Source: Taxillus chinensis (lineage: Eukaryota; Streptophyta; Magnoliopsida; Santalales; Loranthaceae). From it: DNA of 64,000 nt. The translations under genes were made by a program, and so were the position numbers. Location: assembly GCA_023512835.1 (NCBI GenBank), contig CM042092.1, positions 26,857,543-26,921,542 of the forward strand, given 5' to 3'. Below the pieces are notes generated by a model that ran no database searches, was not told the DNA's origin, and saw nothing but the letters and a program-made list of their open reading frames with translations. Below are positions 1 through 64,000 of this stretch, in pieces (the stretch's first letter is position 1; each line of letters opens with the position of its first letter).

Positions 1-269
1 TTAATGATGTGCTCGTATTGATTATACTATTGTCTGTTTGTGATTTGTTCTTCTTTGATAATTGATTGGGATTCACTGAAAATGCCAGTATGCTAGTTTA
101 AACCTGAGGAGTCTAAGTGAATGACCACATGAATTGGTGAATAGAATATGGGGCTTAGAGACCTCATTATTTGTGTGGCGGACTTGGTTCTGCCTATTGA
201 TTTAAATAATTTGATTGTTTGACTAGTGTGCAGTAGTTAATAAATATTGTTGATATGTGTTGGTGCAGA
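1..269 (+). other. G1 untranslated leader before gag
   Basis: AT-rich sequence without an ORF between the (absent) 5' LTR and the gag start at 270. By position it is the 5' leader of G1. I see no primer-binding site here, so the LTR/PBS boundary must be left of position 1. Confidence 0.6.
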
Positions 270-1400
270 ATGGCACCTAAGACTAGGGCTCAAGGTCCAG
301 CAGAGGAGCTATCCATTCAGTCCGAATCACAAGGAGAGCCGAGTTCTCCAGTACCTGCCTTGGGTTCAGATATTGCTGCTCAGATTGGGGCTTAAATATT
401 GAGCCAAATCCAGGGTGCCATGCAGGGTACCATGAGGGAGGTGGCCAGAGAAGTGATGCAGGAGGAGCCGAGGAGGCAGCGAGCAGCCTCGGCGGGAGCA
501 ACGAGCGGGGACGTTCTAGAGGAGAGCCAGCCACGCTCATGATAAGACCGCCCGCAATACCTATCGATCCGGGTGAGTCGGTTCTGGCGCGGCCGACGAA
601 ATTTGAGGCGAATACGAGACCTGATGAGGCCGAGGAGTGGGTCAAATGGACAGAAGACATCTTCGAGTTGATCCAGGTGCCCGAAGAGGCTAAGGTCCGC
701 TTAGCCACACATTTCCTAGTAGGTGGGGCCCGTAGGTGGTGGGACGCTGTGAAGCATGTTCACGAGAGCCCGATGGCATGGGAGGACTTCGTGGAGCTCT
801 TTTACACAGAGTATTTCCCTCGCTCTATGCAGAAGATGAGGCGACGGGAATACTTCACACTGGAGCAGGGCAGTCGGACTGTGACAGAGTATGTCACTGC
901 TTTCACCGAGCTAGGGAGATTTGCCCCGAGTCATGGAGGGTTGAGGCTAATAAGACCCAGGATTTCATTGATGAGCCGAGACCATCACTCAGGAGGGGAT
1001 CGAACATGATGGAGTTGACCACGTACGGTGACGCGATCAACAAGGCACTTATTGGAGAGCGGGACTTAAACCAAATCGGGACTCGAAAACCAGGGAGCTC
1101 ATCGGGGCCTAGCCAAAAGAGGCCAAGGGAGGAGCATTCCGTGGGACAGGGGGATAAGAAGCCGGTGCTCAATTTCTCACAAACGGGGAACTCAAGCAAC
1201 GGTCTACCTTACGGTTTCGGGGACATGTCGATCTTGTGGACTTCGGGGGACACAAGGAGGTAGATTGTAGGCGGAAGAGTGGCAACCCACTCAAGTGCTT
1301 TCGATGTGGGGACCGGGACACGGGATAGGAGAGTGTCCTTCTGCTAGTTCAGCTAGTGTTGCGGGGCCACATCGACCTCGTGACCAGTGACAGAGGAGCG
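270..1400 (+). pseudogene. G1 gag (capsid/nucleocapsid), broken
   Basis: The ATG at 270 begins MAPKTRAQG, a start typical of chromovirus gags. A stop (TAA) at 392-394 and further frameshifts break it. Positions 540-960 encode a retrotransposon gag domain with recognisable runs such as EAEEWVKWTEDIF and GGARRWWDAV. Near 1290-1340 a nucleocapsid zinc knuckle begins CFRCGD but loses frame one base later, before its His and last Cys. The product would package element RNA in the cytoplasm. The lesions rule out a normal protein. Confidence 0.85.
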
Positions 1401-1599
1401 GTGCTCCTTATCGGAGACCACCTCGGTCGGGCGATCGGTACGGGGACGGCTCGCTACTCGGCCAGCCTCAGGTGGGAGGCCTAGGCTCGAAGGGACAGAA
1501 TGATCGAGCTATGATGAGTCGGGCCAGCGGCGGTGTGCGAAGGGGGAGGAACTATGCTATCACCGATAGAGAGGCAGAAGTTCCACCAGTGGACGAGGC

Positions 1600-2153
1600 G
1601 AGTCAGGGGCCAGCTGCTGTGGGAGAGGTACGATTTTGGTTTCACGCACTATTTGTACTGTTTTGATTGATACTGGTGCTACACACTCATTCATTGCGCA
1701 CTCCACTGTAGAGGGACTAGAGTTGGATTGATACACCCATAGGGGGCCTGGTGGTGATTGATAGGTCTGTTCGGGATGTGAGGTTACTCTTGGAGGTGTT
1801 GACCTCCGCTGTAACCTATTTGTGATGCACTTCGATGCCTTTGATGTGATATTGGGTATGGACTGGTTGACCCGTGTAGAGGCGGTGATTAAGTGTTACA
1901 GGCAACGAGTGACCTTCCTCATACCAGAGGGCACTCGAGGCACTTTCATGGGTGAGTGGTCTGATGATGCATACAAGTTGGGGCCTTTGAGGCAAGGATG
2001 GGGTGATGTAACCCATCAGTTAGCCAGTCTGACTCTTGTTGACACCCAGCGGGAGAGTAAAGCGGAGTTACCCAAAGTGGTGGATCAGTTTCCGACGTGT
2101 TTCCCGAGGACTTGGTTGAATTACCACCAAAGAGAGAGGTGGACTTCTCGATA
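1600..2153 (+). pseudogene. G1 aspartic protease domain, broken
   Basis: Retropepsin-type protease that would cleave the Gag-Pol polyprotein. The active-site motif DTGATHSF is at about 1669-1692 with the catalytic Asp codon at 1669-1671. The flap and second half (FDVILGMDWL and downstream) are read from 1822. A frameshift near 1720-1740 separates the halves. It is followed directly by the connection to reverse transcriptase. Confidence 0.85.
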
Positions 2154-2960
2154 GAGTTCTTACCCGGACAAGACCTATCGATTAGCGGGCTATAGGATGG
2201 CACCAGTTGAGCTTCGAGAGCTCAAGAGGCAGATTGACGATCTTTTGGCGCATGGTTTTATTAGACGGAGTAGTTTACCTTGGAGTGCTCTGGTGTTATT
2301 TGCCAAAAAGGCGGATGGTTCTCTTCGGTTGTGTATTGACTACTGACGGTTGAACCAGGTTACAGTGAAGAACAGATACCCCCTACCGAGGATCGATGAT
2401 TTGTTTGATCAGTTCAGGGGTGCCCGTTGGTTTTCCAAGATTGATTTGAGATCTGGATACCATCAGTTGCGTGTACGGGAGTCAGACATCTTGAAGACAG
2501 CCTTCAGCTGCAGATATGGCCATTATGAGTGGCTAGTGATGCCCTTTGGGCTCACAAATGCCCCGGCGGTGTTTATGGGGTTGATGAATCTGATCTTTAC
2601 ACCTTACCTTGATCAGTTCGTGGTGATCTTTATAGATGACATCTTGATTTATTCCCGGACAGAGAGCGAGCATGAGGAGCATTTGCATGTGGTGTTGCTG
2701 ACGTTGAGGGACCATAGACTATATGCAAAATTTACGAACTGTGATTTTTGGTCAGTAGCGGGTGAAATTTTTAGGGCACGTGGTATCATCGAAGGGTATC
2801 ACTGTGGATCCTGGCAAGATTGAGGTAGTGATATCTTGGAAGAGGCCAACGAACGTCTTTGAGATTTGGAGTTTTCTGGGGTTAGCCGGTTATTACAGGA
2901 GGTTTGTGAAGGACTTCTCCCGTTTAGCTGCACCGATGACTAGCTTGACTCGAAAAGGAG
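2154..2960 (+). pseudogene. G1 reverse transcriptase, broken
   Basis: Ty3/gypsy reverse transcriptase. Visible blocks are the [16 protein letters not shown] region (in-frame TGA at 2344-2346), [23 protein letters not shown], the [12 protein letters not shown] block and the catalytic FIDDILIYS at about 2629-2655. The segment then runs into FLGHVVSS and [12 protein letters not shown], the thumb/connection typical of this family, after a frameshift near 2770. Both catalytic Asp residues of the IDD motif are kept. Confidence 0.9.
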
Positions 2961-3495
2961 TACGATTTGTCTGGTCGGATGCTTGTGAGAATGCTTTTAG
3001 TCAGTTGAAGGCCAGATTGACTTCAGCACCTATCCTGGTCCTACCACATGAGGGTGTACCCTATGAGGTCTATTGTGATGCCTCAAATGTTGGTCTGGGT
3101 TGTGTACTCATGCAGGAAGGACGGGTAATTGCTTATGGTTCCCGTCAGTTGAGGACCCATGAGAAGAATTACCCTACGCACGATTTGGAGCTAGGCGCAG
3201 TGATCTTTGCATTAAAGAGTCGGCAAGACTATCTTCTTGGGGGAGAAGTTTGTGGTATTCACTGACCACAAGAGCTTGCGAGACATCTTCTCTCGGCGGG
3301 ATTTGAATCTCCGACGAGGCGTTGGGTGGAGTATATGCGCAGGTTCAGTTTGATCTTCAGTATACACCCGGGAAGGGAAATGTAGTAGCTGATGCCTTGA
3401 GCCGGAAGAGCCAGGCAATGGTGGCTTTCTGTGCTATTAAAGAATGGGAGATGATGGGGCAACTAGCTGCTCTGAGGTTACAGCCAGTGTAGGGC
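2961..3495 (+). pseudogene. G1 RNase H domain, broken
   Basis: Gypsy-type RNase H that would remove the RNA strand during cDNA synthesis. The segment [14 protein letters not shown] carries the first catalytic Asp, followed by [20 protein letters not shown] and a frameshift near 3240-3260 before FTDHKSL. The later YTPGKGNVVADALSR block is at about 3360-3405 in another frame. Confidence 0.85.
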
Positions 3496-4400
3496 GTAGT
3501 GCAGGGTATGCTGAGTGTGGTTATAGCAGGTGCTGAGTCGTTGCATCAGGTTATTGAAGGTCGGTTGGGGGATGTTGAGTGTGAGGTCATCCGGGATCAG
3601 ATTCGATCTGCCGTACTTCCCACGGATTGGACGAAGATTCCGACCATGTTTTCTTGTTATCGAGGTCGATTGTTTGTTCCATCTCCTCTTCGGGAGGCAG
3701 TTTTACGGGAATTTCATCATTCTCGTTTGGCTGTTCATCCTAGAGGAACGAAGATGTATCATGCTGTTCGGCAACTGTTCTGGTGGTCGGGCCTTAAGAA
3801 AGCCATTGCGGAGTTTGTTCGACGGTGCTTGACATGCCAGCAGGTCAAGGCCGAGCATTTGCGGTCCGCCAGGTGAGTTGCGGTCATTACCGTGCCGGAG
3901 TGGAAGTGGGATCATGTGACTATGGACTTCGTCACAGGGCTTCCTCGTTCTAGAGGTCATGATACTATTTGGGTTGTTGTTGACCGTTTGACGAAATCGC
4001 CCACTTTATTCCGATTCGTGAGACCGATCCGGTCCGGACCTTGGGACAGCGTTATATCGATGTGATAGTACGATTGCACGGTGTGCCGTTATCAATCGTT
4101 TCTGATAGGGATGCTCGGTTCACTTCACAGTTCTGGCGGCAGCTACAACGTGCTTTGGGCACCCGAGTGAATTTGAGTACGGCTTACCACCCTCGGACGG
4201 ATGGCCGGTCCGAGTGCACTATCTGATTCTCGAGGATATGCTCCGTGCTTGTGTGTTGGATTTTGGAGGTTGTTGGGAGGCTGACCTTCCCTTGGTGGAG
4301 TTCTCTTACAACAACAGCTATCGGCTACGATAGGGATGGCGCCATATGAGGCATTGTATGGGTGACCATGTCGCTCCCCTCTCGTGTTGGGCCCAGGCAG
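3496..4400 (+). pseudogene. G1 integrase, broken
   Basis: Retroviral-type integrase. The HHCC zinc-binding region is read at about 3700-3850 (FHHSRLAVHPRGTKMYHAV to RRCLTCQQVK). Catalytic-core pieces follow: [13 protein letters not shown] near 3910-3945 and [13 protein letters not shown] near 4097-4135, then [12 protein letters not shown] where the catalytic Glu is expected. Frameshifts at about 3875, 4010 and 4225 break the chain. Confidence 0.85.
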
Positions 4401-4966
4401 GGAGGCGATTGTTTTGGGTCCCGATATGGTTCAGGAGACTACGATTTGGTTCAGGTGATCCGGCAACGGATGTTGACGGCCTAGAGTCGACATAAATCAT
4501 ATGCCGACAAACGGCGACGACCGCTTCAATTCGTCGTAGGGGATCGTGTCTTCTTGCAAGTCTCGCCACGACGGGGGCACGGGCGGTTTGGGCGAGGTTC
4601 CAAACTCTCACCTCGATTTGTTGGTCCTTTTCCTGTCATTGCTGTTGTGGGAGCGATTTGCCTATCGAATGGAGTTGCCACCCGATCTAGCTCGTGTTCA
4701 TGATGTTTTCCATGTCTCCCACCAGGAAATATTACCCGGATCCTTCCCATGTGCTCGATTGGCGTCAAGTAGAGCTAGCGATGATGGTTCCGTCATAGAG
4801 GCACCAGTTCAGATTTTAGACCGGCGGGAGCAGGTCTTGCGAGGCAAGGCGATTCCGTTGGTCCGAGTTTTGTGGCGCCACCGTCATATGGAGGAGCAGA
4901 CCTAGGAGCGCGAGAGTCGGATGCGTGTTCTTCACCCCCGAGCCGTTCGAGGACGAACGGTCCTAA
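4401..4966 (+). pseudogene. G1 integrase C terminus with chromodomain-like tail
   Basis: After the integrase core, the reading frames give a GPF-type region and the motif VHDVFHVS with a Pro-Asp-Pro-Ser-like stretch, then [29 protein letters not shown]. This matches the C-terminal end of chromovirus integrases, where a chromodomain-like module is thought to steer insertion into heterochromatin. The frame ends at a TAA at 4964-4966 just after a TTCGAGGACGAA (Phe-Glu-Asp-Glu) run. Confidence 0.75.
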
Positions 4967-5207
4967 GGTGGGGAGGATGTCAAGATCTTCAATCATGCAT
5001 TGAGGTAGTTAACCTTGTTGTTTTGTTTGTTGTGCTTATGGTTGTTAATATTTTTGTGTGAATTGTTTTGTTGATTGGTTACCTTGTTTGTGGGTGTTGT
5101 TTTGTTTATCTTGTTAGTTAGAGCTATCCTTTTGTTAGCCGGGGGAGTACTACCTCGTAGTGGCTGACTTGTCTTTTCGAGGACGAAAAGTCCTAAGGTG
5201 GGGAGGA
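4946..5207 (+). promoter_or_regulatory. G1 duplicated pol-end/polypurine tract region
   Basis: The block TTCGAGGACGAA followed by GGTCCTAAGGTGGGGAGGATGT occurs near 4948-4980 at the end of pol and again at 5177-5210 just before the LTR. The second copy forms the inverted repeat CTTTTCGAGGACGAAAAG (7-bp arms, 4-base loop) followed by the purine-rich GGTGGGGAGGA that abuts the LTR. The latter is the expected plus-strand primer. Positions 4981-5160 between them hold no gene. Confidence 0.8.
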
Positions 5208-5573
5208 TGTAAAGGCCCGTGCACTGTGTTAGGCCCGAATAGAGTTTGGAATATTTCTTCGACGAGTGTGGCCGAGCCTCGAGCGTTGAGTTATTATTAA
5301 TATTATTTTAATATTCGGGTTTGTTGATGTGCGTTATTATTATTATAATTATTTTAATATTTTGGGTCTACAATTATTATGATGTTAATATTATTAAATA
5401 TTATTATTTAAATATTTAAGTTGTTACATTGGAAATATTATTGTTACTACAAATATTTTAATATTGAGATGGTAAATTTTGATTATAACGTTATTAATTG
5501 TTAAAATGGATTATTATTATTATTATTATTACAATTTATATTATTGTTATTATTATTATGATTAATAAATTGG

Positions 5574-5580
5574 TATAAAA
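5574..5580 (+). promoter_or_regulatory. TATA box in G1 LTR
   Basis: TATAAAA within GGTATAAAAGGAGG, followed by an AAACCCTA-type stretch. Its position in the first quarter of the LTR suits the U3/R promoter. A functional start is inferred, not shown. Confidence 0.6.
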
Positions 5581-5863
5581 GGAGGAGTTAGGGTAGAAAC
5601 CCTACATTCCGTTTGGTGCACGATTTGACAGAGAGGCGCGAAGGGTTTGAAGTAACCGTTCAATCAACCTTTCCAAACCAAATCCAGGTAGGTGATTTTT
5701 GATTATCTCGTTATCTGGTGGCATGAACACGGAGTTAGAATTTTGTATCCATTGATTTTATGGGTCTGGATACGTATTGATTGTTTTAATACACTCGGAA
5801 GTGTATTTGGCGTTCGGCGTTGCGTCGTGTCGAGGATGCTATAGCGTGTCATCGGCGTTGGGT

Positions 5864-5955
5864 TCAGGCAGCGTCACGGGCGACAGTTTCAGGTAGTGTC
5901 ACGGGCGATGGTCTCAGGCGGCGTCACGGGCGACGGTCTCAGGCGGCATCGGGGG
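5864..5955 (+). repeat. 25-bp minisatellite in G1 LTR
   Basis: Three full units plus a partial one, each of the form TCAGGCGGCGTCACGGGCGA plus five bases. They sit in a GC-rich island inside an otherwise AT-rich LTR. The open frames across it are by-products of the 25-bp period and GC content. Confidence 0.8.
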
Positions 5956-7415
5956 TGCCGGTTGAAGCGCCACGGCCGGACTGTCGAGTCCTCGCGTGCC
6001 CGTGGAGATGTGTTGGAAGGGGAGAGCGGGAGTGGGCGTGGCGTCGGCATCGGCGTGGGCGTGGCGTGGGCGTCATGCGCGAAGAGAAGGGGAGCCGCCG
6101 TTTGTGCGCTGGATCGGAGGGGGCAGCGCTAGGTGCCGCCGCCCGGTAAGCCCACCAACCCTAGCGTTGGTGGGTGGGCTGGCTGCGCGCGCGTGTATAA
6201 TATTTATAATTATATATATATAGTTATTTATTAATATATATATATATGTATGTAAATGATGCTTAATATTCTTTTTAGTCAAGATGTAAGCACTTATATA
6301 TATATTATTTGGGATTTTTGTTATGACGTTGGAATTATTTAGATTTTCATGAATATTTTTGTTAGTTGATATGTTAAAAACACTTGTGGGGCTTATTATC
6401 ATAGTGTGAATAATTTTTTTTTAAAAAATTATTATTAAGCTTGATATGATCAATTTGGCATCTAAAAACAAAATTATTATCTACACCGTGATATCATCAA
6501 TTTGACATTAAGAATTTTATCTGGTGGCTTGATATTAATTGTTAGATAACCACACACATGCATTTACACATATGTATAGATTGTGGTTCGTTACTATTGG
6601 TTTGATGAACTAATTGTGATAGATTAATGTTATTTAATATGTGTGTAAGTTATGCGATGAAATTAGTTGGGTTAACCGTGGGTCCCACATAAGGTCGGGC
6701 AAGTGGCCACAGTCCCCTATGTGGCTGGTTAGCCCAAGTCCCCTATGTGGGAGGTTGTCGTTAGGGACACCATTGGTCCCACATATGGCGATCCTGGTAG
6801 TGATCTGTGTTCCCTGGAGTTGGTAGCGGGAATTCCATGGTTTACCAACGTGAGCCTTAAATGAGATGTAATGGTTTGTGTTTGGATGGTATTTATTTGT
6901 GTTGGAATGTGACACTACACAAGCACATGCATACACCGATCATATAGACCTAGGAACTTGAGTAAGGGATAGTGGAGATGGGAGTCACCTACTTGGTACT
7001 CGTGCTCACCCTACTTTATTTCTTTTTTTTTTGCTCCCACAGTCGTAGGAGAGTATTTGGTGGAGTCATAGCAGAGCTGGGTTGGAGCATTTTCGGTGTA
7101 GGGTTCGATTTGTGGACTTATTTTTTTTACCTTTGATTATTTATTTTCCGGACATGGGTCCGTGACGATTGTATTAACTCGGATAGGCTGGCCCTGTTAC
7201 TTTGTGTTATGGGTGTTAAATGAATTCAAGTAGTAATGATTACACCGATAATCATTGTTTGATTGCATGTATCCGGATCATTGGTAGGTACAATGCTACC
7301 CCGTTGTAGTATTGTACAGGAGTGGGTCGGTCTCCAACCCCTCCGCCCCTGGGAGTGGGCATGGGGAAGTCACATTCCTGGTTCTCGTGGGTTTCGGATT
7401 CCGGGGGGCGTGACA

Positions 7416-7825
7416 TCGAATGGGGGCAAGATGGACACACATCGCCGCTCAGAAATTGAGGAGGCATAGGCCTTTGCAGCAGCAAGAATGCTCCCATCAA
7501 CATCATTCGGATGAAATTCCGCGTATGATGGGAGGAAGGTGATAGTGCCAGATGGAACAGCAGGAGCAGCAGCATTAGGAGAGGTGGTCTGGCTAGTAGA
7601 GAAACGGCTGCGTTTAGGCACCGGGAAACCCGGAGGAAGAGCAAGTGTAGACCGTTTGCGAGAAGCATCGCCAGAGGAAGTGGAAGGATCAGATAACTTC
7701 TCCCCCGGTTTGGCAGATCGGCAAGAGTGGGAGGGGCAAGTCACGACTTGGGTTAAGTTCGTGATAGAAGCAGACAAGCCCTAAAGAGATGTGGCAATCA
7801 TCTCGAGCTTCTGATCCAAGGAGAG
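7416..7825 (-). pseudogene. Older copia copy: left remnant of Ulp1-type extra ORF
   Basis: The minus-strand frame from about 7777 reads a Ser/Pro-rich linker (LPPGFPVPKRSRF) and then AKAYASSISERRC, which lines up with the copia A extra ORF at 9014-9300. This is the continuation of the ORF fragment at 60479-62100: the two were separated by the insertion of copia A, which duplicated GAGAG (7821-7825 and 60479-60483). The other end is cut by the G1 LTR at 7415. The Ulp1-like catalytic part is missing from the window. Confidence 0.8.
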
Positions 7826-8146
7826 TGATGGTCCCTTGGAGCCTAGGGGGGGGGGGGTGGTGGTGAATAGGCTCTTATCGAAACTCTTTCTAATCTCTTA
7901 AGTTCTTAGTCCGCATGAATGTCCCTTATTCCGTATGTATTGGTGACTTGGTTATTTACCAAGTGTTTGACGACACTCACTCTTGTCTGGATCAGGATTA
8001 TGTATCCTGTCCTTAGCTTTGCTCTCACGAGTGTATCTCCGGATTAATAACATATCTTCTGCAACGATCAAAGAAACACAAAAGATCTCAGATCAAATTA
8101 CATAAGGCTTTATCAGCATTATCCAAATTCTAGGCTTGATCCAACA
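7826..8146 (-). repeat. Copia A 3' LTR with large internal deletion
   Basis: In minus orientation it runs from TGTTGGATCAAGCC at 8146 to CCATCA at 7826. Only 321 bp remain, against about 1.2 kb for the 5' LTR. The join lies at a TTAAG shared by both flanks near 7893-7898, so about 890 bp including the ACGGAGTAAGG repeat array are missing. A run of 12 or more G occurs at 7846-7858. Confidence 0.85.
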
Positions 8147-8161
8147 ATCTCCCCCAATTAT
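8147..8161 (-). promoter_or_regulatory. Copia A polypurine tract
   Basis: On the minus strand AATTGGGGGAGAT directly precedes the LTR start TGTTGGATC, the expected position of the plus-strand primer for reverse transcription. Confidence 0.8.
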
Positions 8162-8289
8162 GGATATGCCCAAACCCTTTGTAATCTGATCTGGTAAGCA
8201 GTGCAAAAAGATAACATACAAAATACGCATCACAACCAATTTCATTCATCAGCAACAGAATACAATTCAGCCTTTATACAAGATTTTCA

Positions 8290-9051
8290 TTAAGGTATAT
8301 AAGGCTTACTATACTTGAAGATCATAGTTGCTGCTTTCTCTCTAAGCTCCATTGTCTGCTTCATCGTATAAGTGGTGTGTTGGCTCCAAGATTTGTCCAC
8401 AGTTAAGAATGACTTGATGAAGTAACAGACAAAGGCCCCGCAGCTATCTCTATCCGGATGTTGTGGCACTTGCTTCTTGCCCCAGAATGTCGCCTTCAGC
8501 TTCTCAGTTGGACTCAAGGGTGTGATGCCCAACTCTTCATATAATCCAGCTTTCTTCACAATTCTTGGTCGACCTAAGACATAGTGGTTCCCATTGATTC
8601 TTTCTTACATAATGCTCCATAATCTAATGAGAATCAATCAGAATTATTTGTTTGGACTGAATCATGAAGACAGCCATCATGAAATGTGGCGACATGATCC
8701 GGTATGGAATGAGGATAGTTGAGAGAGTTTTCCATGGCTTGCTATCCTCAGCAGTTCCATCGATGAAGGACTGAATGAGATCTACACTGGGAAGATAGCC
8801 TTCATTCCAAGACACAGAGAACTTCAAACAAGTGCCCATCCTTGTATAGAGATGGAAACGACCTTATCTCCATTTTAGCAGCCCTAGAGAAGTTGTCAAT
8901 GTCTTCTGTTGTAAAGATTCCTTTTTCCGGACAAAGGGTCTGAATGTCGTCTGGGGAAAAAGGGTATAGGTCAGAGAGACATCTTCTCTTGGCAGAAGAC
9001 AAAGCATAGGACTTCATTGCCTTACGCATGCTTCCATCCGCATCAGAAGGG
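8290..9051 (-). pseudogene. Copia A extra ORF, C-terminal Ulp1-like cysteine protease domain
   Basis: Minus-strand frames (9029-8802, 8839-8624, 8559-8290) together read a C48/Ulp1-like peptidase domain, the fold of SUMO proteases. The His is in SPHFMMAVF, the Asp in ILIDSH, the Gln in VPQHPDRDSCGAF and the Cys in the same block (DSCG): a complete His-Asp-Gln-Cys set in the usual order and spacing. Breaks occur near 8820 and between 8624 and 8560 (a TAG after ILIDSH plus a frame change). It follows the plant transposon-type N-terminal region and lies inside the LTRs, so it belongs to the element and not to a host SUMO protease. Assignment rests on motifs seen by eye. Substrate unknown. Confidence 0.75.
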
Positions 9052-11019
9052 TCACACGCCGCGTATGATGGGAGGAAGGTGTCGATTGCGAGATGGAGAG
9101 GATGGAGGAAGAGGCTGCACTCGAGGAGCTTGGCTGAGAGAAGCGGCTACGTTTGGGGATTTGAACTCCCGGAAGTAATGAAGAGGCAGGCCACTTCTCA
9201 GCACGAGTGGATGGTTGTGGTGCAGGAGGAGCAGAAGGATCAGATGACACTCTCTCCCCCGGTTTGGCATATCGTCGGGAAGCAACCGGGAGGGCGAGCC
9301 ATCGTATGCGCCAGGTCCGTGAAGTAGGTAGACAAAGAATGGACGGACGAGGCAATGAGATCCATCTTCTGTTCCATGGAAGTGGAGGAATCAGTGAGAG
9401 CGGAGAGGAGTTGGGCGCCAAGTGCATCAACCTTGGCGGCGATGGCAGATATTTGGGCGCTATGAGCTTGAGCGTGTCGGTCTAGCTGGGCGGAGAGCAC
9501 AGCGTCGGAGTGGACCGTGCCAAAAGAAGCACGCCCAAGGACTAACTCGGGAGCTTTGGAAGACTCCCCCGCATGAACAGGAGCAGGAGTGCGCTGGGCA
9601 GAGGAGTCCGCAGGAGTATCACGCCGCAGAAGAGAAGGGGCATCCGGAGCATCGAGGCATCCGGAGCAGCAGACCCGCTTTGACCAGATAGGTCAACAAC
9701 GGGAATGGCGGCAGCAGGAGAAGAAGGTCCAGCCTTAGCAGGGGAAGAACTCCGTGCGGCATGGACCGGGATGGAAGGGGTAGGGAACTGCACATCTGGA
9801 ATGGAAGCCGGCGTAAGAAAGCCTTGGTCCAAGTTCCCGATGATCATGGTCTCCGGGGATTGGCTATGGCGCGTGTAAAACACCCGGAGATCGGTGTCAG
9901 GAATGGAGGCAGTGTGGGCAAGGCTGAAATGGAGCCATACGTCCGTTAAGGTGACGGCGGAGAGATGGTCAAGGTAATCTCGGGGTTGAGGCAGGGGACG
10001 CAAAGGGGCTTCTGGAGTAGATGCCGGGACATCAGCAATGATGGCAGCAACAGTGGTCTCAACCACGGCGAGAATGGCGGAAGTGGAGGGTGTGGGGACA
10101 TCGGCAGGCGAAGGGCCGAGGAAACAGGTTTAGGGACGCTGCGCTGAGAGGGCCCCGCAACCTCGGAAGGGTCGCCACGGACGCTGTGCTGGGAAGCCCG
10201 AGAAACGGAGGGTGCAGCAACAGACTGAATCGGGGAGGACCGGTGAGCAGAGCTGACCTCTGGGGCATGGCTGGTAGAGGGGTCACCAACAGAACTGCCT
10301 TGTTGTTCCGCGGCAGGGAGAGGGCGGAGAGCTGCAGAGGGACGACGGGCTGTCAGGTTCCCATCAGGCGTCAGATAGCGAAGGTAATAGGCCGGAGGGA
10401 ATGAAACAAAGATCGAGCGGGCGAAATGGTCCGGATGAAGATGCCGGAAGACAATGCTGAGTATGCGCCCGAAAGAACGGTTCTTGGGTCTAGTCTGCAG
10501 TAATCGGAACAAAAATGTCCCCCAGTCTATGGGAAGACCTTTGAAAATGCTGTACATGGCCAGAAGAAGGTCGTACGGAACGGAGTCCAGGGCGGATGTG
10601 CGAGCCAGTAAATATCGACTCAAGATGGTCGCCATACAGCGATAGCGACCTTGGAAGGACTTCACCTTGTATTCCTTGCCTTTGTAGGTGCAACCCATAG
10701 AAGCTGCCATGGGATCGGCATCGGGGCGCTGTGGTTCACCGGGGGGTAAATGGAGAGCAGCGCGGAGAACGGCGGGGTTAATGAGGATGGATTCACCGCA
10801 AACATTGGAAATGATGGAGTCGGTGGTACAACGAATCCGTTGGTAAAACTCGAGGATGTTGTCTATAAGCAGATCGACAGGATTGGAGATTAGGTCGAGT
10901 AGGTGAGAGGCTTCTAGAAGAGGGTGAATATCGGAAAACCAGTCCGGAGGGTTGGAGATAGCGCTCCAATCAACCAGATGGCCGGGATTAACGCCGGAAA
11001 GAGAGATTCTGGGTGCCAT
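9052..11019 (-). pseudogene. Copia A extra ORF, N-terminal plant transposon-protein-like region and linker
   Basis: Begins MAPRISLSGVNPGHLVDW at 11019 and stays open for 357 codons to 9946. The first 200 residues (NILEFYQRIRCT, VLRAALHLP, KSFQGRYRCMATILSRYLLAR, DSVPYDLLLAMYSIFKG) resemble the domain labelled putative plant transposon protein in many plant annotations. Then come a Ser/Pro/Ala-rich stretch, a frameshift near 10070, a short domain (DYLDHLSAVTLTDVWLHFSLAHTA), further frame changes near 9660 and 9280, and a helical, possibly coiled-coil part (LSAQLDRHAQAHSAQISAIAAKVDALGAQ, in pieces). The position after pol is where SIRE elements carry an env-like gene. I see no signal peptide or membrane segment, so envelope is not a safe name. 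Confidence 0.75.
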
Positions 11020-12723
11020 TGTAAATGAAAGTTGAAGGGCGAGAGGAAAGGTGAGGTCTTGGGGATTGAAGGAGCAACGAGAGGCTTAGGGATTTGAAAA
11101 GGGTAACGCTCGTGCTTTGCAGGAATGACCAGAATATATAAGACCGAGTCCGTAAATGTCAGCGGTTCTAGAAATTTGGCGAGTGAAACAGTGAACCGCT
11201 TGACAGGCTGATGTCATTAGTCTTGATATCGATGCGCCTCCGAATTATAAGATGACGTGGAGGCGGCATGACCAAATAAGGGTAACAGCTGTTCACCTTC
11301 CGGAGAAGTGTGTGCATCCCGACATATGCATTTAATGAATCATCATGATTCCTCCTCAAAAGCACGCGATATAAAAGAAGACATGGATTATCGCAATTTG
11401 ACAGTGTCTGGAGTCCGGAGGAATGAACCGATAATCATCCGGAATTAACGATAGTCATGTGACGAGTATCCGGATGAAAAGTAGACCGTTTCCGTAGTAA
11501 CAAAGTGCGGTGAGAGAGAAGTAGATTCCTTTGCTTGTCAATAAGTCGAAGAGAAGAGAAGTACCACAACACTTCAAATCCAAGACTATGGACTAGATTT
11601 ACCGATAAGGTTGCAAAGAAAATCTGAACCTGTAGCTTAAAACAAGATAAACTAAAAATACAAAAAGCTTAACAGGTAAAGATTAGTACGGATAAGAGAA
11701 AATAGTCTGTGAAGGACGACATAATCCGAACTAATGAGAAACAGAACTTATGCATGACAAAGAATGTAATAGACATATACATACGAGAGAATGATTATAT
11801 TACTGAATTAGGGCATATGTCAGATAAAAATACACAAGTTTATATAGGTCAACATAGCGAAGCCGTCCTGCTGAACGATGTAGCTAAGATTAATTAAAAA
11901 TCATATGATTTGATCAAACTAGGATTCATGAGTGAAAAAATGAGGAAGCGGACACATGTCAAATGCAAGCAATTGATTATCCGATTAAAATGCATGGTTG
12001 AAGAAAAGAAAAACATCCAGGCATGCCTCAATTCCGTTTCTACAACGCATGTCCAGTCAGATCCGGAAGTAAAAGTTTAGAGGGGAGAGTATCCGAGACA
12101 TATTAGGGGGTTATTACTGAGGTAATAGATGAAGCTTAAGCTCCCCCGTAGATCATTTGATCCTCTCATTGAAAAACTCCCCCACAAATATACAACCGGA
12201 AACAGTCATGAGACATATACGGGGGGGGGGGGGTATTACTTGAATAATGTATAAAGTATTTTCTCCCCCGTAGATTGTGCAATCCTCTCGGGTGATCTTT
12301 CCGTTATATAGAAATTCAGCACGGTCTATCTTTTTGGGGAAACTATACTTTAGAAGTTGATCGATCAGCGATTGAGTATTCAACCACCAGGCATTCCAAG
12401 CTAACCCATTTCATTTCTTCAATTATACATGTTAATAGAGTAATCTAAATAAACAAGGCTTTTGTCATGTGGTGATTAGTGGAAATTAAGATCATGAAAC
12501 AAGAATGAGGTTAATCATATAAACTTTATTCATGTTTGCTTAAACGACTTCATCAAGAAAGCAAAGCATCCTCCCAAAGATGAAGTTGATAATAATATCG
12601 AAGCATGAAGCCGTTAATCGATAAGTATGATCAGCATTAAAAACGGTATGTATCATCTACTTCCACTAAAAGCACAATGCATGTTCGATAGTAAGTATCC
12701 TGTTGAGTAATTTAAATGTGAAA
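11020..12723 (-). other. Copia A non-coding region between pol and extra ORF
   Basis: No convincing ORF. It holds purine-rich, PPT-like motifs on the minus strand: TCTACGGGGGAG near 12141-12152 and again near 12263-12275, inside a diverged direct repeat about 125 bp apart, another G-rich stretch at 12178-12184, and a G-run (as read on +) at 12221-12233. The part 11700-12110 has a diverged match in the older copia copy at 62750-63180, which helped identify that copy. Confidence 0.7.
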
Positions 12724-13400
12724 CTATGCAGAGAAGTCAAGCATAACTAATCGGATGAGTAGTTCAGAGAATCTTGCATCAGGTAGGGGCTTTGTAAGTA
12801 TGTCTGCCAGTTGATCTTCAGTAGCAACGTGTTCCAGGGAAATGTGATTTTTGAGAACATGGTCGCGTATGAAGTGATACCTGACCTTAATATGCTTTGT
12901 CTTAGGGTGCATGACAGGATTGTTGCTGATAGCAATTACACTAGTGTTGTCGCAGTAGAGTGGAGTAGATGACATGTTGAAACCGTAGTCGATAAGTTGA
13001 CTTTGCATCCAGTAGTTCGTGCGCGATAACTCCCAAAGAGCCTATATATTCCGCCTCGGCGGTAGAGGTTGATACGGAATTCGCTTCTTATTGAACCATG
13101 AAATTAATCTATTTCCAAGAAACCGACACGTACCACTTGTGCTCTTCCTGTCGATGCGACATCCAGATGAGTCGGCATCAAAGTATCCGGATAAGGTGAA
13201 ATTGGACTCCTTTGGGTACTAGAGTCCCAAATTCATCATTCCCTTGAGATACCTTAATATCCGTTTAACATGAAGCATATGTGACTCCTTGGGATTCGCC
13301 TGATATCGTGCACAGATGCAAGTTGCAAACATAATGTCAGGCGACTTGCAGTAAGATACGAGAAGGATCCTATCATCCCTCTATAGTCGGTCACATTTAC
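12724..13400 (-). pseudogene. Copia A RNase H / pol C terminus, broken
   Basis: Minus strand. The last 94 codons (13008-12724) read YCDNTSVIAISNNPVMHPKTKHIKVRYHFIRDHV and end DQLADILTKPL, the hallmark end of copia RNase H. Upstream, in other frames (13240-13020), are pieces of CRIDRKSTSGTCRFLGNRLISW. Multiple frame changes and at least one stop prevent a full product. It would degrade RNA in RNA:DNA hybrids. Confidence 0.9.
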
Positions 13401-14296
13401 CGATATGCCATCCACATCAGGATCTAACTTGGCACCGACAGCATGGGAGTTTTGACGGGAGATGAACCTTCCATACCAAACTTCTTAATAAGATCGCGAG
13501 TGTACTTAGCTTGATTAATGAAGATTCCTTCCTTCAATTGTTTAACTTCTATTCCGAGGAAGTAGGACAGTTCTCCCATCATGCTCATCTCAAACTTGCC
13601 TATCATCAACTTAGCAAACTCTTCACAAAGCTTCGGATTCGTTGATCCGAAAATGATATCATCCACGTATATCTGTATGATTAGAGTGTGTCCTTTCTCT
13701 TTTCGTAGAAATAAGGTGGTGTCTATCTTCCCTTTTTGGAAGTTGTGAGCAAGTAGGAATTCCGACAGTGTGTCGTACCAGGCTCTTGGAGCTTGCTTCA
13801 AACCATATAAAGCTTTCCAAAGTTTGTAGACTAGATGTCCTGCTTTAGGTTCAATGAAACCGGAGGTTGTTCTACGTAAACCTCCTCTTGAAGATCTCCA
13901 TTCAGGAATGCGCTCTTGACGTCCATTTGATAAACTATGAAGTTTTCATATGAAGCATACGCCAGAAACATTCGGATTGCCTCAAGTCTTGCTACTGGAG
14001 CAAAGGTCTCATCATAGTCTATTCCTTCTTCTTGACGATATCCTTTGGCTACCAGTCTGGCTTTGTTCCGGATTACTATTCCATCCATATCAAGCTTTTT
14101 CCGGAACACCCATATAACTCCAATGACTTGCTGAGACTTAGGCCTTGGTACTAAAGTCCACACATTATTTCTTTTAAATTGATTCAGCTCTTCTTGCATG
14201 GCTTCTATCCAATTCGAATCCTGAAGAGCTTCATCTACCACTTTTGATTCTATTTCAGATAGAAAACATGAGTAAAGACTCATGTGGGAGGTGGCA
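13401..14296 (-). pseudogene. Copia A reverse transcriptase, truncated by Athila insertion
   Basis: The minus-strand frame at 14283-13831 reads [44 protein letters not shown] and [12 protein letters not shown]; after a frame change 13801-13424 reads KQAPRAWYDTL and the catalytic YVDDIIFGS (Asp-Asp codons around 13661-13666). These are the diagnostic copia RT blocks. The upstream end meets the Athila LTR at 14297. The missing upstream part lies at 36760 and beyond. Confidence 0.92.
14292..14296. other. Target-site duplication of Athila element, left copy
   Basis: TGGCA precedes the LTR at 14297. TGGCT follows the other LTR at 36760-36764. Four of five bases agree, consistent with an old 5-bp duplication. 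Confidence 0.7.
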
Positions 14297-15199
14297 TGAC
14301 AGACAGATTTTTAGCCTCTCTAAAAGAGCTAGCTAATGTCGTTAAATCTCTCTTCAAGATAATAAATTCCCTAAGTTTGCACTAAAAGAATAGCAGCAAG
14401 CAAGGAGTCGAACCCACAGGGATTAGCCTAGTTTTCTAGTTCTCGAATCAAAACACCCAATTACTCTTGTTCTATAAAATGTCTTGGCAAAAAGTTTTCT
14501 TTTTTAAACTAAAGATTTAATTTTTATTTGGTTTTCTGAATAAACAAAGAAAGCACACTGATTTTAGGATTAAGATTCAAGGATTAAAAGCATCTAGGGT
14601 CACAATTTCACCTCCCTATGTTATCTCTACTGGTTCATGGTATTAGGGTTGTCTGATTGAAAACATGCTAAACATAAGCCAAGGACAACAAATGGTCATT
14701 AAGATCCTTTTAAGAGTTGTATGCCAGAATGGTCATCTAAACACACAAACATGCAAAGCCAGTAAATCATACTTGCAAAAGGATAATGATCACACCAATT
14801 ACAAATAAGTTATGAATCTCAATCCGCCCCAGACTAGGGCTAAGAATACCAAGGTGTACATCCAAAGATAGAATTAAGAACAGATTCATAAAACATGCAA
14901 AACTCAATCATCCAAACCCAATATTCATAAACACAGCAAAGCAACAAGGGAGCTACATTGCTCCCCTAGATTAAAAGACTACTCACGCATGATTACAAGC
15001 AAACACAAAGCAGAAAAGCTCAACATCTTCTTCTTATCCACGCGCACAGCAAAGCTTCAAATCCAGGCTCCAAAATCCGTGACGGTTGCTGCGACGGCTG
15101 CTCTCCTAGGTCAAGGAGCAACCTCCAAGTTGTGGAGCCTCGCTCTCTCTAAAAACGTGTAGGGGGGTCTAGCATCCATAGCAGAGGGCGTGGAGGCTG

Positions 15200-15208
15200 T
15201 ATTTATAG
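15200..15208 (-). promoter_or_regulatory. TATA box of Athila LTR
   Basis: Minus strand CTATAAATA, about 40 bp downstream (in element orientation) of the ATCAAAAC/GTTTTGAT repeat. The second LTR has the same box at 36169-36177. Confidence 0.65.
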
Positions 15209-15245
15209 AGGTTGGATGGGCCTTGAGGTGTGTACCCTAGCCCAT

Positions 15246-15271
15246 TTATCAAAACGGCATAGTTTTGATAA
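15246..15271. promoter_or_regulatory. Inverted repeat in Athila LTR promoter
   Basis: Arms TTATCAAAAC and GTTTTGATAA around spacer GGCATA. The second LTR copy (centre near 36226) has spacer GGCGTA. The inner 22 bp differ by one base from the repeat in the chromovirus B LTR (spacer GACGTA). Confidence 0.85.
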
Positions 15272-15395
15272 GTAACACTCGAAACTTTAAAATCTCTATC
15301 TTCCATCCACAATTTGGACATGGGCCTTCAGAAACAAATGATCAGCATGGAAAAACGATAGGATCGGTCCAAAAATATCTCTGCACATCAATTTG

Positions 15396-15520
15396 CACGT
15401 GATATGGTGAATTCACGTGCAGCTCCAAATCAGCTCAAACTTCTCCCCAAGCTTCCTTGCATCCTGTAGAGGCCTGAGAGGCAAAAATAGGCTTGCACGT
15501 GAAATGGGTGAATTCACGTG
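15396..15520. promoter_or_regulatory. Paired G-boxes of Athila LTR
   Basis: Two inverted pairs of CACGTG (15396/15414 and 15496/15515) in the pattern GCACGTGA...TTCACGTGC. In the other LTR the distal box of each pair is mutated by a C/T-type change (CATGTG at 36382, CACATG at 36483). G-boxes bind plant bZIP/bHLH factors; function here is inferred. Confidence 0.75.
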
Positions 15521-15791
15521 CAGCTCCAAATGCTCTGAGATTTCTGTGGTAGGTAGAGGACATCATTCTAAGAAACTTTTGTTCTTGCACGCTAATTGTT
15601 TGAGGCCATCTACTACGTCAAAAGTGAGCTCCAAAATCTGCCAAAACAGCTTAAAAGCGCATTTATTTGCACATAGCATCTTCCTAGGGGTTAGAGCAAA
15701 TATATATGATATATGAAGCAATAAGGCTCTAATCATGCTCTTTAACATCCTAAATAAACAATAGAATAACGGCATAAAATGCACGTTATCA

Positions 15792-17278
15792 AATATACCA
15801 CACTTGAACCATTGCTTGTCCTCAAGCAAAAACATACAAGCATGCAAAAATAAAATAAACACGCAGTCAAATGGAAGAAAAATAAAATAACAATCAAAGA
15901 GAATCATGGTTTCCTAAGCATGCAACTCTATCATGATGAAATGGGAATTTAAGCATCAAAATGAGTCATGACTTAGTTCATTCATGTCCATATCCCTAGT
16001 CCAACAACCATGCAATATCACCACTTAAATTTCAAATATGAGCAAGCAATCCATGATAAAATAGCACCTAGTTTCCCTTTAAGTTCTTACCAAGGATAAG
16101 CAGCCTCACTCAAATATAATAATTCTCAAGCCCAATACCTATCAATGAACAATGGATGGAAAACTCTATCTCTACACTCGCCATCAGCTATTGATTAAGT
16201 ACTTGCCAAGCAATCATGAGAGTTCCCTATTGTGCTCATCAAAGAAAACACACCCTCTATTCTACTTTATTTGAACTCACACTCTATTCTACTAACTCAA
16301 TAAACTCACATGAGCCAAAGAATTGAGCTCAACATTCTTAAAACAAAACACAATTCAGCCAATGTGGCTTCACAACTAAATAATCACACATATGAATCAA
16401 GCCAGTGTGGCTTTTATTCTGAATCTTTCTTTTCTTTTCTTTTCTTTTTTTTTCTTTTTTTTTTAGTAATAACCTTACAAGGTTGCATTTTATGCTCTCC
16501 CTTGATGTATTATTCACTCTTTTTTTTTACTCACATAACACATAAATAAGACTGATATTTCTAATGCATACCCCTTGCCATTTTGCTACATAAGGAGAGA
16601 CAGAAATTCTTTGATGTCTCACATCCCATTTCCCAATTAAGTGATGGCTTTTTCACATTCTATATCACAGCCTTTTATAATAATATCACAAAATAAAGAA
16701 AAGGATGCAAAGACAATCCACATGACTTAGAGGTCTTGCATCCTAACTCCACCAAACACTGAGCACTAACAAGTAATCACATGCTTACTTGACTCCTACC
16801 ATTAAATAACCAATGTTGAATGCAAGAAGAGTAGCAATTATTACCCATACCCTAAAATGGCACTCAAAGGCTAAAAGAAGTTGTTCTCATTTTTCATTTC
16901 TTTTTCACTCAACTTTAAGGGTTACTTAGGTCTATCATAGCATTTCATGCTCAGCTAATATTCAAAAATCAGCTCCAAAAACATGGTGATATCATTCAAA
17001 AGATAAAGTCATGATTAAACCAATTCAGAGCACATTTTAACTACTTTAACACCCTTATCACAACATGATACTAATGTGGCATAAAAAGTAAAATTTTAAG
17101 CCAAAATTGCATACTTAATATCCATGTCTCCACATGCAAATCATTCAGGCAAACAACTCAAACAATCATGCAACTAAAAACAGTTTTTTTTTAAAATAAA
17201 ACATGCAATCACAACATAAAAGACAAGCAAGTGGCTCAAGTCACTCCCCATACACCACACTTAAAATATGCTATGTCC
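15792..17278 (-). other. Athila non-coding region between env-like ORF and 3' LTR
   Basis: AT-rich, no supported ORF. Next to the LTR, on the minus strand, is the Athila/Tat-like tract TTGAGGACAAGCAATGG followed by TTCAAGTGTGG. A similar GAGGACATAGC...TTAAGTGTGG copy lies at 17250-17280 right after the ORF. A T/C-rich run (as read on +) is at 16424-16464. Confidence 0.7.
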
Positions 17279-17999
17279 TCATGGCATAAAATAGGGAGTA
17301 GGAAAATACTTACCTCTCAGTTGACTGCAGAAGAGGTCTATCTCGTCGCAGTAGAGATATTCATTCTCTGAGATCCTCTTTAGGCTAAAAGGGGTGAAGA
17401 TATCATTATCCCGTATAAAGCGAGCCCTCTGAACCATGGAATTGATGAACTCTTCAAATGCTGCTTGGCTCTCGTCAGATGATAAAACTAGATTAATGAT
17501 TAAATGGATAGGAGGGCCAAGAAGATCTTCACGTTCAGCAGGCATGTATGCACCCCAAGAGACAGGAAGTATAGCAGGCACAAGAGCCTGAGAATATGCA
17601 GGATCAGTAAAAGGCTGGAAGGGTGAATACCCTTCTACTGGCTTTGTCTCCTCTTGAGGCTGGAAGGGTGAATACCCTGTTGCTGGTTTTGCCTCCTCTG
17701 GGTGATAGTAGGATGGCCGAGCTGAAGGTTTTGGTTGAGGTGGATCAGCTTGGGCTGGATAAGAATCTTCAGGGGATGGAGAGGGTTCTTCATCAGATAT
17801 CTCCACTATAGGAGAACGTTTTGATGCTTTCCTCTTGCTCAAGGCCTTCCAGATTTTGCCTAGGAGGCCTTTGACTTCTTTATTGTCCTTCCTCAGGGCT
17901 TCCACCTCGCGCTGGGTTCTGGCATTTGCCTCCCAGAGCTGCTGTGTTTCTTGCCTCCAAGCTTCGGTAGATGCAGCAGGAGGAGCTTCTGGGGCTTCC
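17279..17999 (-). pseudogene. Athila env-position ORF, C-terminal part (split by C1)
   Basis: Minus-strand frame open from the C1 insertion site to a stop at 17279. Features are a helical part (TEAWRQETQQLWEANARTQREVEALRKDNKEVKGLLGKIW, in pieces) that may form a coiled coil, a Ser/Pro/Glu-rich stretch with two near-repeats of GYSPFQPQEE, and a tail with no membrane segment that I can see. Its N-terminal part is at 27897-28949, beyond C1; the CTTCC duplication shows they were one ORF. It lies where Athila env-like genes lie, but no envelope hallmark is visible. Confidence 0.8.
17995..17999. other. Target-site duplication of C1, left copy
   Basis: CTTCC directly before the C1 5' LTR; the matching CTTCC is at 27892-27896. 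Confidence 0.95.
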
Positions 18000-18100
18000 T
18001 GTAAGGACCCGTACCTTGAGTTAGTCACAGTTAGTCACAGTTTTGCCTTCTGAGTAGAGTTTTTCTAGATTTTGACCTAGTGAATGGGCTCAAATGAATT

Positions 18101-18309
18101 CACGTGCAAAAGGAAAGATGCTTAGAATGATGTCCTCTATCTACCACAGAAGTTTCAGGCCAAACGGACGTGTATGTGAGGTGCACGTGATATGGGTCCA
18201 ATTCACGTGCAAGTGTGGTTGTCTTCTAAATGATGCAAGGAGGCTAGGGGTGAAGTTTGAGAGCATTTGGAGTCCATTTGGAGTTGCACGTGAATTGGGA
18301 ATTCACGTG
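18101..18309. promoter_or_regulatory. G-box array of C1 U3
   Basis: Five CACGTG boxes, four of them in inverted pairs (18184/18204 and 18287/18304) with flanks GCACGTGA and TTCACGTGC. The order and flanking sequence match the B LTR and, more distantly, the Athila LTR. Confidence 0.8.
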
Positions 18310-18440
18310 CAAATTGGCGTGCAGCCATATTTTTGCATGGTTCCCTTGGTTTTGACATTCTAATGATCTTTCTCCAAAGGACCATGTTGAAATTCTGAGT
18401 ATTTTGGCCTATATGGGTGCGGAAAGGTGCTAACTTGTGT

Positions 18441-18499
18441 GATCAAAACTACGTCGTTTTGATCCTGGGTTTACTTAATCAAAACTACGTCGTTTTGAT
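18441..18499. promoter_or_regulatory. Tandem inverted repeats upstream of C1 TATA box
   Basis: Two copies of an 8-bp inverted repeat, ATCAAAAC and GTTTTGAT around TACGTC, separated by 14 bp. The first extends to 9-bp arms. Both contain ACGT cores. The same pair is in the C1 3' LTR (25867-25890, 25904-25925), the C2 LTRs and, with spacer GACGTA on +, the B LTRs. Confidence 0.85.
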
Positions 18500-18511
18500 G
18501 TGGGTAGTGTC

Positions 18512-18518
18512 TATATAA
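18512..18518 (+). promoter_or_regulatory. TATA box of C1 LTR
   Basis: TATATAA in GTCTATATAAGGAGG, about 13 bp after the second inverted repeat and shortly before the AGGGTTC and GA-rich leader. Confidence 0.75.
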
Positions 18519-19978
18519 GGAGGGCTTGAGTTTGAGTTTAGGGTTCTTGTGTTCTTCCTTGCTGCAGCTGCCGCCAGGAGAGAGAGAGAGAGAGAGAGAG
18601 AGAGGGTCTCCGGGCATTGCCGTGGTGGTTCGCGTCGTTGGGAGCGTCTAGCGTGGAGGTTAGGACAAAAGCCTGAGGTAGGGATTCATGTCCTTCCAAA
18701 CTCTCCTCTGTTTTAGGATATTCACCTATATATATTTATGTAAATCCATATAGGTGTGATCTCCTATATGGATGTTGGCCTTCGATGGCATGTTCTGTTG
18801 ATTTGATGTTGAATTTGGCCTGAGGATTTTCTCGGGTTTGTTTATGCACACTATGTGTTTGATGAAATGTCTAAGAGGTCTGCACACCATGTGTTTGATA
18901 AAATGTCTGTGAGGCCTGCATGCCATGTATTCAATATAATGCCTGTGAGACCTTGTATATGAGTGCTTGATGATATACCTGTGTGACTGGTGTGTACCGT
19001 GTTTGATTTGTATTTGATTTTTAGCCTATGAGGCTGATGTGTGTGACTTGTATCCGACCATGTTGGTCCTTCGAGATAAAGTGTAAATGCTTTGTCTTGA
19101 GTTTACATGTTGAGATGTAATGCTATGTCTTGTTTTGTTGATCTGTTTGAGACCGAGCTGAGATATGGGCCAGGCACAATAGCTGGACCCCTTTGAGATT
19201 TGGCCAGGACGTGGTCCTGAGTCTCGGTGTAGCACTCACGACGGTGGGCTAAGTCTACACCCATTCCTGAGGGTAGATATGGCGCCCGAGGAGGTGGTTG
19301 ACCATATCCGACTCGGGTGGAAAATGTTGCATTGGTGTCCATGCAACATTCGCCTGAATGTGGTATGTCATGTCGCCGTGGTGGCGGGGTGTCCTCTCGC
19401 CCTTCGGTGCGGGTTCGGGTAAAGAGTGTTTCCTGGGTGATGTTTGCTGCGTTAGCCTTAGGCACGACACGAGCACAAGCATACACATATCATGCATGTT
19501 GTACGGCGGGACGGGTCCGGGGAGACGGGATCCCTACCGAGCCGTGGTTTGCTCACCCCTCCTATAAACCGTTCTTTTGCGGGGGTTTAGCGGCGGTAGT
19601 GTGAAGGTCGAGGAGCTAGGCCCCCGAGGCTGAAAGTTTTATATTATTTCCTTTGTTGTACTCTGGTTTTATGTGTTTGGATTTTGGTTTGGTTTTATTG
19701 ATGGCTTCATAGGGGTTTTTCCCCGACTGGGTTGTAATGAACATTTAGTCTTTGAAATGAAATAAAATGAGATGTTGTTATTCAATTTGTGTTTGTGTGC
19801 ATGGTTTGGGAGCAAGGAGCATGCCCCTTGGCATGTTAGCCTGATTGTGCAAGGTTTGGGACAACACCCGTGCTAGAAGTCCTTTTAAGGTGCTTGCACC
19901 AACCCCTTGTCCCTTCGGGTGCGGGCATGGGCGATCACTACTCATTTCCAAGTGGAAGGAAATTGGGGCGTGACAATA

Positions 19979-19990
19979 TGGTATCGGAGC
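19979..19990 (+). promoter_or_regulatory. C1 primer-binding site (initiator Met tRNA)
   Basis: TGGTATCGGAGC, three bases after the 5' LTR. One base differs from the initiator-Met complement TGGTATCAGAGC seen intact in C2 at 49714-49725. Confidence 0.9.
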
Positions 19991-20424
19991 GATAGTTCAT
20001 GGTCTAGTGGACCTAGGATAGTGGGGAGGCCTGGGCGCTTCGAGACTCTTGGGAGGCGGTATAGGACACGCCTGATCAACGTGGTCCTATCTGGTTTTCT
20101 TGGGGTGTACTCGGGGGTAGTTAGACCAAGGAGTAGGGCACTTGCATTTGGGTTGAGGGTGCATACATGCATTGGCATTAGGGCACTAGTTTAATTTCGA
20201 TATGAGTATTGTGATTGGACATGCTATGTTGCTTTGAAACTTGTTCTTTGTGAAATTCGGTGATTTTCTCGTGAAGCTTGTTGCTATGAATTGCTTTGTG
20301 TACTTCGTGATTTACCTGTGTGTTTAAATGTAAAATGTTGCTTGAGTACCTCATGGCCCATGGGGATGAGGGTGTGTAGAGCTTGAGAGAAGCCGATCCT
20401 AGTTTGGTTTAAATTATGTAGACT

Positions 20425-21560
20425 ATGCCTCCTAGGAGAGTAACCCGAGCTACTCCAGTGTAGAAGATGAATCTTCTGCCCGTCTTTGGAGAGGGAAGAG
20501 GACAGCGTGTAGAGGGCGATGATCCCCTGGAGCGGATCATGGCCCAAGTCCGGGCCCTAAGTGAGAACGTGCAAGGCATGCGTGAGGACCTCGGGGGAGA
20601 GATCCTAAACGAGGTGCGTCAGGAGATGATGGCACGACAAGCGGTGCCACCCCCTCCACCCCGTGAGGCAGAACCTCCGTGTAGGCGGGAAGTGCCGGTG
20701 AGGCGGGAAGAGGGAGACGTGTTGACGCAGCTTCCGAAAGGAACATCCACCGAGGTTCAAGGGAGGAGCCGAACCTCTAGGAGCAGAGCACCGGCTGCGG
20801 CGGATCGAGCATGTGTTCTCCTTTCTTCGACCCCGGGAGGAAGACAAAGTGAGACTAGCGATCCGGCGATTGGAGGAGGAAGCCTTGGAATGGTGGCTTA
20901 GCATCTCAGGAAGCCGGGACATGGAGACCATGGCCTGGAATGAGTTCCTCCAGTGTTCCATGAGGAGTTCTTTCCAGAGTCATTGCGGTGGCGAAGCGGG
21001 AGGAGTTCGGCGGCTTGAAGCGGGGATCGCGCTCGGTGGCGAGTATGAGCGAGATTTCCGGGGCTGAGTCGGTTTGCTCCAGAAGCAATATCAAGGGAGG
21101 ACCTGAAGGCCCATAAGTTTACCATGGGTCTCAAACCTGCCCTTAAGCAAAGGGTGGAGATGCTGCGGTCGAAGACCTATCTTGAAGTCGTGGACACCGC
21201 CAAGATTGTTGAGAGGGGATTAGAGGAGGGAAGACAGGCTCACCAGGAGCGGATGGGGCGAGCGCGCACGACAAGCACGGTGAAGCCAAGAGGCGAAAGG
21301 TTGAGCCCGGCGGTGGGACTTTTCCCAAGGATAGGGGCCAAGCTTCAATGGCTCCGCCCAGATCCCGTTACTTTGGAGGACAGGGGAGTCTTGCCGGGAA
21401 CTTCCCAAGCGGGTGTACCTGTTGTGGCTTATCAGGGCACGTCAAACGTGAGTGCCCCAAGCAACACTTGACGTGTCATAGCCGTGGGAAGGTGGGACAC
21501 ATCAGCAAGGTGTGTTTCGGCAAGGGGAACACCTGGGGAGCTGGAAGCTTAGCACAAGGG
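20425..21560 (+). pseudogene. C1 gag, broken
   Basis: The ATG at 20425 (MPPRRVTRA) is followed within 15 codons by a TAG; the main frame resumes at 20467. Capsid-region blocks (EEALEWWLSISGS, LKPALKQRVEMLR) are read in several frames. A first zinc knuckle CTCCGLSGHVKREC lies at about 21413-21454. The second, CHSRGKVGHISKVC, has Arg in place of its second Cys; C2 shares that change while B keeps Cys. At least four frame changes occur. Confidence 0.85.
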
Positions 21561-21610
21561 AGCAAGGGTGGGACCCAATTTCAGGCCCCAGCCCCTAAGC
21601 CAGCACATTC

Positions 21611-22290
21611 GTGGCGGGCCGGTCGGCTGGTTCCGGTCACACTAGGCCACGGGGGGAGAGGCAACCACAAGGAGGATCGGAGGGGCGTCCCAGGTGGACT
21701 GCGGCGGGAGCAAAAGGGAAGGCAAGTGAGGCCGGTGGTGGGGCAAGCCAAGGCGAGTGTTCGCGCTTACCTCGGCACCAGGCTGAAATGGAGGATTTAC
21801 CATCACCCTCCGAGGAAGGTGGAGCTGGACCTTCGGTGGTTCGAGGTACTATTCTAATATCCCGCACCGTTGTTGCCGCATTGTTTGATACCGGAGCTTC
21901 GTGCTCCCCGATTGCTAAGTCCTTGGTGGAGAGCCTTGGACTTGATTGTGTGGAGGCTGATAGACCTCCGAGGGTCGAGTCCCCAATGGGAGGAGTGGAG
22001 TTGATCCACCAAATGTGTCGAGAGTGTGCGCTTACGATAGGAGAGGTTGACCTCTCATTTGATTTGTACGTAATGCCCATGAGGACCTTTAGTTTGATTC
22101 TGGGGATGGATTGGTTGATGGCCTTTCAGGCTAAGATTGACTGCTATAGGCGACGAGTATCGTTTACTACACCCACAGGATCTTCCTGTACCCTAGTGGG
22201 TGAATGGGATAGGGATCTTTGGGAGAGGCTGGACCGACGAGGGAGCTATGGGGCAATATTACCCATAGGCTTGCCACCCTAACCTTTGAG
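21611..22290 (+). pseudogene. C1 protease domain
   Basis: Frame open at 21611-22282 (223 codons) with the retropepsin motif FDTGASCSPI (catalytic Asp codon 21887-21889) and later FSLILGMDWLMAFQAKIDCY. It would release Gag and Pol proteins. The frame then shifts into the reverse transcriptase linker ([20 protein letters not shown]) near 22220-22450. Confidence 0.88.
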
Positions 22291-23135
22291 GAGGAAGGTA
22301 ACTTAGAGAAAAGGGTGTGGCCAGATGTAGTCGAGAATTTCCAGGATGTCTTTCCTGGGGAGTTGTTGGAGTTGCCTCCACATAGAAGTATCGAGTTCAC
22401 GATTGAATCGTTGCCAGGGGTGGGACCCATCTCACAAGTAGCATACCGGATGGGACCTGCTGAGTTGCGGGAGCTTCGAGCAGATAAAGGAACTGGGAGA
22501 TAAAGGTTTTATCCGTCCTAGTACCTCACCTTGGGGTGCACCGGTCTTGTTTGCTAAGAAGGCCGATGGTTCGTTGCGACTTTGCATTGATTATCGAAGG
22601 TGAATCAAGTAACGGTAAAGAACAAGTACCCTTTGCCGCGGATTGATGACTTATTCGACCAGTGAGTGGAGCACGGTGGTTCTCAAAAATCGATCTGCGT
22701 TCGGGATATCACCAATTGAGGGTCGGGAGCGAGGACATCCCTAAGACGGCGTTCAGGTGCGGATACGGACACTATGAATGGTTAGTGATGCCTTTTGGGC
22801 TCACGAACGCACCTGCTTGTGTTCATGCACCTAATGAATCGGGTATTTGCCCCATACCTGGATTCCTTCGTGGTGGTATTCATTGACGACATCCTTGTGT
22901 ACTCCAAAACCCAAGCCGAGCATGAGGAGCACTTGGGCGTGGTGCTGCGCAGGCACTACGAGATCATCACTTGTATGCTAAATTTAGCAAGTGTGACTTC
23001 CGGATGCGAGAGGTGCATTTTCTTGGGCATGTAGTATCTGCCGAAGGAGTTAGAGTGGACCCAACCAAGATTGAGTCCGTAGCATCTTGGAAGAGGCCCA
23101 CAAATGTTTTTGAGATCCGGAGTTTCTTGGGTCTA
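22291..23135 (+). pseudogene. C1 reverse transcriptase, broken
   Basis: Blocks in order: [17 protein letters not shown] (near 22543), [12 protein letters not shown], a frame change at 22662, [26 protein letters not shown], a frame change, [12 protein letters not shown] with catalytic Asp codons 22885-22890, another frame change, then [14 protein letters not shown] and [11 protein letters not shown]. The break at 22656-22672 (DLFDQ then TGA) is shared exactly by C2. Confidence 0.9.
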
Positions 23136-23760
23136 GCAGGGGTATTACCGGCGTTTTGTGGAAGGGTTTTCTCGGTTGGCGGCACCTATGACAGCTCTTA
23201 CACGGAAGGGAGCCAAATTCGAGTGGACGGACAAGTGCCAGCAGGCATTCGAGGAGTTGAAGACTCGCCTAACTACTGCACCGGTGTTGAGTCTACCGCA
23301 GGAGGGAGTGTCATTCGAGGTGTATTGTGATGCGTCTCGCGTTGGACTGGGGTGTGTTCGATGCAAGAGCGCCAAGTCATAGCGTATGGCTCGCGACAGC
23401 GAAGTCCCATGAGCAAAACTACCCAACACACGACCTGGAGTTAGCAGCGATTATTTTTGCCCTGAAGTCTTGGCGACATTACCTGTTGGGAGAGAAATTT
23501 GTGGTATATACCGACCACAAAAGCCTACGATATATCTTCACCCAGTGAGACCTAAATTTGCGACAACGGAGGTGGGTCGAGTACCTGCAAATGTTTGACT
23601 TCACGCTCTCCTACACGCCTGGGAAAGGAAATTTAGTGGCCGACGCGCTAAGTAGAAAAGGGAAAGCCGAGGTTTCCATGAGAGAATGGAAAATGATGGA
23701 GCGGTTGGCGATGCTTCGGTGCAACCTGCTTTCAGCGATGAGGGAGCTATCCTGTGTCCT
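23136..23760 (+). pseudogene. C1 RNase H, broken
   Basis: Reads [15 protein letters not shown] (first catalytic Asp near 23329), [39 protein letters not shown] followed by a TGA at 23547, and [20 protein letters not shown]. Frame changes occur near 23140 and 23360. Confidence 0.88.
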
Positions 23761-24665
23761 CTCACCGTGATACCAGAGTTGTATCGGCGTGTCCGTGAGG
23801 GACAGTTAGGCGACGTGGATCGTGAGGGTGATCCGGGCCCAGATAGAGGCCGGAGAGCCGTCGGAGGACCGGACAGAAGGAGTTGAGCATGAGCTGAAAT
23901 TTCGGGGCGTCCGATAGTACCACCTCCCTTGCGTGAGGATGTGCTGAGGGAATTTCATCATTCCCGTTTGGCTGTACATCCAGGAGGCACTAAGATGTAT
24001 CATGCCGTTCGCGCACAGTTCTGGTGGCCGGGGCTGAAACGGAGCGTAGCAGAATTTGTTTCCAGGTGCCTTACCGTCGGCAAGTGAAGGCGAACACCAA
24101 CGACCCGCTGGTCAATTGCAGCCTTTACCTGTAGGCGAGTGGAAGTGGGAGCATATTACCATGGACTTCGTGACGGGACTTCCTACCACTTCTGGGAGAA
24201 AGGACATGATTTGGGTCATAGTGGACCGCTTAACTAAGTCAGCCCATTTCTTGGCAATTCGAGAGCGCGACTCTATCGGCACGTTAAGCCAGATGTATGT
24301 TGATGAGATTGTCCGCTTGCACGGAGTGCCCTTGTCTATTGTTTCGGACAGGGATGTGCGGTTTACATCCCGGTTTTGGGGAGGTCTGCAGGAAGCATTG
24401 GGAACCCGACTTAATTTGAGTACCGCATTCCATCCTGAGACTGATGGTCAGCCCGAGAGGACCATCCAAACATTGGAAGACTTGTTGAGGGCTTGTGTAC
24501 TCGATTTTGGAGGATCATGGGCTTCCCACCTTCCTCTGGTGGAGTTTGCCTATAATAACAGTTACCAGTCTTCGATTGGGATTTCCCCGTTTGAGGCATT
24601 GTATGGCCGACCGTGTCGGTCTCCATTATGTTGGGCAAAGCTGGAGAGGCAGCTATGTTAGGACC
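23761..24665 (+). pseudogene. C1 integrase, largely open
   Basis: The zinc-binding part (EFHHSRLAVHPGGTKMYHAVR to RQVKANTND) lies at about 23945-24100 with one base missing around 24072. The core is open at 24056-24661: [13 protein letters not shown] (first Asp), [15 protein letters not shown] (second Asp) and [14 protein letters not shown] (Glu). This is the most complete enzyme domain of C1. Confidence 0.9.
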
Positions 24666-25249
24666 TCAATTGGTCCAGGAGGCTACGGCAAAAGTTCACG
24701 ATTGATTCGGCAACGCCTTCTTACGGCTCGGAGCGGACGAAGTCTTATGCGGATCGCCGACGCCGACCGTTGGAGTTTTTGGTGGGAGACCACGTATTCC
24801 TTCGTGTTTCTCCACGGAGAGGGCATAAGAGATTTGGGACTTGGGTCCAAGTTGTCCCCTCGGTACATTGGACCGTTCGAGATTTTGAGCAGAGTTGGAC
24901 CTGTTGCTTATAGGTTGGCATTACCACCTAGTTTGAGCAGAGTTCATAATGTTTTCCATGTATCCCGGTTCCGGAAATATCATCCGGATCCCACACACGT
25001 GCTAGATTGGGGTACCCTGGATCTTGGAGAGGATGTGTCATTTGTCGAGGCCCCCATCCGTATTGTAGATAGGCGTGAGAAGCGCTGCGAGGTAAGACTA
25101 TTCCGTTGGTTCGGGTGTTGTGGCAACACCGAGGGCTGGAGGAAGAGACCTGGGAACGTGAGACCGAGATGCGTGCTCATTATCCTAATCTGTTCGAGGA
25201 CGAACAACTCGAAGGAGGGGAGGAGGGCAAGCATCAAACTTCAACATAA
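24666..25249 (+). pseudogene. C1 integrase C terminus, chromodomain-like
   Basis: Reads [28 protein letters not shown], then [34 protein letters not shown] and, after a frame change near 25090, a region matching C2 [17 protein letters not shown] and EETWERE. Stop TAA at 25247-25249. The HPDP/TWE pattern is that of chromovirus C termini. Positions 25250-25384 after it are non-coding. Confidence 0.8.
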
Positions 25250-25390
25250 TCAGGTACTTGCCCAACTAGTTATGACCATATGGAGTGTATAAATGTGTGA
25301 AATAATTTGTGATTTGTTGTGTATTAATTTGTGCTAGAGGGTGTTAGGGGCCTATGCTTTGGTTGTGATTGTTTTCTTTCATTCCACCTT

Positions 25391-25427
25391 TTCTTTTCGA
25401 GGACGAAAAGTCTTAAGGGGGAGAGGA
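25391..25427 (+). promoter_or_regulatory. C1 hairpin and polypurine tract
   Basis: Inverted repeat CTTTTCGAGGACGAAAAG, then TCTTAAGGGGGAGAGGA directly against the LTR start at 25428. The TTCGAGGACGAA core repeats the coding end of pol at 25191-25206. Confidence 0.85.
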
Positions 25428-25998
25428 TGTAAGGACCCGTACCTTGAGTTAGTCACGATTAGTCACGGTTTTGCCTTCGAGTAGAGTTTTTCTAGATTTT
25501 GACCTAGTGAATGGGCTCAAATGAATTCACGTGCAAAAGGAAAGATGCTTAGAATGATGTCCTCTATCTACCACAGAAGTTTCAGGCCAAACGGACGTGT
25601 ATGTGAGGTGCACGTGATATGGGTCCAATTCACGTGCAAGTGTGGTTGTCTTCTAAATGATGCAAGGAGGCTAGGGGTGAAGTTTGAGAGCATTTGGAGT
25701 CCATTTGGAGTTGCACGTGAATTGGGAATTCACGTGCAAATTGGCGTGCAGCCATATTTTTGCATGGTTCCCTTGGTTTTGACATTCTAATGATCTTTCT
25801 CCAAAGGACCATGTTGAAATTCGAGTATTTTGGCCTATATGGGTGCGGAAAGGTGCTAACTTGTGTGATCAAAACTACGTCGTTTTGATCCTGGGTTTAC
25901 TTAATCAAAACTACGTCGTTTTGATGTGGGTAGTGTCTATATAAGGAGGGCTTGAGTTTGAGTTTAGGGTTCTTGTGTTCTTCCTTGCTGCAGCTGCT

Positions 25999-26036
<38 letters not shown>

Positions 26037-27891
26037 CTCCGGGCTGTTGCCGTGGTGGTTCGCGTCGTTGGGAGCTGTCTAGCGTGGAGGTTAGGACAAA
26101 AGCCTGAGGTAGGGATTCATGTCCTTCCAAACTCTCCTCTGTTTTAGGATATTCACCTATATATATTTATGTAAATCCATATAGGTGTGATCTCCTATAT
26201 GGATGTTGGCCTTCAGTGGCATGTTCTGTTGATTTGATGTTGAATTTGGCCTGAGGATTTTCTGGGTTTGTTTATGCACACTATGTGTTTGATGAAATGT
26301 CTAAGAGGTCTGCACACCATGTGTTTGATAAAATGTCTGTGAGGCCTGCATGCCATGTATTCAATATAATGCCTGTTGGGTCTCTAACGTCCCATGGATC
26401 AATCCCACATCGGTTAGGGCGAACATTGAGGTCGTCCTAATGAGGAGGCTCATGTGCACCTTATCACAACGCGTTTTAATGGGTCGCGGCCCGTTAGAAA
26501 CAAATCCGTGCGGGCTGCGGCCCATGGGTGGGTGCGTGAGTGCCAAAGCGGACAATATTGTGATAGTGAGTGCCCTGGCCGAGGTCCAACAAGTGGTATC
26601 AGAGCCGGGTCCTCTAGACCGATGGTGGGATTGGGGGGGGAGACTGTTGGGTCTCTAACGTCCCATGGATCAATCCCACATCGGTTAGGGCGAACATTGA
26701 GGTCGTCCTAATGAGGAGGCTCATGTGCACCTTATCACAACGCGTTTTAATGGGTCGCGGCCCGTTAGAAACAAATCCGTGCGGGCTGCGGCCCATGGGT
26801 GGGTGCGTGAGTGCCAAAGCGGACAATATTGTGATAGTGAGTGCCCTGGCCGAGGTCCAACAATGCCTGTGAGACCTTGTATATGAGTGCTTGATGATAT
26901 ACCTGTGTGACTGGTGTGTACCGTGTTTGATTTGTATTTGATTTTTAGCCTATGAGGCTGATGTGTGTGACTTGTATCTGACCATGTTGGTCCTTCTGAG
27001 ATAAAGTGTAAATGCTGGTCTTGAGTTTACATGTTGAGATGTAATGCTTATCTTTTCTGTTGATCTGTTTGAGATCGAGTCGAGATATGGGCCAGGCACA
27101 AATTGGACCCCTTTGAGATTTGGCCAGGACGTGGTCCTGAGTCTCGGTGTAGCACTCACGACGGTGGGCTAAGTCTACACCCATTCCTGAGGGTAGATAT
27201 GGCGCCCGAGGAGGTGGTTGACCATATCTGACTCGGGTGGAAAATGTTGCATTGGTGTCCATGCAACATTCGCCTGAATGTGGTATGTCATGTCGCCGTG
27301 GTGGCGGGGTGTCCTCTGCCCTTCGGTGTGGGTTCGGGTAAAGAGTGTTTCCTGGGTGATGTTTGCTGCGTTAGCCTTAGGCACGACACGAGCACAAGCA
27401 TACACATATCATGCATGTTATACGACGGGACGGGTCCGGGGAGACGGGATCCCTACGAGGCCGTGGTTTGCTCACCCCTCCTATAAACCGTTCTTTTGCA
27501 GGGTTTAGCAGGCGGTAGGTGAAGGCCGAGGAGCTAGGCCCCCGAGGCTGAAAGTTTTATATTATTTCCTTTGTTGTACTCTGGTTTTATGTGTTTGGAT
27601 TTTGGTTTGGTTTTATTGATGGCTTCATAGGGGTTTTTCCCCGACTGGGTTGTAATGAACATTTAGTCTTTGAAATGAAATAAAATGAGATGTTGTTATT
27701 CAATTTGTGTTTGTGTGCATGGTTTGGGAGCAGGAGCATGCCCCTTGGCATGTTAGCCTGATTGTGCAGGTTTGGGACAACACCCGTGCTAGAAGTCCTT
27801 TTAAGGTGCTTGCACCAACCCCTTGTCCCTTCGGGTGCGGGCATGGGCAGTCACTACTCATTTCCAAGTGGAAGGAAATTGGGGCGTGACA
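25428..27891 (+). repeat. C1 3' LTR, carrying a TRIM
   Basis: 2464 bp, of which 489 bp plus a 5-bp duplication are the TRIM at 26374-26862; without these, 1970 bp against 1976 bp in the 5' LTR. Same ends, G-boxes, inverted repeats, TATA (25938-25944), GA run (about 26002-26031). Differences from the 5' LTR concentrate at CAG/CTG-type sites. Confidence 0.95.
26374..26862 (+). mobile_element. TRIM: 489-bp miniature LTR retrotransposon
   Basis: Two 218-bp LTRs (26374-26591 and 26645-26862), both TGTTGGGTCTC...CCAACA, that look identical by eye. The 53-bp interior holds only a primer site TGGTATCAGAGCC (26594-26606) and a G-rich polypurine tract (26629-26644). Exact 5-bp duplication ATGCC (26369-26373, 26863-26867). 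It has no coding capacity and must use proteins of other elements. Identical LTRs imply a recent insertion. Confidence 0.96.
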
Positions 27892-27896
27892 CTTCC
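27892..27896. other. Target-site duplication of C1, right copy
   Basis: CTTCC directly after the C1 3' LTR, matching 17995-17999. Confidence 0.95.
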
Positions 27897-28949
27897 CATG
27901 CTCTAGGAGATGCATGAGCAGCTACGTCTGGGGCCTCCCATGCTCTGGTTCTAGGTTGTGAAGTAGCTTGTTGGTCTCCAGAGATGAGGGCCATTAATTC
28001 TTCAAATTGGGCACTAGTGATGTGCCGATTAGTGACTGCCCAATTGATGACCTCCACTTCGCTCACCACCTGCCCACTAATGCCTTGAAAGAAATTGAAA
28101 ATATCTTCTTTGTGTACATTGAACTGCATGTACATGGTAGTGAGTCTGTATAGAGTCTGCTTCCTTTGATCCAAATGAGGAGAGGTTTCCCTTGCAAAGT
28201 CAGTGGATCTGGTACTGATCCCCAAACCCCCTTCAGCATGCAATACTCTTAACACCCAGTGAGAAGGAAAAGTGATGCTATCCATGGAGGAAAAATGCAA
28301 AGCAGGCATGCTTTGAAATATCAAACACAAAAATCTGCCATTTATCTGCTTTGATGTGTTTTTCTTCCACTATTTAAAAATGGTAGTGGCCCAATCCACA
28401 TTTAGCATATGATCAACGCTATACATCAACTCCATGTGTGGCTTAGGCACACTATCTATCCCACTGGTCTGAATCAATAAGCATTTCCCTATCAGGTAGG
28501 CTAGGCATCTAAATCTTCCAACAAAACCATTCTTGGTATACTGCCTTCGACTTTGAAATTTTCTAGCATAGTTGCATGCAGTACCAAATTCTCCTAGACT
28601 TAGGCGAGGAAGGCTATCACCTGGGTGCGGGGAGGTTAAAGCAATGTCTAATAATTTCAGGGGTAATTCGACATAAACCCCTTGCACGACCCCTATCGGT
28701 TCATCCTCACTCACAGAGACGATGCATAAAATTCTTGTAGGCAGAATAGGAAATAGCTGGGCAAGGCGATACTATCCTTTGTAATCCCATATTTTGAATT
28801 TTAAGAGCCACCTCTCTAGCCCAGCCCGGCTACGAAGCCTCCAAAGCCTGCATATCAAGAGCATGCCCCAAGAGTATCTCCTCCTCAGGTTGGCTATCAG
28901 CACTAGGTGAGTGCACCTCCTCCTGGCCAGTCCTCCTTGTGCGCACCAT
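27897..28949 (-). pseudogene. Athila env-position ORF, N-terminal part (split by C1)
   Basis: The minus-strand ATG at 28949 (MVRTRRTGQEEVHS) is followed by frames 28714-28370 and 28330-27897 after an early stop near 28830 and a break near 28370. Blocks VYVELPLKLLDIAL, GRFRCLAYLIGKCLL and PHMELMYSVDHM recall the plant transposon-protein-like domain also seen, more distantly, in the copia extra ORF (YRCMATILSRYLLAR, YDLLLAMYSI). It is cut by C1 and continues at 17999. Function unknown; env-like by position only. Confidence 0.78.
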
Positions 28950-29600
28950 CTTTGAAATGAGAATAAAGAGCAAAGAGCAGAAAACTGAAGAGCAAGAGAG
29001 CAAAAGAGCAGAGTTTCTTTAATACTCAGATCTGGAGTGATTTTGGTGTGGAAGCCTTTGAAGATGGCCTCTCTTTATATAGCGTGCAGAAGGAAAGATG
29101 CTCCAATTGACGTGATACACATGCCCCTAAATTTTCAGAGTGTTCTGACCAAAATATCCCTTGCACGTGAATTGGTTGAATTGGCGTGCAGGTCAGAATC
29201 GTCCCAAACTTTGGTGGTGGGTCCTCCTTGAGCTGGCAAGCAATAGTCCCTTTTGCACGTGAATTGTTTGAAGCTTCTAGGAGGGCTAAAATCGGTATTT
29301 TGCATTTTTGAGCCATCATATGACAGCTAGCAAATCGCGTGCAAGAGTAAACGTGATTTACATGGTCTTCATCTACCATTCTAGAAAGTTACAGCTCAAA
29401 AGGAGGTGCACGTGAATTGGGCAATTCACGTGCAAATTCACGTTCAGGCCCAAACTGGCCCAAATTTCTCCACTTTGTTGCTTGTGCATTATGGACCATC
29501 TTTAAGTCTTGCACGTGAATTGGTTGAGCCCATTTTCAAGCACTTTTGGGCTTCACTTGCTCCTTGCTCCTTGACTTTGACTTTAAAAACAATTCCACAA
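28950..29600 (-). promoter_or_regulatory. Candidate internal promoter upstream of Athila env-position ORF
   Basis: On the minus strand TATATAAA (29074-29081, inside GCTATATAAAGAGAGG) lies about 125 bp before the ORF start at 28949. Beyond it are five CACGTG boxes (29164, 29256, 29409, 29427, 29512), one pair inverted (29409/29427), resembling the G-box array in LTR U3 regions. The TATA-to-ATG part is rich in GCTCTTT repeats, like a leader. No frame of the element needs this stretch for coding. Promoter function is inferred. Confidence 0.55.
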
Positions 29601-29804
29601 GTTCAGGACCCAATAATTTGCTCATCCTGCAAATGTTTAGTTAAGAAAGAAGCAAAGTCTCCTGCACAATGGTTAGCTTGCAAACAAATTTATTGAATAA
29701 AATAAATAAAAGAAAATAACATAAAATAAAACATAGCAATAAACATTGGGTTGCCTCCCAACCAGCGCTTTATTTAAAGTCTGTAGCTAGACTTTCAGTT
29801 ATGA
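29601..29804 (-). other. Athila post-pol spacer
   Basis: Non-coding. On the minus strand it contains GGTTGGGAGGCAACCC (about 29748-29763), a sequence commonly found just after pol in Athila/Tat elements. Confidence 0.65.
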
Positions 29805-31184
29805 TCATGCAATGGTGAAAAAGAGGGAATCAACTATCTCCCTCTGAGTTGAATCAAAGTATGGTTTCAGTCTGTTGCCATTCACCCAAAATTTCTTGCC
29901 ATCTACAGCTTGGAGCTCAAAGCTCCCATATGGCTTCTTATCAACTATCACAAAAGGTCTCATCCACTTGGACCTTAATTTTCCAGGAAATAACCTCAAC
30001 CTTGTGTTAAATAGAAGAACTTTCTGCCATAAGGTTAAAGGTTCATTGTTGAGTTGCCTATCATGCCATTTCTTAGTTCTTTCTTTGTAAAATTTAGCAC
30101 TATCATAGGCATCCAGCCTAAACTCATCTAACTCAATTAATTGAGTCATCCTAAGCTCCTTGATCTCTTGTGGGTTAAAATTTAACTTCTTCAAGGCCCA
30201 ATGAGCCTTGTGTTCTAGTTCCACAGGCAAGTGACATGCCTTACCATATAAAATACGGTAAGGTGACATCCCAATGGGAGTTTTGTAAGCTGTCCTATAT
30301 GCCCATAAGGCTTCATCAAGCCTTTGAGACCAATCTTTCCTATTGGCTCCAACAGTTTTCTCTAAAATGGCCTTAATCTCTCTGTTGGACACTTCTGCTT
30401 GTCCATTAGCTTGTGGGTGGTAAGCTAAAGACTTCCTATGAGTGTCACCATACTTATTCAATAACTTGTCAAACAATTTGTTGCAGAAATGACTACCCTC
30501 ATCACTAATTATAGCCCTTGGTGTCCCAAAAAAGCTAAAGATGTTCCTAGTAAGGAAGTGAGTCACAACCCTAGCATCATTCACTCTAGTAGGAATAGTT
30601 TCTACCCACTTAGACACATAATCCACAGCAAGCAAAATGTATGAATACCCATAAGAATTGGGGAATGGCCCCATGAAGTCAATGCCCCAAATGTCAAAAA
30701 TTTCAACTGGAAGGATTCCAGTTAAGGGCATCTCATTTTTCCTAGACAGACCACCTACCCTTTGACATCTATCACACTTTTTGATGTAGACATAGGTGTC
30801 TTTCACCATGTGAGGCCAATAGAAGCCACACTGCATGATTTTAGCCACAGTTCTTTGCACCCCAAAGTGGCCCCCATAATGTGATGCATGACAATGATGT
30901 ATTATGTCATCTACCTCCTCCTCAAGGACACACTTTCTAATGTTTTGGTCTGGACACCTCCTATAGAGAATTGGGTCTTCCCAAATGAATTTCTTAGCAT
31001 CCACTAACAATTTCTTTCTCTGGTGGTAGTCTAACTGCTTGGGTATGAACCCAGTGGCTAAATAATTTGCTATGTCGACAAACCAAGGAAGATGATGCAC
31101 CTCAAACAACTTCTCATCAGGAAAGTCATCTATAATGGGTAGAGACTTAGGTGCATTCTCCACACAGGAGAGGTGATCAGCCAC
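29805..31184 (-). pseudogene. Athila integrase, 459-codon open frame
   Basis: Longest intact enzyme domain in the window. The minus-strand frame 31184-29805 begins with the RNase H end (MADHLSCVE). The zinc-binding HHCC region is [13 protein letters not shown] to [11 protein letters not shown], and the core has [11 protein letters not shown] (Asp), [12 protein letters not shown] (Asp) and [13 protein letters not shown] (Glu), so the catalytic triad is kept. It ends in a [17 protein letters not shown] C-terminal domain. No chromodomain. It would insert element cDNA, but it is not in frame with the upstream domains because of a stop near 31230. Confidence 0.93.
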
Positions 31185-31514
31185 GGAATTTAGGGCTCCC
31201 TTTGTGTCTCTAATTTCAAGGTCAAATTCCTATAAGAGGAGAACCCACCTAATCAAGCGTGGCTTAGCTTCTTTTTTAGCAAACAAATATTTCAATGCAG
31301 CATGATCGGTATAAACAATGACTTTAGACCCCAAAAGGTAGGGTCTAAACTTGTTGCGACCATAAACCACGGCTAAGAACTCTTTCTTAGTGGTGGTATA
31401 GTTCGTTGAGCATCATCTAAGGTCTTACTAGCATAGTAAATGACCCTAAACACCTTTTCTCGCCTTTGCCCTAAGACTACCCCCACAAGATAATCACTCG
31501 CATCACACATTAGC
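31185..31514 (-). pseudogene. Athila RNase H, broken
   Basis: Minus strand, short frames read MCDASDY (first Asp near 31509), VIYYASKTL, then after a frame change near 31405 [43 protein letters not shown] near 31229 separates it from integrase. Confidence 0.85.
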
Positions 31515-32437
31515 TCAAAAGGCCGAGCCCAGTCCAGGTGTGACTATAACAGGTGCGGTGACTAACTTACCCTTGAGGATGTTGAAAGCTTCTAAGCAAT
31601 CTGCATTAAACTCAAAGCTTGTGTCTTTTTCTAACAACCTACTCATGGGTTTTGCAATTTTTGAGAAGTCCTTAATGAATCTCCTATAAAAGCCAGCATG
31701 GCCAAGGAAACTTCTCACTCCTTTTTCATTGGTTGGAGGTGGTAGTGTCTCAATAGTAGAGATTTTTGCCTTGTCTACCTCCAAACCATGTGCAGACACC
31801 TTGTGCCCTAGAACTATCCCCTCAGTTACCATGAAATGACATTTCTCCCAATTTAGGACTAGTTTCTTCTCCTCACATCTCTCTAAGACCACATCTAGAT
31901 TTTTCAAGCACTGTTGGTAGGAGGAACCAAACACCGAGAAGTCATCCATGAAGACCTCCATGATCTCCTCAACTAAACCCTGAAAAATGGCCATCATACA
32001 CCCTTTGAAAGGTGGTAGGAGCATTACAAAGCCCAAATGGCATTCTCCTAAATGCAAAAGTGCCAAAAGGGCACGTGAAGGTGGTCTTTTCTTGGTCCTC
32101 GGGTTTAACCATGATCTGATTATACCCGGAATAGCCATCTAAAAAGCAAGAGTGACTATAGCCACTAACCTATCCAACATTTGGTCATTGAAAGGAAGAG
32201 GAAAATGATCCTTCCTAGTAGCCTTGTTCAGCTTTCTATAGTCAACACACACTCTCCACCCCGTCACGGTGCGAGATGGGATCAATTCATTTTTCTCATT
32301 TTTAATCACGGTCATGCCCCCTTTCTTGGGCACAACATGCAATAGACTCACCCACTCACTATCGGAGATAGCATAAATTATACCCGCATTTTTCCATTTT
32401 AAAATTTCTTTTCTAACAACTTCTTTCATGGCAGGGT
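31515..32437 (-). pseudogene. Athila reverse transcriptase, broken
   Basis: Frame 32429-32139 reads VVRKEILKWKNAGIIYAISDSEWVS, VVPKKGGMTV and GWRVCVDYRKLNKATRKDHFPLPF. Frame 32138-31515 reads the catalytic VFMDDFSVFG (near 31937-31966), LVLNWEKCHFMV, GHKVSAHGLEVD and SFLGHAGFYRRFIKDFSKI. Two frame changes between 32160 and 32010 remove the frame through the middle blocks. FMDDFSVFG is the Athila/Tat form of the catalytic motif. Confidence 0.92.
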
Positions 32438-34887
32438 TTAATCTTCTTTGCCTTTCAAGATGGGTTTAAAAACATCATTCGTCAAAATTTTATGCATGCA
32501 AATCCCTGGACTAATACCCCTAATGTCTTCAATGTTCCATCCTAGGGCGTTTTTGTGTTTCCTAAGGACTTCTAGCAATTGAGTGCACTCCAAATCATTC
32601 AAATTAGAAGCAACAATGACAGGGAATTGATTTGTAGAGTCTAGAAATTCGTACCTTAGGTGTCCAGGCAGCTCCTTTAATTCTGGAGCTGGAGGCACGT
32701 CATCTTCTTTCTCCTCCTCAGCTTGCTCCAGAGAGTTTGTAGTTTGCTCATCTTCCTCAGCTGTCAAGTACATCTCTTCATCTTGTTGAGCTTCTATAAG
32801 CTGAAGGGCTCCATTATTGGTGGTGGTAATTTCTTCTGCCAAGTAGTCTTCCATAAATTCCTCAAGCTCTTCAACCCAAAAGCAGTCCTCCTCCTCTTGA
32901 CCTTGCAAAGCCTTCCCCATGTGGAAGACTAAGGTCTCCTCATTAATTCTTAGAGTTAGCTGCCCTTGAGCAACATCAATCAATGCACAACCCGTTCTGA
33001 GAAACGGTCTTCCAAGGAGTAGCTGAACTCCTCTATCTTCTTCCATCTCTAAAACTACAAAGTCCGCTGGAAATATGAAGGAACCCACTTTGACTAACAC
33101 GTCTTTAATTATCCCTTCAGGCCTTCCAGTAGACCGGTCAGCAAATTGCAATGATATGGAAGTGGGCTTCATGCCCTTAAGCCCAAGCTGCTTATACAAA
33201 GCAAAGGAAATCAAATTGATGCTGGCCCCTAAAGCACATAAGGCCTGCTGCTGCGGTGCATTGCCAATCACACAAGGGAGATTAAAACTGCCCGGATCTT
33301 TATGCTTGATGGGCAAACTTTGCTGAACAACACTGCTCACCTCGTTAGTGACTGCCACCGTCTCATGATCCCCATATTTCCTCTTCTTCTTCACAAAATC
33401 TTTAATGTACTTTCTGTACCTAGGCATCTGCTCCAAAATTTCCACAAATGGAATATTAATCTCAAGCCGCTTGAATAAACTCAGGAAGCGCTCATACTCT
33501 TCCTCAACCCTCTGATTTCTCATCCGCTGAGGAAATGGCATGGTAGGCCTGAGCTCTTGCCTTGGTTCTTCAACTATTTTGCCTTTAGTCAGCTGATGTT
33601 CTTTTTTGTCTTGCAACCTTTCTTCTTCTTTATCTGATTTTCCTTGGTCATCAGCTTCCAAGGGTCTACTTTGTTCTTCTGGAATGGCCCTTTTCTTAGG
33701 CTCTTCAGCTTCCTTCAATGCTTTCCCACTCCTTAGAGTGATAGCCTTGCAACTCTCCTTGGGGTTCACCTCAGTGTCACTTGGAAAAGTGTTGGTTGAC
33801 ACCCTTTGATTAGCATTCTGTGCCATACTCACAAGTAATTTCTCCATATTCTTTATTGAAGACTCCATACTACCTACCCTTTCCTTCAAATCACCCACCT
33901 CTCTTCTAGCTGTCTCATCCTCATGCTGATATGTTCTTCTTTGCTGCTGAGGCTGAGGCTGCTGTTGCTCGAATCCAGGAGGTGGATGTAAGAAATTATC
34001 AGTAGCATACGGATTTTGCTTCATCCCTGGAGGCACATATTTATACTGAGCGGATGTATCTCCCCCTCGGTTCTGATTCGTCTGATATCCCTGAGATTGT
34101 TGTTGGTTCTGATTGTACCCTTGTCCTTGTTGGTGAGGATAAAATTGCTGCTTCTGGTACAAGCCTTTCCCTCCAACATAATTTGCATCTTCAGCTCCAC
34201 TCCACCCTTGCTTAGCTACTGGTGAGGCGTGTTGTGATCCTCCAACTTTAAGAGCCAACACTTCCATGCTTTTTGCTAAAGCTTGGATCTGCCCTTGCAT
34301 ATCATTGGAGGAATTATCAACTGAAGCTATCTTCTCCCTTGGCTTTGAAGTACGCACATTAGACCACTGCCAATCAGCTAATGACAGCCTCTCCAAGAGC
34401 TCTGCTGCTGCGTCAGGCTCTAGATTCATCAAGCATCCTCCAGCAGCTGCATTCACCTTGTCTTGTGAGTGGGACTGAAGACCTATGTAGAAAGATTCAA
34501 TTTGAATCCACTGGGGTCTTCCATGATCAGGCCATCTTCTCACTAAGTCTTTGAAACGCTCCCAAGCTTCATGAAGAGTCTCCATCTCATCTTGCCTGAA
34601 TCTGCTAATCTCCCCTCTGAGCTGGATCACCTTGGAAGGAGGGAAGTACTTTGACATGAACTTGGTCTGCATCTCCTCCCAAGTGTTGATTGAACCTGTT
34701 GCAGATCGTTGAACCAGCCAAGAGCTCTATCCCTTAAAGAGAAAGGGAAAAGCCTTAGCTTTATTGCCTCCTCCGATACATTGTTGATCTTTATGGTGTC
34801 GCACATCTGGTAGAACCTCATCAAATGCTGGTGTGGATCATCCACGACTGTTCCTCCAAACGCATTGTTGCTCACCATGTTGATCAA
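32438..34887 (-). pseudogene. Athila gag and protease, active-site Asp replaced
   Basis: Frame 34887-34627 starts the gag capsid (NAFGGTVVDDPHQHLMRFYQMCDTIKINNVSEEAIKLRLFPFSLRDRA, in pieces). After one frame change a 744-codon frame runs 34672-32438: gag (LHEAWERFKDLVRRWPDHG), a Gln/Pro-rich stretch, a charged part with TLRSGKAL, then protease. Where the family has Cys-Asp-Leu-Gly-Ala-Ser, this copy reads ALCALGASINLI: Ala (GCT, near 33233) replaces the catalytic Asp. LLLGRPFLRTGCALIDV follows. The protease would therefore be inactive even if expressed. Confidence 0.88.
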
Positions 34888-35412
34888 CGCTGGCTTCAGC
34901 TCGAAGCTATTTGCTTGGACTCTTGTCTACCGAATCCCAGAATAATGGTCTGACATCATTGGCCTCGCATAATCTAAGAAGGTTCTTGGCATAAACCGAT
35001 TACCCTCTTATTCTGGATATTGGCCATTGTAATTGGCCCCTCCTTGCGGTGCACCACCATCAGGCCTTAAATCTGCCATCAATTCACCTACTGAATGCTC
35101 TAAGCCCTGTAGTGCTTCCTCAGCCTCACGTGCTGCTTCCCTAGCTGCTCTACGTTGAGCTCTGAACAATCTTTCAGGTTCCTGATTAAATGGTATAAAC
35201 TCCTGTCTTGGCATGCACAACTAGGAATTCCTCAAACACTTGGTGTATGTTCCTGTAAAACAACAAGAACACACCCAGAAGCTCCGAACAATGCAAAATA
35301 AACAAATAAAGAACACAAAATAACAGAAAATAAAAGACAAAATAAACACCAAGATCAGAATTCAAACAATTTCACTCAATGTTGATTTCTAAAGCTAGTC
35401 AACCGTTGAATT
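34888..35412 (-). pseudogene. Athila gag N terminus and leader
   Basis: A 70-codon frame at 35220-35008 (MPRQEFIPFNQEPERLFRAQRRAAREAAREAEEALQG, in pieces) ends in a stop before the capsid frame. It is Arg/Glu/Ala-rich and probably helical. 35221-35412 is the untranslated leader without a gene. Confidence 0.65.
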
Positions 35413-35429
35413 CCCCGGCAACGACGCCA
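35413..35429 (-). promoter_or_regulatory. Athila primer-binding site (Asp tRNA type)
   Basis: Minus strand TGGCGTCGTTGCCGGGG, three bases after the 5' LTR. One base differs from the usual Athila/Tat primer site TGGCGCCGTTGCCGGGG. Confidence 0.88.
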
Positions 35430-35432
35430 ATT

Positions 35433-36759
35433 TGACAGACAGGTTTTTAGCCTCTCTAAAAGAGCTAGCTAATGTCGTTAAATCTCTCTTCAAGATAATA
35501 AATTCCCTAAGTTTGCACTAAAAGAATAGCAGCAAGCAAGGAGTCGAACCCACAGGGATTAGCCTAGTTTTCTAGTTCTCAAATCAAAACACCCAATTAC
35601 TCTTGTTCTATAAAATGTCTTGGCAAAAAGTTTTCTTTTTTAAACTAAAGATTTAATTTTTATTTGGTTTTCTGAATAAACAAAGAAGGCAAACTGATTT
35701 TAGGATTAAGATTCAAGGATTAAAAGCATCTAGGGTCACAATTTCACCTCCCTATGTTATCTCTACTGGTTCATGGTATTAGGGTTGTCTGATTGAAAAC
35801 ATGCTAAACATAAGCCAAGGACAACAAATGGTCATTGAGATCCTTTTAAGAGTTGTATGCCAGAATGGTCATCTAAACACACAAACATGCAAAGCCAATA
35901 AATCATACTTGCAAAAGGATAATGATCACACCAATTACAAATAAGTTATGAATCTCAATCCGCCCCAGACTAGGGCTAAGAATACCAAGGTGTACATCCA
36001 AAGATAGAACTTAAGAACAGATTCAAATCCAGGCTCCAAAATCCGCGACGGCTGCTGCGACGGCTGCTCTCCTAGGTCAAGGAGCAACCTCCAAGTCGTG
36101 GAGCCTCTCTCTCTCTCTAAAAACTTGTAGGGGGGTCTAGCATCCATAGCAGAGGGCTTGGAGGCTGTATTTATAGAGGTTGGATGGGCCTTGAGGTGTG
36201 TACCCTAGCCCATTTATCAAAACGGCGTAGTTTTGATAAGTAACACTCGAAACTTTAAAATCTCTATCTTCCATCCACAATTTGGACATGGGCCTTCAGA
36301 AACAAATGATTAGCATGGAAAAACGATAGGATCGGTCCAAAAATATCTCTGCACGTCAATTTGCACGTGATATGGTGAATTCATGTGCAGCTCCAAATCA
36401 GCTTAAACTTCTCCCCAAGCTTCCTTGCATCCTGTAGAGGCCTGAGAGGCAAAAATAGGCTTGCACGTGAAATGGGTGAATTCACATGCAGCTCCAAATG
36501 CTCTGAAATTTCTGTGGTAGGTAGAGGACATCATTCTAAGAAACTTTTGTTCTTGCACGCCAATTGTTTGAAGCCATTTACTATGTCAAAAGTGAGCTCC
36601 AAAATCTACCAAAACAGCTTAAAAGCGCATGTATTTGCACATCGCATCTTCCTAGGGGTTAGAGCAAATATATATGATATATGAAGCAATAAGGCTCTAA
36701 TCATGCTCTTTAACATCCTAAATAAACAATAGAATAACGGCATAAAACGCACGTTATCA
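35433..36759 (-). repeat. Athila 5' LTR
   Basis: 1327 bp. Same ends as the other LTR. Compared with it, about 171 bp are missing at a TTCA shared by both sides (near 36023). G-boxes at 36364 and 36464 are intact and two others are mutated. Inverted repeat at 36216-36237, TATA at 36169-36177 (minus). Confidence 0.93.
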
Positions 36760-37172
36760 TGGCTGCTCTTGTTCTTACACCAATAGTAGGATCACCAATC
36801 ACTTGATCTGAGGGATGGTTTCGGGTCCATCTGTAATTCTGTGCATGTGATGGATGATCTTGAACAATTTGAAGCTTTGCCAGATTAGGTGGTTCAGGTG
36901 TATCTGCTGGTTGAGCTTCGTCCGGACTAGATGTTTCCGTATTAGAAGGTACGGTATAACTAGGTGGTTCTTCAACACTGTTTCTTTCAGTGTTAACTGG
37001 TCTGGACGGACTTGAAGGTGCTCCGGAATTTTGGGTTTCCATAGGAGTATGTCCGGAGCTTAATGTTAGTCCTGAGTCCGAGTCATCCGTAGCATCATCC
37101 ATATAATTTCTTTGTGCCTCACTGATGCCACGTGGTTGGTCGAATGTGTACAGGAACATTCATAAACTTCGA
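36760..37172 (-). pseudogene. Copia A integrase-RT linker, cut by Athila insertion
   Basis: Minus-strand frame 37159-36760: an acidic, Ser/Pro/Thr-rich stretch (SSPDEAQPADTPEPPN) and a short RWTRNHPSDQVIGDPTIGVRTRAA segment, the usual lead-in to copia reverse transcriptase. It ends at the Athila LTR; the rest of RT is at 14296-13401. Confidence 0.9.
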
Positions 37173-38073
37173 CTAATCGATGTTGTTGTCCAAGACCTGC
37201 ACATTAGAACTTGAAGAAGCAACTTTTGACCAATCAGGATTAGCTTCATCAAAAGTCACATGGATAGATTCTTCAACTTTAAAAAGTTTTCTATTAAAGA
37301 CCCGATAAGCCTTGCTATGTAATGAGTACCCGACAAAAATCCCATCATCAGATTTTGGTTCAAATTTATTCCGGGTCTCTTTGCCATTTATCAATATGTA
37401 GCAAGTACACCCAAAAGCTTTGAAATGTGAAATTGAAGGTTTTCGTCCTCTCCACATCTTATAGGGTGTTTTCATGGTAGATTTATTTATTAGAGTTCCG
37501 TTACTGAATATAGCGGGCGTGGACACAACTGACCAGCCCATGGGCCGAGAGGAAGCGTTGCCCCTGCTAACATTGATCTACCAGCCTCAACTAAGGTACG
37601 ATTCTTGCGCTCAGCTACCCCATTTTGTTATGGAGTTCTGGGCGCAGAGAAGTCATGCTGTATGCCTTGTTCAGAACAATATGATCTCATTTCTGAAAAA
37701 TCAAATTCTGTACCATGATCACTCCTGATGCACTTTATGCTCAGTCCTTGTGAGTTGCTTATCCAGTTGAAAAGATCTACAAGATGCTCAAAAGTTTGAT
37801 CCTTTGATTTCAGGAACATCACCCATGTGTATCTGGTGAAATCATCGATAACCACAAGGGTATATCTCGCACCAGCAAGCGAAGGAACAGAAATAGGACC
37901 ACAGAGGTCCATATGAAGAAGTTGCAGAGAAGCAGTTATCGAATTAACTGATTTACTCTTAAAGCTATGTTTGGTCTGTTTGCCGAGTTGGCATTCTCGA
38001 CAAAGTGTCTCTGGAGTATTTGAGTTTAGGTAGACCAGTGACAAGATCAAGTGATGCTAACTTGGACAATGTC
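37173..38073 (-). pseudogene. Copia A integrase, broken
   Basis: Frame 38050-37628 reads CRECQLGKQTKHSF (zinc-binding part), LQLLHMDLCGPI (first Asp) and IRSDHGTEF (second Asp), then stops where CAA appears changed to TAA (37629-37631), just before QNGVAERKNRT with the catalytic Glu. Frame 37541-37173 gives the C-terminal KTPYKMWRGRKPSISHFKAFGC and KFEPKSDDGIFVGYS. Typical copia integrase order. Confidence 0.92.
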
Positions 38074-38560
38074 TTAAAGTTTAAATGTGCGCATCGCTTG
38101 TGCCATTAGCCAACTATCTTCATCTGAAGCTTTAGTGAGGAAGCATACAGGGTCAGAAGAATTATTTCTTAAGACCACTGAGTATATGTCCCCATCTCTT
38201 GATCCGGATAACTTAACATCTCCAGATAAGTTTTCTCTTACTGTACAGGTGTTGGACATAAAGGAAACAGTAAATCCTTTGTCACATAAATTACTGACAC
38301 TTAGCAAATTATGCTTTAAACCTTCGACTAGTGCAACTCTAGTGATTGATACACAGCAGTTAGTTAAAGTGCCATACCCGACAGTCTTACCTTTGCTGTT
38401 GTCACCATATGAAACGGATGGACCTCGTTTGTCATTCACTTCAACAAGTAGAGTCTGATCACCCGTCATATGTCCGGAGCATCCACTATCGAGGATCCAC
38501 TTGCTTTGATTGATTTTTAACTTCAAGTGATCCGGCAATGCATTCCAGAGATGCTCCTGA
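38074..38560 (-). pseudogene. Copia A protease domain
   Basis: Minus-strand frame 38538-38074. WILDSGCSGHMTG holds the catalytic Asp (codon 38488-38490), followed by YGDNSKGKTVGYGTL and GLKHNLLSVSNLCD, the usual copia protease blocks. The frame stops at 38074 before the integrase zinc region. Confidence 0.92.
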
Positions 38561-38690
38561 AAGACAACAGTTTACACTTTTGGTGCCCAAACTTGTTTCA
38601 GGCGGTTAGAGAGAGCAGCAGAGTGTCAACGGTTCGGATTTGATTTTGCTGGGACTTTTAGCTCTCCAAGTTGACTTTAACTTGTTAGTT

Positions 38691-39907
38691 TCAGCTGCCT
38701 CTTTTTATTTGGGTTTTCTTGGGAGAGATACTCCTTTGAGGTTTAGATTTTGTTTTGCTCGAAGAACCCTTTTTATTTAACTGATCTTTATTGGTATGAA
38801 TTTGATTACAAAGCCAGTTATCAGATAAACTCCAACATTCATAGTGATAATGACCTATTTCCCTACAGATGGAACAGACACTATAATGCGGAGTACAAAC
38901 AGGGGATATAGGTCTCTTAGATTTTACAAACTTTCTACTCTGTTCCCTGTGGCCTAATCCATTGCGTTTGGGTGACGCGCTCTTGGCCCTAGATGCGTCG
39001 GCCTTAGCCTTTTCTTTCTTTTTGGGTGCTACAGTTTTGGCTTTAACTGCAGCAGCCTTCCCTTCATCTTTAGTTACGGGTGCAACTGCTTCGGGAAGAG
39101 CAGTAACAGCCTCAACTCCACAGTTATAAACTATGGTGCCACCTGAAATGAAACCATCCAACGGTTTAGATGTACTAACAGGATATAAGTTGGTTAGTTT
39201 TGGAGTGAAATCCGAAGGACACTCAGTAGCTTGAGCTATGGAAGTCGATGGTTCGGAACCTAGGCCAGGTTTGACTCAGATGTTGTCAGGATCAGTCTTA
39301 AAGGTAGAGGCTATTTCCCCGGATTTTAGCCACTTACGATTTATTTCCCTTTCCTGTTCCAGTTCATTTTCGAGTCGTTTCACAATAACTTTTAGGCCCG
39401 TTAGGTTGGTATTTAACAGATGATTTTCAGCTCTTAGATCATGATACCAAGCCTCTTTTCCTCTGAAGTCAGCTATGTCCTTTTCAAGTCTAGTGATAGT
39501 AAATTCAAGGCGTTTATTCTGACTTTTCACATCTTTGTACATTTGAGTAATTATTAGTCTCTCATTCTTTTCATAATCACATTCAATAATAAGAGATTCT
39601 AATTGACTCATGAGCTCAGAGATAGAAGGTACCTCAGTATTTGCCATGAGGCAGACGTTCGGCTTAGGAGTTGGCTCATCATCCGAGGATTCCTCGTCTT
39701 CTTCCGAGCCACTGATGTACTTTGTCACAAACGCCTTCCTCTTGTTCTTGCTGTTGTCTGAGGTGGAGCGGCGAGGAGTTACCTTGTCACTTTTCTCGGC
39801 CACTTTTGATTTGGATCTGCGCAGTCCTTGGCCCAATGACCGGTTTTCCCACAGTTGTAGCATTCCTGGGAACTGGACTCCGGTCTCTCCTTCCTTTGGA
39901 AAGATGA
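38691..39907 (-). pseudogene. Copia A nucleocapsid region with two zinc knuckles and coiled coil
   Basis: Minus strand. The first knuckle CYNCGKTGHWAKDC is at 39862-39821, then a basic, acidic and helical stretch (39800-39276; LESLIIECDYEKNERLIITQ and LENELEQEREINRKW suggest a coiled coil), a stop, a Lys/Ala/Pro-rich part (KAKTVAPKKKEKAKADASRA) and a second knuckle CSICREIGHYHYEC at 38876-38835. Knuckles are about 1 kb apart; short copia gags have one. It would bind element RNA. Confidence 0.85.
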
Positions 39908-39949
39908 TGATGAGCGTCTCCTGAATCCTTTTCTATTTTTCCATAGGAA

Positions 39950-40876
39950 TCACTCAAAGGATTTGACGAGAAGAGCTATCTCCTCCTCCTCGTCAGAATC
40001 AGAATTCTCGGACGCGTCCGTATCATCATTCCTCAGTATGTTTAACCATTCCGTAGCTTCGAGAGCTACCCCCTTTTCTTTCCGAGCTATTTTCTCATCC
40101 CGGTCAGAGTACTTAAACCTGACTTCGAGAGTCCGCAGCTCTCCATATAGCTCTTCAAGGGGAACATACTGCCAGTTTTTGTCTGATTGCATCTGGAGTT
40201 GTTTGGAGTAGTATCGATCCGGCAAGGAGCGAAAGAACTTGTCATTGATCCGAGATTGAGAATAATGCTCATTGACGGTCTTCAGCTCAAGAATGAGCTT
40301 GCCGAATCTCCGATAGATGCTTTCAAGTGATTCGCCTGGTTTATGATTGAAACTCTCAAAGTTCTGCCTGAGAGTACGAGATAACGTTTGCATCCTGGGA
40401 CTGACTCCCTCATAGAGGATTGTCAGTTTATTCCAGACAGCTTTTGCTATTGTGCAGCCCTGGACGTCCGTGAAAGCCTTGGAATCCAAAGACGATGTAA
40501 CGTAAGCCAGAGCCTTTTCGCTAGCGCACTGCCAGGCTCTTTCATCGTTGGTAAGTTCGGCATTCGTCTTTGGCCTTCTAACTCCATGTTCTCTGATTGT
40601 CATCGGAATTGGAATCTCCTGATGAAGACAGGGCCACATGAGATGGTCATGGCATACCATGAACATCTTCATGCGAGCTTTCCACTGGGAGAAAAGCTCA
40701 GGTGTGAATTTGGGCGGTTTTGTCAGAGTAAAACCAGAACTCCGTGGTTGAGCAGTGGAGGCAGCAGCAGGTTGAGGTGGGTCGATGTTTTCACTGCTGC
40801 TTCGATTCGGGATGGGCTCTTGTGCACCTCCGGGGTTAAGGCGAGTGTTGAATAGCATACTGCTTTCTTCGGCCAT
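39950..40876 (-). pseudogene. Copia A gag capsid part, 308-codon frame
   Basis: Starts MAEESSMLFNTRL at 40876. Blocks FTPELFSQWKARMKMFM, AYVTSSLDSKAF, VWNKLTILYEG and RTLRQNFESFNHKPGESLESIYRRFGKLI match the UBN2-type gag of copia elements. It ends at a stop at 39950 after an acidic tail (SDSDEEEEIALLVKSFE), shortly before the zinc knuckle. The frame is intact over the whole capsid region. Confidence 0.92.
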
Positions 40877-40924
40877 TACTGAGAGCGAAAGAGTGGGATC
40901 TCTATTTAGAACAAATAGAACTTA

Positions 40925-40936
40925 CTCTAATACCAC
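40925..40936 (-). promoter_or_regulatory. Copia A primer-binding site
   Basis: Minus strand TGGTATTAGAGT, two bases after the 5' LTR end ATTATCA. Close to the initiator-Met complement TGGTATCAGAGC with two C-to-T-type changes. Confidence 0.85.
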
Positions 40937-40938
40937 TT

Positions 40939-41892
40939 GATAATCCCTTGGAGCCTAGAGGGGAGGGGGGTGTGAATAGGCTCTTATCGAAACTCTTTCT
41001 AATCTCTTAAGACACAAACACTTATCCAGTTAAGTGATAGAATCACTGCGGAAGATAACCAGATAGTGGAAGTATTTTGTTTTATTATCAAAAGATAAAT
41101 ACAACAAAATAGAAGTAGGACTCTCTTACACTCTGTTTACAAAGGGATTCACACACTAGCCTAATTCTATCTTTTGAACTCTTGTGCATACACAGGGTTG
41201 ATCTTGGCTTGCTTATGCACACATACACAAATGTATGAGTATGAATATTTATACAAACATTCCTGAGAGACAACCTTAGAACTTGTAGTTCCGGAATGCG
41301 TTCAGCACTAACTATTCCTCGGTAATCTCTCTGCCTTGACTACTGCGGGTTGTGGAGCTCAAGATCTTGGGTTTGAAGAGTATAAGTGCCTTTGTGAGTT
41401 CCCAAACATAATTGAGGTTGTGTCCACATATCTGGGTGATCCACGTGTAAGATTCCTTACTCCGTTGCTAATGAAGCTCGGAACCTTACTCTGTGTCAGT
41501 GGTTGCTTACTCTGTATCTATTAGGTACTGGAATCCTTAGTCCGTGTCAGCGCTTTCTTATTCCGCATGTAAGTTCCTTACTCCGTATGTAAGTTCCTTA
41601 CTCCGTATGAGTGAGTGGCCCGGATTCCTTACTCCGCATCTAGTTTCCTTACTCCGTGCGAATAAAGACTCGGGTCCTTATTCCGCATCAATACTTCCTT
41701 ACTCCGTATGTATGAAAGACTCGGATGCCTTACTCCGTGTCTACTTTAGTTCGCTTGAGTGGAAGACTTAACCTCTTTTTTTTTTTTAACTCCATGTCAA
41801 ACCTTTTACTTCGTGTGACCTTGTAGACCAAGACTCTTACTCCGCATCAGTTTCACTTAGTCCGTTGGAGGCATTAAGAACAGATTCCGTAA
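40939..41892 (-). repeat. Copia A 5' LTR, distal part (split by B)
   Basis: In element orientation this is the second part of the 5' LTR, ending ATTATCA at 40939. It is separated from the first part (60478-60221) by chromovirus B, whose CGTAA duplication is at 41888-41892 and 60216-60220. It contains the ACGGAGTAAGG repeat array and about 890 bp absent from the 3' LTR. Confidence 0.9.
41450..41870 (-). repeat. Degenerate ACGGAGTAAGG array in copia A LTR
   Basis: As read on +, CCTTACTCCGTATGT and close variants (CTTATTCCGCAT, CTTAGTCCGTGT, CTTACTCTGTAT) recur more than ten times at uneven intervals of about 15-45 bp. Two more copies lie in the other LTR part at 60240-60270. Resembles the short repeated boxes of plant copia LTR enhancers. 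Confidence 0.75.
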
Positions 41893-43611
41893 TGTCACGC
41901 CCCGGATTTCCAACCCGAGGAAACCGGTACGTGACTCCCTTTTTACCCACACGGAGGGCAAAGGGGTAGGATACAAAACAAGAATTTAACATTTTAAACA
42001 TCCACAACATTCAAGAAAGTAATATTCATTAAAAGCAATCCAATCCAGTTTATTACAACAAAATCCTTTCCCACCTGGGGTTACATCGATTCTCATAATA
42101 AAAATAACATAAACAAATTAAATAAATAAGGTCTTCCACCTTGGGGTCCCACCTAACGCCTGTAGGTTCCTGAAAAGAAAACAACATGGTAGGAGGGGTG
42201 AGCAACCACAACCCAGCAGGGATCATGTCTCCCAACCCATCCCATGCACCCAACATCTACATGCCTTGTGTACAAGTGCCTGGTGTCGTGATACAATTAT
42301 CCCACCAGGTATAGTTACAGGCTATAACAAGAAACACAGATATGCATGAGCTAGTACATAAACACTCCCGGGCTTCCACGGCCACCGGGTTTCAAGAACA
42401 GTCCCGGGCTTCCACAGCCACCGGGTTTCCACAAAACAGTCCCGGCTTCCACAACCACCGGGTTCCACAAAACAGCCCCGGGCTTCCACGGCCACCGGGT
42501 TCCACAAACAGTCCCGGGCTTCCCCGGCCACCGGGTGTACAAGCAAACACGCAGACACATGGCCATACAGGCATAACATCAAACACTAAGTATGCTTAGT
42601 CACACAGGAATAACCTCGAACACTTAGCATGCATATATCCACAAGCTCACAAACCCAGCCACAAGGCATTTCCCACAAACACATAACATGCACAGCCTCA
42701 CAGGCATAATTTCAAACACTTGGCAGGCATATACACATAACTATATTCACACAGGGCTTTTCATCAAACATATAGCATATAGATCACAGAACCACACCAA
42801 AATGCCATCGAGGCCAACATTCATATAGGAGATCACACCTATATGAATTTACATATATATATATAAACAGATATGACCTTAATCTGCCCTAGGACCCTAG
42901 GACAGGAGGGTTTGGGAAGAACAGAACCCCTACCTTAAAGCAGATCTTCCTTGCTCCCGCGCCAAACGCCTGTCCTCCCCACGCAAGACGCTCCGTGCAG
43001 CAATCGGCAACTCCCTTCCCTCTCTCTCTCTAGCTCTCTCTCTCTCTCTGTGAGCAGCTGCAGCAAAGGAACACCAAACCCTAAACTCAAACTCAAGCCC
43101 TCCTTATATAGACACCATCCACATCAAAACGACGTAGTTTTGATTAAGTGAATCCCAGGATCAAAACGACGTAGTTTTGATCACACAAGTTACCACCTTT
43201 CCACATCCATACACACCAAAATATTCAGAATTTCAACATGGTCCTTTGGAGAAAGTTCCTTAGAATGTCAAAACCAAGGGAACCATGCAAAAATATGGTT
43301 GCACGCCAATTTGCACGTGAATTCCCAATTCACGTGCAACTCCATATGAACTCCAAATGCTTTCAAACTTCACCCCTAGCCTCCTTGCATCATTTGGAAG
43401 ACAATTACACTTGCACGTGAATTGGACCCATATCACGTGCACCTCACATACATGTCCATTTGGTCCGAAACTTCCGTGGTAGATAGAGGACATCATTCTA
43501 AGCATCTTTCCTTTTGCACGTGAATTCATTGGAGTCCAACTACTAGGTCAAAATCTAGAAAAACTCTACTCAGGAGGCAAAGCCGACTAACTCAAGGTAC
43601 GGGTCCTTACA
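41893..43611 (-). repeat. B 3' LTR
   Basis: 1719 bp. On the minus strand it runs from TGTAAGGACCCG to GGGCGTGACA. Five G-boxes (43314, 43331, 43414, 43434, 43517), two inverted repeats (43123-43144, 43160-43181), TATA (minus, 43103-43109), CT/GA run (43018-43050) and a minisatellite (42367-42540). Nearly the same length as the 5' LTR. Confidence 0.95.
42367..42540 (-). repeat. 36-bp minisatellite in B 3' LTR
   Basis: Five units of CCCGGGCTTCCACGGCCACC plus 16-18 more bases (as read on +). The matching array in the 5' LTR is at 58969-59140, also five units but with a different order of variants, indicating local change after insertion or sequencing noise. Confidence 0.85.
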
Positions 43612-43646
43612 TCCTCTCCCCCTTAAGACTTTTCGTCCTCGAAAAG
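43612..43646 (-). promoter_or_regulatory. B hairpin and polypurine tract
   Basis: On the minus strand CTTTTCGAGGACGAAAAG, then TCTTAAGGGGGAGAGGA, directly before the LTR start. Same layout as in C1, C2 and G1. Confidence 0.85.
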
Positions 43647-43922
43647 AAATGACATACGAGGAAAACAACCACAAACTACCCATTTGCCACCCGGCAAGCC
43701 ACCACACCCAAATGGGTCATACACCACACACAGCACAACAGCACATAACAGTACCACCATAATCCATAACCACAATAATGCATATAACACGAATACACAT
43801 CTCAAAACACATCACATAAGAACACATGTCTTTAAAAGATAGTACAAATACACCAAATCGTACACAACTAATACAAGAAAACAAAATACATCACACCCTT
43901 GGCCATCAGCCACCTCCCACGC

Positions 43923-44400
43923 TTAAGATTGTTCGTCCTCGAACAAGTCCAGGATCTTGCTCACGCATCACGGACTCACGTTCCCATGTCTCCTCCTCAA
44001 TGCCACGGTGCTGCCACAGCACGCGGACCAAAGGAATAAGACAACCACGCAAAAGCTTCTCTCGCCGATCGAGGATACGAATAGGGGCCTCAATGACGGA
44101 CATGTCATCCTCAATGTCCAACGTCCCCCAATCAATCACGTGAGTGGGGTCAGGGTGATACTTCCTCAAGCGGGACACGTGAAACACGTTGTGCACGCGA
44201 CTCGGCCCGCGGTGGTAACGCTAACCGGTAGGCCACAGGCCCTACACGATCCAGAATCGCAAAAGGACCAATAAACCGCGGAGATAGCTTGGAACCCCGC
44301 CCAAACCGTCGATGTCCACGTCGTGGAGAGACACGAAGGAACACATGATCACCAACAAAAACTCCAAAGGTCGCCGCCGCTGATCCGCATAAGATTTCGC
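43923..44400 (-). pseudogene. B integrase C terminus, chromodomain-like
   Basis: Minus strand: [27 protein letters not shown], then [37 protein letters not shown] and [19 protein letters not shown], ending at TAA 43925-43923 after Phe-Glu-Asp-Glu. One frame change near 44190. 43647-43922 is non-coding spacer. Confidence 0.82.
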
Positions 44401-45333
44401 CGACTCGAGTCGACAACAAACGCCGACGAATCAACTTGACCTTCTCGGTAGCCTCTTGAACCAACCGTGGCCCCAAGAGGGCTGCCTCTCCTACCTCGGT
44501 CCAACACAAGGGTGATCGACACGGCCGTCCGTACAACGCCTCAAAAGGAGCCATCCCAATGGATGCCTGATAGCTGTTGTTGTAGGCAAACTCCACCAAA
44601 GGAAGGTGAGTTGCCCACGAACCCCCGAAATCTAACACACGGGCCCGTAACATGTCCTCCATGGTCTGATTCGTCCGCTCGGTCCGACCGTCCGTCTCGG
44701 GGTGAAAGGCTGTACTCAAGTGAAGCTTGGTTCCCATAGCCTCCTGCAAACCGGCCCGAAACGGGAAGTGAACCGCGAATCCCGGTCGGGAGACAACCGA
44801 TGATGGTACGCCATGCGATCTCACAATCTCGTTCATGTCTAGTGACTCAAGGTCCCGATGGAGTCCCGTTCGCGAACAAGAAGAAAATGGGCCGACTTTG
44901 TGAGTCGATCCACAATCACCCAAATCATATCCTTCCTCCCAAGTGGTGGGTGGAAGACCAGTCCACAAAATCCATCGCTATGTGGTCCCACTTCCACTCT
45001 AGCTATGGGCAACGGTCTAACATGCCCGCCGGCCGCCGATGCTCGGCCTTCACCTGCCGACACGTGAGGCACCGCGAAACAAAGGCAGCCACATCGCGTT
45101 TCATCCCAGGCCACCAAAAATGTCTGCGAAGCGCATGGTACATCTTCGTACCCCCCCGGATGCACAAGAACCCTAGATTGGTGAAACTCCCTCATCACCT
45201 CATCCCTGAGGGAAGAAGCTACTACCAACCGCCCCTGAAATGACAACTCATGCTCCGGACCCTCTGTCCGGTCCCCAGATAGCTCCCCGGCCTCAATACG
45301 GGCACGGAGAACCTCACACTCAATGTCACCCAA
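44401..45333 (-). pseudogene. B integrase, broken
   Basis: Frame 45333-44839 reads EFHQSRVLVHPGGYEDV (zinc part), then [17 protein letters not shown]; frame 44968-44150 continues with [21 protein letters not shown] (Glu), [23 protein letters not shown] and [11 protein letters not shown]. The second Asp block is blurred (SRPGFAVHFP in place of SDRDxRFTS) by a frame change near 44780. Confidence 0.88.
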
Positions 45334-45880
45334 GCTGTTCCTCCCGGACGCGCTGGTACAACTCGAGCACTACCACCAAAGGACGCAGGGCTGTCTCACC
45401 ATCACGAACAACAAGTCGTGTTGCAACGTCGCCAACCGCTCCATCGGCTTCCACTCTCTCACGGCCACCTCGGCTTTCCCTTTTCTCGCTCAATGCATCG
45501 GCCACAACATTACCCTTGCCCGGGGTATAGGCAAGAGTAAAATCAAAGGTCTGCAAATACTCCACCCATCTCCTTTGCCTCAAATTCAAGTCCTTCGAGT
45601 AAAGATGTCCTGAAGGCTCTTGTGATCCGAGAACACCACAAACTTTTCCCCCAAGAGGTAGTGCTGCCAACTCTTCAGGGCGAAGATGACAGCGCCTAAC
45701 TCAAGGTCATGAGTAGGATAATTCTGCTCATGAGGCTTCAATGCCTTGACCCATAAGCTACCACACCGTGCCCCCGCATAAGCACACACCCCAAACCAAC
45801 CCCGGACGCATCACAAGACACCTCATACGGAATATCCTCCCTAGGCAACCTCAACACAGTGCAGTGGTCAAACGGGTTTT
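45334..45880 (-). pseudogene. B RNase H, broken
   Basis: Minus strand: [44 protein letters not shown] at 45789-45586, then [34 protein letters not shown] at 45590-45480. The N-terminal CDAS part near 45810 is read only in pieces. Confidence 0.87.
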
Positions 45881-46640
45881 GAGAGTCTCAAACGCCCGCG
45901 GCACTTGTCCGTCCACTCAAACTTCACGCCCTTCCGAGTCAACGCTGTCATAGGCGCCGCCAAACGGGAGAACCCCTCTACAAAACGACGATAGTACCCC
46001 GCCAAGCCAAGAAAACTACGGATCTCAAAAACGTTGGTTGGCCTTGCCCACGATGCCACGGCCTCAATCTTGGCCGGGTCCACCCTAACTCCCTCGCTGA
46101 CACCACATGGCCAAGAAAGTGAACCTCCTGGCAGCCCAAAACTCACACTTGCTAAACTTAGCAAACAGTGCTGGTCCCTCAAGGTTTGCAACATCGTTGC
46201 CAAGTGCTCCACGTGCTCCCTCTCGGTCTTGGAATACACCAAGATGTCGTCGATAAACACCACCACGAACGAGTCTAAGTATGGGGCAAAGACTTGGTTC
46301 ATCAAATGCATGAACACCGCTGGCGCATTAGTGAGCCCGAAAGGCATCACTACCCACTCATAATGCCCATACCGCACCGAAAAGCCGTCTTAGGGATGTC
46401 CTCCTCCCTAACCCCGAGCTGGTGATACCCCGACCGTAAATCTATCTTGGAAAACCACTGGGCCCCACTCAATTGGTCAAACAGGTCATCTATCCGAGGC
46501 AACGGGTACTTGTTCTTCACGATCACCGAATTCGCTTCCCGTAGTCGATGCGAGACGAAGCGTGCCATCACCCCTTCTTAGCAAAGAGCACCGGAGCACC
46601 CCAAGGTGAGGTACTTGGTCCGATATACCCCTGGCCCACC
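45881..46640 (-). pseudogene. B reverse transcriptase, broken
   Basis: Frames 46571-46350 and 46377-45868 read [61 protein letters not shown] and [12 protein letters not shown] (Asp codons 46246-46251). A frame change near 46150, then [14 protein letters not shown] and [30 protein letters not shown]. Upstream FAKKG and the following KLR region are broken near 46570. Confidence 0.9.
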
Positions 46641-47310
46641 AACTCCTCGATTTGCCTCCGAAGCTCCCTCGGCTCGGCTGGCCCCATACGATACGCTACT
46701 TGGGAAATCGGACTGTCCCCAAGCACCAACTCGATGGTGAACTCCACACTCCTTTTAGGTGGCAAACTCCTCAACCGCTCAGGGAAAAACATCCCGAAAT
46801 TGGTCCACAACAGCGGGCCACACCCTCTTTTCCACCTTACCCTCCTCGGCAAAGGTCAGGGCTGCCAACCTGTGGGTAATGGCACCCCACTGGTCCAACA
46901 CCGGCCCGGCCCGACTCGCCTCACAATCCCACTCCCCCTGCAGGGTGCAAGAGGTCCCTGCAGGTGTCACAAAGGACACACGCCGCCGATAACAATCTAT
47001 CTTGGCTTGGAAAGCCATAAGCCAATCCATACCCAAGATCGGGTCAAACGCCCTCAAAGGCATCACATGCAAGTCAAAACGCAGCCCCCACCTCTCCTAT
47101 GGTTAACACACGGCCACGACACACTCGTCGTACCTCTATCATGCCTCCCACCAGGAGACTCCACAACTAGGGGCCTCGCGGCCTCCACACAAGCTAACCC
47201 CAAACTATCTATCACGGGCTCAAGAACAAACGAACACGATGCACCCGTATCGAAAAGAACGAAGGCTAAGGTACGGGAGATCAAGAGGGTACCTCTAACC
47301 ACCGATGGTC
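46641..47310 (-). pseudogene. B protease and RT linker
   Basis: Frame 47302-47063 reads VRGTLLISRTLAFVLFDTGASCSFV (catalytic Asp codon 47251-47249) and GLACVEAARPLVVESPGG. After a frame change, 47072-46779 reads FDPILGMDWLMAFQAKIDCYRRRVSF and continues to the RT linker [21 protein letters not shown]. The long plus-strand frame over this region is its antisense. Confidence 0.88.
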
Positions 47311-47749
47311 TGCTCCACCCTCAGTTGGTGGGGGTGGTAGCTCGGCCTCCTCCCTGGTATGTCGCCTCCAGGCGCAAACACCCTTCCTTGGCCCGTGCCA
47401 CTAGTCGGCTCACTCACCGGACGCTTCCCGCTAAGGTTGCCTCCGGCCTCGGTCTGTGCTGCGCTCCTGGCCTCCCCCGAGGTCGGGTCCTACTGGATCC
47501 TGGCTTGGCTGGCCACCGACGAGCTGGTCTCTCGCTGGTGCACGAAACCGGCATCACTCCTTGTCTTTGGATGTCATGCCTCCCACTCCCCTTGTTGCCA
47601 CTCCAGGCAAACCCGGCTCGAATGGCCCTCTCGTCCACATCTATGGCATTTCCGGTCCCTCTTTGGACACTCCTTCCTCAAGTGGCCTTGCTCCCCACAA
47701 GCGAGAACAACCGGGGGAGACCCCCTGCTTGGACCGCCGGTGTCGCCAC
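47311..47749 (-). pseudogene. B gag C terminus with zinc knuckles (split by C2)
   Basis: Minus strand near 47710-47600: GHLRKEC of a first knuckle (its front Cys is out of frame by one base) and an intact second knuckle CHRCGREGHSSRVC. Then a variable Pro/Ser/Arg-rich link to protease. The upstream gag is at 57112-58074; GCCAC at 47745-47749 and 57112-57116 is the C2 duplication. Confidence 0.82.
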
Positions 47750-49710
47750 TGTAAGGACCCGTACCTTGAGTTAGTCACGATTAGTCACGGTTTGCCTTCC
47801 GAGTAGAGTTTTTCTAGATTTTGACCTAGTGAATGGGCTCAAATGAATTCACGTGCAAAAGGAAAGATGCTTAGAATGATGTCCTCTATCTACCACGAAG
47901 TTTCGGGCCAAACGGACGTGTATGTGAGGTGCACGTGATATGGGTCCAATTCACGTGCAAGTGTGGTTGTCTTCAAATGATGCAAGGAGGCTAGGGGTGA
48001 AGTTTGAGAGCATTTGGAGTCCATTTGGAGTTGCACGTGAATTGGGAATTCACGTGCAAATTGGCGTGCGGCCATATTTTTGCATGGTTCCCTTGGTTTT
48101 GACATTCTAATGATCTTTCTCCAAAGGACCATGTTGAAATTCTGAGTATTTTGGCCTATATGGGTGTGGAAAGGTGCTAACTTGTGTGATCAAAACTACG
48201 TCGTTTTGATCCTGGGTTTACTTAATCAAAACTACGTCGTTTTGATGTGGGTGATGTCTATATAATGAGGGCTTGAGTTTGAGTTTAGGGTTCTTGTGTC
48301 CCTTTCTTGCCTGCTTTGCGAGAGAGAGAGAGAGAGAGAGGGGGATCTCCCGGGCGATTGCCGTGGTGGTTCGCGTCGTTGGGAGCCGTCTAGCGTGGAG
48401 GTTAGGACAAAAGCCTGAGGTAGGGGTTCATGTTCTCCTAACTCTCCTCTCGTTTTAGGATGTTCACCTATATATATATATATGTAAATCCATATAGGTG
48501 TGATCTCCTATATGGATGTTGGCCTTCGGTGGCATGTTTTGTTGATTCCGATGTTAATTTGGCCTGAGGATTTTCCGGGTTTGTTTATGCCCACCATGTG
48601 TTTGATGAAATGTCTAAGAGGTCTGCACACTATGTGTTTGATAAAATGTCTGTGAGGCTGCATGCCATGTATTCAATATGATGCCTGTGAGACCTTGTAT
48701 ATGGGTGTTTGATGATATACCTGTGTGGACGGTGTGTCTTGTGTTTGATTTGTATTTGATTTTAAGCCTATGAGGCTGATGTGTGTGGCTTGTATCTGAC
48801 CATGTTGGTCCTTCCGAGATAAAGTGTAAATGATGTCTTGAGTTTACATGTTGAGATGTAATGTTATCTTTGTTCGTTGATCTGTTTGAGATTGAGTCGA
48901 GATATGGGCCAGGCACAATAGCTGGACCCCTTTGAGATTTGGCCAGGACGTGGTCCCGAGTCTCGTGTAGCACTCACGACGGTGGGCTAAGTCTACACCC
49001 ATTCCCGAGGGTAGATATGGCGCCCGAGGAGGTGGTTGACCATATCTCGACTCGGGTGGAAAATGTTGCATTGGTGTCCATGCAACATTCGCCTGAATGT
49101 GGTATGTCATGTCGCCGTGGTGGCGGGGTGTCCTCTGCCCTTCGGTGCGGGTTCGGGTAAAGAGTGTTTACTGGGTGATGTTTCGTTGCGTTAGCCTTAG
49201 GCACGACACGAGCACAAGCATACACATATCATGCATGTTGTACGACGGGACGGGTTCTGGGAGACCTGATCCCTTCGAGAGCCGTGGTTTGCTCACCCCT
49301 CCTATAAACCGTTCTTTTGCGGGGTTTAGCAGCGGTAGGTGAAGGCCGAGGAGCTAGGCCCCCGAGGCCGAAAGCTTTATATTATTTCCTTTGTTGTACT
49401 ACGGTTTTATGTGTTTGGATTTTGGTTTGGTTTTATTGATGGCTTCATAGGGGTTTTTCCCCGACTGGGTTGTAATGAACATTTAGTCTTTGAAATGAAA
49501 TAAAATGAGATGTTGTTATTCAATTTGTGTTTGTGTGCATGGTTTGGGAACAGGGAGCATGCCCCTTGGCATGTTAGCCTGATTGTGCGAGTTTGGGACA
49601 GACCCGTGCTAGAAGTCCTTTTAAGGTGCTTGCACCAACCCCTTGTCCCTTCGGGTGCGGGCATGGGCGATCCTACTCATTTCCAAGTGGAAGGAAATTG
49701 GGGCGTGACA
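47750..49710 (+). repeat. C2 5' LTR
   Basis: 1961 bp, TGTAAGGACCCG to GGGGCGTGACA. G-box array, two inverted repeats at about 48190-48245, TATA at 48259-48265 (TATATAA followed by T, where C1 has G), GA run about 48320-48340. No gene. Confidence 0.95.
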
Positions 49711-49713
49711 ATA

Positions 49714-49725
49714 TGGTATCAGAGC
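49714..49725 (+). promoter_or_regulatory. C2 primer-binding site (initiator Met tRNA)
   Basis: TGGTATCAGAGC three bases after the LTR, an exact match to the standard plant initiator-Met complement. Confidence 0.93.
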
Positions 49726-50156
49726 GATAGTTCATGGTCTAGTGGACCTAGGATAGTGGGGAGGCCTGGCCGCTTCGAGACTCTTGGGAGGCGGTATAGG
49801 ACACGCCCGATCAACGTGGTCCTATCTGGTTTTCTAGGGGTGTACTCGGGGGTAGTTAGACCAAGGAGTAGGGCACTTGCATTTGGGTTGAGGGTGCATA
49901 CATGCATTGGCATTAGAGCACTAGTTTAATTTCGCATGAGCATTGTGATTGGACATGCTATGTTCTTTGAAACTTGTTGTTGTGAAATTCGGTGATTTTC
50001 TCGTGAGACTTGTTCTTATGAATTGCTGCTTGTGTACTTGTGATTTTCTGTGTGTTTAAATGTAAAATGTTGCTTGAGTACCTCATGGCCCATGGGGATG
50101 AGGGTGTGTAGAGCTTGAGAGAAGCTGATCCTAGTTTGGTTTAAATTATGTAGACG

Positions 50157-51440
50157 ATGCCTCCTAGGAAAGTAACTCGAGCTACTCCTACCCGAAGATG
50201 AATCTTCCCCGTCTTGGAGAGGGAAGAGGACAGCGTGTAGAGGGCGATGATCCCTCGGAGCGGATCATGGCCCAAGTCCGGGCCCTAAGTGAGAACGTGC
50301 AAGGCATGCGTGAGGACCTCGGGGGGAGAGATCCTAAACGAGGTGCGTCAGGAGATGATGGCACGACAGGCGGTGCCACCCCCTCCACCCCGTGAGGCGG
50401 AACCTCCGTGTAGCGGGAAGTGCCGGTGAGGCGGGGAAGAGGGAGACGTGTTGACGCAGTTCCGAAAGGAACACCCACCAAGGTTCAAGGGAGGAGCTGA
50501 ACCTCTAGGAGCGAAGCACCGGCTGCGGCGGATCGAGCATGTGTTCTCCTTTCTTCGACCCCGGGAGGAAGACAAAGTGAGACTAGCGATCCAGCGATTG
50601 GAGGAGGAAGCCTTGGAATGGTGGCTTAGCATCTCGGAAGCCTGGGATATGGAGACCATGGCCTGGAATGAGTTCCTCCACTGTTCCATGAGGAGTTCTT
50701 TCCAGAGTCATTGCGGTGGCGAAGCGGGAGGAGTTCGGCGGAATTTGAAGCCGGGATCGCGCTCGATGGCGAGTATGAGCGAGATTTTCGGGGGCTGAGT
50801 CGGTTTGCTCCGAAGCAATATCAAGGGAGGACCTGAAGGCCCATAAGTTTACCATGGGTCTCAAACCCGCCTGAAGCAAAGGGTGGAGATGTCATGATCG
50901 AAGACCTATCTTGAAGTCGTGGACACCGCCAAGATTGTTGAGAGAGGATTAGAGGAGGGGAAGACAGGCTCACCGGGAGCGGATGGGGCAGAGCGCGCGC
51001 GACAAGCACGGTGATACCAAGAGGCGAAAGGTTGAGTCCGGGAGTGGGACTTTTCCCAAGGATGGGGGCCAAGCTTCAATGGCTCCGCCCAGATCCCGTT
51101 ACTTTGGAGGACAGGGAGTCTTGCCGGGAACTTCCCAAGCGGGTGTACCTGTTGTGGCATGTCGGGGCACGTCAAACGTGAGTGCCCCAAGCAGCACTTG
51201 ACGTGTCATAGGCGTGGGAAGGTGGGACACATCAGCAAGGTGTGTTTCAAGAAGGGAACACCGGGGAGGCGGAAGCTTAGCACAAGGGAGCAGGGTGGAA
51301 CCCAATTTCGGGCCCACCCCAAAGCCAAACACATTCGTGGCAGGCCAGTCGGGTTCCGGTCACACTAGGCCACGGGGGGAGAGGCAACCACAAGGAGGAT
51401 CGGAGGGGCGTCCCGGTGGCTAGCGAGGAGCAAAAGGGAA
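50157..51440 (+). pseudogene. C2 gag, broken
   Basis: The ATG at 50157 (MPPRKVTRATP) is followed by a stop, then capsid pieces KAKHRLRRIEHVFSFLRPREEDKVRLAIQRLEEEALEWWLSI (in pieces, 50448-50800), with frame changes near 50240, 50330, 50450 and 50800. The first knuckle (CXXCGMSGHVKREC type) is at about 51149-51190; the second is CHRRGKVGHISKVC with Arg for its second Cys, as in C1. Confidence 0.85.
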
Positions 51441-52100
51441 GGCAAGTGAGGCCAGGTGGTGGGGCAAGCCAAGGCGAGTGTTCGCGCTTACCTCAACACC
51501 ACTGAAATGGAGGATTTACCATCACCCTCCGAGGAAGGTGGAGCTGGACCTTCGGTGGTTCGAGGTACTATTCTAATATCTCGCACTGTTCTTGCCGCAT
51601 TGTTTGATACCGGAGCTTCGTGCTCCACGATTGCTAAGTCCTTGGTGGAGAGCCTTGGACTTGATTGTGTGGAGGCCGATAGACCTCCGGAGGGTCGAGT
51701 CCCCAATGGGAGGAGTGGAGTTGATCCACCAAATGTGTCGAGAGTGTGCGCTACGATAGGAGAGGTTGACCTCTCATTTGATTTGTACGTAATGCCCATG
51801 AGGACCTTTAGTTTGATTCCGGGGATGGATGGTTGATGGCCTTTCAGGCTAAGATTGGATGCTTATAGGCGACAGGTATCGTTTACTACACCCACAGGGT
51901 CTTCCCGTATCCTAGTGGGTGAATGGGATAGGGATCTTTGGGAGAGCTGGACCGACGAGGGAGCTATGGGGCAATATTACCCATAGGCTTGCCACCCTAA
52001 CCTTTGAGGAGGAAGGTAACTTGGAGAAAAGGGTGTGGCCAGATGTAGTCGAGAATTTCCGGGATGTCTTTCCTGGGGAGTTGTTGGAGTTGCCTCCACA
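51441..52100 (+). pseudogene. C2 protease domain, broken
   Basis: Frame 51456-51836 reads VVRGTILISRTVLAALFDTGASCSTIAKSLVESLGLDCVE (in pieces) with the catalytic Asp codon at 51606-51608, and FDLYVMPMRTFSLIPGMDG. The frame changes near 51750 and again at 51830 before the RT linker. Confidence 0.87.
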
Positions 52101-52870
52101 CAAGTGTCGAGTTCACGATTGAATCGTTGCCAGGGGTGGGACCCATCTCACTAGTAGCATACCGGATGGGACCTGTTGAGTTGCGGGAGCTTCGGCGGAT
52201 AAAGGAACCGGGAGATAAAGGTTTTATCCGTCCTAGTACCTCACCATGGGGTGCACCTGGTCTTGTTTGCTAAGAAGGTCGATGGTTCGTTGCGACTTTG
52301 CATTGATTATCGGAAGTTGAATCAAGTAACCTGGTAAAGAACAAGTACCCTTTGCCGCGGATTGATGACTTATTCGACCAGTGAGTGGAGCACGGTGGTT
52401 CTCAAAAATCGATCTGCGTTCGGGATATCACCAATTGAGGGTCGGGAGCGAGGACATCCCTAAGACGGCGTTCGGGTGCGGGTACGGACACTATGAGTGG
52501 TTAGTGATGCCTTTTGGGCTCACGAACGCACCTCTTGTGTTCATGCATCTAATGAATCGGGTATTTGCCCCATACCTGGATTCCTTCGTGGTGGTATTCA
52601 TTGACGACATCCTTGTGTACTCCAAAACCCAAGCCGAGCATGAGGAGCACTTGGCCGTGGTGCTACGGGCACTACGAGATCATCACTTGTATGCTAAATT
52701 TAGCAAGTGTGACTTCGGATGCGAGAGGTGCATTTTCTTGGGCATGTAGTATCTGCCGAAGGAGTTAGAGTGGACCCAACCAAGATTGAGTCCGTAGCAT
52801 CTTGGAAGAGGCCCACAAATGTTTTTGAGATCCGGAGTTTCTTGGGTCCGAGGGTATTACCGGCGTTTTG
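52101..52870 (+). pseudogene. C2 reverse transcriptase, broken
   Basis: [16 protein letters not shown] near 52275, frame change at 52330, [12 protein letters not shown] then TGA at 52381 (same break as C1). The frame 52381-52749 then reads [45 protein letters not shown] (Asp codons 52603-52608) and [16 protein letters not shown] without interruption, longer than in C1. [10 protein letters not shown] follows after another frame change. Confidence 0.9.
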
Positions 52871-53450
52871 TGGAAGGGTTTTCTCGGTTGGCGGCACCTA
52901 TGACTCTTACACGGAAGGGAGCCAAATTCGAGTGGACGGACAAGTGCCGGCGAGCATTCGAGGAGTTGAAGACTCGCTAACTACTGCACCGGTGTTGAGT
53001 CTACCGCAGGAGGGAGTGCCATTCGAGGTGTATTGTGATGCGTCTCGCGTTGGACCGGGGTGTGTTCCGATGCAAGAGCGCCAAGTCATAGCATATGGCT
53101 CGCGACAATTGAAGTCCCATGAGCAAAACTACCCAACACACGACCTGGAGTTAGCAACGAGTTATTTTTGCCCTGAAGTCTTGGCGACATTACCTGTTGG
53201 GAGAGAAATTTGTGGTATATACGACCACAAAAGCCTACGATATATCTTCACCCAGAGAGACCTAAATTTGCGCCAACGGAGGTGGGTCGAGTACCCGCAA
53301 ATGTTTGACTTCACGCTCTCCTACACGCCTGGAAAGGGAAATTTAGTAGCCGACGCGCTAAGTAGAAAGGGAAAAGGCGAGGTTTCCATGAGAGAATGGA
53401 AAATGATGGAGCAACGTGGCGGTGCTTCGGGTGCAACCTGCTTTCGGCGA
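52871..53450 (+). pseudogene. C2 RNase H, mostly open
   Basis: One frame, 52719-53453, spans [44 protein letters not shown] (in pieces) to [20 protein letters not shown], with a locally wrong stretch at 53160-53215 caused by compensating indels. Confidence 0.87.
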
Positions 53451-54400
53451 TGATGGAGCTATCCTGTGTCCTCTCACCGTGATACCAGAGTTGTATCGAG
53501 CGTGTCCGTGAGGGGACAGTTAGGCGACATGGATCGTGAGGTGATCCGGGCCCAGATAGAGGCCGGAGAGCCGTCGAGGAGGACTGGACGGAAGGAGTTG
53601 AGCATGAGCTGAAATTTCGAGGGCGTCTAATAGTACCACCTCCCTTGCGTGAGGATGTGCTTGAGGAATTTCATCATTCCCGTTTGGCTGTACATCCAGG
53701 AGGAACTAAGATGTATCATGCCGTTCGCGCACGATTCTGGTGGCCGGGCTGAAACGGAGTGTAGCGAGTTTGTTTCCAGGGTGCCTTACCTGTCGGCAAG
53801 TGAAGGCGAACACCAACGACCCGTGGTCAATTGCGGCCTTTACCTGTAGCCGAGTGGAAGTGGGAGCATATTACCATGGACTTCGTGACGGGACTTCCTA
53901 CAACTTCGGGAGAAAGGACATGATTTGGGTCATAGTGGACCGCTTAACTAAGTCAGCCCATTTCTTGGCAATTCGAGAGCGCGACTCTATCGGCACGTTA
54001 AGCCGGTTGTATGTTGATGAAATTGTCCGCTTGCACGGAGTACCCTTGTCTATTGTTTCCAGACGGGGGATGCGCGGTTTACATCCCGGTTTTGGGGAGG
54101 TCTGCAGGAAGCATTGGGAACCCGACTTAATTTGAGTACCGCATTCCATCCTCGAGACCGATGGTCAGTCCGAGAGGACCATTCAAACATTGGAAGACTT
54201 GTTGAGGGCTTGTGTACTCGATTTTGGAGGATCATGGGCTTCCCACCTTCCTCTCGGTGGAGTTTGCCTATAATAACGATTACCAGGTCTTCGATTGGGA
54301 TGGCCCCGTTTGAGGCATTGTATGGCCGACCGTGTCGGTCTCCATTATGTTGGGCAAGAAGTCGGAGAGGCAACTATGTTAGGACCCCAATTGGTCCAGG
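53451..54400 (+). pseudogene. C2 integrase, broken
   Basis: Zinc part EFHHSRLAVHPGGTKMYHAVR near 53668-53730, [13 protein letters not shown] near 53790, core TMDFVTGLP near 53876, [31 protein letters not shown] and, after frame changes at about 54060 and 54155, LNLSTAFHP. Second Asp and Glu blocks are both disturbed by single-base indels compared with C1. Confidence 0.86.
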
Positions 54401-54965
54401 AGGCTACGGCAAAGTTCACCGAGCCCGGCAACGCCTTCTTGACCCCCGAGCGCACGAAGTCTTATGCGGATCGCCGACGCCGACCGTTGGAGTTTTTGGT
54501 GGGAGACCACGTATTCCTTCGTGTTTCTCCACGGCGAGGGCATAAGAGATTTGGGACCGGGTCCAAGTTGTCCCCTCGGTACATTGGACCGTTCGAGATT
54601 TTGAGCGAGTTGGACCTGTTGCTTATAGGTTGGCATTACCACCTAGTTTGAGCGAGTTCATAATGTTTTCCATGTATCCCGGTTCTGGAAATATCATCCA
54701 GGATCCCACACACGTGCTAGATTGGGGTACCCTGGATCTTGGAGAGGATGTGTCCGTTGTCGAGGCCCCCATCCGTATTGTAGATAGGCGCGAGAAGCCA
54801 CTGCGAGGTAAGACTATTCCGTTGGTTCGGGTGTTGTGGCAACACCGAGGGCCGGAGGAAGAGACCTGGGAACGTGAGACCGAGATGCGTGCTCATTATC
54901 CTAATCTGTTCGAGGACGAACAACTCGAAGGAGGGGAGGAGGGCAAGCATCAAACTTCAACATAA
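54401..54965 (+). pseudogene. C2 integrase C terminus, chromodomain-like
   Basis: [37 protein letters not shown] (in pieces), then after frame changes a PDP-type stretch and the long clean end [59 protein letters not shown] (in pieces, 54690-54880), Phe-Glu-Asp-Glu and TAA at 54963-54965. 54966-55110 is non-coding. Confidence 0.82.
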
Positions 54966-55109
54966 TCGGGTACTTGCCCAACTAGTTATGACCATATGGA
55001 GTGTATAAATGTGTGAAATAATTTGTGATTTGTTGTGTATTAATTTATCTTGTGCTAGAGGGTGTTAGAGGCCTATGCTTTGGTTGTGATTGTTTTCTTT
55101 CATTCCACC

Positions 55110-55148
55110 TTTTCTTTTCGAGGACGAAAAGTCTTAAGGGGGAGAGGA
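55110..55148 (+). promoter_or_regulatory. C2 hairpin and polypurine tract
   Basis: CTTTTCGAGGACGAAAAG, then TCTTAAGGGGGAGAGGA ending directly before the LTR at 55149. Identical to C1 over this stretch. Confidence 0.87.
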
Positions 55149-57111
55149 TGTAAGGACCCGTACCTTGAGTTAGTCACGATTAGTCACGCTTTGCCTTCCG
55201 AGTAGAGTTTTTCTAGATTTTGACCTAGTGAATGGGCTCAAATGAATTCACGTGCAAAAGGAAAGATGCTTAGAATGATGTCCTCTATCTACCACAGAAG
55301 TTTCAGGCCAAACGGACGTGTATGTGAGGTGCACGTGATATGGGTCCAATTCACGTGCAAGTGTGGTTGTCTTCAAATGATGCAAGGAGGCTAGGGGTGA
55401 AGTTTGAGAGCATTTGGAGTCCATTTGGAGTTGCACGTGAATTGGGAATTCACGTGCAAATTGGCGTGCAGCCATATTTTTGCATGGTTCCCTTGGTTTT
55501 GACATTCTAATGATCTTTCTCCAAAGGACCATGTTGAAATTCTGAGTATTTTGGCCTATATTGGGTGTGGAAAGGTGCTAACTTGTGTGATCAAAACTAC
55601 GTCGTTTTGATCCTTGGGTTTACTTAATCAAAACTACGTCGTTTTGATGTGGGTAGTGTCTATATAATGAGGGCTTGAGTTTGAGTTTAGGGTTCTTGTG
55701 TCCCTTTGCTGCAATCTTGCGGAGAGAGAGAGAGAGAGAGAGAGGATCTCCGGGCGATTGCCGTGGTGGTTCGCGTCGTTGGGAGTCGTCTAGCGTGGAG
55801 GTTAGGACAAAAGCCTGAGGTAGGGGTTCATGTTCTCCTAACTCTCCTCTGTTTTAGGATGTTCACCTATATATATATATATGTAAATCCATATAGGTGT
55901 GATCTCCTATATGGATGTTGGCCTTCGATGGCATGTTTTGTTGATTCGATGTTAATTTGGCCTGAGGATTTTCCTGGGTTTGTTTATGCCCACCATGTGT
56001 TTGATGAAATGTCTAAGAGGTCTGCACACTATGTGTTTGATAAAATGTCTGTGAGGCCTGCATGCCATGTATTCAATATGATGCCTGTGAGACCTTGTAT
56101 ATGGGTGTTTGATGATATACCTGTGTGACTGTGTGTCTTGTGTTTGATTTGTATTTGATTTTAAGCCTATGAGGCTGATGTGTGTGGCTTGTATCCGACC
56201 ATGTTGGTCCTTCGAGATAAAGTGTAAATGATGTGCCGAGTTTACATGTTGAGATGTAATGTTATCTTTGTTCTGTTGATCCTGTTTGAGATTGAGAGCC
56301 GAGATATGGGCCAGGCACAATGCCGGACCCCTTTGAGATTTGGCCAGGACGTGGTCCTGAGTCTCGGTGTAGCACTCACGACGGTGGGCTAAGTCTACAC
56401 CCATTCCTGAGGGTAGATATGGCGCCCGAGGAGGTGGTTGACCATATCTCGACTCGGGTGGAAAATGTTGCATTGGTGTCCATGCAACATTCGCCTGAAT
56501 GTGGTATGTCATGTCGCCGTGGTGGCGGGGTGTCCTCTGCCCTTCGGTGCGGGTTCGGTAAAGAGTGTTTACCGGGTGATGTTTGCTTGCGTTAGCCTTA
56601 GGCACGACACGAGCACAAGCATACACATATCATGCATGTTGTACAACGGGACGGGTCCGGGGAGACCGGATCCCTACTTGGCCGTGGTTTGCTCACCCCT
56701 CCTATAAACTGTTCTTTTGCAGGGTTTAGCAGCGGTAGTGAAGGCCGAGGAGCTAGGCCCCGAGGTCGAAAGCTTTATATTATTTCCTTTGTTGTACTCT
56801 GGTTTTATGTGTTTGGATTTTGGTTTGGTTTTATTGATGGCTTCATAGGGGTTTTTCCCCGACTGGGTTGTAATGAACATTTAGTCTTTGAAATGAAATA
56901 AAATGAGATGTTGTTATTCAATTTGTGTTTGTGTGCATGGTTTGGGAACAGGGAGCATGCCCCTTGGCATGTTAGCCTGATTGTGCGAGGTTTGGGACAG
57001 CACCCGTGCTAGAAGTCCTTTTAAGGTGCTTGCACCAACCCCTTGTCCCTTCGGGTGCGGGCATGGGCGATCACTACTCATTTCCAAGTGGAAGGAAATT
57101 GGGGCGTGACA
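55149..57111 (+). repeat. C2 3' LTR
   Basis: 1963 bp with the same ends and promoter elements as the 5' LTR (TATA at about 55661-55667, GA run about 55718-55744). The repeat block at 55990-56170 corresponds to the one the TRIM entered in C1; it is uninterrupted here. Confidence 0.95.
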
Positions 57112-58074
57112 GCCACCGCCAAAGCTAGACCTCCCTGGGTTCACCAATGTCTGTCCCCTGCTGCGGAAGGAACTCGCTATCCCTCTCCTCCGTCCTGAGC
57201 CTCTTGGACCCTGCATCTCGATCAGGCCCACTCTGCAATGGCGCCCCCGATGGGCCTGCCTCCCATCATCCGGTTCCCTCTCGGCTATACGGGCCGTCTC
57301 CACGGCCTCGAGCATAGGTCTTCAAGCGTAGAATCGCCACCCTCTCCCTAAGGGCTGGCCTAAGACCCGAGTGAACTTGTGGGCCTTCAGGTCCTCCCTT
57401 ACCACGCTCGGGAGCAAACCTACTCAATCTCCAGGAACTCCCGCTCATATTCAGGTACCGTCTTGGATCCCCTGCTTCAAGCTGCCAAATTCTTCCCTCT
57501 TTTGCCATCTCACCGATTCCGGAAGAACTCATCTTGGAAGAGTTGCAAGAACTCCTCCCAAAACATGAGTTGCACCGCACGGCTTCCCGCAACACTCGTC
57601 CACCACTCCAAAGCGTCCCCCTCCACTGCCGAATTGCCGTCGCACCTTATCCTCCTCCCTGGCAGGAGAAAGGAGAACACGTGCTCAATCTGCCTCAACC
57701 ACCGCTCGCCTACCACAGGATCTTCTCCCCCTTAAATCGCGGAGGTTGTTCCTTTCGGAACCGTGTCACCACGTCATCCTCTGCACGGGTCGGTGCACCA
57801 CCCAGCGAACTCCCACGCTCACGAGGCGGCTCTCCCACTTGGTGGTGGTGGTGGTGGCACCACCTGCCGTGTCGCCATTTCACGGCGCACTTCCTCCCGA
57901 ACGTCCTGCCGGAGTCCCTCCCGTAGCTCTCGTACCTCCAGCTGGATGCCTTCTTGTAGGCTGTGCCGGTAACAACGCATGCCCTCCAACGGATGGTCCC
58001 GCACCCGGACCCTCATGGGCGGATGACTCATCGCCCATCGCCCCGGACACACGCGTCACTCTTCTCGGCGGCAT
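57112..58074 (-). pseudogene. B gag N-terminal and capsid part (split by C2)
   Basis: Minus-strand start at 58074 (MPPRRVTRVSG). Capsid pieces VGERWLRQIEHVFSFLLPGRR, EGDALEWWTSVAGSRA, FWEEFLQLFQDEFF (57716-57510) and LRPALRERVAILRLKTYA (57380-57310), with frame changes near 57820, 57640 and 57500. It ends at the C2 insertion and resumes at 47749. Confidence 0.83.
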
Positions 58075-58480
58075 TCTTACTCACGAAGTAAGAAGCACAA
58101 CGTCAAAACAATTTTATAATCTATCGCGTCACTACCCCTACCCCACCGATCAATTTCACTAACACATGGCATTACACATACACCGCATCAATCACATTGC
58201 ACACAAAGATCCCACATTGTAGTCATACCCAAAGCAGTCCAAGAATATTCGAGTTGCACGGTTCACACATAATCATGTTATGCACATCCTTCACACATGT
58301 CAACAAATGCAACTAGTGCCCTAATGCCAATGCATGCAAATCCTACCACAAGACTGGACTACCCTAAGTACACCTTGGAGGCTCAAAGAGGACCATGTTG
58401 ATCAGGCATGTCCCTCCAGGCTCCTCCAAAGGACTCAAGATAACCAAGTCCGCCCACTTACCCTAGGCCAACTAGACCAG
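58075..58480 (-). other. B untranslated leader
   Basis: No ORF. By position between primer site and gag start it is the B leader; it resembles the C1/C2 leaders (20000-20424). Confidence 0.7.
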
Positions 58481-58491
58481 GCTCGATACCA
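58481..58491 (-). promoter_or_regulatory. B primer-binding site
   Basis: Minus strand TGGTATCGAGC, three bases after the LTR. It equals the initiator-Met complement minus one base (TGGTATC-A-GAGC reads TGGTATC-GAGC), another change of a CAG to CG. Confidence 0.85.
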
Positions 58492-58494
58492 TAT

Positions 58495-60215
58495 TGTCAC
58501 GCCCGGATTTCCAACCCGAGGAAACCGGTACGTGACTCCCCTTTTACCCACACGGAGGGCAAAGGGGTAGGATACAAAACAAGAATTTAACATTTTAAAC
58601 ATCCACAACATTCAAGAAAGTAATATTCATTAAAAGCAATCCAATCCAGTTTTATTACAACAAAATCCTTTCCCACCGGGGTTACATCGATTCTCATAAT
58701 AAAAATAACATAAACAAATTAAATAAATAAGGTCTTCCACCTTGGGGTCCCACCTAACGCCTGTAGGTTCCTGAAAAAGAAAACAACATGGTAGGAGGGG
58801 TGAGCAACCACAGCTCGTTAGGGATCATGTCTCCCCAACCCATCCCATGCACCTAACATCTACATGCCTTGTGTACAAGTGCCGTGTCGTGATACAATTA
58901 TCCCACCAGGTATAGTTACGAGGTATAACAAAGAAACACGATCATGCATGAGCTAGTACATAAACACTCCCGGGCTTCCACGGCCACCGGGTTTCAAGAA
59001 CAGTCCCGGGCTTCCACAGCCACCGGGTTTCCACAAAACAGTCCCGGGCTTCCCATGCCACCGGGTTCCACAAAATAGCCCCGGGCTTCCACGGCCACCG
59101 GGTTCCACAAAAAAGTCCCGGCTTCCACAACCACCGGGTGTACAAGCAAACACGCAAAGACACATGGCCATACGGGCATAACATCAAACACTAAGTATGC
59201 TTAGTCACACAGGAATAACCTCGAACACTTAGCATGCATATATCCACAAGCTCACAAACCCACCCACACGGCATTTCCACAAACACATAACATGCACAGC
59301 CTCACAGCATAATTTCAAACACTTAGCGGGCATATACACATAACTATATTCACACAAGCTTTTCATCAAACATATAGCATATAGATCACGTAACCACACC
59401 AAAATGCCACTGAAGGCCAACATTCATATAGGAGATCACACCTATATGAATTTACATATATATATATAAACAGATACAGCCCAGAATCTGCCCTAGGACC
59501 CTAGGACAGGAGGGTTTAGGAAGAACAGAACCCCTACCTTAAAGCAGATCTTCCTTGCTCCCGCGCCAAACGCCGTCCTCCCCACGCAAGACGCTCCAGG
59601 CAAGAATCGGCAACTCCCCTTCCCTCTCTCTCTCTAGCTCTCTCTCTCTCTCTCGAGGAACTGCAACGCAAAGGAACACCAAACCCTAAACTCAAACTCA
59701 AGCCCTCCTTATATAGACACCATCCACATCAAAACGACGTAGTTTTGATTAAGTGAATCCCAGGATCAAAACGACGTAGTTTTGATCACACAAGTTACCA
59801 CCTTTCCACATCCATACACACCAAAATATTCAGAATTTCAACATGGTCCTTTGGAGAAAGTTCCTTAGAATGTCAAAACCAAGGGAACCATGCAAAAATA
59901 TGGCTGCACGCCAATTTGCACGTGAATTCCCAATTCACGTGCAACTCCATATGAACTCCAAATGCTTTCAAACTTCACCCCTAGCCTCCTTGCATCATTT
60001 GGAAGACAATTACACTTGCACGTGAATTGGACCCATATCACGTGCACCTCACATACATGTCCATTTGGTCCGAAACTTCGTGGTAGATAGAGGACATCAT
60101 TCTAAGCATCTTTCCTTTTTGCACGTGAATTCATTGGAGTCCAACTACTAGGTCAAAATCTAGAAAAACTCTACTCAGGAGGCAAACCGACTAACTCAAG
60201 GTACGGGTCCTTACA
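58495..60215 (-). repeat. B 5' LTR
   Basis: 1721 bp with the features of the 3' LTR: inverted repeats 59728-59749 and 59765-59786, TATA (minus) at about 59709-59715, minisatellite 58969-59140. CGTAA target duplication follows at 60216-60220. Confidence 0.95.
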
Positions 60216-60220
60216 CGTAA

Positions 60221-60478
60221 TCCGTAGCTTTTAAGTTCTTAGTCCGCATGAACGTTCCTTATTCCGTATGTATTGGTGACTTGGTTATTTACCAAGTGTT
60301 TGACGACACTCACTCTTGTCCGGATCAGGATTATGTATCCCGTCCTTAGCTTTGCTCTCACGAGTGTATCTCCGGATTAATAACATATCTTCGCAACGAT
60401 CAAACAAACACAAAAGATCTCAGATCAAATTACATAAGGCTTTATCAGCATTATCCAAATTCGGGGCTTGATCCAACA
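60221..60478 (-). repeat. Copia A 5' LTR, proximal part (split by B)
   Basis: Starts TGTTGGATCAAGCC at 60478 in minus orientation and runs to the B insertion. It is nearly the same as 7893-8146 in the 3' LTR. It resumes at 41892. Confidence 0.9.
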
Positions 60479-62100
60479 GAGAGAGGGAGGAGGAGGGAGT
60501 GGAAAGAATCTCGGCGCCAATGGCCTTTACCCGATCAGCGATGGCCTGGGTCTGAAGACGATTGTCCTTCGCAAGTCGATCAAGTTGGGCAGAGAAGGCG
60601 GCTTCGGGAAGAATCATTGCAAAGGATGCGCGCCCAAGGCCAAAGGCAGGAGCCTTAGAGGACTCACCTGCATGAAGAGGAGCAGGTGTGGGTAGGGTAG
60701 AGTCGGCGGCAGCCAGAGAGTACAATGGTGGTGCAGCTGCAGGGGCGGCAGAGCCACTTTGACCGGAGAGGTCAATAGTAGGGATATCCACAGGATGGGA
60801 GAGACTAGCCTCAGCAGGGATGGCATCCGTGCGTCGTGGGCAGGTCCGGACGAGGCAGCAGCAGGAATGGGAGCCTGAAGCATTGACGCCATTAGAAAGC
60901 CGTGAGCACAGTTCCAAGTAATCATATCCTCTGGGGTTTGGGTGTGTTGAGTGTAATACACCCAGAGGGTAGGTTCTGGGATGTCGGCAGTGTGAGCGAG
61001 GCTGAAACGAAACCAGCAGTCAGTAAGGAGGTCGGTGGAGAGATGGTCGATATAGTCCTTGGGGATAGGAGAGTGAGTCGGAGAAGCTTCCGCAGAAGAT
61101 ATAGGAATTTCGGGTAGAACAGTAGCAACGGCTGCTGTGACCAGAGAGATGGGTGCGGGAGCGTCAGCAGCAGCATCAGAAGTAACAACAGCAGCAGCGG
61201 GAGGAGAAGCAGGACCAGCAGCAGGAGAGGGCCCTGCAGCAGTAGACGGGTCAGTGCGAATGCTGTGCAGCGAACTGCGGGACCGTTCCGGAGTGGCAAC
61301 AGACCAGATGCTGGAGTGGAAGGACCAGGGAGCAGACCTAACTTCATGACCCGAGCTTGCAACTGGGTCACCAATAGAACTTGCTTGCTTCTCTGACACA
61401 ACAACAAGAGCACGGGAGACTTGAGGGCAGCAAACGGTGAGTGTCCCGTCTGCAATAAGATGACGGAAGTAGAAGTTCGTTGGGAAGGGAATCACCAGTT
61501 CATCCTGGAAGTGTGCGGGGTGAAGGTGTCGGAAAATTTGAGACAGAATCCGTCCAAAAGACGAATTCCGTTTCCCATTCCGCAGCACCCGAAACAGGAA
61601 AATGCCCCGGTCAAGTGGCAGTGACTCAAAACCGCGTACATCGCCAGCAGCAAATCGTACGGAACGAAGTCAAGAGCTGTGGAGCGAGCCAGTAGGCACC
61701 GGCTCAGTATGGTGGCCATACAATGATGGCGGCCCTGAAAAGACTTCAACTTGTACTCCTTTACCTTGTTGGGACAGCCCATGGATGCAGCCATGGCTAG
61801 AGCGCTCGGCCTGAAATCATTGCCCTCAGGAAGATGGAAGGTGTCACGTATCACCTGAGGGGTGATTTTGATAGTTTTCCCTCAGACCACTGAGATGATA
61901 GACTCATCACTGAAGTTGACATGCTGATAGAAGGTAAGAATGTCAGAGACGAGGAGATCGACCGGGGTAGAGACTAGGGCGAGGAGGTTGCTGGAATCAA
62001 GGAGCTGGCGAACCTCTTCGAGCCAGGCTGGAGGATCAAAGATTCCAGACTAGTCGACCAAGTGGCCAGGAACAACACCATAGAGAGCTTGAGCTGCCAT
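60479..62100 (-). pseudogene. Older copia copy: N-terminal part of Ulp1-type extra ORF
   Basis: The minus-strand ATG at 62100 (MAAQALYGVVPGHLVD) has homologous blocks to copia A 11019-9440: VIRDTFHLPEGND, MAASMGCPNKVKEYKLKSFQGRHHCMATILSRCLLAR (in pieces), LDFVPYDLLLAMYAVL, DYIDHLSTDLLTDCWFRFSLAHTADIPEP and LSAQLDRLAKDNRL. Stops near 62050 and 61885 and frame changes near 61610, 60900 and 60650. Interrupted by copia A at 60478; the next part is at 7825-7416. The two copies are clearly diverged, so they are separate insertions of one family. Confidence 0.82.
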
Positions 62101-63184
62101 TGAAATATGGAGGATTGGAGGAAAAGGAGATGAGGTCTTTGGAGTTGGAAGAAGCAACGAGGATTTAGGGTTTTGAGAATTGGGAGTGATATCCTCGTGC
62201 GTCACTTGAAGGTGCATTATAAATAGGACCTTTTCCGTGGAAGCAAGTGGGTCTCCGGTTTAAGCAAGATGAACAGTGATCCGCCTGACTATCCGATGTC
62301 ATTAGACTTTGATGTATTAACGCCGTCAAATAGACTGATGATGTGGCAGCCGTGCTAACCATTCAAAAATCACAGCTGTATGCATACTTCCAGATTTTAG
62401 AAAAGACAATTGGCGGGCTCGAGACGTGCATTTAATGAACCATCATTATTTCTCCTCAAAAAGACGCGATGTAAGATAATCATTTGGGTTATCGCGAAGT
62501 GAGAGGTCCAAAACCGACTCTCATCCGGGCTAGATATTGTCCATGTGAACTATATCTGGATGATAAACAAACTGAGTCCATAGAAGCTGAGTGCAAAAAA
62601 AATGATTCCTTTGCTGTCTTGGTGTCAAGGAAATGTGAAGTACCACAACACTTCAAACCCGAGTCATTAAGACAAGATAGAGCAATGAAATGCAAAGAGA
62701 ATCTGAACCTGTAGCTTTGAAATGTAAAGTAAAAGAACAATAGACTAACAGGCTGAGTTAGTACGGATATGGATCAAATAGTATAAGCGAGAACATCATA
62801 ATCCGAACTAAAAAAAAAAAAAAGAAACAGAACTTAGTGCATTGAAAGGAATGTAAAAGACACATACAAACAAGAGAGTGATCATTGTTACTGAATCAAG
62901 ATATATGTTAGATAATAAATACACAAGTTTATATTGGTCAACATAGTGAAACCATTCTGCTGAACAACGTAGCTAAGATAATTAAAAAACATATGATTTG
63001 GGCAACTTATGATTCATGAGTGAGACAGTAGGAATGAACACATGTCGAAAGCAAGCAAATGATTATCCGATTAAAATGTACGGTTGAAGGAAGAAAATTA
63101 TCCTTGCATGCCACATATCTGATTCAACAATGCATGTTTAGATAGATCCGGAAGTGATAGTTTAGAGGAAGGAGCATTTCAGAC
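62101..63184 (-). other. Older copia copy: non-coding region upstream of extra ORF
   Basis: No ORF. Diverged match to copia A 11030-12110 (for example ACACAAGTTTATAT...GGTCAACATAG at 62928-62946 and 11834-11856; GATCCGGAAGT near 63145 and 12061). It ends at the TRIM at 63185. Confidence 0.75.
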
Positions 63185-63666
63185 TGTAACGACCCATGAG
63201 TGGGTGTTAGTCCCACATTGCTTGGTGAGGAGAACAAAGTCCGCCTTATAGGAGGGGACGGATACCTCACCTCACAGGGACGCGTTTTGGGCGAGGCCCA
63301 AAGACAAAACCGTGCGGAGCAAGCCATGAGGGCGAGGCCCAATACTGGTTGGCCAAAGCAGACAAAATTCTTGTGACAGGTATGGGCTGGGCTATCTTGG
63401 ATGGTATCAGAGCCAGACTCAGAGCGGTGTGCCATGGTCCCACGGGGACGTGGGCCTCCTAAGGGGGGTGGATTGTAACGACCCATGAGTGGGTGTTAGT
63501 CCCACATTGCTTGGTGAGGAGAACAAAGTCCGCCTTATAGGAGGGGACGGATACCTCACCTCACAGGGACGCGTTTTGGGCGAGGCCTAAAGACAAAACT
63601 GTGCGGAGCAGGCCATGAGGGCGAGGCCCAATACTGGTTGGCCAAAGGGGACAAAATTCTTGTGAC
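63185..63666 (+). mobile_element. Second TRIM-like element, 3' LTR truncated
   Basis: A repeat starting TGTAACGACCC at 63185 recurs from 63474 to 63666 with few differences. Between them is a primer site TGGTATCAGAGCC (63402-63414) and a polypurine stretch AAGGGGGGTGGA just before 63474. No coding capacity. The 5' LTR probably ends TTGTGACA at 63378, though that leaves 23 bp before the primer site. The second repeat stops at TTGTGAC and passes directly into chromovirus sequence. Confidence 0.8.
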
Positions 63667-64000
63667 GGGAAGCGCCCAGTGAGTGAGCCGACCAGTGGCA
63701 CAGGCGAAGGGAGGGTGTTTGCGCTGGAGGCGACGTACCAGGAGGAGGCTGAGCTACCACCCCCACCGACTGAGGGTGGAGCAGGACCATCGGTGGTTAG
63801 AGGTACCCTTTTGATCTCCCATACATTAGCTTCTATTCTTTTCTATACGGGTGCATCGTGTTCTTTTGTTGCTGAGCTTGTGATAGATAGTTTGGGGTTA
63901 GCTTGTGTGGAGGCAGCGAAGCCCCTAGTCGTTGAGTCTCCAGTGGGGGGCATGATTGAGGTGCGGCGTGTTTGCCGTGACTGTGTGATAAACATAGGAA
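63667..64000 (+). pseudogene. Chromovirus fragment (B-like gag end and protease)
   Basis: Plus-strand sequence matching the reverse complement of B 47060-47432: GGGAAGCG...GTGAGTGAGCCGAC, then protease VVRGTLLISHTLASILFYTGASCSFV, VIDSLGLACVEAAKPLVVESP. Tyr (TAT, about 63844-63846) replaces the catalytic Asp found in B. It starts in mid-gag at the junction with the TRIM and runs off the window. Confidence 0.85.

Follow-up and report, generated by a model that had tools for sequence, protein, structure and literature searches.

A 64,000-nucleotide stretch of the Taxillus chinensis genome (contig CM042092.1, positions 26,857,543 to 26,921,542; hereafter, the window) contains LTR retrotransposons of the Athila and Tekay lineages, and the question it raises is how elements that are otherwise not alike, and whose reverse transcriptases (RTs) are related at the protein level only, came to carry a homologous LTR segment. 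The original prediction proposed that one lineage had acquired the promoter of the other. Our preferred reading, to which we assign a probability of about 0.7, is that, in an ancestor of T. chinensis, a single transfer between an element of the Athila lineage and a chromovirus of the Tekay lineage moved an upstream control block of ~390 bp in U3, which was kept and has diverged separately in the two lineages since.

The Athila element encodes Pfam gag, RVT_1, H2C2 and rve domains and has a TGGCGCCGTTGCCGGGGA-type primer binding site (PBS), which we take to be the tRNA-Asp site that forms part of the definition of the Athila lineage; its RT motif, FMDDFSVF, is also present in a Prunus protein. 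The start and pieces of a post-pol (env-position) ORF were seen in this element, with broken frames and split by element C1, and no Pfam match was obtained for the piece at 17279–18028. The Tekay-type elements have a Ty3-type pol (pol pieces of C1, C2, and B, and the RT of C2), and B, C1, and C2 carry a PBS of the TGGTATC type, presumably that of tRNA-Met, so that Athila and Tekay elements differ in PBS type. Pfam scanning of the pol pieces of C1 and B, the frames of which are broken, matched SH3_Tf2-1 but not the chromodomain. The modules and elements mapped in the window are listed in Table 1. C1 and C2 carry the module on the plus strand, as had been stated, while the Athila and B modules, originally read on the same strand, lie on the minus strand in the element sense.

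Table 1. Positions of U3 modules, elements, and related features in the window
Feature	Position	Strand	Evidence and remarks
U3 module, Athila form, Athila 3' LTR	15247..15632	-	alignment to B/C U3; 27-mer 15546-15572; inverted repeat 15248-15269
U3 module, Athila form, Athila 5' LTR	36215..36600	-	alignment to B/C U3; motif positions
U3 module, Tekay form, B 3' LTR, both inverted repeats included	43123..43553	-	
U3 module, Tekay form, B 5' LTR	59728..60158	-	
U3 module, Tekay form, C1 5' LTR	18070..18499	+	
U3 module, Tekay form, C1 3' LTR	25497..25925	+	
U3 module, Tekay form, C2 5' LTR	47819..48246	+	
U3 module, Tekay form, C2 3' LTR	55218..55648	+	
Athila element, split by C1	14297..36759	-	LTRs 14297-15791, 35433-36759; PBS 35412-35429; gag, RT, IN pieces on -
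Tekay-type C1, nested in Athila	18000..27891	+	TSD CTTCC
Tekay-type B, split by C2	41893..60215	-	TSD TTACG
Tekay-type C2, nested in B	47750..57111	+	TSD GCCAC
Element A LTR, Tekay-type relative without module	5208..7415	+	pol of A 2277-4987
Athila internal G-box array and TATA box, upstream of post-pol ORF	29060..29620	-	

The LTRs of Athila and those of B and C (C1 and C2) share a collinear alignment of about 390 bp in U3, with an ungapped identity of 72–74% and a score 58–67 sd above the mean of 500 dinucleotide shuffles. BLASTN alignment of the Athila 5' LTR yielded 70.6% identity over 340 columns with the C1 5' LTR (E 8e-41) and 69.7% over 343 columns with the B LTR (E 5e-36), and the K2P distance between the Athila and Tekay forms of the module was 0.32–0.35 (~370 sites). 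When the G-box, ACGT, and inverted-repeat boxes were masked, the score still exceeded the shuffles by 15–21 sd; the similarity anticipated by the original prediction is therefore better than composition would give even without its boxes. No homology was found between the R-U5 regions of Athila and B/C (scores of 25 and 20 versus shuffle means of 21.9 and 21.8), in agreement with the proposed confinement to U3. The homologous span covers positions ~160–545 of the Athila LTR and leaves out the first 160 bp, the TATA box, which had been counted among the shared items and in fact follows the end of the span, and R-U5. Both of its ends fade within U3 rather than coinciding with R or the polypurine tract, and no strand-transfer signature was detected at either of them, left and right being blurred. 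The shared stretch is homologous and limited to the part of U3 that precedes the TATA box.

All eight LTRs of Athila, B, C1, and C2 contain the same items in the same order at the places originally given. The 27-mer CTTAGAATGATGTCCTCTAYCTACCAC is exact in all of them (chance expectation 0.00), and its distance to the GATGCAAGG block, in the element sense, is 109 bp in Athila and 109–111 bp in B/C, while its distance to the TATA box is 364 bp versus 388–391 bp. The inverted repeat ATCAAAAC..GTTTTGAT is present in one copy in Athila and in two in B/C. Five exact CACGTG boxes were found in each B/C LTR, four in the Athila 3' LTR, and two in the Athila 5' LTR, the remaining boxes of which are mutated. 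The best-conserved pieces of the module are motif-like, namely the 27-mer (26/27), which contains no G-box, the inverted repeat (21/22 in the Athila 5' LTR), and the G-box pairs.

The amino acid identity of the RTs was 25–31% between Athila and Tekay elements (51% in one further stretch of 37 residues) and 60–79% among Tekay elements. An RT tree was constructed with 12 public proteins chosen from each query's own matches; for Athila and B, the RT pieces used in it include out-of-frame residues. On this tree, Athila joins proteins of Helianthus, Prunus, and Trifolium, while A, B, and C join those of Lupinus, Nicotiana, and Cucumis, and the two groups are as far apart as had been expected (branch 1.30, support 1.000). 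Element A is placed outside B and C2 with moderate support (0.828). We take this element to be the chromovirus originally named as lacking the module, and its LTR indeed contains no CACGTG, neither ATCAAAAC nor GTTTTGAT, and nothing that aligns to the module, although its pol DNA is 68–69% identical to that of C, compared with 71% for B. The exact 27-mer follows the polypurine tract in 23 of 66 B/C-type cases and in none of 12 A-type ones. Hence, the trees conflict: the module of B/C aligns to Athila and not to A, while the RT topology (A,(B,C2)) is distant from Athila. Since A lacks the block and the RTs are far apart, the block either crossed lineages or was lost elsewhere; with a single genome, gain in B/C is not firmly separable from loss in A.

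The 27-bp core of the module was counted 12,864 times in the genome (521 Mb), and the reversed pattern used as a control 0 times. Among 40 copies read, taken from the first 100 sites listed of ~12,900, all 14 Athila-form modules were located in Athila LTRs and all 26 Tekay-form modules in Tekay LTRs. A module tree including the 26 Tekay copies, three of the 14 Athila copies, and the eight LTRs of the window is split by lineage (branch 0.50, support 1.000), with mostly modest support within Tekay. Two lineage-specific clades fit one old transfer better than ongoing swapping, and the copies sampled suggest that a single old event took place and that evolution then proceeded separately in the two lineages. 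In view of the homologous U3, the distant RTs, and the sister element A without the module, the acquisition across lineages proposed originally is retained, but as one old event rather than a recent or repeated exchange. Neither exact module probe was present at the expected distance from 43 of 69 exact Athila-type PBS, a count of exact matches that identifies no Athila element as lacking the module. The module had no matches in the viral contigs searched and none in the other genome contigs searched, where a later 20-mer match in a bacterium was taken as chance; protein-guided scans of viral contigs confirmed nothing, the second query ORF being partly outside the pol frame.

Within single Tekay insertions, the modules of the two LTRs show few differences, which does not hold for Athila; the Tekay module diverges several times slower than the rest of the LTR. 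Between B and C, the module is 94% identical, as compared with ~71–73% for pol and 40–63% per 100-column window of R-U5 (78% in one window). Given this slow divergence even within single insertions, the likeness of the B and C modules alone is no proof of a second swap, and a recent U3 exchange between B and C is not claimed, the support within the Tekay part of the module tree also being mostly modest. CpG content as the sole cause was rejected, since the shortage of differences extends to CG, CHG, and CHH contexts and to transversions alike. Some R-U5 bins show as few differences as the module, which implies that the rate varies along the LTR generally. The low divergence of the Tekay module may also be an artefact of assembly polishing.

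The Athila element contains an internal array with five of the seven CACGTG boxes of its interior (binomial 1e-5) and a TATA box 133 bp before an ATG; it was matched in all five fetched copies at 94–98%. Comparison with the U3 module gave scores of 39–66 versus 20 unmasked, but 20–26 versus 20 with boxes masked, which corresponds to chance, and the array was rejected as a second homologous copy: it is a motif array resembling the module in boxes only. Palindromic motif arrays before both the LTR TATA box and the env-position ORF constitute a Sirevirus-like architecture, since, according to the accessible part of a Sirevirus study, such arrays precede both the LTR TATA box and the ENV gene there (PMC2829016). 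However, Sireviruses are Ty1/copia elements with a CGG-CCG core (all but one of 13), whereas the element described here is Ty3-type with a CACGTG core, and that part of the study describes no long stretch homologous across lineages (PMC2829016). To judge from its architecture alone, Athila would work like a Sirevirus, but is not one.

Template switching between co-packaged RNAs may have been the route of transfer, as one of at least two possible. Template switching, the direction of transfer, and shared expression are what we infer from these comparisons. The recipient would be the ancestor of the B/C Tekay families, and an Athila element would be the likelier donor, since A is without the block while Athila also carries the internal G-box array. 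The donor argument is weakened in that this array resembles the U3 module in boxes only. A double template switch in minus-strand synthesis would have entered the foreign 3' end via R/U3 and left it again close to the polypurine tract, while TATA box, R-U5, attachment ends, and PBS presumably stayed those of each lineage. The block probably serves for upstream activation by host G-box-binding factors, such that both lineages would answer the same host signals. It is doubtful, in our opinion, that the block is a portable promoter cassette across deep lineages, reused in Athila as a second promoter for the env-position ORF and actively homogenised among thousands of Tekay copies, with the two lineages and ~13,000 sites forming one co-regulated network.

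An identical present-day product would result from exchange at the DNA level, if the block was moved, without co-packaged RNAs, by illegitimate recombination or ectopic gene conversion after a nested insertion. We consider this a serious, if not the favoured, possibility. The available text of a study of grass centromeric retrotransposons (the CR family) considers both template switching and nested insertion with illegitimate recombination (PMC4079200). In the window, a Tekay element (C1) can be seen directly to be nested in Athila, both ends of the homology are inside U3, and the different PBS types would make shared packaging less likely; on the other hand, this route requires replacement in a still-active copy and then the filling of both LTRs. 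Reverse transcription fills both LTRs automatically.

It is improbable that both lineages independently took the block from a third source, such as a host promoter or another repeat: all 40 sites read fall in Athila or Tekay LTRs, although free copies were sought in only those 40, and, in the alignment inspected by eye, neither terminal inverted repeats nor target duplications are present at the ends of the stretch. A MITE-like insertion into both LTRs was rejected on the latter grounds. Descent of the module from the common ancestor of Athila and Tekay under very strong constraint was already disfavoured, and we deem it very improbable; the slow Tekay module and the conservation of motif-like parts would agree with it, but the Athila modules are not slow, the RT split of 1.30 substitutions per site contrasts with a module K2P of 0.33, and A, with a pol only slightly farther from C than that of B, has nothing alignable. 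G-box and ACGT-core motifs are common in plant promoters, and the same host factors could have independently selected the same boxes. Nevertheless, such convergence is hardly credible and is refuted by the collinear similarity that survives masking, by spacing equal within 2 bp over 109 bp, and by a G-box-free 27-mer identical at 26 of 27 positions.

A single old transfer between Athila and Tekay, as preferred here, would be an unusual and clear-cut example of mobile elements that share a promoter, one lineage having probably taken the block from the other long ago. If true, a promoter can move over a large part of Ty3 diversity (RTs ~30% identical) without the rest of its element, regulation is not necessarily particular to a retrotransposon lineage, classification by LTRs can be misleading, and a signal that silences or activates one lineage would also reach the other. 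A search of the open-access literature, mostly at the level of listings, found no report of a U3 block common to Athila and a chromovirus, and did not find the module sequence either, the single paper retrieved for it being on an insect transcriptome.

In soybean, LTR swapping was reportedly described by Du et al. in 2010 within one family or partnership, between an autonomous element and its non-autonomous relatives. As in T. chinensis, a regulatory LTR stretch is common to elements with differing coding parts, and template switching was proposed, but the soybean partners are relatives, unlike lineages with RTs 25–31% identical. In the accessible parts of the following reports, recombinant grass centromeric retrotransposons that combine part of the LTR of one subfamily with the rest of another were prolific, all partners being within the CR family (PMC4079200), while ONSEN likewise shows recombination among co-replicating plant elements, in transposition bursts, but within a single family (PMC5668417). 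Concerted evolution of noncoding regulatory sequences is described for endogenous pararetroviruses, where regulatory stretches were also swapped between distinct retroelements of plant genomes, although between an autonomous virus and a non-autonomous partner (PMC5491270). For the wheat WSW partnership, it has been suggested that gene conversion or template switching transferred LTR sequence, by which an element would change its partner (PMC9744471). In the literature examined, LTR exchange is documented within families or between close partners; new here are the genome-wide core count, the lineage-specific clades, the Athila internal array, and the slow module found only in Tekay.

The window lies on contig C9 (26857543-26921542) of the plant genome searched (521 Mb in 264 contigs) and is composed of nested LTR elements. 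B, C1 and C2 contain a primer-binding site (PBS) of the TGGTATC type and Ty3-type pieces; the lineage names Athila and Tekay, as well as the tRNA types assigned to the PBSs, follow general usage. The insertion point of C1 (17999/27892) is within the post-pol ORF region of Athila, whose 3' LTR exceeds its 5' LTR by 168 bp; the longer form is also present in one other LTR pair fetched from the genome (L088, L089). Sequence close to the ORF at 9946-11019 is related to 60228-63168.

Features of the window (element A is a Tekay-type relative; TSD, target site duplication)
Feature	Position	Strand	Details
Athila	3' LTR 14297-15791, 5' LTR 35433-36759	-	gag, RT and integrase pieces; PBS TGGCGTCGTTGCCGGGGA
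C1, Tekay-type	18000-27891		nested within Athila; TSD CTTCC
B, Tekay-type	LTRs 41893-43611, 58495-60215	-	TSD TTACG
C2, Tekay-type	47750-57111		nested within B; TSD GCCAC
A	pol 2277-4987, LTR 5208-7415		
Internal G-box array	29060-29620	-	with TATA box, before post-pol ORF of Athila
TRIM-like small element	26373-26863		in 3' LTR of C1; 220-bp direct repeats flanking TGGTATC-type PBS
TRIM-like small element	63182-63666		196-bp direct repeats flanking TGGTATC-type PBS
ORF	9946-11019	-	weak PF20167 (plant transposon protein) match, under curated cut-off

The original prediction that Athila and B/C share a collinear U3 module was borne out: positions ~160-545 of the Athila LTR aligned with ~58-464 of the B/C LTRs (element sense), with 72-74% identity in ungapped columns and a K2P distance of 0.32-0.35 over about 370 columns. 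The alignments scored 143-171 versus a maximum of 34 in 500 dinucleotide shuffles (58-67 standard deviations above), and the likeness persisted after masking of G-boxes, ACGT and the inverted repeat, with scores of 53-70 versus shuffle maxima of 29-34 (15-21 standard deviations above). In a control of 270 comparisons using equal tiles of the remaining window, both strands, with the eight LTRs excluded, the top score was 49, at a G-box array inside Athila, and 28 after masking. The R-U5 of Athila scored 25 and 20 against B and C, within the shuffles (maxima 30 and 28), and no alignment between Athila and B/C was found around the TATA boxes. The homology ends are blurred and lie inside U3, and the distance from a 27-mer core probe to the TATA box is nearly equal, 364 bp in Athila versus 388-391 bp in B/C.

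Between Athila and the Tekay-type elements, RT pieces show 25-31% identity (51% in another 37-residue stretch), versus 60-79% among Tekay-type elements. An RT tree of the window pieces and 12 public plant proteins, hand-picked among the matches listed (the best 120 of ~8,000 scored for each of two queries), placed the two groups as far apart as had been expected (support 1.000, branch 1.30), with the own branches of Athila and B lengthened by out-of-frame residues, and A outside B and C2 (support 0.828). The related chromovirus A lacks the module: its LTR contains no CACGTG, ATCAAAAC or GTTTTGAT and gave no alignment with the U3 of B, C or Athila, just short scores of 20-26. At 82 places typed by polypurine tract, up to 9.36 Mb of genome contig C1 (distinct from element C1), the exact 27-mer was found behind 0/12 A-type, 23/66 B/C-type and 1/4 mixed-type tracts, counts which express a contrast rather than a frequency, since a mutated 27-mer was scored as a miss. 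As far as these sequences indicate, the shared module does not reflect common descent of Athila and Tekay-type elements.

Genome-wide, the 27-mer occurs 12,864 times with up to three mismatches (reversed control pattern, 0), and its Athila form 1,169 times exactly. Forty copies, all on contig C1, were hand-picked from the first 100 listed places (14 of 20 Athila-form and 26 of 80 Tekay-form). The 14 Athila-form copies were all located in the U3 of Athila LTRs, and 13 included some Athila R-U5; all 26 Tekay-form copies were in Tekay U3, followed by C-type sequence in 12 and B-type in 14. A module tree of the 26 Tekay copies, three of the 14 Athila copies and the eight window LTRs comprised two clades, corresponding to the two lineages (branch 0.50, support 1.000). 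Because copies and tree separate by lineage, the pattern suits one old transfer. Assuming 1.3e-8 substitutions per site per year and neutral evolution on both sides, a K2P of 0.33 translates very roughly into 13 million years; slow evolution on the Tekay side would lengthen that time.

Athila-form probe matches on contig C1 are often ~5.0 kb apart on the same strand (e.g., copies L024 and L025). Such spacings numbered 14 at 5.0-5.5 kb versus 13 at 11.5-12 kb, where one pair may be counted twice, as two probes were used; the ~5.0-kb spacings suggest a short non-autonomous Athila family with a common LTR.

Since A is without the module, the simplest reading is that the B/C ancestor gained it, and the donor would have been an Athila-like element. 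What weighs against a certain direction is that, of 69 places on contig C1 (up to 37.3 Mb) with an exact Athila-type PBS, just 26 had one or the other exact module probe 0.9-1.7 kb upstream of it, and the remaining 43 had neither of the two there. Template switching would bring a foreign U3 into both LTRs at once. Alternatively, DNA-level recombination may have moved the U3 block; room is left for this by the nesting directly visible in the window, by homology ends that are blurred within U3, and by PBS types that differ between Athila and B/C.

At Tekay LTR positions ~51-550 (e.g., 18050-18550), differences between the LTRs of one insertion are far below the rest-of-LTR average. Nine fetched pairs, chosen because both LTRs carry the 27-mer exactly, had 16 differences in 3,642 module site pairs (0.44%), 305/11,418 (2.67%) in R-U5 and 84/1,728 (4.86%) elsewhere in U3; a tenth (module 5/405) was left out over R-U5 misalignment. 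The window's three Tekay pairs, not selected by the 27-mer, gave 3/1,230 versus 111/3,857, while three more pairs picked for near-identity (best genome matches) have no evidential value. Low module divergence was not seen in five Athila pairs, one with 123 module sites only (module 36/1,663, upstream U3 14/799; R-U5 54/3,072 in four pairs with L094/L095 set aside as misaligned, 334/3,762 in all five); the window Athila pair gave 11/385 in the module versus 18/735. Between 12 C-type copies and C1, the module contrast is smaller than within insertions (module 112/4,863, 2.3%; R-U5 1,204/16,210, 7.4%). Gene conversion is a possible cause of the quiet Tekay module, given that the minor base at 16 of the 22 differences in the module recurs in other copies, but recurrent mutation would produce the same pattern; mutation rate and assembly polishing of a ~10,000-copy sequence are possible causes as well.

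Five of the seven CACGTG boxes in the Athila interior (9,749 bp) fall within the 560 bp of the internal array (binomial 1e-5). Read in element sense, the array precedes CTATATAAAG and then the post-pol ORF, whose ATG lies 133 bp past the TATA box. The region was matched in all five fetched Athila copies (94-98%; L083 with a ~110-bp gap), and a genome search returned 1,459 candidates, of which the 40 scored were each at least 96%. The exact TATA string is present in four of the five copies (not found in L082); these four each have 4-6 CACGTG boxes within the sequence read, and their ATG lies 133-142 bp past the TATA. The array is a candidate sense internal promoter; considered as a homologue of the U3 module, it was rejected, with no homology once the boxes were masked. 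The arrangement, with motifs before the LTR TATA box and before the post-pol ORF, corresponds to that of Sireviruses, for which Bousios et al. (PMC2829016) describe palindromic repeats upstream of the LTR TATA box and of the ENV gene.

Exchange of LTRs as such has precedents. Soybean LTR swapping, reportedly described by Du et al. in 2010, is said to have occurred within a family or lineage. The reports on grass CR elements (PMC4079200), ONSEN (PMC5668417) and Drosophila rover (PMC12992720) likewise concern exchange within families or lineages, and endogenous pararetroviruses have swapped regulatory stretches between them (PMC5491270). In contrast, the module is shared here between the Athila and chromovirus lineages, for which no case of LTR exchange was found in the open-access literature searched.
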